DNA from: an uncultured Clostridia bacterium
Lineage (GTDB): Bacteria; Bacillota; Dehalobacteriia; UBA4068
Direction of reading: 5' to 3'
Assembly: GCA_944393575.1 (NCBI GenBank)
Contig: CALYAP010000013.1
Location: 1 to 38,968 of the forward strand
DNA length: 38,968 nucleotides
Both the position numbers and the translations under genes were made by a program. Shown here in pieces: positions 1 to 38,968 of this stretch. The number at the start of each line of letters is the position of its first letter. Positions within the stretch are counted from its first letter, which is position 1. A model generated the notes under the pieces. That model was given only the letters and a program-made list of their open reading frames with translations. It ran no database searches and was not told the DNA's origin.

Positions 1-64
1 GTCTTCTTCTGCATTATCCAAAACGATAAGCCAACTATATCCAAAAATCACCCCATAGTATAAC

Positions 65-95
65 AAAGGGCCGCTTTAATAGAAGCCCTTTTATT
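65..95 (+). terminator. Rho-independent terminator of an off-window gene
   Basis: A 7-bp stem (AAAGGGC at 65-71, GCCCTTT at 85-91) is followed on the plus strand by a T-rich tail. It best fits the end of a plus-strand gene lying left of the window. On the minus strand the T tail is weaker, but it could also end the radical SAM gene. Nothing else is seen in bases 1-138. Confidence 0.6.
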
Positions 96-138
96 TTGGC
101 AATATAAAATTAACAGGATACAAAATCATCTATAACTC

Positions 139-1053
139 TTACATATGGTCAAAATCCTTGCTATGAATCTTCTCCGGATCCATCGAGCAAATGATCTCAT
201 CCATTTTTTCCAAAACTAGCTCTTTATCCTCAGTCCATCTCGCAACCAAGGGCAAGATATTAGAAAAATGATTTCCATAGACCAGGCAATTCTCTACTGT
301 TAAATTTTTCAGCAACAGCCGCTCTTCCAAAATGGTTTTCCAAGGGGGCAGCTGATGAAAACGCCCGGCTTGGATATCCGCAAGCATGGTAGTCCCCTTC
401 TCCGGAGAAAGAGTCATCAAGCGGATCGATTTAGGATGCACCTGATTATAAAACTCCGCTGTTTTGGTCGCATGTTCCCAGGCGAGCTCTTCGCCGCCCA
501 GACCTATAATAGAGCTTAAGGAATAGGTTAATCCGACTTCATCAAGCAGCTGCAGCGCCTTTAACATCTGTGCAGTATTTTCACCTTTTTTGCAGTTTTT
601 CAGCACTTGGTCGCTGCCGGACTCGATGCCAACATAAATAGAGCTAACGCCCAAATTTTTAAGTGTGGTCAAATCAGCATGGCCCTTTTGCAGAATCTCC
701 ACCGCGCGGCCATACATATTAATATGCTCTACCTGCGGCAGCAGCTCATGCACTGCCTGCAAAATAGCTACCAGATGTTGCGTCGGCAGCACTAAACAAT
801 TCTCGCCGACAAAAAAGAGCTCTTTCTTATGCTTATTCTCCGGCAGAGAGGCCAGAATCGCGATTTTTTCCTCTACTTCTGCCAGCGGATAAGCTTTAAA
901 ACGATGATGCGCCTGTTCGCGGCAAAAAGTACACTCAGAATAAGAACAACCCACAGCAACCTGCAGGAGGATACTCTCGCTTTCTGGCGGCGGACGATAG
1001 ATGATCTCATCACTATACAGTTTATAACTTAATTCCGGGTCTATCATAGTCAT
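139..1053 (-). CDS. Radical SAM protein of unknown substrate
   Basis: A 304-residue protein with a radical SAM cluster motif near the N-terminus. The cysteines are Cys36, Cys41 and Cys44, a CX4CX2C spacing rather than the usual CX3CX2C. This fits a family of stand-alone radical SAM proteins that begin with a YRPP segment, seen here at residues 19-22. The glycine-rich SAM-binding segment (VGIESGSD) is present mid-protein. These enzymes bind a [4Fe-4S] cluster and cleave S-adenosylmethionine; the substrate cannot be told from sequence. I chose the ATG at 1053 because AAGGAGG sits six bases before it. The longer reading to 1143 has no ribosome site. It stands alone, separated from cysK by a strong terminator. 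Confidence 0.8.
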   Translation of the reverse strand: MTMIDPELSYKLYSDEIIYRPPPESESILLQVAVGCSYSECTFCREQAHHRFKAYPLAEVEEKIAILASLPENKHKKELFFVGENCLVLPTQHLVAILQAVHELLPQVEHINMYGRAVEILQKGHADLTTLKNLGVSSIYVGIESGSDQVLKNCKKGENTAQMLKALQLLDEVGLTYSLSSIIGLGGEELAWEHATKTAEFYNQVHPKSIRLMTLSPEKGTTMLADIQAGRFHQLPPWKTILEERLLLKNLTVENCLVYGNHFSNILPLVARWTEDKELVLEKMDEIICSMDPEKIHSKDFDHM

Positions 1054-1161
1054 AATGAGCCTCCTTTCCGTAGCCAGATAAATAGCTTTATTGTTACTTA
1101 TATTATAGCAATTTCCCCTAAATAAGTAAATGATGTCAGGCAAACATTAGCAAATCCTCAT

Positions 1162-1185
1162 AAAAAAACGCCAGTTGGACCGGCG
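1162..1185 (-). terminator. Terminator after cysK
   Basis: On the minus strand a 7-bp GC-rich stem (CGCCGGT / ACTGGCG, one G-T wobble, loop CCA) is followed directly by seven T. It lies about 50 bases past the cysK stop and is a textbook intrinsic terminator. Confidence 0.88.
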
Positions 1186-1236
1186 CTTAATTATATTTTT
1201 TCATTACTTACTGATATATTTGTTCAAATAGTTATG

Positions 1237-2163
1237 TTAATCAAAAAGTGGTGTGCTATAGTATCTCTCCGCAGTATCAGGCAGCAGGGTTACCACTGTC
1301 TTACCCTTGCCCAATTTTTTGGCCAGTTTTAAGGCGCCAGCGACATTAGTACCGCTGGAGAGACCGCACATCAGCCCTTCCAAGCGGGCCAGGTCTTTGG
1401 TTGTCTGCACCGCTTCTTCATCTGAAATAATCTCTACTCTATCATAGATATTGACATTGAGATTAGCCGGAATCAAGCCATCGCCAATGCCCATCTGGAT
1501 ATGGGTAGTGATGCTGCCGCCGGAAAGAATAGCGGCATTCTTAGGCTCCAGCGCCCAAATCTCGATCTGTGGATAAACAGCCTTCAACACCTCACCGATG
1601 CCGGAGAGGCTGCCTCCGGTACCGATACCAGCACAGAAGCCATGAATCGGTTTACCAGCTTGCTCGATGATTTCCGGAGCGGTCTGCAAACGGTGCACCT
1701 CCGGATTAGCCGGGTTTTCAAATTGCTGCGGCACAAAAACGTTAGGATTCTCCTTAGCCATCCGCATAGCTGTTTGGAGGCACTCATCGATAGCTGCGCC
1801 GATATCGCCTTTATCCTCAATGATAATGACCTCAGCACCATAATTCTGTATCAATTTTCTCCGTTCTTCACTAACAGAAGAAGGCATGACGATCACTGCC
1901 TTATAACCGCGCACAGCAGCTACTAAAGCCAGGCCGATACCCTGATTACCGCTGGTGGGTTCGCAGATGATCGTATCTGGTCCGATAAGCCCCTTTTTCT
2001 CAGCATCTAAAATCATGTTATAAGCAGTCCTGGTTTTGATCGAGCCGCCGATATTCACCGCCTCAAATTTGACCAAAATCTCGGCATCATCAGGTCCGGG
2101 CATGCGGTTGAGCCGGATCAGCGGGGTATTGCCAATAGCTTCTAAAACATTATTATAAATCAT
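1237..2163 (-). CDS. cysK: Cysteine synthase family PLP enzyme
   Basis: A 308-residue fold-type II PLP enzyme of the O-acetylserine sulfhydrylase/cystathionine beta-synthase family, expected to make L-cysteine from an activated serine and sulfide in the cytoplasm. The start IGNTPLIRLN, the substrate loop PTSGN, the phosphate loop GIGTGGSLSG and the C-terminal SSGTN are all visible. The PLP lysine lies in GGSIKTR, where classical CysK has GGSxKDR, and the Asn loop reads PTSGNQG rather than PTSGNTG. Length is normal. A GGAGC ribosome site precedes the ATG. It is probably cotranscribed behind the small RHH gene, 85 bases upstream. The motif changes leave the exact donor (O-acetylserine or O-phosphoserine) and the sulfur acceptor open. 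Confidence 0.85.
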   Translation of the reverse strand: MIYNNVLEAIGNTPLIRLNRMPGPDDAEILVKFEAVNIGGSIKTRTAYNMILDAEKKGLIGPDTIICEPTSGNQGIGLALVAAVRGYKAVIVMPSSVSEERRKLIQNYGAEVIIIEDKGDIGAAIDECLQTAMRMAKENPNVFVPQQFENPANPEVHRLQTAPEIIEQAGKPIHGFCAGIGTGGSLSGIGEVLKAVYPQIEIWALEPKNAAILSGGSITTHIQMGIGDGLIPANLNVNIYDRVEIISDEEAVQTTKDLARLEGLMCGLSSGTNVAGALKLAKKLGKGKTVVTLLPDTAERYYSTPLFD

Positions 2164-2248
2164 ATAGATAGCTCCTTTGATTGCTAAATATCATCGCGAA
2201 TCTCAAAAAGAAAGCCGCCCATGCGGTAAAAGATCCGTGGTTATTATC

Positions 2249-2446
2249 TTATTCCTCAATAATGGTATGGGTTACGCCAAAGTCAAGGATAATATTGATC
2301 AACTCATTGCGGGAACGGTTGCTTTTGAGCGCTAGATCGTCTAAAGCAGCCACCGTATCTTCTTTGATCCGTACAGAAAAGGTTTTATACCCATCTTCCC
2401 CGCGTGCAGTGTCTCTTTTAGCGATTCTGATAATATCATCGTTCAT
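2249..2446 (-). CDS. Ribbon-helix-helix (CopG/Arc-type) regulator
   Basis: A 65-residue protein whose central part (KTFSVRIKEDTVAALDDLALKS) and following NRSRNELI read as a ribbon-helix-helix DNA-binding fold: a beta strand with alternating polar residues, then two helices. The ATG at 2446 is chosen because GAGGTG lies six bases before it; a GTG at 2455 falls within that ribosome site. It precedes cysK on the same strand. A perfect 8-bp inverted repeat stands about 50 bases upstream and is a plausible operator. Such proteins are either autorepressors or antitoxins. No toxin gene is adjacent, so a regulator of cysK is more likely, by inference. Confidence 0.7.
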   Translation of the reverse strand: MNDDIIRIAKRDTARGEDGYKTFSVRIKEDTVAALDDLALKSNRSRNELINIILDFGVTHTIIEE

Positions 2447-2492
2447 GGCTTTCACCTCAGAGGTTAGTTTACCGAAATAAGCCTAAAAATCA

Positions 2493-2514
2493 TATGTTAT
2501 AATCATATAACATA
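2493..2514. promoter_or_regulatory. Inverted repeat, likely RHH operator
   Basis: The perfect arms TATGTTAT (2493-2500) and ATAACATA (2507-2514) are separated by six bases. The site lies in the upstream region of the RHH-cysK pair, where a minus-strand promoter should be. Binding by the RHH protein is inferred. Confidence 0.5.
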
Positions 2515-2657
2515 AACATGTTTTCTAACTTCAAGAGACTGTTTCCTGCTGAGAAGCTTACAATTAATATTAGCAAGCAATTATTCTTTACATCACCATG
2601 CTTACTATAATACAATAACAAGGGAACACGTCAAAATTTTAATTTTTTCTTTATTCC

Positions 2658-2686
2658 TTGGCCAGAATTATTTGTTATGATATATT
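2658..2686 (+). promoter_or_regulatory. Candidate vanRS promoter
   Basis: TTGGCC (2658-2663) and TATATT (2681-2686) are separated by 17 bases, about 55 bases before vanR. A TTGACA also occurs at 2698-2703 but has no -10 at the right distance. Confidence 0.5.
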
Positions 2687-2740
2687 TACCATTTTTGTTG
2701 ACAATAAATATACTAGTGCTTTTGGGGAAGGAGTTCTACT

Positions 2741-3436
2741 ATGGCTAATATCATGATCGTCGACGATGAAATAGAGATCCTGGACTTGATCGAGGTCTAT
2801 CTGCAAAATGCCGGACACAATGCTATCAAATACAATCACCCAGCCCAGGCACTGGAAAATGACCTTAGCCATATTGATCTTGCCGTACTCGACGTGATGA
2901 TGCCGGATATCGATGGCTTTTCCCTCTGCCGTCAGCTTCGGGATAAGGGCTATACCTTCCCGATCATTATGCTGACTGCCAAGGACGATGATAAGGATAA
3001 GATCAATGGACTAGTACTAGGCGCTGACGATTATATGGTCAAGCCCTTCAATCCGCAGGAATTAGTGGCGCGGATCGGCGCCCAACTGCGCCGTATCACT
3101 AAATATTCGGCAGCTGATGCCAATGGACATGCCAGTGGCATTTATGATATCAATGGTTTAGTGGTCAACGAGGACGCCCATACTTGTACTCTTTATGGTA
3201 AAAAAATCGACCTTACCCCCATCGAATTTGGGATCCTGCTGCTTTTGTGCAAAAACCGCGGCAAAGTAATGAGCAGCGAAACCATTTTCGAAACCGTCTG
3301 GGGAGAAAAATATCTGGATAGCAATAATACTGTTATCGTACATGTGCAAAATCTCCGGCATAAGCTGGAGGATACCGGCAAACGCAAAAAATTCATTCAA
3401 ACAGTCTGGGGAGTGGGGTATAAAATAAATGAGTAA
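2741..3436 (+). CDS. vanR: VanR-type response regulator
   Basis: A 231-residue OmpR/PhoB-family response regulator. The receiver domain (residues 1-115) shows the acidic pair Asp8-Asp9, the phosphoacceptor Asp51 in VLDVMMP, Thr79 and Lys101 in VKPF. The C-terminal winged helix (about 135-231) ends with the typical HVQNLRHKLE recognition helix and TVWGVGYKI. It should be phosphorylated by the adjacent histidine kinase and activate the vanW-G-XY-T genes. AAGGAG precedes the ATG. Its last codons overlap the vanS start by eight bases, implying translational coupling. The van label rests on the neighbours; the protein alone would be called an OmpR-type regulator. Confidence 0.88.
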   Translation: MANIMIVDDEIEILDLIEVYLQNAGHNAIKYNHPAQALENDLSHIDLAVLDVMMPDIDGFSLCRQLRDKGYTFPIIMLTAKDDDKDKINGLVLGADDYMVKPFNPQELVARIGAQLRRITKYSAADANGHASGIYDINGLVVNEDAHTCTLYGKKIDLTPIEFGILLLLCKNRGKVMSSETIFETVWGEKYLDSNNTVIVHVQNLRHKLEDTGKRKKFIQTVWGVGYKINE

Positions 3437-4505
3437 ATATAAAACCGGCTATCTGAAAGCCTTTGCCCGGGCTATACTGGTTCTCATACTGACAGTACTT
3501 GCCTCGATCCTGGCCGGCATTTTAGTCGCCGACCTGCTCGATTATCTATCCCGCAATACCAATAGTTTTCTCTGGCCATCGCTCTTTCAGTTTCTTTCCA
3601 ATTATCGGGTGCTAGTGGTCACCTGCATATGTATCTTAGCGGTAGTGATCTTTTCCAACTGGATCTTTGCCCCGGTATTCAATAGCTTTGCATCACTGGT
3701 ATCGGACAATCTCCAGGTCTCTGAAGAGGAAGGTCTAAAACCGCCTAAATTGCCTAAAGCTTTTAAAGAAGTTGAGGCGACGCTTAAAGACATCAATAAA
3801 GAGCTGCGTCTGTGGAAATATGCGGTGCGTGAAGCCGAACAGCGCAAGGACGATCTAGTGGTCTCCTTGGCTCACGATATCCGCACCCCGCTGACTTCGA
3901 TCCTAGGCTATATGGAGCTGATTCATGATAACCCGGAACTGCCGGAAGAAACACGGCAAAAATATGCGGGGATCGCCCTACGTAAAGCCAACCGCATGCT
4001 CTCGCTGGTAGAAGAGCTGTTCGAAGTTACCCGTTTCAAAATCGGCCGCATCGAGCTAGAGCGAACCAATATCAGCGCTGAAATGTTGATTCTCCAGCTG
4101 ACAGAAGAATTGATGCCGCTGCTGCGGCGTAAAAATATTGAGATCAGCGTGGATAATCAAGGCGTTTTCGATATTTTTGTCGATCCGGATAAAATGGCCC
4201 GCGCCCTGGATAATATCCTGGTCAATGCCGCCAATTATACACCGGAAGGCGAAAAGATCATGGTCACGCTTGATAAATATGCCGACCGCTCACGTATCAG
4301 GATCGCCAACACGGGCATGGATATCCCACAGGAAAAACTGGATCGCTTCTTTGAAAAGTTCTATCGTGCTGATGAAGCTAGGCAAAGCGGCACCGGTGGC
4401 AGTGGGCTGGGACTGGCGATCGCCAAAAACATTATCGAAGCCCATGGCGGCAGCATCACTGTTAGCAATGCCAATAAAATCACTACTTTTACCATTATCT
4501 GCTAG
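3429..4505 (+). CDS. vanS: VanS-type sensor histidine kinase
   Basis: A 358-residue membrane histidine kinase. Two membrane segments (about residues 14-36 and 60-80) flank a short external loop of roughly 25 residues. The H box SLAHDIRTPLTS carries the phospho-His149. The N box (DNILVNAANYTPEG), the G boxes (GSGLGLAI) and an F box (DRFFEKFYRAD) follow. The small external loop matches VanS of D-Ala-D-Ser clusters, which sense glycopeptide or the resulting cell-wall damage. It is translationally coupled to vanR. Confidence 0.88.
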   Translation: MSKYKTGYLKAFARAILVLILTVLASILAGILVADLLDYLSRNTNSFLWPSLFQFLSNYRVLVVTCICILAVVIFSNWIFAPVFNSFASLVSDNLQVSEEEGLKPPKLPKAFKEVEATLKDINKELRLWKYAVREAEQRKDDLVVSLAHDIRTPLTSILGYMELIHDNPELPEETRQKYAGIALRKANRMLSLVEELFEVTRFKIGRIELERTNISAEMLILQLTEELMPLLRRKNIEISVDNQGVFDIFVDPDKMARALDNILVNAANYTPEGEKIMVTLDKYADRSRIRIANTGMDIPQEKLDRFFEKFYRADEARQSGTGGSGLGLAIAKNIIEAHGGSITVSNANKITTFTIIC

Positions 4506-4585
4506 CCAGCTAATATAGCTTCATCAGATATTTAGTTTCTCTTTATCAAATCTTCTTTTTTTACATATCAGCGCTTAATAAACGG

Positions 4586-4609
4586 CTTATTCTGTAGCTC
4601 TACAATAAG
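4586..4609 (+). promoter_or_regulatory. Possible VanR-activated promoter before vanW
   Basis: An imperfect inverted repeat, CTTATT..GTAG / CTAC..AATAAG (two-base asymmetry), lies between vanS and vanW. TACAAT at 4601-4606 can act as a -10 box with no good -35, as expected for an activator-dependent promoter. VanR binding is inferred. Confidence 0.35.
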
Positions 4610-4670
4610 AGTATCAGGATAAGTCGTTTTGTTACGGCAATTATTTTTGACAGATAAGGAAGTGATGTTG

Positions 4671-5525
4671 ATGAGCAGAAAAAGATTGACCCAAATATTC
4701 CCCTGGCTACTGCCCTGGCGCAAAAAACAGCGCCGATGGTTCTTCTATCTAAAAATGCGCTTTGATAAAAGACGCTATGCCAAAACGCTAGCCACTGATA
4801 AGATGCTACCTTATCAGCTTTTTTCCAGCAGCTGCGCTCTTTATAACCACTCCACCGGCTTTTCCATGACCTATCAGGAAAATAAGGTTTTTAACCTCAA
4901 GCTGGTGGCCAAACAAATGGACGGGCTGCTAATCTACCCGGGAGAGACTTTCTCTTTCTGGCAATTAGCTCGCTATGCCGATAAACACACGCCATATAAA
5001 GATGGGCTAACAGTTGAAAATGGCAAGCTGACCGTATCTCCAGGAGGCGGGCTCTGTCAGATGAGCAATTCTCTCTTTTGGCTCTTTCTCCACACTCCCC
5101 TGACCATCATTGAACGTCATGGCCATGGGGTCAAGGAATTCCCTGAGCCTAATAATGATGAAATCAAAGGCGTCGATGCCACTATTGCTGAGGGCTGGCT
5201 TGACCTAAAGGTGACTAATAATACTGACAACACCTACCAGATACGCATCAGCTTTGATGAGGCCCAAATCACTACCAGCATCTATTCCCTGCATCATCCG
5301 CAGCTACGTTATGAAGTAAACAATGGCGAGCTTCACTACTGGCAGCAGGGTGACACTATCCAGGAAGAGATTGCTGTAGTGCGTCAGGCCTATGATTATG
5401 ACAGCCAAGAGCCTATGGGCCAAGAGCTACTTTATACCAATCAATGTATTATCACCTATCAACTGCCTGAAGGAACTATCATCTCAAGAAAGGAGCCTAC
5501 ACATGAACAAGTCACAACAGCATAA
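4671..5525 (+). CDS. vanW: VanW family protein
   Basis: A 284-residue protein with the VanW domain. The conserved block runs from NHSTGF through YPGETFSFW to the glycine-rich GGGLCQMSN and the HGHGVKEF segment. A basic, hydrophobic N-terminus may contact the membrane. VanW proteins accompany VanB- and VanG-type clusters, but their biochemical role is unknown. I prefer the ATG at 4671, ten bases after AAGGAAG; an ATG at 4665 and a TTG at 4629 are in frame but less well placed. The end overlaps vanG by 23 bases. Confidence 0.88.
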   Translation: MSRKRLTQIFPWLLPWRKKQRRWFFYLKMRFDKRRYAKTLATDKMLPYQLFSSSCALYNHSTGFSMTYQENKVFNLKLVAKQMDGLLIYPGETFSFWQLARYADKHTPYKDGLTVENGKLTVSPGGGLCQMSNSLFWLFLHTPLTIIERHGHGVKEFPEPNNDEIKGVDATIAEGWLDLKVTNNTDNTYQIRISFDEAQITTSIYSLHHPQLRYEVNNGELHYWQQGDTIQEEIAVVRQAYDYDSQEPMGQELLYTNQCIITYQLPEGTIISRKEPTHEQVTTA

Positions 5526-6570
5526 ACCCAATATCGCCATCATCTTTGGTGGGCGCTCCGGTGAATACGGAGTATCTTTGCAATCAGCCACCGCGGTCAT
5601 CAAGGCGATTGATACCAATAAATATCAGCCAATCTTAATAGGCATCACCAGAGCTGGTGAATGGTTCCGTTTCAATGGGGATACCGACAAAATTGCTGAT
5701 GATACCTGGCATAACGATAATGATTGTGTTCATGCCTGCATCTTACCCTGCCGCACCATCCATGGAATGCTGGATCTGGATAATCATACTCCGCTGCGGT
5801 TAGATGCGGCAATGCCGGTAATGCATGGCAAATATGGCGAAGACGGCACTGTTCAAGGGCTGCTGGAGCTGGCTGGTATTCCGATCATCGGCTGCACAAC
5901 CATGAGCAGCGCCCTGTGTATGGATAAAGTCCGCTCCCATTCGGTAGTCAGCGCCGCTGGTATCGATATTCCCTGGGGAGTGGTCATCGATTCCCCAGCT
6001 GATATCGCTGCTGCCCTAGATCAGGCCGCAGCGCTACGTTATCCGCTTTTTGTTAAACCCGTAAGAGCAGGATCTTCGCTAGGCGTAAGCTGTGTCCGGT
6101 CTCAGATAGAACTATCTCAGGCAGTGGAAAGAGCCTTTAAAATTGACGACCAAGTCATCATCGAAGAAATGGTTGAAGGCTTTGAGGTTGGCTGCGCCAT
6201 TATGGGCAAAGGGAATGATTCGATTATCGGTGAGGTCGATGAGATTGAACTGACTGGTGATTTCTTTGATTTCACTGAGAAATACACCCTGGAAACAGCG
6301 CAGATTCATCTGCCGGCCAGACTTTCAGAGCAGACAACAGCTAAGGTTAAGCAAACGGCCCTGCGCATCTATAAAGCCCTGGGTTGCTCAGGATTCGCCC
6401 GAGTAGACATGTTTATCACCCCTGATGAACAGATCGTCTTCAATGAAGTTAACACCATTCCCGGCTTCACTAGTCATAGCCGCTATCCGCGGATGATGGA
6501 AGCCATTGGCTACAGTTTTGCAACCCTGATCAATCACTTGATCGAGATGGGAGTGAAACAGGGATGCTAA
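5503..6570 (+). CDS. vanG: D-alanine--D-serine ligase VanG
   Basis: A 355-residue ATP-grasp ligase that joins D-Ala to D-Ser, giving peptidoglycan precursors with low vancomycin affinity. The N-terminal IFGGRSGEYGVS, the ATP-grasp KPVRAGSSLGVS, the omega loop with Glu259-Lys260-Tyr261 (the EKY typical of D-Ala-D-Ser ligases; D-Ala-D-Lac ligases carry a different loop) and the C-terminal FNEVNTIPGFTSHSRYP are all clear. The segment around EKYTL and GCSGF resembles VanG as I remember it. The ATG at 5503, ten bases after AGGAG, is preferred over a longer reading that begins inside vanW. Overlaps with vanW and vanXY indicate one transcript. Confidence 0.93.
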   Translation: MNKSQQHKPNIAIIFGGRSGEYGVSLQSATAVIKAIDTNKYQPILIGITRAGEWFRFNGDTDKIADDTWHNDNDCVHACILPCRTIHGMLDLDNHTPLRLDAAMPVMHGKYGEDGTVQGLLELAGIPIIGCTTMSSALCMDKVRSHSVVSAAGIDIPWGVVIDSPADIAAALDQAAALRYPLFVKPVRAGSSLGVSCVRSQIELSQAVERAFKIDDQVIIEEMVEGFEVGCAIMGKGNDSIIGEVDEIELTGDFFDFTEKYTLETAQIHLPARLSEQTTAKVKQTALRIYKALGCSGFARVDMFITPDEQIVFNEVNTIPGFTSHSRYPRMMEAIGYSFATLINHLIEMGVKQGC

Positions 6571-7340
6571 AACTGAAATTATCATCCGCCAAATCCTGCT
6601 GCGGAACATTGATCCTGGTCAATCAGCAACATCCACTACCGGACAATGCAGGTCAGCTCCATCTGGATAAATGCGCAGAAAAGCTGGTACAGGTTATGCC
6701 TAAGCTACCACAGGTGCAGATGCAAAGGATCGCCGCCTGCGAGTTGATGCGCCTGCTTAATCATCTCCACGCAGAGCAGCAGATCCAGCCACTCAGCGGC
6801 TTCCGTTCCCATCAGGAACAGCAAGAACTCTATGCTTCCGCATTAGCAGAGCATGGAGAAGACTTTACTAAGAAATATGTGGCTCTGCCTGGCTGCAGTG
6901 AGCATGAGACCGGGTTGGCTATTGATATGGCATTGATATTACCACAGATCGATCCGCTTACTCCGGCCTTTCCTTATGAGGGCATCTGCCAGCAGTTTCG
7001 CGAGGCAGCGGCTAACTATGGTTTCATTGAACGCTATCCTGAAGGAAAGGAAAATATCACCGGTATTGGTCATGAGCCGTGGCATTTTCGCTATGTTGGC
7101 TCTCCACATGCAGCATTGATAAACGAACAGGGACTGGTGCTCGAAGAATATATGGAACTGCTCCACCTGGCTACTAGCGGAGGAAAAATTTTCTCTCTAC
7201 CGCTGCCAGGTAAGAAGGTGCAGATTTCTTATATCCCAGCAACGGATAATGAGACAATCATCCAACTGCGAGGGAATACCCCTTACTCAATTTCCGGCGA
7301 TAATATGGGGGGATTCATTATTACTGAATGGGAGGGATAA
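6564..7340 (+). CDS. vanXY: D,D-dipeptidase/carboxypeptidase VanXY
   Basis: A 258-residue zinc D,D-peptidase of the VanY/VanX (M15) family. It should hydrolyse D-Ala-D-Ala and remove the terminal D-Ala from pentapeptide precursors, so that the VanG product prevails. The signature SEHETGLAID gives His114 and Asp121, and EPWHFRYV gives Glu171 and His174, completing the zinc site and catalytic base. No signal peptide or N-terminal membrane anchor is seen, in line with cytoplasmic VanXY enzymes. The start overlaps the vanG stop by seven bases. It has an extra C-terminal stretch of about 70 residues after the catalytic core. Confidence 0.9.
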   Translation: MLKLKLSSAKSCCGTLILVNQQHPLPDNAGQLHLDKCAEKLVQVMPKLPQVQMQRIAACELMRLLNHLHAEQQIQPLSGFRSHQEQQELYASALAEHGEDFTKKYVALPGCSEHETGLAIDMALILPQIDPLTPAFPYEGICQQFREAAANYGFIERYPEGKENITGIGHEPWHFRYVGSPHAALINEQGLVLEEYMELLHLATSGGKIFSLPLPGKKVQISYIPATDNETIIQLRGNTPYSISGDNMGGFIITEWEG

Positions 7341-7342
7341 GC

Positions 7343-9478
7343 ATGGCGGTCAATACCCGTTGCGGGGGATTGGACTATTTTAAGCTAATAGCTGCTTTGT
7401 TGGTAGTAGCTATCCATACTTCTCCTTTAGCCACCCTTAACGCTGATGCCGACTTTATCCTCACCAGAGTGATTGCCAGAGTGGCAGTTCCCTTCTTCCT
7501 GATGGTATCAGGCTATTTTATCCTACCAAGGTATCTTTTCCGGCATGATAATGATAAAGCTCCTCTGCTCAACTTTTTTAAGAAAACAGCTGCTCTATAT
7601 GCTCTGGCTAGCCTGATCTATCTGCCGGTGAGCATCTATGCAGGCTATTTCGACCAACTAACTCCGATCAAGCTGCTCCAAATCATCTTCTTCACCAGTG
7701 ATTTTTATCACCTATGGTATCTGCCCGGAGTAATCATTGGCATGGGATTGGTTTATCTGCTCAGCCGCCGGCTTTCTTTTTCATGGATAGCAGCGATCTC
7801 TCTGATACTCTATCTTATCGGCATCCTGGGCGATAGCTATTTTGGTTTAGTAGAACAGGTTCCATGGCTAGCAGCAGGATATCAAGGCGCCCTGGAGCTG
7901 TTCGGTTATACCCGCAACGGGCTCTTCTATGTTCCGCTTTTCTTGGTGATGGGAGCTTGGCTGCAACAGAGACCCAACAAGCTGTCTCGCCAGAGCGTTA
8001 TCATCGGGCTGCTTATCTCTTTGACCCTGCTGATCGCTGAAGGGTTGCTGCTTCGCTCTCTGGGACTGCCACGCCATGATAGCATGTATCTATCGCTGAT
8101 CCCCTGCTGCTTCTTCCTCTATCAATTACTATTATCATGGGAAATCGAACCTGCTCCTCGTCTGCGTAAGCTGGCCATGTGGATCTATCTGCTGCATCCT
8201 TTGGTCATTATCGCGATTCGGGGACTCGGCGAAGCCATAAGTATGACACAGCTTTTGGTTGACAACAGCATTGTTCATTACCTGCTGGTTTGCTTAGGGG
8301 CAATCATCCTGTCTGTCATTGTGACTACAATACCCCGCCCCAAGCGGAAAGACAGCTTCCCACGTGAACGGGCCTGGATCGAAATTGATCTGGCTCATTT
8401 ACGTCATAATGTTGCAGTACTGCGCTCGCTGCTGCCCGATAGCTGCCAGCTAATGCCGGCAGTCAAAGCCGATGCTTATGGCTTAGGAGCAATACCTATC
8501 ACTCAAGCATTAGCAGCAGATGATATCCATTGCTTTTGTGTCGCCTCTTTAAGCGAGGCTTTGGAACTGCGGCAGGCCAAAATCACAGCAGATATCCTTA
8601 TTCTGGGCTACACTCATCCAGATGATTTCCCGCTGCTGAAACAGTATAACCTAATACAAACCGTACTCGATTATCATTATGCGCAGGAACTAAATGCCTC
8701 CAGACTCAAACTGAGAGTGCATCTAAAAATAGATACCGGCATGCACCGTCAGGGCGAACGTGATGATAACTTCAATGCCATCAAAGCTATTTTAGCCATG
8801 GAATCGCTACAGATAGAAGGCATGTATACTCACCTAGCGATGGCCGACAGCATCAAGGAACAAGATATAGAGTATACACAGATGCAGCTGGCCCATTTCT
8901 CCACTTTAATAGCACGCTTACAAGCAGAAGGGATCACCATCCCGGCTCTTCATGTACAAAGCAGCTATGGAATCATCAACTACCGTCAACTCAACTATAA
9001 CTATGCCCGGCCAGGTATCGCCCTCTACGGCGCTATCGATAGCCGGCATGTTCTCCCCGGAATGATGCCGGATCTTAAGCCGGTTTTTGCGCTGAAAACA
9101 CGTATCAGCACTATTAAAGAACTGTCTCCCGGAGAAGGCGCAGGTTATGACTTGGCTTATACTGCTAAAAGCAAAAGACGTATCGCTATGCTCACTATTG
9201 GCTATGCTGACGGCATTCCCCGCAGTCTTTCAGAGAAAAAAGCTTCTGTCCTGGTTAATGGGCAGCGGGCGCCAATCATCGGCAAAATCTGTATGGATCA
9301 GATGATGATCGATATCAGCAAGATCAGCCAGGTACGTCCCAATGATATCGCGACCATTATTGGCCAGGATGGGCAGGATAGTATTACTGCTGTTGATTTT
9401 GCCACCTGGGACGATACTATAGCCAATGAGATCCTTAGCCGACTCGGACGTCGTTTGGTCAGGATCTATCACCAATAA
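7343..9478 (+). CDS. vanT: Membrane-bound serine racemase VanT
   Basis: A 711-residue two-domain protein. Residues 1 to about 335 form a multi-pass acyltransferase-3-type membrane domain (about ten hydrophobic segments), thought to take up or bind L-Ser. Residues about 345-711 are a fold-type III alanine/serine racemase with the PLP lysine Lys375 in VKADAYG and the second catalytic Tyr602 in GAGYD. At Asn695 (TIANEI) alanine racemases have Tyr; VanT proteins have Asn there, which favours serine. It supplies D-Ser for VanG. The ATG at 7343 follows GGGAGG; the ATG at 7328 lies inside the end of vanXY. It is the last gene of the van cluster. Confidence 0.93.
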   Translation: MAVNTRCGGLDYFKLIAALLVVAIHTSPLATLNADADFILTRVIARVAVPFFLMVSGYFILPRYLFRHDNDKAPLLNFFKKTAALYALASLIYLPVSIYAGYFDQLTPIKLLQIIFFTSDFYHLWYLPGVIIGMGLVYLLSRRLSFSWIAAISLILYLIGILGDSYFGLVEQVPWLAAGYQGALELFGYTRNGLFYVPLFLVMGAWLQQRPNKLSRQSVIIGLLISLTLLIAEGLLLRSLGLPRHDSMYLSLIPCCFFLYQLLLSWEIEPAPRLRKLAMWIYLLHPLVIIAIRGLGEAISMTQLLVDNSIVHYLLVCLGAIILSVIVTTIPRPKRKDSFPRERAWIEIDLAHLRHNVAVLRSLLPDSCQLMPAVKADAYGLGAIPITQALAADDIHCFCVASLSEALELRQAKITADILILGYTHPDDFPLLKQYNLIQTVLDYHYAQELNASRLKLRVHLKIDTGMHRQGERDDNFNAIKAILAMESLQIEGMYTHLAMADSIKEQDIEYTQMQLAHFSTLIARLQAEGITIPALHVQSSYGIINYRQLNYNYARPGIALYGAIDSRHVLPGMMPDLKPVFALKTRISTIKELSPGEGAGYDLAYTAKSKRRIAMLTIGYADGIPRSLSEKKASVLVNGQRAPIIGKICMDQMMIDISKISQVRPNDIATIIGQDGQDSITAVDFATWDDTIANEILSRLGRRLVRIYHQ

Positions 9479-9539
9479 AACTCAAGTAATTTTCTTAAGG
9501 GTCTGTGCTCATAAAAGGCTAGCCGTCCAGCCACCAGCA

Positions 9540-9548
9540 TGTTATAAT
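9540..9548 (+). promoter_or_regulatory. Extended -10 promoter before flavodoxin
   Basis: TGTTATAAT contains a perfect TATAAT (9543-9548) with an upstream TG, an extended -10 element. No good -35 is present. It lies about 45 bases before the flavodoxin ATG. Confidence 0.5.
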
Positions 9549-9593
9549 GATAAAGATGTAAAAAAATGTCTTAAACAAAGGATGGAAAGCGCT

Positions 9594-10061
9594 ATGAAGA
9601 CCCTAATCCTCTATGCAACTAAACATGGGGCCACCAGAAAGATCGCTAAATTGATCGCCCAGGAGATACCGGACAGCGTGGTGAAAGATGTTGAGGAAAG
9701 CGATCCGCATCTGCCGAGCTACGACTGCGTTATTCTCGGCAGCAGCTTAATGGCCGGGCAAATTCGCAAACCGCTCAAAAACTATATCGCCAAGCATCAA
9801 AGCGAATTATTGACCAAAAAACTGGGCCTCTTTCTTTCTGGCCTAGCTGAAGAAGAAGAGGAAAAATACTTCACCCATAATTTTCCGCCAGAAATTTTAC
9901 AGGCAGCAGCTACCAAGCATATCCTTGGCGGTATCTATGATCCCCAGCAATGCAACGCGCTGGAAAAAGTAGTAATGCGGATTGTCACTAAGAGCAATTC
10001 CTATATCTCCACGGTAAAAAGCGATAAAATAGCCGCTTTTGTCCACGAGCTCAACCAATAA
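9594..10061 (+). CDS. Flavodoxin-domain protein
   Basis: A 155-residue flavodoxin-like protein. The FMN phosphate loop YATKHGATRKIA is at the N-terminus, followed by VILGSSLMAGQIRK and LFLSGLAEEE. This pattern resembles the HemG (menaquinone-dependent protoporphyrinogen oxidase) type of short flavodoxin. A role in electron transfer is expected; the partner is unknown. The ATG at 9594 follows AAAGGA; a second ATG at 9582 is in frame but sits on the ribosome site. It is followed 17 bases later by the hydrolase gene. Confidence 0.75.
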   Translation: MKTLILYATKHGATRKIAKLIAQEIPDSVVKDVEESDPHLPSYDCVILGSSLMAGQIRKPLKNYIAKHQSELLTKKLGLFLSGLAEEEEEKYFTHNFPPEILQAAATKHILGGIYDPQQCNALEKVVMRIVTKSNSYISTVKSDKIAAFVHELNQ

Positions 10062-10078
10062 AGCAAGGGAGATACGGC

Positions 10079-11431
10079 ATGAAAAAGACTGCCCTATGGA
10101 TTATCATTATGCTATTTATTGTTTGCCTGATAGGCAGCGCCTGTGGCGGAGAAACCAGCTTTGAGACAGAACAGTTAGAGGCCAAGACAACCACCATTGT
10201 TCAGCATCTGCTGGATGGAGATTATGAAGCTGCCAGCAGTTATTTCGCCCCAGAACTGACGCAACAGCTGCCGGTTGAATCGCTCCAGGCTGGCTGGGAA
10301 CAAATGGTTGGCCCCAGTGGCAACTATATCGGGCAAGAATCTTTAAGCAGCAACATTGAAGGCAACCGTTGCACTGTTGCGGCACTGCTGCGCTTTGCCA
10401 ACAATGGCATTTTAGTTTCTATCACCTATGATAGCAAAGAACAGGTTATTGGTATGTGGACCAACTATCAAATAATCGACGGGCCTGCTGATGATGCCAG
10501 TTATACAGAAATAGATATCACTGTAGCCGGCGATCCTGAACTGCCACTGCGCGGCAAATTGACACTGCCCAAGGAGGTGGACAATCCACCGGTAGTGATC
10601 TTGGTTCAAGGATCCGGCTCCTCAGATATGAACGAAACGATTTACAGCAACGCTCCTTTCCGCGATATTGCGTGGGGTCTGGCGGAACAAGGTATCGCTT
10701 CTATCCGTTATGATAAAAGATATTATACCTATCCAGATAAGGCAGTCGAACTAAATAATGCAGTGACCATTGATGATGAGGTTTTAAGCGACGTTTATGC
10801 GGCTATTGATTTAGCCAAAACCGATGGCAGGGTCGATGGAGAACGGATCTTCGTGCTGGGGCATAGTTTAGGCGGGATGCTGACACCAGCGATAGCGGCC
10901 AAACACCCTGAACTAGCTGGAGTCATCTCCATGGCCGGTACGCTACGGCCGCTTTATGAAGTTTCTTACGATCAGACAATAGAAACTGTGCAAAGCCTGC
11001 GGCCAACGCTCTCAGAACAGGAACTGGCGATACTTGATGCTCAACTAGCACAGATCGAAGCTGATATGGAAGTGCTGCGAGACCTGCCGACTAATCCTAC
11101 GCTTGATGCCGATACCACACTTTTAGGCATACCAGCGATCTATTGGTATTCTCTGGAGCAATATGAAGGAGAAAAATATCTTGAGCAAATCTCCATGCCC
11201 ATGCTGATCCTGCAGGGCGAAGCTGATTTTCAAATCTATGCCGATGTTGACTACCCCCTATGGCAGGAAAAATTAGCTGACCGGGATAATGTTGTTTTCC
11301 ATCTCTATCCGGGGCTTAATCACCTGATGATGCCAACGCAAAATAAGCGTGACGTCTCAGAGTATCAAGTTAAATCTAACGTGGACCAGCAGGTGATCGA
11401 TGATATCGCGGCCTTTGTCAAAAATAATTAA
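10079..11431 (+). CDS. Lipoprotein alpha/beta hydrolase with DUF3887-like domain
   Basis: A 450-residue exported protein. A signal peptide with a probable lipobox (GSAC, Cys22) predicts membrane anchoring. Residues about 27-135 resemble the DUF3887 domain that often precedes hydrolases. Residues about 145-450 form an alpha/beta hydrolase with an oxyanion segment VQGSGSSD, the nucleophile elbow GHSLGG (Ser263), a late acidic segment (LQGEADFQI) and a catalytic His in GLNHLMMP. It likely cleaves an ester or peptide outside the membrane; the substrate is unknown. AAGGGAGA precedes the ATG, and it probably shares a transcript with the flavodoxin. Confidence 0.8.
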   Translation: MKKTALWIIIMLFIVCLIGSACGGETSFETEQLEAKTTTIVQHLLDGDYEAASSYFAPELTQQLPVESLQAGWEQMVGPSGNYIGQESLSSNIEGNRCTVAALLRFANNGILVSITYDSKEQVIGMWTNYQIIDGPADDASYTEIDITVAGDPELPLRGKLTLPKEVDNPPVVILVQGSGSSDMNETIYSNAPFRDIAWGLAEQGIASIRYDKRYYTYPDKAVELNNAVTIDDEVLSDVYAAIDLAKTDGRVDGERIFVLGHSLGGMLTPAIAAKHPELAGVISMAGTLRPLYEVSYDQTIETVQSLRPTLSEQELAILDAQLAQIEADMEVLRDLPTNPTLDADTTLLGIPAIYWYSLEQYEGEKYLEQISMPMLILQGEADFQIYADVDYPLWQEKLADRDNVVFHLYPGLNHLMMPTQNKRDVSEYQVKSNVDQQVIDDIAAFVKNN

Positions 11432-11471
11432 AAGTAAATTTCCCATAATTAAAGTTAAATTTATCATAATT
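11431..11471. repeat. Imperfect 20-21 bp tandem repeat
   Basis: Two adjacent AT-rich copies, each beginning AAAGT(T)AAATTT and ending CATAATT, sit just after the hydrolase stop. No function is evident. Confidence 0.4.
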
Positions 11472-11484
11472 TTTTATTACCCTA

Positions 11485-11513
11485 TTGACAATAGTACGAA
11501 TTCGTATTATACT
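11485..11513 (+). promoter_or_regulatory. marR-MATE promoter
   Basis: TTGACA (11485-11490), a 17-base spacer and TATACT (11508-11513) form a strong sigma-70-type promoter. The spacer is exactly the left operator arm. Confidence 0.8.
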
Positions 11514-11535
11514 ACGCCATACGAATTCGTACTAT
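11491..11535. promoter_or_regulatory. Paired MarR operators
   Basis: Two 17-base arms (11491-11507 and 11519-11535) are perfect inverted copies of each other, 11 bases apart. Each arm also holds the perfect 12-bp palindrome TACGAATTCGTA. One arm fills the -35/-10 spacer and the other covers the transcription start region, so bound repressor would block the promoter. Binding by the MarR protein encoded just downstream is inferred. Confidence 0.8.
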
Positions 11536-11552
11536 ATTTTTGGAGGAACTCC

Positions 11553-12005
11553 ATGGATAATGCAGACCAATGCACTGCCATCATCTGGCGGATAACTAAT
11601 GCTATCAATAAAATGGATGGGGCTTATTATTTTTGTGGCAAAAAATTAGGCATCAAGGAAAACACTTTAACCCTTCTTTATGCCATGGCAGATAACCAAC
11701 CTCATACCCAAAAACAGCTTAGTGATGACTGGCTCATCCCTAAAACAACTATTAATACTATAGTCCAGGAATTGCTTCAAGAAGAACTAATTACCCTGCT
11801 GCCAGTAGAGCATAGTAAAGAAAAAAACATCCGTCTAACAGCTAAAGGGCAACAATATACTGATAATGTGCTGAAAGATATCCGTCAGGCAGAGCATCTG
11901 GCTTTAGATAAAACACTGCAAAAATTCTCACCCGAATTCATCGATGCTTTTGAATATTTCGCTGATACTTTATATAAAGAATTCAACCAAAGAATCTTAA
12001 AATAA
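11553..12005 (+). CDS. MarR family transcriptional regulator
   Basis: A 150-residue winged-helix regulator. The DNA-binding part runs from TLTLLYAMADNQPHTQKQLSDDWLI's helices through the recognition helix PKTTINTIVQELL to the wing (SKEKNIRLTAKGQ), flanked by dimerisation helices. The ATG at 11553 follows TGGAGGAACTCC; the upstream extension would run through the promoter and is not real. It likely represses its own promoter and the MATE gene 34 bases downstream, and releases DNA on binding a small molecule. Confidence 0.88.
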   Translation: MDNADQCTAIIWRITNAINKMDGAYYFCGKKLGIKENTLTLLYAMADNQPHTQKQLSDDWLIPKTTINTIVQELLQEELITLLPVEHSKEKNIRLTAKGQQYTDNVLKDIRQAEHLALDKTLQKFSPEFIDAFEYFADTLYKEFNQRILK

Positions 12006-12039
12006 CTTACGAGAAAGGAACCCAAAAGGGAAATTCCCT

Positions 12040-13431
12040 ATGAACTCCCATACATTATTTGCTAAAACACCACCTTTGAAACTCTTTTTCTTAGCCTCGA
12101 TCCCCGGGGCAATCGGTATGCTGGCATCCGCTATCTATCAGCTGGTCGACGGAATCCTGGTCGGCCAGTTTTTAGGCGAAACTGCTTTCGCAGCGATCAA
12201 TTTAGCAATGCCTTTTGTTATCATCAATTTTGCCTTGGCTGACCTGATTGGCGTAGGCTCCGCTGTACCAATTGCCATCAATTTAGGACAAAAAGAAGAA
12301 GCTAAAGCCAACAATATTTTCACTTGTTCCTGCCTGATGATCGTTGGTACAGGAATCATTATCGGCGCTCTTCTCTATTTTATGGCGCCACTATTGATCG
12401 AACTGATGGGAGCAGAGGGCAGGTTCGCTCTCTTGGCCGTACAATATTTGCAGGTCTATGCCATCTGTTCTCCTTTGACCACGATTATTTTTGCTGTTGA
12501 TAACTATCTACGTATCTGCGGCAAGATCCGTAGCAGCATGGGACTCAATATCCTGATGGCTGTTCTGGGAGCTGGGATGGAGATCGTCTTCCTGTATGTT
12601 TTTAAATGGGGCGTATGGGCTGCTGCATTGGCCTTCTGCTTATCAATGATTATCTGCGCTATTATCGCTTTTATCCCCTTTTTCCGTGGCAAGATGCTGT
12701 TGCGCTTCTGCCGGCCCCGCTTCAGCGTTAAAATGGTGCGGCAAATACTGGCCTGCGGTACGCCTACTTTCCTCAACAATGTTGCAGGTAGGGTTACCTC
12801 TATCGTACTCAATGCCATTCTAGTACGTTTGGGAGGAGAGTCAGCGGTATCTATCTATGGTATCCTGATGTATGTTGAAGGTTTTATCCAGCCGCTGCTC
12901 TATGGCATGTGCGATTCCCTGCAGCCTGCCATCGGTTATAACTGGGGAGCTGGACAATATTCCCGTGTGCGGGCCATCGGCAAATGCTGCTTCATTGCCA
13001 GCGCTATTATTTCGCTAATTTCTGTGGCGGTGATCCTCTTATTCCCCGAACAAATCACTCAACTGTTTGTTCCGGATAGTGACGCTGATTTTCTGGTCAC
13101 AGCCGTCTTAGCACTCCAGCTTTTCAGCCTGACCTATGTCACCAGATGGTTCTCTTTTGCGATGCAAAGCTTTATGCTGGCTATCGAGAAAACACTCCCT
13201 GCCTCTTTGCTCTCGATCTCTACTGCTTTAGTTTTCCCCTTGCTGCTGATCCTGATCTTATGGCCTTTGGGCTTAACCGGAATCTGGCTGAATTTTGCCG
13301 GCACATCACTGCTGGCAATGATCCTAGGCTTTATACTCTTTGGCAAATACCGTTCGGAATTAATGCAAGCAGATATTCCTCGTCCACAAAACGACCAATC
13401 AATAACAGAACAAACAGGCGCAGCATGCTAA
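12040..13431 (+). CDS. MATE family efflux transporter
   Basis: A 463-residue integral membrane protein with about 12 hydrophobic segments in two repeated halves, typical of the NorM/DinF/MepA-type multidrug and toxin extrusion family. The N-terminal FFLASIPGAIGMLASAIYQ and the QPAIGYNWGAG block in the second half are family-like. It should export cationic or hydrophobic compounds using a Na+ or H+ gradient. A small GGGAAATTCCC palindrome overlaps its ribosome site and could affect translation. It is cotranscribed with marR. Confidence 0.88.
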   Translation: MNSHTLFAKTPPLKLFFLASIPGAIGMLASAIYQLVDGILVGQFLGETAFAAINLAMPFVIINFALADLIGVGSAVPIAINLGQKEEAKANNIFTCSCLMIVGTGIIIGALLYFMAPLLIELMGAEGRFALLAVQYLQVYAICSPLTTIIFAVDNYLRICGKIRSSMGLNILMAVLGAGMEIVFLYVFKWGVWAAALAFCLSMIICAIIAFIPFFRGKMLLRFCRPRFSVKMVRQILACGTPTFLNNVAGRVTSIVLNAILVRLGGESAVSIYGILMYVEGFIQPLLYGMCDSLQPAIGYNWGAGQYSRVRAIGKCCFIASAIISLISVAVILLFPEQITQLFVPDSDADFLVTAVLALQLFSLTYVTRWFSFAMQSFMLAIEKTLPASLLSISTALVFPLLLILILWPLGLTGIWLNFAGTSLLAMILGFILFGKYRSELMQADIPRPQNDQSITEQTGAAC

Positions 13432-13501
13432 ACTCTTCTTGGCCGCTATCACCTGTTTACCTATAATAACTATTCAATTACAGCAAATAAAATTTTTAAT
13501 A

Positions 13502-14398
13502 CTAATCCGCCTGGAGCGTGATCACCACTAGCTCCGGCGGATTATTGATTCTTATGGGAAAGCTGCTGTTGCCTAAGCCACGGCTGACGACCATCTGGGT
13601 ATCTCCCTGGCGATAAAGACCAGCGGTATACTCAGGGAAAAAGCCTTGATTAGGAGCAAATAATGCTCCAATAAACGGCAGGCGCACTTGTCCGCCATGG
13701 GCATGTCCGCACAAAACCAAATCAATACCAGCTTCATGATAAACATCAAACAGTTCTGGCCGGTGGGATAACAAAATGGTATATGCTGACTGGTCGTCCA
13801 GTAGAACATCAAGTTGGGCTGATATCACCTGCTCGTTGTCTTCATACTGATCGCTCTCCGCGGAAAAAGTGGGATCATCAACACCCAACACTCTTATAAT
13901 GCTGCTACCATATTCCAGAGTAACGGCTTTATTATCTAAAACCACCACCCCGGCAGATTCCATTTGCTCACGCAGCTGAGCATAAAGCTCAGGCAACCGT
14001 GATTCATGATTGCCGGTGACATAATAAACCGGAGCAATAGCTATTGCCCCATTGATAAACTCCATTGCCACCGTAATATTCGGGTGATAAGAGTCCAGCA
14101 AATCCCCGGTGATGGCAATCAAATCAGGTGCGGCTTCCACTAGCTTTTGTAGCAGTCGCTCCTGTTGCTGCCCGAACTCGGTATTATGCAAATCGCTAAT
14201 ATGCGCAATAGTAAAGCCATCAAAATCAACGGGGATGGCAAAATCCACCACCTCTAGAAAGGTAACTTCGATAGTGGTATTTTCCCAATATAGATAAGCA
14301 GACAAAGCTATCAGACATACCAATAGGCTGATAATAAACATTCTAGTTTTCTTTTTGGCTTGCTTACTAGTTAAGGGTTGTTGTTGATGATTTGCCAT
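13502..14398 (-). CDS. Membrane-anchored metallophosphoesterase (YkuE-like)
   Basis: A 298-residue protein with a single N-terminal membrane anchor (about residues 18-39) and an extracellular calcineurin-like phosphoesterase domain. The metal-binding motifs appear in order: SDLHN, TGDLLD, TGNHES, LSHRPE and CGHAHGGQ. It resembles the YkuE/YaeI group, whose members act on lipid or nucleotide phosphoesters at the membrane. AAGGAG lies six bases before the ATG. The polysaccharide deacetylase gene lies upstream on the same strand, but a gap of about 115 bases leaves cotranscription uncertain. Confidence 0.85.
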   Translation of the reverse strand: MANHQQQPLTSKQAKKKTRMFIISLLVCLIALSAYLYWENTTIEVTFLEVVDFAIPVDFDGFTIAHISDLHNTEFGQQQERLLQKLVEAAPDLIAITGDLLDSYHPNITVAMEFINGAIAIAPVYYVTGNHESRLPELYAQLREQMESAGVVVLDNKAVTLEYGSSIIRVLGVDDPTFSAESDQYEDNEQVISAQLDVLLDDQSAYTILLSHRPELFDVYHEAGIDLVLCGHAHGGQVRLPFIGALFAPNQGFFPEYTAGLYRQGDTQMVVSRGLGNSSFPIRINNPPELVVITLQAD

Positions 14399-14515
14399 AA
14401 CAACTCCTTAATGGCAAAGTGGCTTCGTTAAAAACAAAATTTCTTTTTGCAGCCATGGCACTCAATTTAAAACTTATTTTCACTATCATAAAGTAAAATA
14501 ATCAATGCTTATTCA

Positions 14516-15319
14516 TCAATTAACACTGCGGTAAACTGTGCCGGCAATAGCACCGCCTTCGAGCAGAGTCAGCATCTCCGAAACCGTTACCAACTGATAG
14601 CCAGCCTTAACTAAATCAGGAATTACGGTTTCCATAGCCTCAGCTGTTTCTTCATAGATATCATGGCATAGGATGATACACCCATTAGTTACAGATCCCA
14701 TAATAGCATCATAGGTTTTATGTGGATCTTTGGTCTTCCAATCAAGGGTATCGATGGACCAGTTGATTATCGGCATACCAACATCCTTGACAATAGCTGT
14801 TACCGAATCGTTCACTTCTCCATACGGTGGACGGAGCAATACCGGCCGTACACCAGTGTTTTTTTCTACTTCATCATTAGTCCATATCAGCTGTTCCCGC
14901 ACGCCTTGTTCATCCAATTTAACCAAAGAAGCATGTCCCCAAGAATGGTTGCCAATCTCTGATCCCTGATCAACGATAGCCTGCATTGTCTCAGGGTATG
15001 ATTTAACCCTATTACCAACAATGAAAAAAGTAGCCCTAGCATTATTAGCGGATAAAGTATCCAGTATTCGTTGGGTATAAGGACCTGGGCCATCGTCAAA
15101 TGTCAAAGCAATCATCGGTCGCTCCGGATCAATGGTGGATATTATCTCAGGGTTGATCATATCCATGGCTGAAGAATCATTAAGGTCAGCACTGATCGGT
15201 TCCGAAGGTTGAGTGGTATATTCGCCTGGAGTGAGGGCCGTGTTATTATCAGCAGCTGGAGCGCCGCAAGCACATAATAAAACAGCGACGAACAATAATA
15301 AACATATATAACGTTTCAT
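14516..15319 (-). CDS. Polysaccharide deacetylase lipoprotein (NodB domain)
   Basis: A 267-residue lipoprotein (signal peptide, lipobox LCAC, Cys18). The NodB domain (about residues 68-255) shows the catalytic and metal motif TFDDGP, the zinc ligands HSWGH, RPPYG, the DWK segment and LCHD. Such enzymes remove N-acetyl groups from peptidoglycan or surface polysaccharide, which can raise lysozyme resistance. It is anchored outside the membrane. Confidence 0.9.
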   Translation of the reverse strand: MKRYICLLLFVAVLLCACGAPAADNNTALTPGEYTTQPSEPISADLNDSSAMDMINPEIISTIDPERPMIALTFDDGPGPYTQRILDTLSANNARATFFIVGNRVKSYPETMQAIVDQGSEIGNHSWGHASLVKLDEQGVREQLIWTNDEVEKNTGVRPVLLRPPYGEVNDSVTAIVKDVGMPIINWSIDTLDWKTKDPHKTYDAIMGSVTNGCIILCHDIYEETAEAMETVIPDLVKAGYQLVTVSEMLTLLEGGAIAGTVYRSVN

Positions 15320-15409
15320 CGGCGAGCTCGCTCCTTTCTTTTGGTATTATGAATTAGTAAAAAACAAAGAGGATTTTAAATTAAATCTCGCTTTTGTTTT
15401 CTCTTAGAT

Positions 15410-15418
15410 ATTATATCA
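15410..15418 (-). promoter_or_regulatory. Extended -10 promoter of the deacetylase gene
   Basis: On the minus strand TGATATAAT gives an extended -10 box (TATAAT as the complement of 15410-15415), about 90 bases upstream of the start codon. The rest of the 15320-15708 gap holds only this promoter and the terminator at 15636-15669. Confidence 0.55.
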
Positions 15419-15635
15419 AATTCGACATTTTTTTGCAGCAAATTATTTACCTTTTTAAGACAAAAGCTTTATCTTATTACAGAATTAAGCAATGATATAA
15501 AAATTCCATTTGATAACTTTTATAGTGCGGTTTACTTCTTGTAATACATACAAGAAGCCATTTATACTGGGCTGCTTCCAGATGAGATATAACAGTTAAA
15601 AACCTCTTTAACCGTATAATCTTATTATTAAGCTT

Positions 15636-15669
15636 AAAAAGCTGCCTTTGGAAATCATCCAAAGGCAGC
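15636..15669 (-). terminator. Terminator after the DUF4358-like lipoprotein
   Basis: A perfect 11-bp stem (GCTGCCTTTGG / CCAAAGGCAGC, seven-base loop) is followed on the minus strand by five T. It is placed about 40 bases past the stop at 15709. Confidence 0.9.
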
Positions 15670-15708
15670 AGCAAAAATTTTATTAGTTTATTGGTACAAT
15701 ATGCTCAA

Positions 15709-16245
15709 TTAATTGGGATAAAAAACTTCTACTGTTCCCATGCTGCTGCCAGCAGCGTTAGCAAAAGCAGTTTGCAGTGCAGCTGCTACGTCTTCATATG
15801 TCGCAGCCAGCAGAACATAGCTACCAGCATCCACTACGAAGCATTGCTCAGGAGTGACACAGATCCAGCGCATGGGATCAAAATTTTCAGCTATCATTGC
15901 TTTGACTTCAGCTGCAGCCGCCTCATCTGTGCATTGGAGCACTGCTACCAGATGTGCTTGAGCGTTAATAGCAGCTTCTTTGACAGCCGCTGATTGAACA
16001 TATTGAGTAAATTGCTCGCTGGTTAATCCCAAATAATGCTGAGCATTATCTGCACTGACTTCTACATCCATAGTAGCAACCATTTCGACATCGCAGTTCT
16101 CAATCAGGGAATTCAAGATATCTGCCGGCTCGCCGCTCAGACCAGTGTTGCCTTGGTCGTCGGACGGTTGTTCCGTATTAGTACAAGCAGCAAAGAGAAG
16201 GCCAACAGCTAAAACCAAGCCTAAGCATATCAATAATTTTTTCAT
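15709..16245 (-). CDS. DUF4358-like lipoprotein
   Basis: A 178-residue exported lipoprotein (signal peptide, lipobox FAAC, Cys21). The body, with SAAVKEAAINAQAHLVAVLQ and VVDAGSYVLLAATYEDVAAAL, resembles the DUF4358 family of Clostridia surface proteins as I recall it. No catalytic motif is seen. It is monocistronic, with its own strong terminator. The function is unknown. Confidence 0.7.
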   Translation of the reverse strand: MKKLLICLGLVLAVGLLFAACTNTEQPSDDQGNTGLSGEPADILNSLIENCDVEMVATMDVEVSADNAQHYLGLTSEQFTQYVQSAAVKEAAINAQAHLVAVLQCTDEAAAAEVKAMIAENFDPMRWICVTPEQCFVVDAGSYVLLAATYEDVAAALQTAFANAAGSSMGTVEVFYPN

Positions 16246-16388
16246 GGATAATCATCCTTTCTTTATCTAGATTTTGACTACTGCTATCTTTATTGACTAA
16301 AAAAAACCTTTTTTGTTCCCGGATTTTCCCCCAGTTTAAAAATTTTTCTTAAATTAAATAAATATCTTACCAAAAATAGGCTAAACCG

Positions 16389-16417
16389 TTGAACTGATTA
16401 AAAAGATTTTCCATAAT
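16389..16417 (+). promoter_or_regulatory. Manganese catalase promoter
   Basis: TTGAAC (16389-16394) and CATAAT (16412-16417) are separated by 17 bases, about 80 bases before the catalase start. Confidence 0.55.
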
Positions 16418-16495
16418 CAAGCGGCTAATCCCTTGTATAGCAACTGTTTTTTTGGTGAATTGTAATCATAGTAATACCAAGAAAGGAGCAGCCAA

Positions 16496-17164
16496 ATGTT
16501 TAAGCATGAAAAAACGCTATTACACGAATGCAAAGTAGAACGTCCTAATCCGCAATATGCAGTACTTCTCCAAGAACAGCTCGGCGGCGGTAATGGTGAG
16601 TTGAAGGCAGCCATGCAGTATATCGCTCAGAGCTTCCGCGTTAAAGATCCGGAAATCAAAGATCTGTTTCTCGATATCGGCGCTGAGGAGCTTTCGCATA
16701 TGGAGATGGTGGGTACGCTGATCAATTTGCTGAACGGTCATGATGTTGATTATCAGCAAGTAGGCGCCGGAGAGATCCAAAGCCATGTCCTTTTGGGCTT
16801 GAATCCAGGCTTGATCAATTCCTCTGGTTATTCCTGGACCGGCGATTATGTTACCGTTACCGGTGATCTATGCGCGGATCTTCTTTCTAATATAGCTTCC
16901 GAGCAACGTGCTAAAGTAGTGTACGAGTATCTATATCGTCAAATTAACGATAAATATGTCCGCGAGACCATTGATTTTCTGCTCAACCGCGAAGAAGCTC
17001 ATAATGCGATGTTCCGTGAAGCTTTCAACAAAGTTCAGGATACTGGTTCTAATCAGGATTTTGGTGTTACGGAGGATTCCAAGCTTTTCTTTAATCTTTC
17101 TACTCCATCACCAGCCAATAATTCTCTGGATCAGATTGCGGCTAAACCACCGAGCTTTAGTTAA
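16496..17164 (+). CDS. Manganese catalase family protein
   Basis: A 222-residue ferritin-fold protein of the dimanganese catalase (CotJC/KatN-like) family, which breaks down hydrogen peroxide without heme. The first ligand pair is Glu35 and the E-L-S-H motif (Glu65, His68). The second half has SEQRA and REEAHN, supplying the remaining Glu and His. GAAAGGAG precedes the ATG. It is shorter than the roughly 270-300-residue enzymes and close in size to CotJC-type proteins. In an anaerobe it would protect against oxygen exposure. Confidence 0.85.
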   Translation: MFKHEKTLLHECKVERPNPQYAVLLQEQLGGGNGELKAAMQYIAQSFRVKDPEIKDLFLDIGAEELSHMEMVGTLINLLNGHDVDYQQVGAGEIQSHVLLGLNPGLINSSGYSWTGDYVTVTGDLCADLLSNIASEQRAKVVYEYLYRQINDKYVRETIDFLLNREEAHNAMFREAFNKVQDTGSNQDFGVTEDSKLFFNLSTPSPANNSLDQIAAKPPSFS

Positions 17165-17180
17165 TAATGTTTTAGACAAC

Positions 17181-17217
17181 AAAGAGGCCTCCAAACAAAA
17201 TGGAAGCCTCTTTTATT
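17181..17217. terminator. Bidirectional terminator between catalase and gntR
   Basis: A 13-bp stem with one mismatch (17181-17193 with 17201-17213) and a seven-base loop is followed by a T run on the plus strand. On the other strand it overlaps the gntR stop codon, so it can end both convergent transcripts. Confidence 0.85.
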
Positions 17218-17908
17218 GTTTATCGGCATCTTTTTCATGAATAGCTTTAGAGATACTGACGCGAGCCTTGCTGATATGCTCCACCGCCAATGATTTAGCC
17301 AGCTCGCCATCGCCAGCGGCAATCGCCTGCATAATACGTCGATGCTCTGTCAACATCCTAGGAATACGGTCAGGCGTGGTCACTAAAGATTTGTGCCGCG
17401 CCCGTTTGACAAAATTATGATAATTACTCATCATATCACGCAGCGGACGATTCTTGCCTGCTTTGCAGATAATATCATGAAAGCGGGAATCCAACTCCAC
17501 CATCTTATCCACATCGCCCTTTTTCATATAAAACTCAGTCATGCTCACTGTTTCTTCCAGCTCAGTGAGTTCTTCTGGAGTAATACGTTCCGCTGCTAAC
17601 TTAGCGGCCAGGCCTTCTAACTCCAGCTTTATGGTATAAATATCTTCAATATCCTGGGGAGAGATACCAAGCACCACCGAGCCTTTATTGGGCTTGGATT
17701 CAACCAAGCCTTCTAATTCCAGCTGACTCAAAGCCTCCCGCAGAGGAGTACGGCTGACACCCAGTTCCTGGCATAGCTGTTTCTCATTTAAGGCCATACC
17801 AGGGGGGTATTTGCCGCTGATAATATTTTGCTCCAGCTGGTGAAAGACACGGCTGCGTAAACTCTTCGCCGCCACTTCTTTTATCGAGGCATTTGTATTC
17901 ATCGCCAT
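17213..17908 (-). CDS. GntR family regulator (FCD/FadR subfamily)
   Basis: A 231-residue regulator. The N-terminal winged helix (about 12-80) has the GntR signature GVSRTPLREALSQLELEGLV. The C-terminal all-helical FCD ligand domain (about 88-220) shows the metal-site histidines in SRFHDIICKAG, EHRRIM and VEHI. It is the last gene of the citrate operon, five bases after the dehydrogenase stop. A perfect palindrome on the operon promoter contains TTGTATACAA, close to GntR/FCD operator patterns, so it probably regulates this operon in response to a carboxylic acid such as citrate. That link is inference. Confidence 0.88.
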   Translation of the reverse strand: MAMNTNASIKEVAAKSLRSRVFHQLEQNIISGKYPPGMALNEKQLCQELGVSRTPLREALSQLELEGLVESKPNKGSVVLGISPQDIEDIYTIKLELEGLAAKLAAERITPEELTELEETVSMTEFYMKKGDVDKMVELDSRFHDIICKAGKNRPLRDMMSNYHNFVKRARHKSLVTTPDRIPRMLTEHRRIMQAIAAGDGELAKSLAVEHISKARVSISKAIHEKDADKQ

Positions 17909-17913
17909 TTACC

Positions 17914-18915
17914 TCACCTATTCATTTCAGCAACCAAAGCATCGGTAAACGCCTTGGTACCAGTAGAACCTCCTAGATCAAAAGTCAAAAACTTACCACT
18001 GGCAGCTACCTTAACCAGCGAATCTTCAATAGCTTGGGCAGCATCTTTTTCACCTAAGTGCCGCAGCATCATCACTCCGGAGAGAATAATTGCCGTCGGG
18101 TTAGCCATATCCTTGCCAGCGATATCCGGAGCGCTGCCATGAATGGCCTCAAAGACTGCTGCTTGTTTGCCGATATTGGCGCCAGGGGCTACACCCAAGC
18201 CACCAACCAGGCCGGCGCAGAGATCGGAGACAATATCGCCATAAAGATTAGGCAAGACCAAAACATCATATTTTTCCGGGGCAATCACTAGGTTCATACA
18301 CATGGCATCGACTATCATCTCTTCCAGCTCAATAGTTGGATACTCCTTAGCTACCTTGCGTGCCTCTTCAACAAACATACCGTCAGTGCATTTCATAATA
18401 TTGGCTTTATGTACGGCAGTGACTTTATGACGGTCATTAGCCACCGCATAATCAAAGGCATAGCGGATGATCCTGTTGCAGCCCTCGCGGGTGAATAATT
18501 TGATGCTTTCAGCAGCATCCTTGCCCACCATGTGCTCGATACCGGCATAAAGATCCTCGGTATTTTCCCTGACGATCACCAAGTCAACGTTCTGATACCG
18601 AGAAGGAATATTGGGATAATTTTTAGCCGGACGCAGGTTAGCATACAAATCCAGCTCCTTGCGCAGAGCTACATTAACACTGCGGAAACCGCAGCCGATC
18701 GGAGTCGTAACCGGTCCTTTTAGCGCTACACCGGTACTTTTGATCGATTCGATTACTCTATCTGGCAGAGGGGTGCCAAATTTCTCGATCTGAGCAGCAC
18801 CGGCCTCCTCGATATGCCAGTTGATTTTGACGCCGCTGGCATCGATCACTTGACGGGCAGCAGCAGCTACTTCCGGACCAATACCATCGCCGGGGATCAA
18901 AGTTACATCATACAT
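17914..18915 (-). CDS. icd: NAD-dependent isocitrate dehydrogenase
   Basis: A 333-residue short-type enzyme of the isocitrate/isopropylmalate dehydrogenase family, oxidising isocitrate to 2-oxoglutarate and CO2. The start LIPGDGIGPE, the substrate loop SVNVALRKELDLYANLRP, VRENTEDLYAG and the cofactor segment IHGSAPDIAGK are clear. After HGSAP come Asp and Ile where NADP enzymes have Lys and Tyr, which predicts NAD+. Ser in the SVNVALRK loop favours isocitrate over isopropylmalate. GAGGT precedes the ATG. It sits between aconitase and gntR in one operon. Confidence 0.9.
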   Translation of the reverse strand: MYDVTLIPGDGIGPEVAAAARQVIDASGVKINWHIEEAGAAQIEKFGTPLPDRVIESIKSTGVALKGPVTTPIGCGFRSVNVALRKELDLYANLRPAKNYPNIPSRYQNVDLVIVRENTEDLYAGIEHMVGKDAAESIKLFTREGCNRIIRYAFDYAVANDRHKVTAVHKANIMKCTDGMFVEEARKVAKEYPTIELEEMIVDAMCMNLVIAPEKYDVLVLPNLYGDIVSDLCAGLVGGLGVAPGANIGKQAAVFEAIHGSAPDIAGKDMANPTAIILSGVMMLRHLGEKDAAQAIEDSLVKVAASGKFLTFDLGGSTGTKAFTDALVAEMNR

Positions 18916-18941
18916 AATGATACCTCTTCATTGGTTAAATT

Positions 18942-20876
18942 TTAGCTGAGTTCCTTAGTATAGTTAAGCAGTCCGCCAGCGATCAGCATCGCTCCCTGAC
19001 GGTCGGAAATATTAGCCATGGCCTGGAAATCGTAGCCACGTGTTTTATTGGTAATAGTAAAAGGTTTGCCCTCCACTGCGGCTTTGACCTGTGCCGGTGC
19101 ATTCTTGATCACCAGCTCATCGCCTTCCTCGATTTTGTCATAATCAGCAGCGTCGGCAAAAACTAACGGGATAATACCATTATTCACCAGGTTAGCTGCG
19201 TGGATGCGGGCGAATGATTTAGCCAAAACTGCCTTGACCCCCAGATATAGAGGAGCCAGAGCCGCATGCTCACGGCTGGATCCCTGCCCATAATTATCAC
19301 CGCCAAGGATAAAGCCGCCGCCCTTAGCCTTAGCCTTAGCCGGGAATTCCGGATCGCAAGGGGTCAAGCAATATTCAGCCAAGTAAGGGATATTGGAACG
19401 GTAGGGCAGCAATTTAGCATTAGAAGGCATGATATGGTCAGTAGTGATATTATCACCGGTTTTGATCAAAACCTCACCGGTGACCTCATCAGCCAATGGG
19501 TGATGAGTGGGGAAAGGCTTGATATTAGGCCCCCGGACTACTTCAACCTCAGAGCCATCTTCAGCCGGAGGTACTACCATATTATCACAGTAATCAAAAT
19601 GGTCAGGAATTAATGTTTCCGGTACTGGTGAATAATCACGTGGGTCAGTAATCACACCAGTCAAAGCAGAAACAGCAGCAGTCTCCGGGCTGACCAGATA
19701 GACCTTGGCTGAAGCCGTGCCACTGCGGCCATAGAAATTGCGGTTAAAGGTACGCAGAGAGACCGCATCAGTAGCTGGAGCCTGCCCCATACCGATGCAA
19801 GGACCACAAGCACTCTCCAAAATTCTCGCGCCTGCATCAACCATCTTGGCTAAAGCGCCATTGGCAGCCAGCATGGACAATACTTGTTTAGAACCAGGAG
19901 CGATGACCAAGCTGACATTCTCCGCCACTGTCTTACCATCAAGAATAGCGGCAACCTTCATCATATCGGCAAAAGAAGAATTAGTACAGCTACCGATAGC
20001 CACCTGATTGACAGTAATACCGGCAATCTCGCTGATTGGCGCCACATTATCCGGGCTCGAGGGCTGTGCTGCCAGCGGAACCAGCTGGGAAAGATCGATA
20101 GTAAGGCTTTCATCATAGGTAGCGTCAGCATCAGCCACCACTTCCTGCCAATCTTCCTCACGTCCCTGAGCACGCAAGAACTGACGGGTAACCTCATCAC
20201 TGGGGAAAATCGAGGTCGTAGCTCCCAGTTCAGCACCCATATTAGTGATAGTAGCGCGTTCCGGCACCGAGAGAGTCTTGACGCCCTCGCCAGCATATTC
20301 CATGATCTTGCCTACACCGCCCTTAACGCTGAGCAGGCGCAGAACCTCTAAAATGATATCTTTAGCAGTAACCATTGGCTGCAATTTGCCCACCAACTCA
20401 ATGCGGCAGATTTTGGGCATCATCAGATAGTAGGGGCCGCCGCCCATAGCTACCGCAACATCCAAGCCGCCAGCGCCGATTGCCAGCATACCCAGGCCGC
20501 CGCCAGTAGGAGTATGGCTATCGGAGCCTAACAAGGTCGCCCCTGGTTTACCAAAACGCTCTAAATGAACCTGATGGCAGATACCGTTACCGGGACGGGA
20601 GAAATATACCCCGTGTTTTTTGGTGACGGTTTGGATATATTTATGATCATCGGCATTTTCAAAACCGGCCTGTAAAGTATTATGGTCGATATATGCAACC
20701 GATTTATCAGTTTTGACTTTATCGATCCCCATGGCCTCAAACTGCAAATAAGTCATAGTTCCAGTGGAATCTTGGGTCAAGGTCTGGTCAATGCGCAAAG
20801 AGATCTCCTCTCCTGCTTTCATTTCCCCGCTTAGCAGATGGCGGGAGATAATTTTTTGGGCGATATTCTGACTCAT
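18942..20876 (-). CDS. acn: Aconitate hydratase
   Basis: A 644-residue aconitase of the compact type common in Clostridia, interconverting citrate and isocitrate with a [4Fe-4S] cluster. The cluster cysteines are Cys297 (GSCTNSS), Cys357 and Cys360 (SACGPCIGMG). LGSDSHTPTGGGLGML and the swivel-domain GGDNYGQGSSREHAAL are present. The ATG at 20876 follows AAGGAG by six bases; the longer reading to 20900 starts on the ribosome site. It is second in the operon after Re-citrate synthase. Confidence 0.93.
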   Translation of the reverse strand: MSQNIAQKIISRHLLSGEMKAGEEISLRIDQTLTQDSTGTMTYLQFEAMGIDKVKTDKSVAYIDHNTLQAGFENADDHKYIQTVTKKHGVYFSRPGNGICHQVHLERFGKPGATLLGSDSHTPTGGGLGMLAIGAGGLDVAVAMGGGPYYLMMPKICRIELVGKLQPMVTAKDIILEVLRLLSVKGGVGKIMEYAGEGVKTLSVPERATITNMGAELGATTSIFPSDEVTRQFLRAQGREEDWQEVVADADATYDESLTIDLSQLVPLAAQPSSPDNVAPISEIAGITVNQVAIGSCTNSSFADMMKVAAILDGKTVAENVSLVIAPGSKQVLSMLAANGALAKMVDAGARILESACGPCIGMGQAPATDAVSLRTFNRNFYGRSGTASAKVYLVSPETAAVSALTGVITDPRDYSPVPETLIPDHFDYCDNMVVPPAEDGSEVEVVRGPNIKPFPTHHPLADEVTGEVLIKTGDNITTDHIMPSNAKLLPYRSNIPYLAEYCLTPCDPEFPAKAKAKGGGFILGGDNYGQGSSREHAALAPLYLGVKAVLAKSFARIHAANLVNNGIIPLVFADAADYDKIEEGDELVIKNAPAQVKAAVEGKPFTITNKTRGYDFQAMANISDRQGAMLIAGGLLNYTKELS

Positions 20877-20971
20877 AATTTTCTCCTTAGCAATCAGCAA
20901 ATTTTAATATCAATTTTATTATCCGTCTTGGTTTCTATCGTCTGTTTCGCTCTAGCAGAATAAACAACAAC

Positions 20972-22321
20972 TTAGATAATTTTCAGCTCCATACCAACCT
21001 GCTCCAATTCCTCAAAGCCGATAGTCGTGATCCGTCCGCCGTCATATTGGGCGTCGACCCACTCTTTGAGCTTTACAACCCTTTTATCATTCTTATCAAT
21101 ATCTTCCTTCAGGTAGTTAGATAGCCACATTGCAATACCGGCCTGACCAGAGGTCTGGGTGATAGCTACCCCAGGAGGGCTCTTCAACAAAGAGGTGGTA
21201 TCAAAAATATTGTAGATCTCTTCGTCTTTAAGCATACCATCAGCATGTATACCTGCCTGGGTAATATTGAAATTACTGCCCACGAAAGGAGTATTCGGGG
21301 GAATTTTATAACCGATATCCTTTTCAAAGAAATCGGCGATATCACGAATAACCGTGGTCTCCATACCATCTAAGGTGCCTCGTAACTGGGCATATTCAAA
21401 GACCATTGCCTCCAAAGGAGTATTACCGGTACGTTCGCCAATGCCCAACAATGAGCAGTTAACGGAAGACGCGCCATAAAGCCAGGCAGTACCAGAATTG
21501 ATAACTGCCTTATAGAAGTCGTTATGACCATGCCATTCGATCAGATGAGATGGGAAGCCGGCATAATTACGCAGACCATAAATAATACCGGGGACGCTGC
21601 GCGGTAAAGATGCGCCCGGGTAAGAAATACCATACCCCATGGTATCACAAGCGCGGATTTTGATCGGGATACCGCTTTCTTTCATCAGGTTGTTCAGCTC
21701 TAGCGCAAAGGGGATAACAAAGCCGTAAAAGTCGGCGCGGGTAATATCTTCAAAATGACAGCGCGGTACAATACCCACTTCCAGAGCATCAGAGATAACG
21801 GAAAGATAACCTTCCATAGCTTCGCGGCGTGTTTTTTTCAGTTTTTTAAAAATATGATAATCAGAGCAGCTGACTAGGATTCCGCATTCTTTCAGCCCCA
21901 TATTTTTAGCCAATTGGAAGTCTTTTTTAGAAGCGCGAATCCAACCGGTGATCTCTGGAAAATAATAGCCCAAGTCCTGGCAACGTGACAAAGCAGCTTT
22001 ATCCCTATCACTATATAGGAAGAATTCGCACTGGCGGATCTTACCCTTGCGGCCACCAAGTTTATGTAACATCTTATATAAAGTAACTATTTGTTCTACC
22101 GTATAAGGTGCGCGGCTTTGCTGTCCATCGCGGAAAGTAGTATCGGTGATCCAAATTTCTCTTGGCGGCTCCAAGGGAGTCAAGCGGTTGTTAAATGCAC
22201 ACTTTGGCACATCAGAATAAGAGAACATATCCCGATATAGATTTGGCTCAGCTACGTCTTGAAGGTTATATTTATACTCACTTTCAGTGAGGACATTCTT
22301 GGTTTCACTGAATTCAATCAT
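20972..22321 (-). CDS. Re-citrate synthase (HMGL/isopropylmalate synthase fold)
   Basis: A 449-residue protein of the DRE-TIM metallolyase family, not the ordinary GltA family. The signature DTTFRDGQQSRAPYT (Asp60, Arg64) and the metal-binding HGHNDF are seen. Together with a C-terminal region longer than the catalytic barrel and its place ahead of aconitase and isocitrate dehydrogenase, this fits the Re-face citrate synthase known from Clostridium kluyveri and other anaerobes. It condenses acetyl-CoA and oxaloacetate to citrate, feeding 2-oxoglutarate and glutamate synthesis. Homocitrate or isopropylmalate synthase is the alternative, but the neighbours favour citrate. AAAGGAGG precedes the ATG. 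Confidence 0.87.
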   Translation of the reverse strand: MIEFSETKNVLTESEYKYNLQDVAEPNLYRDMFSYSDVPKCAFNNRLTPLEPPREIWITDTTFRDGQQSRAPYTVEQIVTLYKMLHKLGGRKGKIRQCEFFLYSDRDKAALSRCQDLGYYFPEITGWIRASKKDFQLAKNMGLKECGILVSCSDYHIFKKLKKTRREAMEGYLSVISDALEVGIVPRCHFEDITRADFYGFVIPFALELNNLMKESGIPIKIRACDTMGYGISYPGASLPRSVPGIIYGLRNYAGFPSHLIEWHGHNDFYKAVINSGTAWLYGASSVNCSLLGIGERTGNTPLEAMVFEYAQLRGTLDGMETTVIRDIADFFEKDIGYKIPPNTPFVGSNFNITQAGIHADGMLKDEEIYNIFDTTSLLKSPPGVAITQTSGQAGIAMWLSNYLKEDIDKNDKRVVKLKEWVDAQYDGGRITTIGFEELEQVGMELKII

Positions 22322-22378
22322 GAGTATCCCCTCCTTTCTAAATTTGCTAATCGGCTAATAAAACAGCTAAGTATTCAC

Positions 22379-22400
22379 GTATTATTGTATACAATAATAC
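22379..22400. promoter_or_regulatory. 22-bp palindrome, likely GntR operator
   Basis: A perfect 22-bp palindrome (arms GTATTATTGTA and TACAATAATAC) overlies the -10 box of the citrate operon promoter. Its core TTGTATACAA fits the general TnGTnnACnA pattern of FadR/FCD regulators. Binding by the operon's own GntR protein is inferred. Confidence 0.72.
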
Positions 22401-22422
22401 AAGACTTCATTTCTCTTGTCAA
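22394..22422 (-). promoter_or_regulatory. Promoter of the citrate operon
   Basis: Read on the minus strand: TTGACA (complement of 22417-22422), 17 bases, TATTAT (complement of 22394-22399). It is a strong consensus-like promoter about 70 bases before the Re-citrate synthase start. Confidence 0.8.
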
Positions 22423-22888
22423 GCGCTGGAACAATTTTACTGCATTTAGCAAAGACAAAAAGCCAGCTCTCTAAAGCACTAATACTATATATAGCGATTA
22501 AACAGAAAAAATATCATTATTTATACTTTATATATGTTAGCCCCTATTAAATATTTTCATGAGACTAAAAATCATTTAAAGCATTATATATACCATATTA
22601 TATTCACTCTGCTAATATTCTTTACTATGCTAATATTCTTTATATGATTTGCTAAATGTTGCCAGTAAAGATATTTATTAATCATTTTTCTATCTATTAT
22701 TTATTTTTAAGCAAACAGTTAATAATTGCTCATGCCATACTAATTTTTAAACTATTAAAGATAACTCAACAGCTGAATAAGATAGCATTATTGATCTAAA
22801 AAAAATGATCAAGATATTACAAAAATTTTCCTCAAATATTTTAACAGGGAAAATAGTTAAAAAGTAGCGAATCTGCCATTCACAAGGC
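22423..22888. other. AT-rich intergenic stretch without genes
   Basis: This is the bulk of the 672-base gap between divergent operons. It is strongly AT-rich. A 14-base direct repeat (GCTAATATTCTTTA) occurs at 22611 and 22629 with an 18-base period. No open frame with a ribosome site, riboswitch or RNA gene was recognised. Confidence 0.6.
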
Positions 22889-22916
22889 TTGACAGTCTAG
22901 CTTGTTTATGTATAAT
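22889..22916 (+). promoter_or_regulatory. carAB promoter
   Basis: TTGACA (22889-22894) and TATAAT (22911-22916) are both perfect consensus boxes, separated by 16 bases, about 75 bases before carA. Confidence 0.82.
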
Positions 22917-22993
22917 TAATATAATAAGTATGTAGGAGCATGCCTGCATAATTATTAACAATGCAACATAAATAATCATCAGGAGCGATCTAA

Positions 22994-24067
22994 GTGAACA
23001 ATACCGCTTATCTTATTTTACAAAACGGGAACATCTTTAGCGGGCGCCGTTTTGGTGCTGAAGGCGATATCACTGCGGAACTGGTCTTTACCACGGCCAT
23101 GACTGGATATCTGGAAACGCTGACTGATCCCAGTTATCACGGGCAAATGGTAGTACAGACCTTCCCTCTGATAGGCAATTATGGGGTGATACCTGCTGAT
23201 TTTGAAAGCGCCTCCCCGCGTCTCTCTGCTTATATTGTCAAAGAGAAATGCAATATCCCCTCCAATTTCCGTAGTGAAGGAGATTTGGATAGCTACTTAA
23301 AAGCATCTGGCATTATCGGCCTGGAGGACGTTGATACCAGAACGCTCACCAAAATTATCCGCGAATATGGGGTAATGAATGCTGCTATCGTCTCTGAAAT
23401 CCCTGAAGATTTACCAAAATTTGTAGCTGCCCTGGCTCTCAAAGAACTGGGCTCCGATGTCTATCAAGTTACTTGTAGCGAACCTGCTACATTTAACAAA
23501 GAAGGCAATAAACATATCGTACTATGGGATTTCGGCTATAAAAGGGGTATGGCGACAGAATTGATCGCACGCGGCTGCCGGGTAACAGTTGTCCCAGCGG
23601 GCAGCACCTTTGCTGAAATAGCTGCTTACCAGCCAGATGGAATTCTGCTCAGCAATGGCCCTGGTGATCCGGCGGTCAATACGGCTATTATTAGAGAAAT
23701 CCGCCAAGCTATGGAAGCGGAGATCCCGGTTTTTGGTATCTGCCTTGGACATCAGCTGATGGCGCTGGCTCAAGGGGCGCAAACCACTAAATTGCGCTAT
23801 GGGCACCGAGGCGCAAATCAGCCAGTACGTGATATCAGAACCGGGCATCTTTATATTACTAGCCAGAATCATGGCTATGCAGTTGAAACTGAGTCCCTGC
23901 CGGAAACAGCTAAACTGCGCTTTGAAAATCTTAATGACCTCACTTGTGAGGGCGTGGATTATCTTCATACTCCGGCCTTCTCCGTCCAATTCCATCCTGA
24001 GGCCAGGGGTGGCCCGCTCGACACTACTTTCCTTTTTGACAGATTCCTAGCCATGGTGGAAAAATAA
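22994..24067 (+). CDS. carA: Carbamoyl-phosphate synthase small subunit
   Basis: A 357-residue glutamine amidotransferase subunit that releases ammonia from glutamine for CarB. The N-terminal CarA domain (TGYLETLTDPSYHGQMVVQTFPLIGNYG) and the class I amidotransferase domain (about 175-350) with GICLGHQLMALA (nucleophile Cys) and the catalytic His-Glu in QFHPEA are intact. It starts with GTG after AGGAG. It is followed 58 bases later by carB; the two form an operon for pyrimidine and arginine precursors. Confidence 0.95.
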   Translation: MNNTAYLILQNGNIFSGRRFGAEGDITAELVFTTAMTGYLETLTDPSYHGQMVVQTFPLIGNYGVIPADFESASPRLSAYIVKEKCNIPSNFRSEGDLDSYLKASGIIGLEDVDTRTLTKIIREYGVMNAAIVSEIPEDLPKFVAALALKELGSDVYQVTCSEPATFNKEGNKHIVLWDFGYKRGMATELIARGCRVTVVPAGSTFAEIAAYQPDGILLSNGPGDPAVNTAIIREIRQAMEAEIPVFGICLGHQLMALAQGAQTTKLRYGHRGANQPVRDIRTGHLYITSQNHGYAVETESLPETAKLRFENLNDLTCEGVDYLHTPAFSVQFHPEARGGPLDTTFLFDRFLAMVEK

Positions 24068-24125
24068 CTACCTAGCCAGATAATTACTATCAGATTCATA
24101 ATCTTTTGCAGAAAGGATTATCATC

Positions 24126-27100
24126 ATGCCGTTGAATAAAAACCTCAAAAAAGTAATGCTGATCGGTTCTGGCCCCATCGTCATCGGCCAGGCTGCTGAA
24201 TTCGACTATGCGGGAACCCAGGCTTGCCGGGCGCTCAAATCATTAGGCCTGGAAGTGGTGCTGGTCAACCCTAATCCAGCCACCATTATGACTGATACCG
24301 CGATGGCTGACCGCATCTATATCGAGCCGCTCACCGAAACAGTTTTGCAACGCATCATCACCAAAGAAAAGCCAGACGGACTGATCTCTACCATGGGCGG
24401 ACAAAACGGACTGACACTCTCGATGAAATTAGCCCGTTCCGGATTTCTCAAAGAGCAAGGAGTAGCACTCCTTGGCGCTGGACCGGAAACGATTGATAAA
24501 GCAGAGGACCGCCTCCTCTTCAAACAAACCATGGAAAAACTGGGACAACCTTGTGTTCCTTCTGAAGTCGTTACTGATGTCCAGGCAGCGCTAGATTTCG
24601 CCGATACTATCGGCTATCCGGTGATCGTTCGCCCGGCCTTCACTCTAGGCGGTTCTGGCGGCGGTATTGCCAATACCAAGGAAGAACTGGAGGAGATCGC
24701 CCATGGCGGCATCCAGGAATCGCCGATCGGCCAAATCCTGGTGGAAAGATGCATCTCCGGCTGGAAAGAAATCGAATTCGAAGTGATGCGCGATGCAGCG
24801 GGTAATAGCATTGCAGTCTGCTCGATGGAAAACTTTGACCCAGTCGGTGTTCATACTGGTGATTCCATCGTTATCGCGCCAGCAGTAACCCTGGCTAATC
24901 CTGAATATCAGATGCTGCGTTCTGCTGCCTTGCAAATCATTGAGGAGCTGCAGGTAGAAGGCGGCTGTAATGTCCAGTTTGCCCTCCACCCGGAGAGCTT
25001 TGAATATGCTGTTATCGAGGTCAACCCACGTGTTTCCCGCTCCTCAGCACTGGCCTCTAAAGCTACCGGCTATCCTATCGCCAAGGTAGCGGCACAAATA
25101 GCAGTCGGCCTGCGACTGGACGAGATCGCCAATGCAGTCACCGGCAAAACAACGGCTTTCTTCGAACCGACCCTGGACTATGTAGTAGTCAAACTGCCCA
25201 AGTGGCCTTTTGATAAATTTGTTTATGCCAGCCGTAAGCTGGGAACTCAGATGAAAGCTACCGGCGAAGTGATGTCGATTGCCCCCACCTTTGAGCAGGC
25301 TTTGATGAAAGCAGTGCGTGGAGCGGAAATTTCACTAGATACTCTGACCCAGCCGAAGCTAGCGCATTATAGCGATGAAGAACTGCTGAGCGCCCTTAGT
25401 GAAAGTACTGATGAACGGCTATTTATGGTCTACGAGGCTTTAAAACGCGGCATCAGCAGCGAGCGCATCCATGAACTGACCATGATCGACCAGTGGTTTC
25501 TGGGCAAACTGCTTCACTTAGTTCAAATAGAACAAGAGCTTAGCAGCAACCCCTTAACTCAAGACCTTTACCACGAGGCTAAGGTAGCTGGTTTCCCCGA
25601 TAAAGCGATTTCCAGACTGAGCGGCCAGCAGCTGCCGGAGCATATCCCGGCTGCTTATAAGATGGTCGATACCTGCGCCGGTGAATTCGAAGCAGAAACG
25701 CCCTACTTCTATGCAGCCTATGACACGGAAAACGAAGCAAAAGAGTTTCTCCATGAACATAAAAGCGGCAAAAAACGTATCTTAGTCTTTGGTTCCGGTC
25801 CGATCCGCATCGGCCAGGGTATTGAGTTCGACTATGCATCAGTACACTGTGTCCGCACACTCAAAAAACTCGGCTATGAAGTGGTGATGGTCAATAACAA
25901 TCCAGAGACCGTCTCCACAGACTTTGATACAGCCGACCGGCTCTATTTCGAACCTCTCTATGGTGAAGATGTCATGGATATCATCGCCACTGAGCAGCCC
26001 TATGGTACAGTAGTGGCTTTCGGCGGCCAAACTGCTATTAAACTTACCAGAACCCTGGCGGAAAACAATATCCGCATTCTGGGCACCTCTGCTGATTCCA
26101 TCGACACAGCAGAAGATAGAGAGCGTTTTGATGAAATTCTCAGCAGATTAGGAGTGCAGCGTCCTCAGGGACATTCGGTCTTCACTAAAGAAGAAGCGCT
26201 GGCAGCAGCGCATGATCTGGAATATCCAGTCTTAGTACGGCCTTCCTATGTTTTAGGCGGACAAAATATGAGTATCGCCTTCTCCGATGAAGCAATCGAT
26301 CGGTATATGGATATCATCCTTTCCGGCAGCCCGATCGAAAATCCGATCCTGGTAGATAAATACCTGATGGGCTTGGAGGTAGAGGTCGACGCTATCTGCG
26401 ATGGCGAAGAAGTCCTGATCCCTGGCATTATGGAGCATGTCGAGAGGGCAGGTATCCACAGCGGCGATTCGATCGCTATGTATCCGCCGCGTAATCTCTC
26501 CGGTCCGGTCATCCGTCAGCTATGCGAGATTACCCGTACCTTGGCGCTGGCACTGGAAACTCATGGCTTGATCAATATCCAGTTTGTTATCCATCATAAC
26601 AAAGTCTATATCATCGAGGCGAATCCGCGTGCATCACGCACTGTTCCCTATATGAGTAAAGTGACCGGTTTGCCAATCGTAGAGATTGCCACTCGGGCCA
26701 TGCTTGGCGAGCGGATCATTGATATGGGTTATACCCCGGGACTTTATCATGAATCGGCCTGCAAAGCAGTCAAGGCTCCGGTCTTCTCCTTTGAGAAACT
26801 GACCGGCGTTGACACCACGCTTGGCCCTGAGATGAAGTCCACCGGCGAAGTATTAGGTATTGGCCGCACCATTGAGGAAGCCATGTATAAAGCCCTGCTC
26901 TCTGCCGGCTATACTCTAAGCAATAAGGGCGGTATGCTTATCACCGTTCAAGACCGTGATAAGCCAGAGATCGTCTCCACTGCCCGCCGCTTCTTCAATC
27001 ATGGGTTTGAGATGTATGCTACTGCCGGTACTGCCGAATTGCTCAACCGCAATGGCATTACCACCACCTCTGTCGGTAAAATCCACGAGGGGGAAAACGA

Positions 27101-28166
27101 TATCATCGACTTGCTGGAAAGCGGCAAAATCAATTATGTTATCTCCACCTCTGAATCAGGACAGATGCCACATGCCGATAGCGTACAGATGCGCCGCAAG
27201 GCAGTTACCAGCCGTATCCCCTGCTTGACCAGCATCGATACCGCCAATGTTCTGGCTGATGTTATCGAGAGCGGCTACAATCAGCGCAATATGGAGCTGA
27301 TTGATATCGCCCGTCTGCCTAATAGCAAGCAAGAACTGCGCTTCATCAAGATGCGCGGTAGTGGCAGCGATAGCATCTGCTTCGATTGCTTTGATCAGGA
27401 TATCGATAATCCGGAATCCTTGGCGGTCCGTTTGACCAGCCGCACCCGCGGTATCGGCGGCGATAATATTATCCTCATTGAGCCCTCCTGGCGGGCAGAC
27501 GCTGCTATGCGCAAATTCAATGTTGATGGCAGCCCGGATGAAATCGGCGGTAATGCTATCCGCTGCGTCGCCAAATATCTCTATGAAAGCGGCCGGGTAC
27601 CAAAAACCAGAATGTGCATCGAGACCGGCGGACGTGTCCGCGAGATGGATCTCTTTATCCAGGAAAATGAAGTCAATTCTGTAACTGTAGATATGGGCCA
27701 GCCGGATTTCAATGCCTCGGCGGTGCCAGTACGCCGGGCAGGCCCCGTCATTGACCAGCCTTTCTCTACCGGCGGCTATGATTTCCGCATCACCTGCCTA
27801 TCGATGGGCAATCCGCATTGTGTGATATTTGTTCCAGATGTTGATGCCATCGATATGCAGACCGTAGGGCCGCTGTTGGAGAACGCAGCCATCTTCCCCA
27901 ATCGTGCCCACGTAGCTTTTGCAGCAATAACGGACTGGAGTACCATCCGCATGCGGGCCTGGGAGCGCGGCATTGGCGAAACATTAGCCTCGGGCGATTC
28001 GGCCTGTGCGGTGGTGGCAGCGGCTACCGAGCAACAGCTCTGTCCGATGGATCAGGATATCTTCGTCAAGCAAAAGGGCGGCGATCTGGTAATCAAACGT
28101 ACCGCTCATGGAGTATTGATGACCGGCGATGCCATTAAAGATTTCGAAGGCATCATCGAATTATAA
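24126..28166 (+). CDS. carB: CarB fused to a DapF-like domain lacking both catalytic cysteines
   Basis: A 1346-residue fusion with no stop or frameshift between the parts. Residues 1 to about 1060 are a complete carbamoyl-phosphate synthase large subunit: two ATP-grasp halves, each opening with a GSGPI..IGQ..EFDYA motif (about residues 14 and 557), and an MGS-like allosteric domain (about 935-1055). Residues about 1072-1346 are a full-length diaminopimelate-epimerase-like domain with GIGGDN, FNVDGS, GNPHC and ERGIGETLA. In DapF the two catalytic Cys lie in CGN and ACG motifs; here they are Gly1141 (EIGGNAIRC) and Ser1289 (LASGDSAC). The substrate Asn of the N-terminal GxGND motif is also Ser1081. 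CarB activity should be intact, but ordinary DAP epimerisation is unlikely. The domain may be structural, regulatory or catalytically different. Confidence 0.93.
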   Translation: MPLNKNLKKVMLIGSGPIVIGQAAEFDYAGTQACRALKSLGLEVVLVNPNPATIMTDTAMADRIYIEPLTETVLQRIITKEKPDGLISTMGGQNGLTLSMKLARSGFLKEQGVALLGAGPETIDKAEDRLLFKQTMEKLGQPCVPSEVVTDVQAALDFADTIGYPVIVRPAFTLGGSGGGIANTKEELEEIAHGGIQESPIGQILVERCISGWKEIEFEVMRDAAGNSIAVCSMENFDPVGVHTGDSIVIAPAVTLANPEYQMLRSAALQIIEELQVEGGCNVQFALHPESFEYAVIEVNPRVSRSSALASKATGYPIAKVAAQIAVGLRLDEIANAVTGKTTAFFEPTLDYVVVKLPKWPFDKFVYASRKLGTQMKATGEVMSIAPTFEQALMKAVRGAEISLDTLTQPKLAHYSDEELLSALSESTDERLFMVYEALKRGISSERIHELTMIDQWFLGKLLHLVQIEQELSSNPLTQDLYHEAKVAGFPDKAISRLSGQQLPEHIPAAYKMVDTCAGEFEAETPYFYAAYDTENEAKEFLHEHKSGKKRILVFGSGPIRIGQGIEFDYASVHCVRTLKKLGYEVVMVNNNPETVSTDFDTADRLYFEPLYGEDVMDIIATEQPYGTVVAFGGQTAIKLTRTLAENNIRILGTSADSIDTAEDRERFDEILSRLGVQRPQGHSVFTKEEALAAAHDLEYPVLVRPSYVLGGQNMSIAFSDEAIDRYMDIILSGSPIENPILVDKYLMGLEVEVDAICDGEEVLIPGIMEHVERAGIHSGDSIAMYPPRNLSGPVIRQLCEITRTLALALETHGLINIQFVIHHNKVYIIEANPRASRTVPYMSKVTGLPIVEIATRAMLGERIIDMGYTPGLYHESACKAVKAPVFSFEKLTGVDTTLGPEMKSTGEVLGIGRTIEEAMYKALLSAGYTLSNKGGMLITVQDRDKPEIVSTARRFFNHGFEMYATAGTAELLNRNGITTTSVGKIHEGENDIIDLLESGKINYVISTSESGQMPHADSVQMRRKAVTSRIPCLTSIDTANVLADVIESGYNQRNMELIDIARLPNSKQELRFIKMRGSGSDSICFDCFDQDIDNPESLAVRLTSRTRGIGGDNIILIEPSWRADAAMRKFNVDGSPDEIGGNAIRCVAKYLYESGRVPKTRMCIETGGRVREMDLFIQENEVNSVTVDMGQPDFNASAVPVRRAGPVIDQPFSTGGYDFRITCLSMGNPHCVIFVPDVDAIDMQTVGPLLENAAIFPNRAHVAFAAITDWSTIRMRAWERGIGETLASGDSACAVVAAATEQQLCPMDQDIFVKQKGGDLVIKRTAHGVLMTGDAIKDFEGIIEL

Positions 28167-28175
28167 AAACATCTC

Positions 28176-28210
28176 ACCGGCCTGCTGTTGTCAAGGCAGG
28201 CCGGTATTTT
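28176..28210 (+). terminator. Terminator after carB-dapF fusion
   Basis: A perfect 10-bp GC-rich stem (ACCGGCCTGC / GCAGGCCGGT, ten-base loop) is followed by ATTTTT, ten bases past the stop. The selenoprotein gene begins 20 bases later, so some read-through may feed it. Confidence 0.9.
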
Positions 28211-28230
28211 TAACTAAGGAGGAGCAACGC

Positions 28231-28581
28231 ATGTTGTTTATCTGTTATCCTAAATGAAGCACCTGCAAAAAAGCCAAGTCTTGGCTAGATGCAGTAGGTA
28301 TAAGCTATACCATGCGCGACATTAAAGAAGAAAATCCATCCGCTGATGAGTTACGTCAATGGTATCAGCAAAGCGGTGAGCCGCTAAAAAAATTCTTCAA
28401 TACCAGTGGTATTCAATACCGGGCCTTGGAACTCAAAGATAAGCTGCCGCAAATGAGTGAAGACGAGCAGATAGAGCTGCTGGCAACAGATGGGATGCTG
28501 GTCAAAAGACCCCTGCTAATCACTGATGATACCGTGTTAATCGGCTTTAAGGAAGCCCAGTGGGCAGAAAAACTAAAATAG
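28231..28581 (+). CDS. ArsC/Spx-like selenoprotein (UGA-Sec at residue 9)
   Basis: A 116-residue thioredoxin-fold protein of the ArsC/Spx/YffB family if TGA at 28255-28257 is read as selenocysteine. The family motif PxCSTCKKA appears here as PK-U-STCKKA, so Sec replaces the first Cys of the redox CxxC motif. The frame is open on both sides, AAGGAGGAG precedes the ATG at 28231, and the downstream part (KEENPSADELRQWYQQSG, KRPLLITDD, GFKEAQW) is normal for the family. A two-part hairpin follows the TGA. A conventional gene caller would start at 28312 and lose the active site. Likely role: thiol/selenol redox reaction or arsenate-type reductase. The family's Arg-rich arsenate site is not certain, so Spx-like function is possible. 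It lies next to yedF. Confidence 0.85.
28263..28294 (+). promoter_or_regulatory. Candidate bacterial SECIS element
   Basis: A hairpin beginning six bases after TGA: lower stem CTGCA / TGCAG, a small internal loop, then upper stem AGCCAA / TTGGCT with apical loop GTC. The loop G is 21 bases after the TGA. Position and a G in the apical loop match the known features of bacterial SECIS hairpins read by SelB. Confidence 0.75.
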
Positions 28582-28693
28582 CAAGGCAGACAATAGATAT
28601 AATATTTTTAGATAGATTAGCGATATTTATATAAAATATCTATAATGCCTCTTCCCGGCATTAACACAAAATCATTTTCAATTAACAGCCTGT

Positions 28694-28722
28694 TTGACAT
28701 TGGTTTGAGCATGCTATATCCT
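28694..28722 (+). promoter_or_regulatory. yedF promoter
   Basis: TTGACA (28694-28699) is followed by TATCCT at 17 bases (28717-28722) or TATATC at 15. It lies about 45 bases before yedF. Confidence 0.5.
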
Positions 28723-28767
28723 TGTAAAAAAGGACTTTACTAATGTTCAAATATAGAGGAGGCAAAC

Positions 28768-29376
28768 ATGAAAATAGTAGATGCAAAAGGTAAAAATTGC
28801 CCGATCCCAGTAGTAATGACCAAAAAAGAAATCGATGCCGGTGCGAAAGAACTAATGGTAGAAGTGGACAACCCCATTGCTGTACAGAATGTTAGCAGAC
28901 TAGCTACCGCGATGTCCTTCGATGTTGCCACTGAGGAAATAGACGGTGGCTTCCGTCTGACTTTGACCAGCAATGGTGCTGCTGCTGACGATAATGCAGT
29001 CAAAGAAGCCATTGTCTCAGCCCAGCAGTGTGCCCCAGGCGGTAGCTGGGCAGTCTTTGTTGGACGTGATGTCATTGGCAGTGGTGACCGTGAATTAGGC
29101 AGTTCTTTGATGAAAATGTTTTTCTATACTCTTTCAGAAAGCGATGACCTGCCAACTAATATTTTATTAATGAATGATGGCGTCAAACTGGCTGTTAACA
29201 ACCCTGATACCATTGAACATCTCCAGACCTTAGTGAATAAAGGCGTAGAACTACTTGTCTGTGGTACCTGCCTCAATTTCTACGGTCTCAGCGAAGAGTT
29301 GAAAGTCGGTACAGTAAGCAATATGTACGATATCCTTAGCCGTATGCAGGCTGCCACCAAGGTGATTTCTCTATGA
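28768..29376 (+). CDS. yedF: Selenium metabolism protein YedF
   Basis: A 202-residue protein. The N-terminal SirA/TusA-like domain (about 1-72) has the signature GKNCPIPV with Cys11. The C-terminal DsrE/F-like domain (about 90-200) has a conserved Cys pair in LLVCGTCLNFYGL. This two-domain form is the YedF family, which co-occurs with selenium-using genomes and is thought to handle selenium. In some organisms the first Cys is selenocysteine; here it is a Cys codon. GAGGAGG precedes the ATG. It overlaps the next gene by four bases (ATGA). Confidence 0.9.
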   Translation: MKIVDAKGKNCPIPVVMTKKEIDAGAKELMVEVDNPIAVQNVSRLATAMSFDVATEEIDGGFRLTLTSNGAAADDNAVKEAIVSAQQCAPGGSWAVFVGRDVIGSGDRELGSSLMKMFFYTLSESDDLPTNILLMNDGVKLAVNNPDTIEHLQTLVNKGVELLVCGTCLNFYGLSEELKVGTVSNMYDILSRMQAATKVISL

Positions 29377-29597
29377 GCATTGCTTATTCGGTAATTCTTT
29401 TTGACTCTACCCATGATGCGATCAGGGCAGAGAAAGTTTTAAAAAAGGAACTGCCAGTAACCTTGATGCCTGTACCGCGACAATTTTCGGCCAGCTGCGG
29501 TATTTCGCTACGTTTTGCAACAGAGTTGCGTCCGCAAGTTGAGGACCTGCTGCAGCAAAATAATATCCCTGGCCGGATCGAAGCATTAATATCATAG
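29373..29597 (+). CDS. DUF3343 putative Se/S carrier-like protein
   Basis: A 74-residue protein of the DUF3343 family. The family hallmark is the PVPRQFSASCGISLRF segment with a single conserved Cys. It is translationally coupled to yedF through the ATGA overlap. DUF3343 genes often accompany yedF, and a role in carrying selenium or sulfur as a persulfide or perselenide has been proposed. The exact reaction is not established. Confidence 0.87.
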   Translation: MSIAYSVILFDSTHDAIRAEKVLKKELPVTLMPVPRQFSASCGISLRFATELRPQVEDLLQQNNIPGRIEALIS

Positions 29598-29619
29598 TTT
29601 ACTTTCTCCTTCATATGGC

Positions 29620-29655
29620 AACAGGAGCCGCTTTTAGCGACTCCTGTTATTTATC
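29620..29655 (+). terminator. Terminator after the selenium genes
   Basis: A 12-bp stem with one mismatch (AACAGGAGCCGC / GCGACTCCTGTT, loop TTTTA) is followed by a weak T-rich tail. Confidence 0.65.
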
Positions 29656-29785
29656 TGCTATTATCTATAAATCTCGTTTCCCATTCTTCTTTGCTATTGT
29701 TTCGTTATTATTTAGCGCTATCGCTTATCTTCTAACAATTACTTTTTGGAAAGCTTTAGCCCGCATTAATAATCGTCAGGTATAA

Positions 29786-29820
29786 AGCTAAGGAGCCTGG
29801 CGTTGACGGGCTCCTTAGCT
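29786..29820 (-). terminator. Terminator of the corrinoid/UroD operon
   Basis: A perfect 12-bp stem (AGCTAAGGAGCC / GGCTCCTTAGCT, 11-base loop) lies about 40 bases past the UroD stop. The minus-strand tail after it is only TTTATA, so termination may be partial. Confidence 0.65.
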
Positions 29821-29859
29821 ATCATATGATTTATTAGCGCCATTTTATTTTAAGTTAAT

Positions 29860-30864
29860 CTACTGCTCTTTCAGCGTCTCAACTGCCTCATAAAAAGCGA
29901 TCATATTCTCAACACTGGTCGGTGGAGGCACATCACAGCCAGCGGAAATAATCGTCCGGTTATTGGTATCCTCATAAATCTTTCTCACTTTGGGGAAAAG
30001 ATCCTCAGCTTTACCAAGATAGAGATCCTCAGCAGGGCTGATATTGCCGCATAGATACTGATTAGGAGCAAGCTTAGAGGCTGCCAATGCCATATCAACT
30101 TCTTTATCCACATCTAGAACCGTAGTACCTGTCCCCAAAGAATAGGGCAATAAGCGGTTGGTATCACCGCAGATATGTAACCTTGAAGCGCCGCCATAGG
30201 ACTGAATCAGCTTAACCATCTCAGTATGGAGTGGCATAATGAACTCCTCATACATAGCCGGAGAGATCAAGGAGCAATTAGGCTCGACGATCTGAATGCC
30301 GTTAATTCCCAGTTCCATCTGTTTCTCGGTGAATTTCATACAATTATCAAAGAAAAATTTGATGCCTTCCATAGTCTCATCTTCATCTTCTAGCAGCTCG
30401 CAAAGTGCGTCTTCCATACCACGGGCATTGCAATATTCGGTGAAGGGACCAATGCAGATACCGAAGATGAATTTTTCCTCTTTGCGGGCTTTGAGTACTT
30501 CTTTAAGAGTAACCAAACGGTTGCCCATTCTAGTTCCTGGCTCAAAAGTTGGCTTAGGCAGATTATGTACATCAGAGACATCCTCTAAAATAGGATCTGC
30601 ATGATAGCCGCTATCAGCTAGAATCGGTTTTTGGCCAAAGTCTTCCAGCTGTTCGTGGAAATCAGAATCCGGAAGAATGCAATCAATATGATATTGATCG
30701 CAGCAATGAATATAGGCATTGGCTCTTTTGATCGGATCATAAACAAATTCTTCCTGATTCAAGCCCTCCTGAATACATACCCAATCAATCGCCAACGGCA
30801 TAAAAGGTGGTCGATCCACTTTTTCCCCGGCAAGAAACTTTACTGTTCTTTCATATCCGTTCAT
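29860..30864 (-). CDS. UroD/MtaA-family methyltransferase-like protein
   Basis: A 334-residue TIM-barrel protein of the uroporphyrinogen decarboxylase superfamily, closer to MtaA/MtbA-type methylcobamide methyltransferases than to heme UroD. The zinc ligands expected for that group are all present: His230 and Cys232 in HICGD, and Cys310 in SAGCDVPP. These enzymes move a methyl group between a corrinoid protein and a thiol. The ATG at 30864 follows AAAGGAG; the upstream extension is not supported. It is the last gene of the operon with the corrinoid protein and DUF2284. The acceptor (coenzyme M, tetrahydrofolate or another) cannot be told. Confidence 0.85.
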   Translation of the reverse strand: MNGYERTVKFLAGEKVDRPPFMPLAIDWVCIQEGLNQEEFVYDPIKRANAYIHCCDQYHIDCILPDSDFHEQLEDFGQKPILADSGYHADPILEDVSDVHNLPKPTFEPGTRMGNRLVTLKEVLKARKEEKFIFGICIGPFTEYCNARGMEDALCELLEDEDETMEGIKFFFDNCMKFTEKQMELGINGIQIVEPNCSLISPAMYEEFIMPLHTEMVKLIQSYGGASRLHICGDTNRLLPYSLGTGTTVLDVDKEVDMALAASKLAPNQYLCGNISPAEDLYLGKAEDLFPKVRKIYEDTNNRTIISAGCDVPPPTSVENMIAFYEAVETLKEQ

Positions 30865-30959
30865 AGTGATTCTCCTTTTATTAAAATTTTTAACAAGGAT
30901 ATTAACTTCATGAATTATTAAATTCACAGACTTATCAGCTGCACATCTCGTCCACTATG

Positions 30960-31520
30960 CTAAAGGCTGAACAAAAGCGCCCCAAAATAAGTCACCGTAT
31001 TAGGACCATTGATATATTTCATACCGCTAAGGTTAGCCAGTTCATAAACAGCTACACCATATGCCTCCAAAGAGGACACTGCCTGATCTGGAAACCGACA
31101 TGGCTGCTGATCCCGTTTAGCGCAACGGCGGCAGATAGAACAGCCGCCACTTCCTAAATGCAGCATTTTAGCGAAGGGCAGCTCACTACTATGCTGACGA
31201 ATGTTGTTGACCAGGGCATTATGCCGATCGCCAGCGTCCAGCATTCCTTCTATATCGAAAGAATCCTCCAGGGGACGGATCGTCTGATAGACCAGAGCCC
31301 AATCAAAACTCTGCGCCTGAGCCATCAGCTGATCGATCTCGCCGATATCAGGTGGGCACATCCAACACTGTCCATAAAGGCCACAGGAATTCATCTCGCA
31401 GAGTTGGCGGAAATCAGCCGAAAAAGTGATATTCGCCACTTTGACTATACTGGCTTTAGTTGCTCCTAATTGCAGAGCTAAGTCTATTAATCGCTGATTG
31501 ATCTCCTGTTGAGTATCCAT
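30960..31520 (-). CDS. DUF2284 cysteine-rich metal-binding protein
   Basis: A 186-residue protein with cysteine clusters CGLYGQCWMCPP and CSICRRCAKRDQQPCRFP, typical of the DUF2284 family of predicted metal or iron-sulfur binding proteins. It lies between the corrinoid protein and the UroD gene in the same operon. A role in electron transfer or reductive activation of the corrinoid is plausible but inferred. GGAG precedes the ATG. Confidence 0.8.
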   Translation of the reverse strand: MDTQQEINQRLIDLALQLGATKASIVKVANITFSADFRQLCEMNSCGLYGQCWMCPPDIGEIDQLMAQAQSFDWALVYQTIRPLEDSFDIEGMLDAGDRHNALVNNIRQHSSELPFAKMLHLGSGGCSICRRCAKRDQQPCRFPDQAVSSLEAYGVAVYELANLSGMKYINGPNTVTYFGALLFSL

Positions 31521-31549
31521 GGGGCTGTTCTCCTTCAGCGCCTATTGAA

Positions 31550-31582
31550 ATCATGCCCCGTAGCAAGCTTACGGGGCATGAT
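31550..31582 (-). other. Intercistronic 13-bp hairpin
   Basis: A perfect 13-bp inverted repeat (31550-31562 with 31570-31582, seven-base loop) lies between the corrinoid protein and DUF2284 genes. No clean T run follows on the minus strand, so it is more likely a transcript-stability or partial-attenuation element than a full terminator. Confidence 0.65.
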
Positions 31583-31624
31583 AACTGGCTCCGGCGCTTA
31601 CAACAAGCACAATATTCCGCCGGA

Positions 31625-32263
31625 TTAAAGCGATTTACAATATGCTACTGCCGCCTCTGCAGCAGCAGTGGCATCATTAGTATATTTATCTGCGCCAATT
31701 TGCTCACAAAAAGCCTCGGTAACAGGAGCGCCGCCTACCATGATATAAACTTTATCCCTGATGCCGGCTTCTTTAGCCAAATTAACGACATTTTCCATCT
31801 GTCCCATTGTAGTAGTCAACAATGCTGAGCAGGCGATTATGTTACAGCTCTCATTGACCGCTGTTTCCACATATTTTTCCGGAGCAACGTCATTGCCCAG
31901 ATCAATGACCTCTAACCCCTTACCCTCCATCATCATTCTCACCAAGTTTTTACCGATATCATGGAGGTCGCCTTTGATACTACCGATACAAACCTTGCCT
32001 TGGACTTCATTATCCCCAGCCTGGAGCAATGGTTTCAGCAGCTCTGTGCCGACATTCATCGCCCGTGCCGCTACCAAGACCTCCGGGACAAAGATCTCTC
32101 CGGCCTGAAACTGATCGCCAACAGCATTCATGCCAGCCAAGAGTCCTTCATCCAAGATAACCTTAGCATCAATACCTTCATCAATAGCCTGCTGTACCAG
32201 CTCCTTAACTTTCTTTGATTTACCCTTCTGCAGCAATTGAGAAATGTCTTCCAAAATACCCAT
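31625..32263 (-). CDS. Corrinoid (B12-binding) methyltransferase protein
   Basis: A 212-residue two-domain protein. The N-terminal helical cap domain (about 1-85) has the MNAVGDQFQAGEIFVPEVL motif. The C-terminal Rossmann-type domain binds cobalamin through the lower ligand His101 in GDLHDIG and the later VGGAPV. It is of the MtaC/MtbC/MttC type, which carries a methyl group between a substrate-specific methyltransferase and an MtaA-type enzyme. GGAGGTGA precedes the ATG. It is first in the operon. No MtaB, MtbB or MttB gene is seen next to it. Confidence 0.92.
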   Translation of the reverse strand: MGILEDISQLLQKGKSKKVKELVQQAIDEGIDAKVILDEGLLAGMNAVGDQFQAGEIFVPEVLVAARAMNVGTELLKPLLQAGDNEVQGKVCIGSIKGDLHDIGKNLVRMMMEGKGLEVIDLGNDVAPEKYVETAVNESCNIIACSALLTTTMGQMENVVNLAKEAGIRDKVYIMVGGAPVTEAFCEQIGADKYTNDATAAAEAAVAYCKSL

Positions 32264-32307
32264 TATCCTGTCACCTCCGTAATTTTTAGGTTCAATTTTA
32301 TTTGAAT

Positions 32308-32335
32308 ATTATAAATATTTTAGAAATTATTCAAA
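32308..32335 (-). promoter_or_regulatory. Candidate promoter of the corrinoid operon
   Basis: On the minus strand, TTTGAA (complement of 32330-32335), 16 bases, then a perfect TATAAT (complement of 32308-32313), about 45 bases before the start codon. Confidence 0.5.
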
Positions 32336-32482
32336 ATCTTTTCTATTACAAAATTGTTTTATTTGTAATTTTTTTACTGTAAATATATCCTGCTTTCAAG
32401 ATACACGGGTATCAATAACAGTATGCATAGCTTCTCAATAAACTAAAATAATAAAAAAATAGTAAAAATTTATTACTATAGA

Positions 32483-32511
32483 TTGACAAAACAAAATTAA
32501 CCAGCTATCAT
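32483..32511 (+). promoter_or_regulatory. Promoter of the small lipoprotein gene
   Basis: TTGACA (32483-32488), 17 bases, TATCAT (32506-32511). This leaves an untranslated leader of about 95 bases. The rest of the 32264-32611 gap is AT-rich with no recognised riboswitch. Confidence 0.65.
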
Positions 32512-32611
32512 AAACTACCGGAGAAATAAATGCCGAGACATTTTTCATCTTAGTTCAGGCATATATTCTCTTAGCTCCAAACCAAAAACTATTTATATGG
32601 GGGGATTTTTA

Positions 32612-33085
32612 ATGAAAAAAGCAGGATCTGTTTTACTTATTCTCATGGTCGCTGTTGCTTTGATGTTCTCTTTGACTGCATGCAACAATGACGCAGCTAC
32701 CGGTGATGCTAATGGTCCGGTCGGCACTTATGTTATCGGCACTATTACTGCAGCTGACGGCACAGAAATGACCATGGAAGACTATCTGGGTGCTGCTCTA
32801 GTAGCCCAGGGGATTGAAGAAGGCAGCACTGAGTATGATACTGCTATGGGTATTGCTATGCAAGCGGCTGAGGTCACCTATACTTTTAATGAAGACGGTA
32901 CAGCAACAGTTGCTGCAGCTGGTGTCGAAATGGCTGGCACCTATACTGTAGAGGGAACAACCGTTACTATTACTATGGATATGGAAGGCTCCGCCCCTGC
33001 TACTATGGAATATGATAGCGCAGCTAATACCCTTACCGCTACTGATGCAACCACTGGTATTTCTACTGTTATGGTCGCACAATAA
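32612..33085 (+). CDS. Small lipoprotein of unknown function
   Basis: A 157-residue exported lipoprotein (signal peptide, lipobox LTAC, Cys24). The mature part is acidic and rich in Thr, Ala, Met and Gly. Its second half (YTFNEDGTATVAAAG, GTYTVEGTTVTITMD) has alternating beta-strand patterns like small lipocalin- or DUF-type beta-barrel lipoproteins of gut Firmicutes. The ATG at 32612 follows GGGGGGA, preferred over the ATG at 32597. It is flanked by its own promoter and terminator. Confidence 0.8.
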   Translation: MKKAGSVLLILMVAVALMFSLTACNNDAATGDANGPVGTYVIGTITAADGTEMTMEDYLGAALVAQGIEEGSTEYDTAMGIAMQAAEVTYTFNEDGTATVAAAGVEMAGTYTVEGTTVTITMDMEGSAPATMEYDSAANTLTATDATTGISTVMVAQ

Positions 33086-33137
33086 TCAAGACCTACAAAC
33101 AGTTGCTCCTTACTTAAAAACTTAACACTAAAAGAAC

Positions 33138-33178
33138 AAAGACTCCCAATAGTTACTATACTATTGGGAGTCTTTTCT
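33138..33178. terminator. Bidirectional terminator
   Basis: A perfect 15-bp stem (33138-33152 with 33161-33175) has A and T runs on its two sides. It serves both the small lipoprotein and the convergent AraC-type gene. Confidence 0.92.
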
Positions 33179-33195
33179 TATTCTTTATTAGTATA

Positions 33196-34485
33196 TTATA
33201 AAATATTCGGCGTGTAACGGTATTGCAATGGTGAAACACCAGTTAGTTTTTTAAACACCTTGGTAAAGTAGCTCTGACTCTCAAACCCTACCATCAAAGC
33301 GATATATACCATCTTCAAATCATTATTTCTCAGTAATGACTTGCTTTTCTCGATCCTAACTTCATTGAGAAAACTATTAAAGGTAGTTCCCATCTCTTTT
33401 TTAAAAACACGGCTAAAATACGCCGGAGATAAATAGACCATTTTGGCGACATCATTAAGAGTGATCTTCTCTGCATAATGCTGCCTGATGTATAAAGTAG
33501 CCTGATGGATAGCATTAGCATGCTTAATATCGTTATAGGTAAAAAGATCAATAAAAGAATTGGCAGTGCGAACCAGCCAGGAGCATAAAATTTCCCAAGT
33601 TTGAATATTGGGAAGGGTTAAGAGATAATCATGTGTTAACATCAAACACTTTTCCGGATCTGCACCATTATGCACAGCAGTGCGGGAAATCAGTACCAGC
33701 AGCTCAGCCACCCTGGACTTAGCTACACTGAAAACATGCCCGCTGGCAAAAAAGATATAGCCAAAAAGCTCATTGAGATAGTTCTCTACTGTATCGCGTT
33801 CGCCTTTGGCTACTGCCGCCAAAAGCTTCTCTTCAACGTCAAAAGGATAAGAGGTAGGTCCATCTACCCCCTTTAGCCGGTAAATAGATGAAGATATCTG
33901 AGTTTGGATAGCCAAAGACATTTGGGCATCAAGCATATCATTAGCTGCTCCGATATTATTCATAAAGCTAATCGACATAAAAAGAAGGGTCGATAAATCA
34001 TTCACCTTACGCGGCTGGATATATGGTATATTATCCAGAGCTTTAACTACTTTTTGCCGGCAATCATCAGCTAGTTGATATTTATCAACCAGTTCACAGG
34101 TTTCATAGTCATCGCGGTCAACCATCAAAAAAGGACCAACAGTAATCTCCGCCTCGTTGGTTTCTTCAACTACGATCGGCGAAGAAAAACAGGTCAGTCC
34201 CATCGCACAAAAATAGATATACTTGCCGCCAAACCTTTCCGCCTCACGCATGCCGTTGATATAAGTCTTAAGGCATAAAGATTTAGGTCTACCAGCCAAT
34301 TCACAAATATGGCAGGAAGCGCAGCCATGACCATATTCAGAGACAACACTGCCATCAGCAGAAGAGACAATCGTGCCTAATCCAGTGGCAGAGGCAAAAG
34401 CTTTGGCGCAATCTTGCACTAGTTTGGTATCAAAATTACCCCGTCGGGGCTGTCCATAATCCACTTGATCCGGTTGATATGTCAT
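33196..34485 (-). CDS. PocR-domain AraC family regulator
   Basis: A 429-residue regulator. The N-terminal PocR sensory domain (about 10-150) has a cysteine-rich segment GHGCASCHICELAGRPKSLC and YFCAMGLTCFSSPIV. The C-terminal AraC/XylS double helix-turn-helix (about 325-425) has LNDVAKMVYLSPAYFSRVFKKEMG and ALMVGFESQSYFTKVFKKLTG. PocR domains are known to sense small substrates such as propanediol or short carbon compounds in B12-dependent pathways. It lies between the corrinoid operon and the UroD selenoprotein, so it likely activates one or both. The ribosome site (GGGGG) is unusual but usable. Confidence 0.88.
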   Translation of the reverse strand: MTYQPDQVDYGQPRRGNFDTKLVQDCAKAFASATGLGTIVSSADGSVVSEYGHGCASCHICELAGRPKSLCLKTYINGMREAERFGGKYIYFCAMGLTCFSSPIVVEETNEAEITVGPFLMVDRDDYETCELVDKYQLADDCRQKVVKALDNIPYIQPRKVNDLSTLLFMSISFMNNIGAANDMLDAQMSLAIQTQISSSIYRLKGVDGPTSYPFDVEEKLLAAVAKGERDTVENYLNELFGYIFFASGHVFSVAKSRVAELLVLISRTAVHNGADPEKCLMLTHDYLLTLPNIQTWEILCSWLVRTANSFIDLFTYNDIKHANAIHQATLYIRQHYAEKITLNDVAKMVYLSPAYFSRVFKKEMGTTFNSFLNEVRIEKSKSLLRNNDLKMVYIALMVGFESQSYFTKVFKKLTGVSPLQYRYTPNIL

Positions 34486-34715
34486 CAGAATACCCCCTAC
34501 ATCCGATAATATATCTGCCCTTAATCATATATTACTATATCATAATCACAATAATACTCCAAGTAAAATAAAAAATTCAAAAAAGTACAAATTTTATAAC
34601 AATTTTACAATAAACAATGCTGCCAGTGCTTTATAATAATTACGCAATACCATATTCTTAGCAATTAATTAAGGGAGGATAAAATTAGTAAACTTATATT
34701 TAGGGAGGAGAGGAA

Positions 34716-36074
34716 ATGTCTAAAGAACTGCTTTTCAAGACACTGCGGCATGAAGAAACAGAGCGCGCCCCTTGGGTGCCTTTTGCTGGAGTACATGCCG
34801 GTGCACTGATCGGTGCCGATGCAACCCAGGTTCTTACTGATGAAGAGTTACTCGTCAAAGCCTTAATGGAAGTACATAAGCTCTACAAGCCCGACGGAAT
34901 GCCAATTGTGTTCGATCTGCAGCTAGAGGCAGAAATCCTCGGCTGCGATCTGGTCTGGGCCAAAGATTGTCCGCCTTCTGTCAGCACCCATCCGCTGGAA
35001 GAGACAATGACAGTCCCCTGTGAATGTACTATCCCTACCAAGGAAGAAGGCCGTTTACCTCTGGTCTTATCCGCAATGAGGAGGATGAAAGAAGCGGTCG
35101 GCGATGATACAGCGCTCTATGGCCTTTTCTGTGGCCCATTTACCCTAGCGTCACATCTGCGGGGCAATGATATTTTCATGGATATGTATGACGATGAGGA
35201 CTATGTCCATGACCTGCTAGATTTCTGCACCAAGGTTGGTAAAAGCATGATCGATATGTATGTCGAAGTAGGGATGGATGTTATCGCTGTAGTAGATCCG
35301 CTGGTTTCACAAATATCCGTCAACCATTTTGAAGAATTCTTCGCCGAACCATTTACGCAGCTTTTCGACTATATCCGGGAAAAAGGTGTCTTCTCTTCCT
35401 TCTTTGTCTGTGGTGATGCTACCAGAAACATCGAAGCTATGTGCAAAACAGGTCCGGACTCTATCCATGTTGATGAAAATGTCGATCTCGTAGCCGCCAA
35501 ACAGGTCAGTGACCGCTATAATGTAGTCATGGGCGGCAATATCCCACTGACCTCAGTGATGCTGCATGGCTCTCAGCAGGATAATATGAAGATTGCCGTA
35601 GACTTGATCGATGCTGTAAACTCGAAAAGCAACTTTGTTCTGGCTCCTGGCTGAGACATGCCGTATGAAATCCCCATTGAAAATACAATTGGGGTAGCGC
35701 AGGCTGCGCTGAATACGGATGAAACCAGGGAGATGGTCAAAAACTATATCGCTGGAGCAGATTTTGATCTCGATGCCGTGGAATTGCCAGACTATGAGCA
35801 TTTAACCAAACCACTGGTAGAGGTCTTTACGCTCGACTCAGCTACTTGTGCTGCCTGCACCTATATGATGGGCGCAGCCAATGTAGCCAAAGCCACTTAT
35901 GGTGATAAAATCGATATGGTAGAATACAAATTCACCATTAAAGAAAATATCGCCCGCTGCATGAAAATGGGAGTCAAGAACCTCCCCTCCATCTATATCA
36001 ATGGCCAGCTTAAATTCTCTTCACTGATCCCCAGCAAAGAAGAGTTGGAAAAGGCGATCGAAGAGGTTATGTAA
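34716..36074 (+). CDS. UroD-family selenoprotein fused to a thioredoxin-like domain
   Basis: A 452-residue protein if TGA at 35652-35654 is read as selenocysteine (residue 313). Residues 1 to about 335 are a UroD/MtaA-type barrel. Sec313 lies in LAPG-U-DMPYEIPIEN, exactly where the paralogue at 29860 has Cys310 in SAGCDVPPPTSVEN, the third zinc ligand. The HxC motif is changed: Phe230-Val-Cys232 in FFVCGD. Residues about 365-452 form a thioredoxin-like domain with Cys378 and Cys381 (TCAACTYM) and a probable cis-Pro segment (KNLPSIYING). Without read-through both halves look like separate proteins. GGGAGGAGAGG precedes the ATG. Possibly a selenol-based methyl or alkyl transferase whose Sec is reduced by its own thioredoxin domain; this is inference. 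Confidence 0.85.
35672..35694 (+). promoter_or_regulatory. Candidate bacterial SECIS element
   Basis: A hairpin starting 17 bases after the TGA: CCCCATT(G) pairs with (C)AATTGGGG, one T bulged, with an apical loop of six to eight bases that begins with G if the top G-C pair is open. Distance and size fit bacterial SECIS hairpins, though the loop is less typical than that at 28263. Confidence 0.6.
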
Positions 36075-36096
36075 ATTAGCTTTATCTACAACCCAT

Positions 36097-36132
36097 GGGA
36101 AGAGCCGTACTATAACTTGGTACGGCTTTCCC
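36097..36132 (+). terminator. Hairpin between UroD selenoprotein and cobW genes
   Basis: A stem of 13 pairs with one bulged G (GGGAA, AGCCGTAC / GTACGGCT, TTCCC; loop of nine) lies just before the CobW ribosome site. There is no T run after it, so it may be an attenuator or mRNA-processing site rather than a full stop. Confidence 0.5.
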
Positions 36133-36151
36133 CAAAAGGGAGATATACACT

Positions 36152-37060
36152 ATGGAAATGTATCTGATAACAGGCTTTTTGGGTTCCGGGAAGACCACTT
36201 TCATCAAAAATATTATTAAGGCACTGTCAAATAAGCGAATTTATCTGATTATCAATGAATTTGGCAAAGAGGGTATTGACGGCTCTCTACTCAAAGAATT
36301 AGGTTCAACGATTGCAGAGATCAACAATGGCTCGATCTTCTGCGTCTGCCGTATCAATCAATTTGAAGAATCACTCGATGCAGCAGTTGATGATAAGCCA
36401 GATATCATTTTGGCAGAAGCCTCTGGACTCTCTGATCCGACCAATATCCGCAAAATTATGGCGCAGGATAAATATGCCTCTATCGATTATCGCGGCGCGA
36501 TGTGTTTGGTGGACGCGCCCCGTTTTGCCAAAGTAGTAGATACAGCTCTGGTGGTTCGCAAACAACTCTCCATCAGCAGTCTGGTACTGATCAACAAAAC
36601 CGACCAGGCCTCTCTGGAACAAATCAAGATTGCCGAGCAGACGATAGCTGAAATCAATCCCCAGGCAGATATCGTCCTTACCAGCTTTGCGCAGATCTCT
36701 CCGGAAATACTTTTAACAATGCGCCAAAAAGAATATGATGCTGAAGCCAGTACCGCACGGGATATCACTCTCCAAAAATATCTGTTGACGATCAGCGAAA
36801 CAATGAAAATCAAGCAACTTGAAGGTTTTCTCAAGATGATCGCCGATGACAGCTACCGCATCAAAGGCTTTGTCCATTTAGAAGAGCAGCTGCTCTTGGT
36901 TGACTGCGTGGGTAGCTTTGTAGATGTTTACCAATATACCGGAGAAGTAGTTGGAGAGCTGAATAAGGTGGTCGTTCTGGCTGGCAAAGGCATGCCCACC
37001 CGCAAAAGCATCAAAAACGCAATGAAATGGTATGACAGCTGTATTCTTAAAATGGAGTAA
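36152..37060 (+). CDS. CobW/COG0523-family metallochaperone GTPase
   Basis: A 302-residue G3E GTPase. Walker A is GFLGSGKTT (about residues 8-16), and NKTD is the guanine specificity motif. The family's metal-binding CxCC motif appears as FCVCR (Cys64, Cys66), lacking the third Cys. A C-terminal CobW domain ends with a lysine-rich tail. COG0523 proteins deliver or insert metals such as cobalt or zinc. Following the UroD selenoprotein by 78 bases, it may load the metal of the corrinoid or UroD enzymes; this is inferred from context. GGGAG precedes the ATG. Confidence 0.85.
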   Translation: MEMYLITGFLGSGKTTFIKNIIKALSNKRIYLIINEFGKEGIDGSLLKELGSTIAEINNGSIFCVCRINQFEESLDAAVDDKPDIILAEASGLSDPTNIRKIMAQDKYASIDYRGAMCLVDAPRFAKVVDTALVVRKQLSISSLVLINKTDQASLEQIKIAEQTIAEINPQADIVLTSFAQISPEILLTMRQKEYDAEASTARDITLQKYLLTISETMKIKQLEGFLKMIADDSYRIKGFVHLEEQLLLVDCVGSFVDVYQYTGEVVGELNKVVVLAGKGMPTRKSIKNAMKWYDSCILKME

Positions 37061-37083
37061 TAGCAGGTTCATGCTTCACTGCG

Positions 37084-37116
37084 ATACCGTCCATCACTGG
37101 GCGGTATTTTTTATTT
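37084..37116 (+). terminator. Terminator after cobW
   Basis: A 9-bp stem with one wobble pair (ATACCGTCC / GGGCGGTAT, six-base loop) is followed by TTTTTTATTT, about 25 bases past the stop. Confidence 0.88.
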
Positions 37117-37484
37117 CGCCTAAAGTAAGAGCAATATCTCTATAGTAATCGCTCTATAAGTCTAAAAAGATAGTGGTCTCCAAAAAATCTGTTGTAAAAT
37201 AATATTAACCAGCAGGTTGAGATATTTACTTTTATGACCAATATGTGAAATTCCACTGAAAGAATTGTCATATTATGCCGTTCAATTGAATAAACATAAA
37301 AAGCCTCGTACAAATGCAAATAACGCCTTACCATAAGATAATAATACTGTTTTTAGTTTACATAAATATAAAAAAGTCCTTGATATCCTGATAATCCCTA
37401 CTTACTTTAACATCGAAAAATAAAATAATTTCCACATTTATTATAAAATGAAATAAATGGTCTTCACTTATTAAAAATCACTAT
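37117..37484. other. AT-rich intergenic stretch without genes
   Basis: This is most of the 522-base gap between cobW and the rhodanese gene. It is AT-rich. A 64-codon open frame on the minus strand has no ribosome site and no recognisable protein pattern. No RNA or repeat was recognised. Confidence 0.6.
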
Positions 37485-37513
37485 TTGACTAACCGTTTTT
37501 TGCCAACTATATT
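37485..37513 (+). promoter_or_regulatory. Promoter of the rhodanese lipoprotein gene
   Basis: TTGACT (37485-37490), 17 bases, TATATT (37508-37513), about 70 bases before the start codon. Confidence 0.65.
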
Positions 37514-37582
37514 CTAGGTAACAAGTTGTTTTCCGGCAATTTGTTTTATTATCCTAATCAAAATTATTGGAGGGAAAGGAAA

Positions 37583-38173
37583 ATGAAAAAAAGTTTACTA
37601 TTAACGCTGGCTATGGTATTAGTATGTTTTGCCCTGGTCTTCGCTGGCTGCACTGCTACCGATGAGACGGTAGATGACCAGAACAACGTCGAAGACGTCA
37701 ATACTAATGAAGACGCCAACAACGAGAACAATGCCGACAACGAAGCAACTGAACCCCAGTACCAGTACATAGATAAAGCCGATGTCAAGGCTATTATCGA
37801 TGAAAGCCAAGCTGGTTATGTCCTGCTCGACCTGCGCAAAGCTGCTGACTATGAAGCCGGCCATATCGTAACTGCTGTTTCCGCTGATGTTGATAGCGCT
37901 GTTTCCAACTCTGACAATGACACCGCTACCGCTAATCTCCAGGCTGCTCTCGAAGCTGCTACTGGCGATGCTCTTGGCGGAGACAACAATCTGATTCTGA
38001 TCTGCTACTCCGGCCAGAAATATGCTCAGACCGCTACTGGTCTGCTCCAGGATATGGGCGTAGCTGCTACCCAGATCTACACTCTCGAAGGTGGCCACAA
38101 TGGCTGGGCTGAAGATGCCGACTACACTTCTTATATCGTAGAAGGTACTGAACCCGGTACTTTAGCTGAATAA
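37583..38173 (+). CDS. Rhodanese-domain lipoprotein
   Basis: A 196-residue exported protein. The signal peptide ends with a likely lipobox (FAGC, Cys23). A highly acidic, Asn-rich linker (about residues 27-57) leads to one rhodanese domain (about 60-190) with LLDLRKAADYEAGHI and the active-site Cys in LICYSGQKYA, then EGGHNGWA. It could act as an extracytoplasmic sulfur (or selenium) transferase or a phosphatase-like domain; the six-residue loop CYSGQK suits sulfurtransferases. The ATG at 37583 follows GGAGGGAAAGG. It is monocistronic. Confidence 0.87.
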   Translation: MKKSLLLTLAMVLVCFALVFAGCTATDETVDDQNNVEDVNTNEDANNENNADNEATEPQYQYIDKADVKAIIDESQAGYVLLDLRKAADYEAGHIVTAVSADVDSAVSNSDNDTATANLQAALEAATGDALGGDNNLILICYSGQKYAQTATGLLQDMGVAATQIYTLEGGHNGWAEDADYTSYIVEGTEPGTLAE

Positions 38174-38199
38174 TTCAACTAAAACAAATTAAGTCAAAC

Positions 38200-38234
38200 A
38201 AAAACAGCGTGGGCATTGCCCACGCTGTTTTTTT
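38200..38234. terminator. Bidirectional terminator
   Basis: A perfect 15-bp stem (38200-38214 with 38218-38232, loop ATT) has A and T runs on its sides. It ends the rhodanese gene and the convergent SLH gene. Confidence 0.93.
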
Positions 38235-38317
38235 AATGTTCTATTTTATCCACAAACTTTTTTATTCAAAAAGTTTCTTATTCAACACTAGGCCTACGCC
38301 CTCAAGTCTGCTAAAAC

Positions 38318-38968
38318 TTAGTTGCGCTCCAGTTCCAGAAAGCGCATTATCATCTGAGCAACCTCGGCACGAGTAGCGGTGCCCTGAGGCAACAGCATAT
38401 CATTGCCATAGCCGGTAACAACACCATTCATCGTGCACCAGCAAGTAGCTTCATAAGCCCAATCACTGACTTGATCAGCATCATTGAAATCAAGGGAGAA
38501 GGCCCATGCGCCTGTAAAACCGCCGCCGTTCATCTGCTCATAGCGGTAAAGAATAGTCATCAGCTGCTCACGGGTGATAGGATCATTAGGCCCAAAGTTT
38601 TCGTCTCCGTAGCCTAGAACAACATTGTTGAGCCGTGCCCAGTAAACGGCATCAGCAAACCAAGCATCTCCGGGAACATCAGCATAGGGGTAGCCTAAAA
38701 TCTCGTCATCCAGGGAAGGACGTCCCTCTGAATTATAGAGGATCTGCACCAACATAGCCCTGCTAAGCGTGCCGGTAGGAGCAAAGGTGGTGGCGCTGGT
38801 GCCATTCATCACCTGGTGTTCTATGACATAATCCACAGCCTCATGATACCACAAGTTCTGATCAACATCGATAAACCCATAGCTGGGGCAATCCCGGCCG
38901 CCATCGCAGATATCCAGGCGGAAGGTTACGCTAATGGTGACGCTGCCGCGCGGCTGGATAAAGCTGTA
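38318..38968 (-). CDS. SLH-domain surface protein, C-terminal part
   Basis: A partial gene: the frame stays open to the right edge of the window, so the N-terminus is missing. The visible 216 residues contain three S-layer homology repeats. Their conserved parts are FIDVDQNLWYHEAVDYVIEH, ADVPGDAWFADAVYWARLN and DADQVSDWAYEATCWCTMN, each followed by a G-Y-G or M-N-G and F-P/T-R-A/E segment. SLH domains bind pyruvylated secondary cell-wall polymers, so this is a wall-anchored surface protein. The part before the repeats (RGSVTISVTFRLDICDGG) looks like the end of a beta-rich domain. The internal TTG at 38854 is not a real start. Confidence 0.88.
   Translation of the reverse strand, partial: YSFIQPRGSVTISVTFRLDICDGGRDCPSYGFIDVDQNLWYHEAVDYVIEHQVMNGTSATTFAPTGTLSRAMLVQILYNSEGRPSLDDEILGYPYADVPGDAWFADAVYWARLNNVVLGYGDENFGPNDPITREQLMTILYRYEQMNGGGFTGAWAFSLDFNDADQVSDWAYEATCWCTMNGVVTGYGNDMLLPQGTATRAEVAQMIMRFLELERN

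Follow-up and report, generated by a model that had tools for sequence, protein, structure and literature searches.

A predicted selenoprotein that joins a UroD/MtaA-like barrel to a thioredoxin-like domain across an in-frame TGA in an uncultured Clostridia bacterium

In a 38,968-nucleotide stretch of DNA from an uncultured Clostridia bacterium (contig CALYAP010000013.1, forward strand; hereafter, the window), two adjacent open reading frames are separated by a TGA codon, which raises the question of whether this codon ends one gene or is read as selenocysteine (Sec) within a longer one, and what the product of such a gene would do. An earlier note on this DNA took the two frames (34716-35651 and 35658-36074) to be one gene split by the TGA at 35652, and its coordinates are exact. 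The predicted selenoprotein gene (34716-36074, + strand) is one frame of 452 codons that starts at ATG 34716, behind a purine-rich ribosome-binding site (AGGGAGGAGAGG; 34702-34713, + strand), stays open beyond the TGA, as had been claimed, and ends at TAA 36072-36074. The in-frame TGA (35652-35654, + strand) is its sole interruption, and the product has 452 residues with U at 313. The URO-D match of Pfam (E 1.4e-54) covers residues 2-324 and crosses the TGA, and a PF01208 score of 185.8 bits, against a gathering cut-off of 23.9 bits, places the protein in the UroD superfamily. The thioredoxin-like C-terminal domain with a CxxC motif that the note had read from the translation is matched by Thioredoxin_3 (E 7.7e-7; residues 375-448; 35838-36059, + strand), is also seen in the structural model, and carries a CAAC redox motif (residues 378-381; 35847-35858, + strand) that is invariant in 51 of 51 aligned proteins.

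A homologue search of 84,980 species genomes returned 55 loci, and the 50 with full-length fusions from other genomes were aligned through the TGA site; a further match (L083, in genome G038), spanning just 330 of the 448 model positions, was left out of this count. All 50 homologues pass through the site rather than ending there, and the alignment, which the note had proposed as a check, supports the Sec reading, with Cys at the TGA column in 49 and TGA in one (locus L009). The UroD-family paralogue of the window, at 29860, likewise has the Cys that the note had placed at this column (Cys310, counted from an internal ATG). L009 belongs to a congeneric species and is 82% identical in DNA over the gene. 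A third apparent TGA member (L074) was rejected, as its DNA is the same as that of L009, and searching 43 genomes at the family, order and class levels yielded no further one, so that the known TGA members are two, both within one genus. Between the window gene and L009, dN/dS is 0.024 before the TGA and 0.012 after it, with synonymous sites that are near-saturated (pS above 0.6). The value of 0.012 indicates that the part beyond the TGA is translated and under strong selection, and it is mainly this conservation past the stop, and not the hairpin described below, that excludes a chance open frame.

The hairpin that had been noticed 17 bases past the TGA is present (35672-35694, + strand), with an 8 bp stem, one bulge and a 6-nt loop, and is of moderate significance for a single sequence. 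Its z-score against shuffles varies from -0.5 to -2.1 depending on the stretch that is folded; 7.6% of synonymous recodings of the window gene and 0.9% of those of L009 fold equally stably, and 0.3-0.4% keep the same stem fully paired, the stem having been chosen after being seen. Both TGA members pair at 8 of 8 stem positions and differ by one two-sided change, from U-A to C-G, while the Cys members pair at 2 to 8 of the 8, mostly at 3 to 7. The paired change gives only modest support to the hairpin, since both of its substitutions are third-position changes towards G/C. The published bSECIS model asks for a 3-9 nt loop, a 4-16 bp stem, a distance of 16-37 nt from the UGA and an MFE of -7.5 or lower (PMC13188914), and the hairpin lies within these limits (6-nt loop, 8 bp, about 25 nt, -8.9 and -12.7 kcal/mol); a further bSECIS rule calls for a G in the first two loop positions, and the loop here, AAAAUA, has one there only if the closing G-C pair opens. 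An Rfam scan of the window gave nothing over threshold, a result that is uninformative on bSECIS elements.

The selenium machinery is complete in the same genome, where the search for selA, selB, selC and selD that the note had suggested found all four: selA (540 bits), selB (373 bits), the selC tRNA-Sec (72 bits, above its gathering threshold) and selD (385 bits), which contains a single in-frame TGA. This selD (L079; G000:C26:30036-30956) encodes a Sec-containing SelD (TSAG-U-AAK) and has a hairpin with a G-rich loop. A second Sec gene lies in the window itself, namely an ArsC/Spx-like gene (28231-28581, + strand; TGA at 28255) in which Sec takes the place of the catalytic Cys (YPKUSTC) and of which the listed open reading frame at 28312 is only the tail; it adjoins a yedF gene, and Sec-containing arsenate reductase-like families are already in the selenoprotein catalogue (PMC13188914). 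A general reassignment of TGA was considered and rejected, as TGA stands at the end of 3 of 32 hand-listed open reading frames of the window and selA, selB and selC are present. With conserved translation on either side of the TGA, Cys-containing homologues and selA to selD in the genome, the locus shows what is expected of a bacterial selenoprotein gene, and it very probably encodes one fused protein with Sec at residue 313, made by readthrough of the UGA.

The same evidence bears on two other accounts of the TGA. If it were a true stop, the locus would encode a 312-aa UroD protein and, from ATG 35658, a separately started thioredoxin-like protein of 138 aa, the products of a recent fission; an ATG does stand 3 bases past the TGA, the whole thioredoxin-like domain is contained in the downstream half, and dN/dS alone reads the same for one protein as for two. 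However, inspection of the sequence reveals no ribosome-binding site ahead of 35658, the stop would delete the end of the barrel together with an invariant ligand column, no homologue is split, the TGA persists in a second species, and the genome has a complete Sec machinery whose selD itself uses Sec, all of which make a fission very improbable. That the TGA is a sequencing or assembly mistake (a misread TGC or TGT, as the note had allowed), or a nonsense mutation that marks a gene in decay, might be suspected given that the record of L009 is a metagenome assembly and the genome of the window a 78-contig draft, yet an error is unlikely when another species, 82% identical in DNA, has the same TGA, and decay sits badly with strong purifying selection after the TGA; we give this account hardly any weight. 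Fission, assembly error and a decaying gene are hence rejected on the strength of L009, dN/dS and the homologues, and the Sec reading is retained.

The fusion itself is not confined to selenoproteins. The thioredoxin domain is present in each of the 50 full-length homologues taken from other genomes, 49 of which have Cys, and thus the fused architecture pointed out by the note is real but widespread in a Cys form, and not specific to the selenoprotein. The records that carry it are labelled Bacillota, Spirochaetota, Fusobacteriota, Actinomycetota, Chloroflexota and Thermodesulfobacteriota. The two Sec members group together (100/100) in a midpoint-rooted tree built from 56 proteins; their clade is nested in a broader group of Cys members (97/91) and adjoins Oscillospiraceae proteins. 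A local change from Cys to Sec is the simplest reading of this tree, though short of proof as the rooting is at the midpoint. One 75% identical fusion (L091; OY725850.1, 143-1492) is found on a record (25.8 kb) that is labelled a Subdoligranulum variabile plasmid, hinting at mobility. Another locus (L078; G007:C84:52169-53512) holds a Cys-type fusion interrupted by one TAG and is a pseudogene or an assembly error; it lies in a genome of the same family, which also has an intact copy.

What the Sec residue might do is suggested by the fold. An AlphaFold2 model built with 33 alignment rows (pLDDT 92, pTM 0.89) has as its best matches among solved structures the methyltransferase of M. mazei (PDB identifiers 4ay8 and 4ay7), with a Z-score of 42 and an rmsd of 1.8 over 325-326 residues, followed by UroD enzymes with a Z-score of about 36 (UroD and MtaA structures together span 35-42). 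Profile alignment to 4ay7 places F230, C232 and C313/U313 on His237, Cys239 and Cys316 of MtaA, respectively, which we take to be its zinc ligands. At the position of the HxC zinc motif of MtaA, the protein therefore has Phe-Val-Cys (residues 230-232; 35403-35411, + strand), in which His is replaced by Phe and Cys232 is kept. Phe230 is present in 51 of 51 aligned proteins, and C232, C/U313 and the CAAC motif are invariant. The note had called the TGA column that of a conserved metal-ligand Cys; the conservation of the column stands, but with the usual His lost, its role as a ligand is inherited from relatives and only putative here. UroD-superfamily S-methyltransferases have a His-Cys-Cys zinc sphere, according to PMC10418091, and the window protein, with Phe-Cys-Sec/Cys, departs from this signature of the UroD-type S-methyltransferases and Mlp proteins. 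It also falls below the cut-off of the MtaA/CmuA subfamily TIGR01463 (157.2 against 235.4 bits).

A further ligand is suggested by comparison with MetE, in which Glu642 binds zinc 22 residues after Cys620 (PMC539065). Glu254 (35475-35477, + strand), which lies 22 residues past Cys232 and is invariant in 33 aligned members, is a candidate metal ligand because of this invariance and identical spacing. In zinc-depleted crystals of MetE, a disulfide forms between the zinc ligands Cys620 and Cys704 (PMC539065), the pair that by analogy would be equivalent to C232/U313.

The neighbouring genes suggest a setting for this site. Downstream lies a CobW/COG0523-type GTPase (36152-37060, + strand), and on the opposite strand are a divergent PocR-domain AraC-type regulator (33196-34485), a corrinoid (B12-binding) protein of the MtgC/MtbC type (31625-32263), a DUF2284 predicted metal-binding protein (30960-31520) and the UroD-family paralogue (29860-30927), which has a full HIC...C motif and is without a thioredoxin domain. 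CobW is encoded nearby at 46 of 54 homologue loci, a corrinoid protein at 25, the regulator at 22, a reductive activase at 21 and DUF2284 at 12; a corrinoid or activase gene falls inside the retrieved flanks at only 27 of the 54. The nearby CobW GTPase, corrinoid protein, reductive activase and DUF2284 point to corrinoid methyl transfer, which we consider probable, and members of COG0523 subfamily 13 are known from the gene neighbourhoods of corrinoid methyltransferases (PMC2770081). In L009, a RACo-domain reductive activase sits between the UroD paralogue and DUF2284 (1384-2964), and the corresponding interval of the window (30927-30960) is without one, so the gene has been lost or moved relative to L009; the genome of the window has activases on contigs C31 and C68, the former also carrying another corrinoid protein and UroD protein. 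Upstream of the fusion, two spirochaete loci (L053 and L055) share a pair of long conserved genes (products of about 1020 and 755 aa) and a second CobW-type GTPase in place of the corrinoid genes, and the fusion is perhaps used differently there.

Taken as a whole, the protein may be read, with somewhat more confidence than doubt, as a Sec-containing, corrinoid-dependent UroD methyltransferase with its own thioredoxin reductant. Sec would be inserted at UGA 35652 by SelB and tRNA-Sec with the help of the downstream hairpin, as sequence and conservation suggest, and C232 and Sec313 would occupy the places of Cys239 and Cys316 of MtaA in the barrel. A bound metal is an even prospect; its ligands would be C232, Sec313 and perhaps Glu254, since the His ligand is Phe, and the CobW GTPase could supply it. 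Methyl transfer by the enzyme would run between the corrinoid protein encoded nearby and a soft substrate, presumably a thiol, a selenol or a metalloid. The CAAC domain could equally well be, or not be, the reductant of C232/Sec313, through a presumed contact between the domains: it would reduce a selenenylsulfide between these residues (a disulfide in Cys members) formed at the empty site or once a turnover is complete, freeing the site for metal and substrate to bind anew. The idea that CAAC keeps the site reduced draws on the disulfide formed by the equivalent ligands of MetE upon zinc loss and on the joint conservation of the chalcogen residues and CAAC. The fullest version, in which Sec is a metal ligand in a His-less corrinoid methyltransferase barrel that is reset by thioredoxin, gated by redox state and active on methylated selenium, sulfur or arsenic substrates, is tentative and on the doubtful side.

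Given the loss of the His ligand, there may be no zinc at all, and the main rival keeps the selenoprotein but removes the metal: C232 and Sec313 would act on the substrate as a redox pair recycled by CAAC, for example on a methylated compound of sulfur, selenium or arsenic, by reductive cleavage or transfer. Such chemistry would suit the replacement of His by Phe in all 51 proteins alongside two invariant chalcogen residues and an invariant CAAC, as well as the ability of the MetE zinc-ligand cysteines to form a disulfide without zinc (PMC539065), and CdmB provides an example of a UroD-fold methyltransferase that works without zinc (PMC13222342). On the other hand, a candidate metallochaperone of the CobW type stands beside the gene at 46 of 54 loci and the invariant Glu254 suits a metal site, and we regard the metal-free account as rather unlikely.

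Among known systems, the corrinoid methyltransferase reading finds its closest counterpart in the MtaA/MtbA methylcobalamin:CoM methyltransferases (4ay7/4ay8; TIGR01463), which share the fold (Z-score of 42 at 24% identity), two chalcogen ligand positions, and a corrinoid protein and reductive activase among the neighbours. Unlike them, the window protein has Phe for the His ligand, Sec/Cys as the third ligand and a fused thioredoxin, scores below the family cut-off, and has no evident coenzyme M pathway. Mlp1-3 of the type 1 mlp clusters (Kountz and Balskus, PMC10418091) are likewise MtaA-like, mostly from anaerobic Firmicutes, accompanied by a corrinoid protein and reductive activase and tied to selenium metabolism, but almost always His-Cys-Cys; the text examined describes neither a thioredoxin fusion nor Sec in an Mlp. 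The paper defines a true type 1 cluster by at least two Mlps, a corrinoid protein and an activase in the same direction within 2 kb, whereas the genes of the window are divergent and lack an activase. MetE, the cobalamin-independent methionine synthase, resembles the protein in its Cys-Glu-Cys metal ligands, matching Cys-Glu spacing, barrel and disulfide-capable ligand cysteines, and differs in having a His ligand and two barrels, in methylating homocysteine from folate, and in having no corrinoid and no thioredoxin domain. The C-terminal domain belongs with the small CxxC thioredoxins of the MJ0307/MTH895 type (1nho, 1fo5, 1ilo; PF13192), except that here it is fused to UroD, with Sec outside the thioredoxin domain. 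The catalogued HgcA, arsenite methyltransferase/DUF2284 and CobW-related selenoproteins (PMC13188914) also have Sec in corrinoid, methyl-transfer or metal-handling proteins, but are other families, none of them UroD.

A PF01208/UroD entry is absent from the 119 prokaryotic selenoprotein families of the 2026 catalogue (PMC13188914), no NCBIfam model (June 2026) scores above its cut-off for the window protein, and a literature search of mainly open-access papers did not find the UroD-thioredoxin-corrinoid fusion. The predicted protein would thus add a UroD-family member to a bacterial selenoproteome that lacked one in that catalogue, from a gene that standard annotation would cut into two. It also points to an uncharacterised family of UroD-thioredoxin fusions whose metal site is altered and which is widespread, with members in gut Firmicutes, Spirochaetes and other groups. 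The natural Sec/Cys pair within this family offers a way to probe the role of selenium at a methyltransferase metal site, and whether fusion to a thioredoxin makes methyl transfer redox-dependent.

Follow-up and report, generated by a model that had tools for sequence, protein, structure and literature searches.

UroD-fold methyltransferases are taken to work through zinc activation of a thiol. A gene of an uncultured Clostridia bacterium of the gut, related to the methane-pathway enzyme MtaA, raises the question of how such a barrel could work when the usual His-x-Cys...Cys zinc site is altered at two of its three positions. The gene lies at 34716–36074 (+) of the window, by which we mean the whole 38,968-nucleotide stretch of DNA analyzed here. 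Its product, 452 amino acids long when TGA is read as selenocysteine (Sec, U), joins a UroD barrel to a thioredoxin-like domain, and the UGA is codon 313.

A UroD-thioredoxin fusion with a broken zinc triad

The UroD barrel occupies residues ∼1–335 and is followed by the C-terminal thioredoxin-like domain. In Pfam, URO-D matches residues 2–324 (185.8 bits) and Thioredoxin_3 matches residues 375–448 (29.5 bits against a cut-off of 24.8). Both the thioredoxin fold and a CxxC motif are present, the latter being CAAC at codons 378–381 (35847–35858, +), as seen in the translation and in homologues. The AlphaFold2 model of the fusion protein (pLDDT 92.9, pTM 0.89) has Methanosarcina mazei MtaA (4ay8) as its closest structure, with a Z score of 42.0 and an rmsd of 1.8 Å over 326 aligned residues; the HemE fold scores Z ∼36 and the MetE barrels Z ∼22.

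Alignment to the PDB sequence of M. mazei MtaA (4ay7; E 7.9e-24) places FVCG on HICG and APGU on APGC. Phe230 (codon 35403–35405, +) thereby takes the position of the MtaA histidine ligand, Cys232 (35409–35411, +) is the invariant ligand-position cysteine, and the UGA of Sec313 (35652–35654, +) falls on a zinc cysteine, as indicated by translation, alignment and codon comparison. A paralogue in the window (29860–30864, −; frame to 30927), 335 residues long from its ATG, has the HxC...C form with His230, Cys232 and Cys310 counted from that ATG. The preliminary description of this DNA had assigned these residues to the two proteins, placing the altered site at 35394–35655, and had proposed that the usual zinc triad is broken in the fusion protein; translation bears out the assignment, and F230, C232 and U313 agree with the proposal.

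The UGA codon at position 313 is predicted to encode selenocysteine

Comparison with the gene of a sister genome (L014) predicts with high confidence that the UGA at 35652–35654 is read through as Sec. The 312 codons before the UGA contain 137 synonymous-only versus 17 non-synonymous differences; the 139 codons past it contain 52 versus 4, with zero stops. Three protein pairs from a second Sec group likewise have an open frame beyond the UGA, and homologues carry Cys where the window protein has UGA. The genome encodes tRNA-Sec (72.3 bits, cut-off 47) and SelB (373 bits, cut-off 242). TGA terminates 3 of the 26 window genes, so it has not been reassigned.

A SECIS-like hairpin lies at 35670–35695 (+), 15 bases 3′ of the UGA, and a U-A pair in it is C-G in the sister genome, a compensatory change. 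An 86-nucleotide stretch has a folding z of −2.39; statistical support for a SECIS is weak. When synonymous codons were shuffled, z was −1.1 for the window and −2.06 for the sister, and the mean for Sec rows was −0.75 versus −0.07 for Cys rows; an Rfam search for SECIS gave no match at gathering thresholds. Since synonymous recoding and the comparison with Cys homologues gave weak support, the hairpin was dropped as decisive evidence for Sec. This weakness, together with the window genes that do end in TGA, is what could be said for the UGA being a true stop, with the downstream frame a separate or decayed gene. Such a reading is already contradicted by the purifying selection past the UGA, by the Cys of homologues at the equivalent place, by the recurrence of the same UGA in 11 distinct proteins and by the tRNA-Sec and SelB of the genome, and we consider it extremely improbable.

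A gene for YedF, a sulfurtransferase-like protein linked to selenium metabolism, was also found near the cluster (28768–29376, +; 203.8 bits, cut-off 110).

Loss of the zinc histidine maps to a single branch

Homologues were gathered as 226 rows, of which 177 were distinct and at least 200 residues long; eight that belonged to neither class were left out, leaving 86 non-His and 83 HxC proteins. The non-His rows came from similarity searches that started with the window protein or one of its relatives, and the HxC rows from P0002, L002 and L004 and as bystanders. Position 230 in the 177 rows is His in 86, with Cys232 in 83 of these, and the non-His proteins (n = 86) have Phe in 82, Leu in three and Tyr in one. 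Cys232 is kept in 85 of the 86, the exception being a partial row (L091). A scan of genome contigs for close relatives gave 55 loci (L009 being the L014 gene); together with the window and five more, Phe230 is present in 60 of 61 aligned rows, and the exception is a distant HxC protein (L068).

In a tree of 75 non-His rows below 93% identity and 14 HxC rows below 40% identity, the change at position 230 maps to a single branch, with support of 100 for the split between non-His and HxC proteins. The concern that Phe230 might be a one-off change is thereby answered. A check of the site across UroD-family selenoproteins, as had been suggested, found that others exist: among 11 distinct proteins, Phe stands at 230 in 10 and Tyr in one. 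Members of the F-type clade occur in gut Bacillota such as Blautia, Faecalicatena, Eisenbergiella and Gemmiger, and most of these have Cys instead of Sec.

A thioredoxin partner and clade-specific residues

A CxxC thioredoxin, fused or adjacent, accompanies 81 of the 86 non-His proteins versus none of the 83 HxC proteins. The motif is CAAC in 75, CAPC in three and CPPC in three; the five rows without a thioredoxin are the partial L059, L065 and L091 and the LxC paralogues L089 and L090. In the unfused loci examined the thioredoxin is a separate small gene adjoining the UroD gene, so the link holds in fused and split forms. This linkage fits the idea, put forward in the preliminary description, of a Cys-Sec redox pair. 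Near one Sec-UroD gene, four small genes for thioredoxin-like or related proteins follow one another in a tandem run (L097:9923–11066, +).

Several residues are distributed in the same way between non-His and HxC proteins: His147 (86/86 versus 2/83), Glu254 (85/86 versus 5/83), Trp20 (85/86 versus 0/83) and Cys139 (80/86 versus 1/83). These traits share one branch, and their association therefore does not count as independent evidence many times over. His147 (codon 35154–35156, +), invariant in the non-His230 clade only, is a candidate replacement ligand or acid/base. In an alignment with tobacco UROD, His147 falls on the Tyr of PFTLASY, Sec313 on the His of GHG and Asp67 on the Asp of FSDIL. 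By our own transfer of numbering, these tobacco positions may be equated with Tyr164, His339 and Asp86 of the human enzyme, given in one report as binding or catalytic residues (PMC3510221). As both residues align with UROD pocket residues, His147 and Sec313 probably face a common pocket.

The codons of Asp253 and the clade-specific Glu254 lie at 35472–35477 (+). A profile alignment, weak at a probability of 16.6, matches F230/C232/D253/U313 to His641/Cys643/Glu665/Cys726 of Escherichia coli MetE, which tentatively places Asp253 at Glu665, a zinc ligand of MetE; a profile of the family by itself yielded no usable alignment. Glu254 had been considered for that ligand from an equal spacing of 22 residues and was rejected, since the same weak profile alignment with E. 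coli MetE puts Asp253 there instead.

Repeated cysteine/selenocysteine exchange within the clade

Position 313 of the non-His clade is Cys in 72 rows and Sec in 11, with three unscorable (Sec in 11 of 83 scorable rows), whereas in the HxC rows it is Cys in 76, another residue in four and a gap in three, and none of the 80 scorable rows has Sec. One listed match among HxC relatives with a TGA (L142, genome G178) was set aside, as its aligned row carries no Sec. Cys232 is present in all Sec proteins. On the tree, Cys and Sec changed about four times within the non-His clade, and at least three of the changes are forced by well-supported branches. The Sec rows stand at three places: the window's genus, inside a Cys clade; an unfused group (L079, L081, L083, L084, L085, L109, L110 and L111); and L088, whose tree neighbor L080, from the same genome, has Cys. 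In the class around genome G332, 6 of 97 genomes have a match at E 1e-60, and all six carry the UGA form, one as a fragment.

The preliminary description had treated loss of the histidine and gain of Sec as one linked event, and this was not supported: position 230 changed once, and the roughly four Cys/Sec changes came later, inside the clade. A coordinated loss and gain was rejected on the tree, which separates the two. The clade is basically FxC...C, with Sec gained later and repeatedly. Nested in the Sec group are paralogues (L089 and L090, also L114 and L115) with Leu230 and Cys313 that keep His147 and have no thioredoxin nearby; they offer a natural test of which trait accompanies which.

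A corrinoid-linked gene neighborhood

Profile matches identified the genes around the fusion gene. Its usual downstream neighbor, a CobW/COG0523-type GTPase, lies at 36152–37060 (+), and a PocR-domain AraC regulator is divergent at 33196–34485 (−). These are joined by an MtgC-like corrinoid protein (31625–32263, −) and a DUF2284 predicted metal-binding protein (30960–31520, −). The HxC UroD and DUF2284 genes are 32 bases apart in the window (30927 and 30960), and the sister locus L014 has a RACE-type activase between them. Over 68 loci, CobW is found near 55, a corrinoid protein near 33, a RACE-type activase near 26, PocR-AraC near 24, a BioB-like radical SAM protein near 14, DUF2284 near 13 and an MttB/MtmB-type protein near five; the corrinoid protein was not seen in 35 of the 68 within the locus stretch examined. 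CobW is near none of the 83 HxC loci, whose flanks were covered for ∼1.5 kb on each side. A COG0523 subfamily is described beside zinc-dependent corrinoid methyltransferases in one earlier study (PMC2770081).

Some loci carry further methyltransferase-type genes. At L100 a protein of the monomethylamine methyltransferase (MtmB) family (L100:4764–6167, −; Pfam 257.7 bits) adjoins a split FxC UroD, a thioredoxin and CobW; its frame is open over 467 amino acids, so there is no amber codon inside. A gene at L101:6359–6994 (−) has a start similar to it, and the title of a 2026 paper reports that an archaeon has an MtmB homologue of the non-pyrrolysine kind (PMC13044021). L103 has an MttB-type protein beside a fused UroD-thioredoxin. 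At L095 a Sec-UroD gene occurs with two GcvH-like proteins, lipoyl synthase, dihydrolipoyl dehydrogenase and MtrH-like and DGC-domain genes; the Sec-UroD locus L094 was likened to it by gene order and gene starts alone. A search of the window's own genome found no MttB and two matches for pterin-binding proteins. Within corrinoid systems, the UroD-thioredoxin part looks as if it serves as the second methyltransferase or else as a redox partner.

Other parts of the window contain genes of different kinds. A vanG-type glycopeptide-resistance-like cluster at 2741–9478 (+) comprises a VanR-/VanS-like pair, VanW, VanG, a VanXY-like protein and a VanT-like serine racemase; the VanG D-Ala-D-Ser ligase scores 523.7 bits (cut-off 495), and several other members are below exact-type cut-offs. 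The large subunit of carbamoyl-phosphate synthase is fused in frame to the diaminopimelate epimerase DapF at 24126–28166 (+; 1468 and 207.7 bits). A homocitrate/isopropylmalate synthase-type protein, below all cut-offs, is encoded within 17914–22321 (−). It shares this row with what we take to be isocitrate dehydrogenase-like and aconitase-like proteins and may, we presume, be a Re-citrate synthase.

Proposed mechanism and alternative readings

The reading that we tentatively favor is a corrinoid-linked enzyme of the UroD type in which thioredoxin turns over the pair formed by Cys232 and Cys/Sec313. The zinc pocket would have been rebuilt once in a bacterial MtaA-like clade, with His230 replaced by Phe, Cys232 and Cys313 kept and His147 gained, and the classical zinc site would be absent. 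A thioredoxin domain, fused or encoded by the next gene, would have become the fixed partner of the rebuilt barrel, and Cys313 would later have been exchanged with Sec in the window's genus and at least two times elsewhere. The Cys232-Cys/Sec313 pair would itself be the working group: Sec/Cys313 may serve as nucleophile or leaving group in the transfer of methyl (or of sulfur or selenium) with the neighboring corrinoid protein, the pair would become a disulfide or selenylsulfide at one stage of catalysis, and this bond would be reduced by the CxxC of the thioredoxin domain. A thiol/selenol pair is favored because thioredoxin accompanies the loss of the histidine and Sec appears only in the non-His clade. 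A precedent for its geometry is the disulfide between the cysteine zinc ligands Cys620 and Cys704 in zinc-depleted crystals of Thermotoga maritima MetE (PMC539065); in the weak profile alignment, made with E. coli MetE, these positions correspond to C232/U313, and by analogy the fold can bring positions 232 and 313 together. The lipoyl-type neighbors at L095 point to a possible dithiol relay there.

Other observations count against a thiol/selenol pair. The frequent presence of CobW, a putative metal chaperone family, suggests that a metal is still inserted, and His147, Glu254 and, in most proteins, Cys139 could re-ligate one. Zinc or another metal might then sit on Cys232, Cys/Sec313, Asp253/Glu254 and a His147 that replaces His230, with CobW loading it, Sec only tuning the site and thioredoxin keeping the ligands reduced or delivering the substrate thiol. 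Such a re-ligated metal would account for CobW and for the near-invariance of His147 and Glu254 in the clade, and it agrees with the alignment of Sec313 and His147, via the tobacco enzyme and our numbering transfer, with human UROD His339 and Tyr164; a plain zinc site, however, needs no tight thioredoxin link, and the HxC relatives have none. We regard it as possible though not probable, and it is not fully exclusive of the thiol/selenol pair. Quite unlikely, in our estimate, is an ordinary methyl-sulfur or methyl-selenium methyltransferase of the mlp cluster type, in which the ligand change is cosmetic and the thioredoxin protective. The best-matching families are of MtaA/CmuA type and one report ties type 1 mlp clusters to the metabolism of methyl selenides (PMC10418091), both of which speak for it; the same report describes His-Cys-Cys as invariable in Mlps except several Mlps1, and the clade splits from the 14 HxC rows with full support in a tree that was built without named Mlp1-3 sequences.

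Returning to the thiol/selenol pair, we are doubtful that the methyl group is accepted or donated by the protein's own selenol or thiol in place of an external thiol bound to zinc, with the built-in thioredoxin reducing the resulting Cys-Sec bond, in a new selenoprotein family of several bacterial phyla. If this were true, methyl transfer would be coupled to dithiol redox in a branch of corrinoid-linked enzymes.

Novelty and significance

In NCBIfam release 20.0, neither the fused protein nor the unfused Sec protein L084 reaches the cut-off of any model; the matches to MtaA/CmuA, HemE and thioredoxin-like families all fall short of their thresholds. The text of a 2026 inventory of 119 prokaryotic selenoprotein families and subfamilies contains none of the terms uroporphyrinogen, UroD, PF01208, MtaA and methylcobalamin (PMC13188914). 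Among the titles and abstracts retrieved for UroD with selenoprotein, corrinoid, CobW or thioredoxin, none describes a UroD selenoprotein; Haft and Gwadz 2023 and Haft and Tolstoy 2025 were covered only through a 2026 review citing them. The UroD-fold family adds to the known selenoproteins, being absent by name from the 119-entry inventory.

A clade that lacks the zinc histidine, has a fixed thioredoxin and has exchanged Cys and Sec repeatedly would offer a natural experiment on how far zinc-thiol chemistry can be rewired. It may represent an unstudied enzyme branch in which methyl-group chemistry runs on a thiol/selenol pair in place of the usual zinc. Its members occur among gut Bacillota, a setting in which the turnover of one-carbon compounds, sulfur and selenium is important.

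Comparison with known enzymes

The window protein resembles the methylcobamide:coenzyme M methyltransferases MtaA/MtbA (4ay7/4ay8) in its UroD barrel, in the placement of C232 and position 313 on both zinc cysteines and in the corrinoid proteins near part of the loci. It differs from them in the loss of the histidine ligand, the Sec at one Cys position, the gain of His147 and Glu254 and the thioredoxin domain, and it falls below the curated MtaA-type cut-offs (TIGR01463, 157.2 of 235.4 bits; MtaA, 128.3 of 400; MtbA, 131.6 of 600). The Mlps of type 1 mlp gene clusters, as described in one report, are also UroD relatives in anaerobes with a corrinoid protein, a RACE activase and a selenium link (PMC10418091), but keep the His-Cys-Cys that the window protein lacks; that report's text mentions no thioredoxin-fused Mlp and has the word thioredoxin once, in a reference title. 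The C-terminal barrel of MetE, the cobalamin-independent methionine synthase, is related and has an HxC...E...C zinc site whose two Cys ligands are able to form a disulfide (PMC539065). MetE differs in keeping its His ligand, in being without thioredoxin or Sec and in using methylfolate.

HemE, uroporphyrinogen decarboxylase, shares the fold, and its Asp86, Tyr164 and His339 align with D67, H147 and U313 via the tobacco enzyme, but the window protein has Sec (Cys in homologues) instead of His339 and misses the curated HemE cut-off (66.1 versus 302.95 bits). In the glycine reductase selenoproteins, Sec chemistry is regenerated by thioredoxin. Their fold and reaction differ from those of the window protein, and the likeness between them is one of analogy: a selenocysteine that, in the reading favored here, would likewise be returned to its working state by a thioredoxin.
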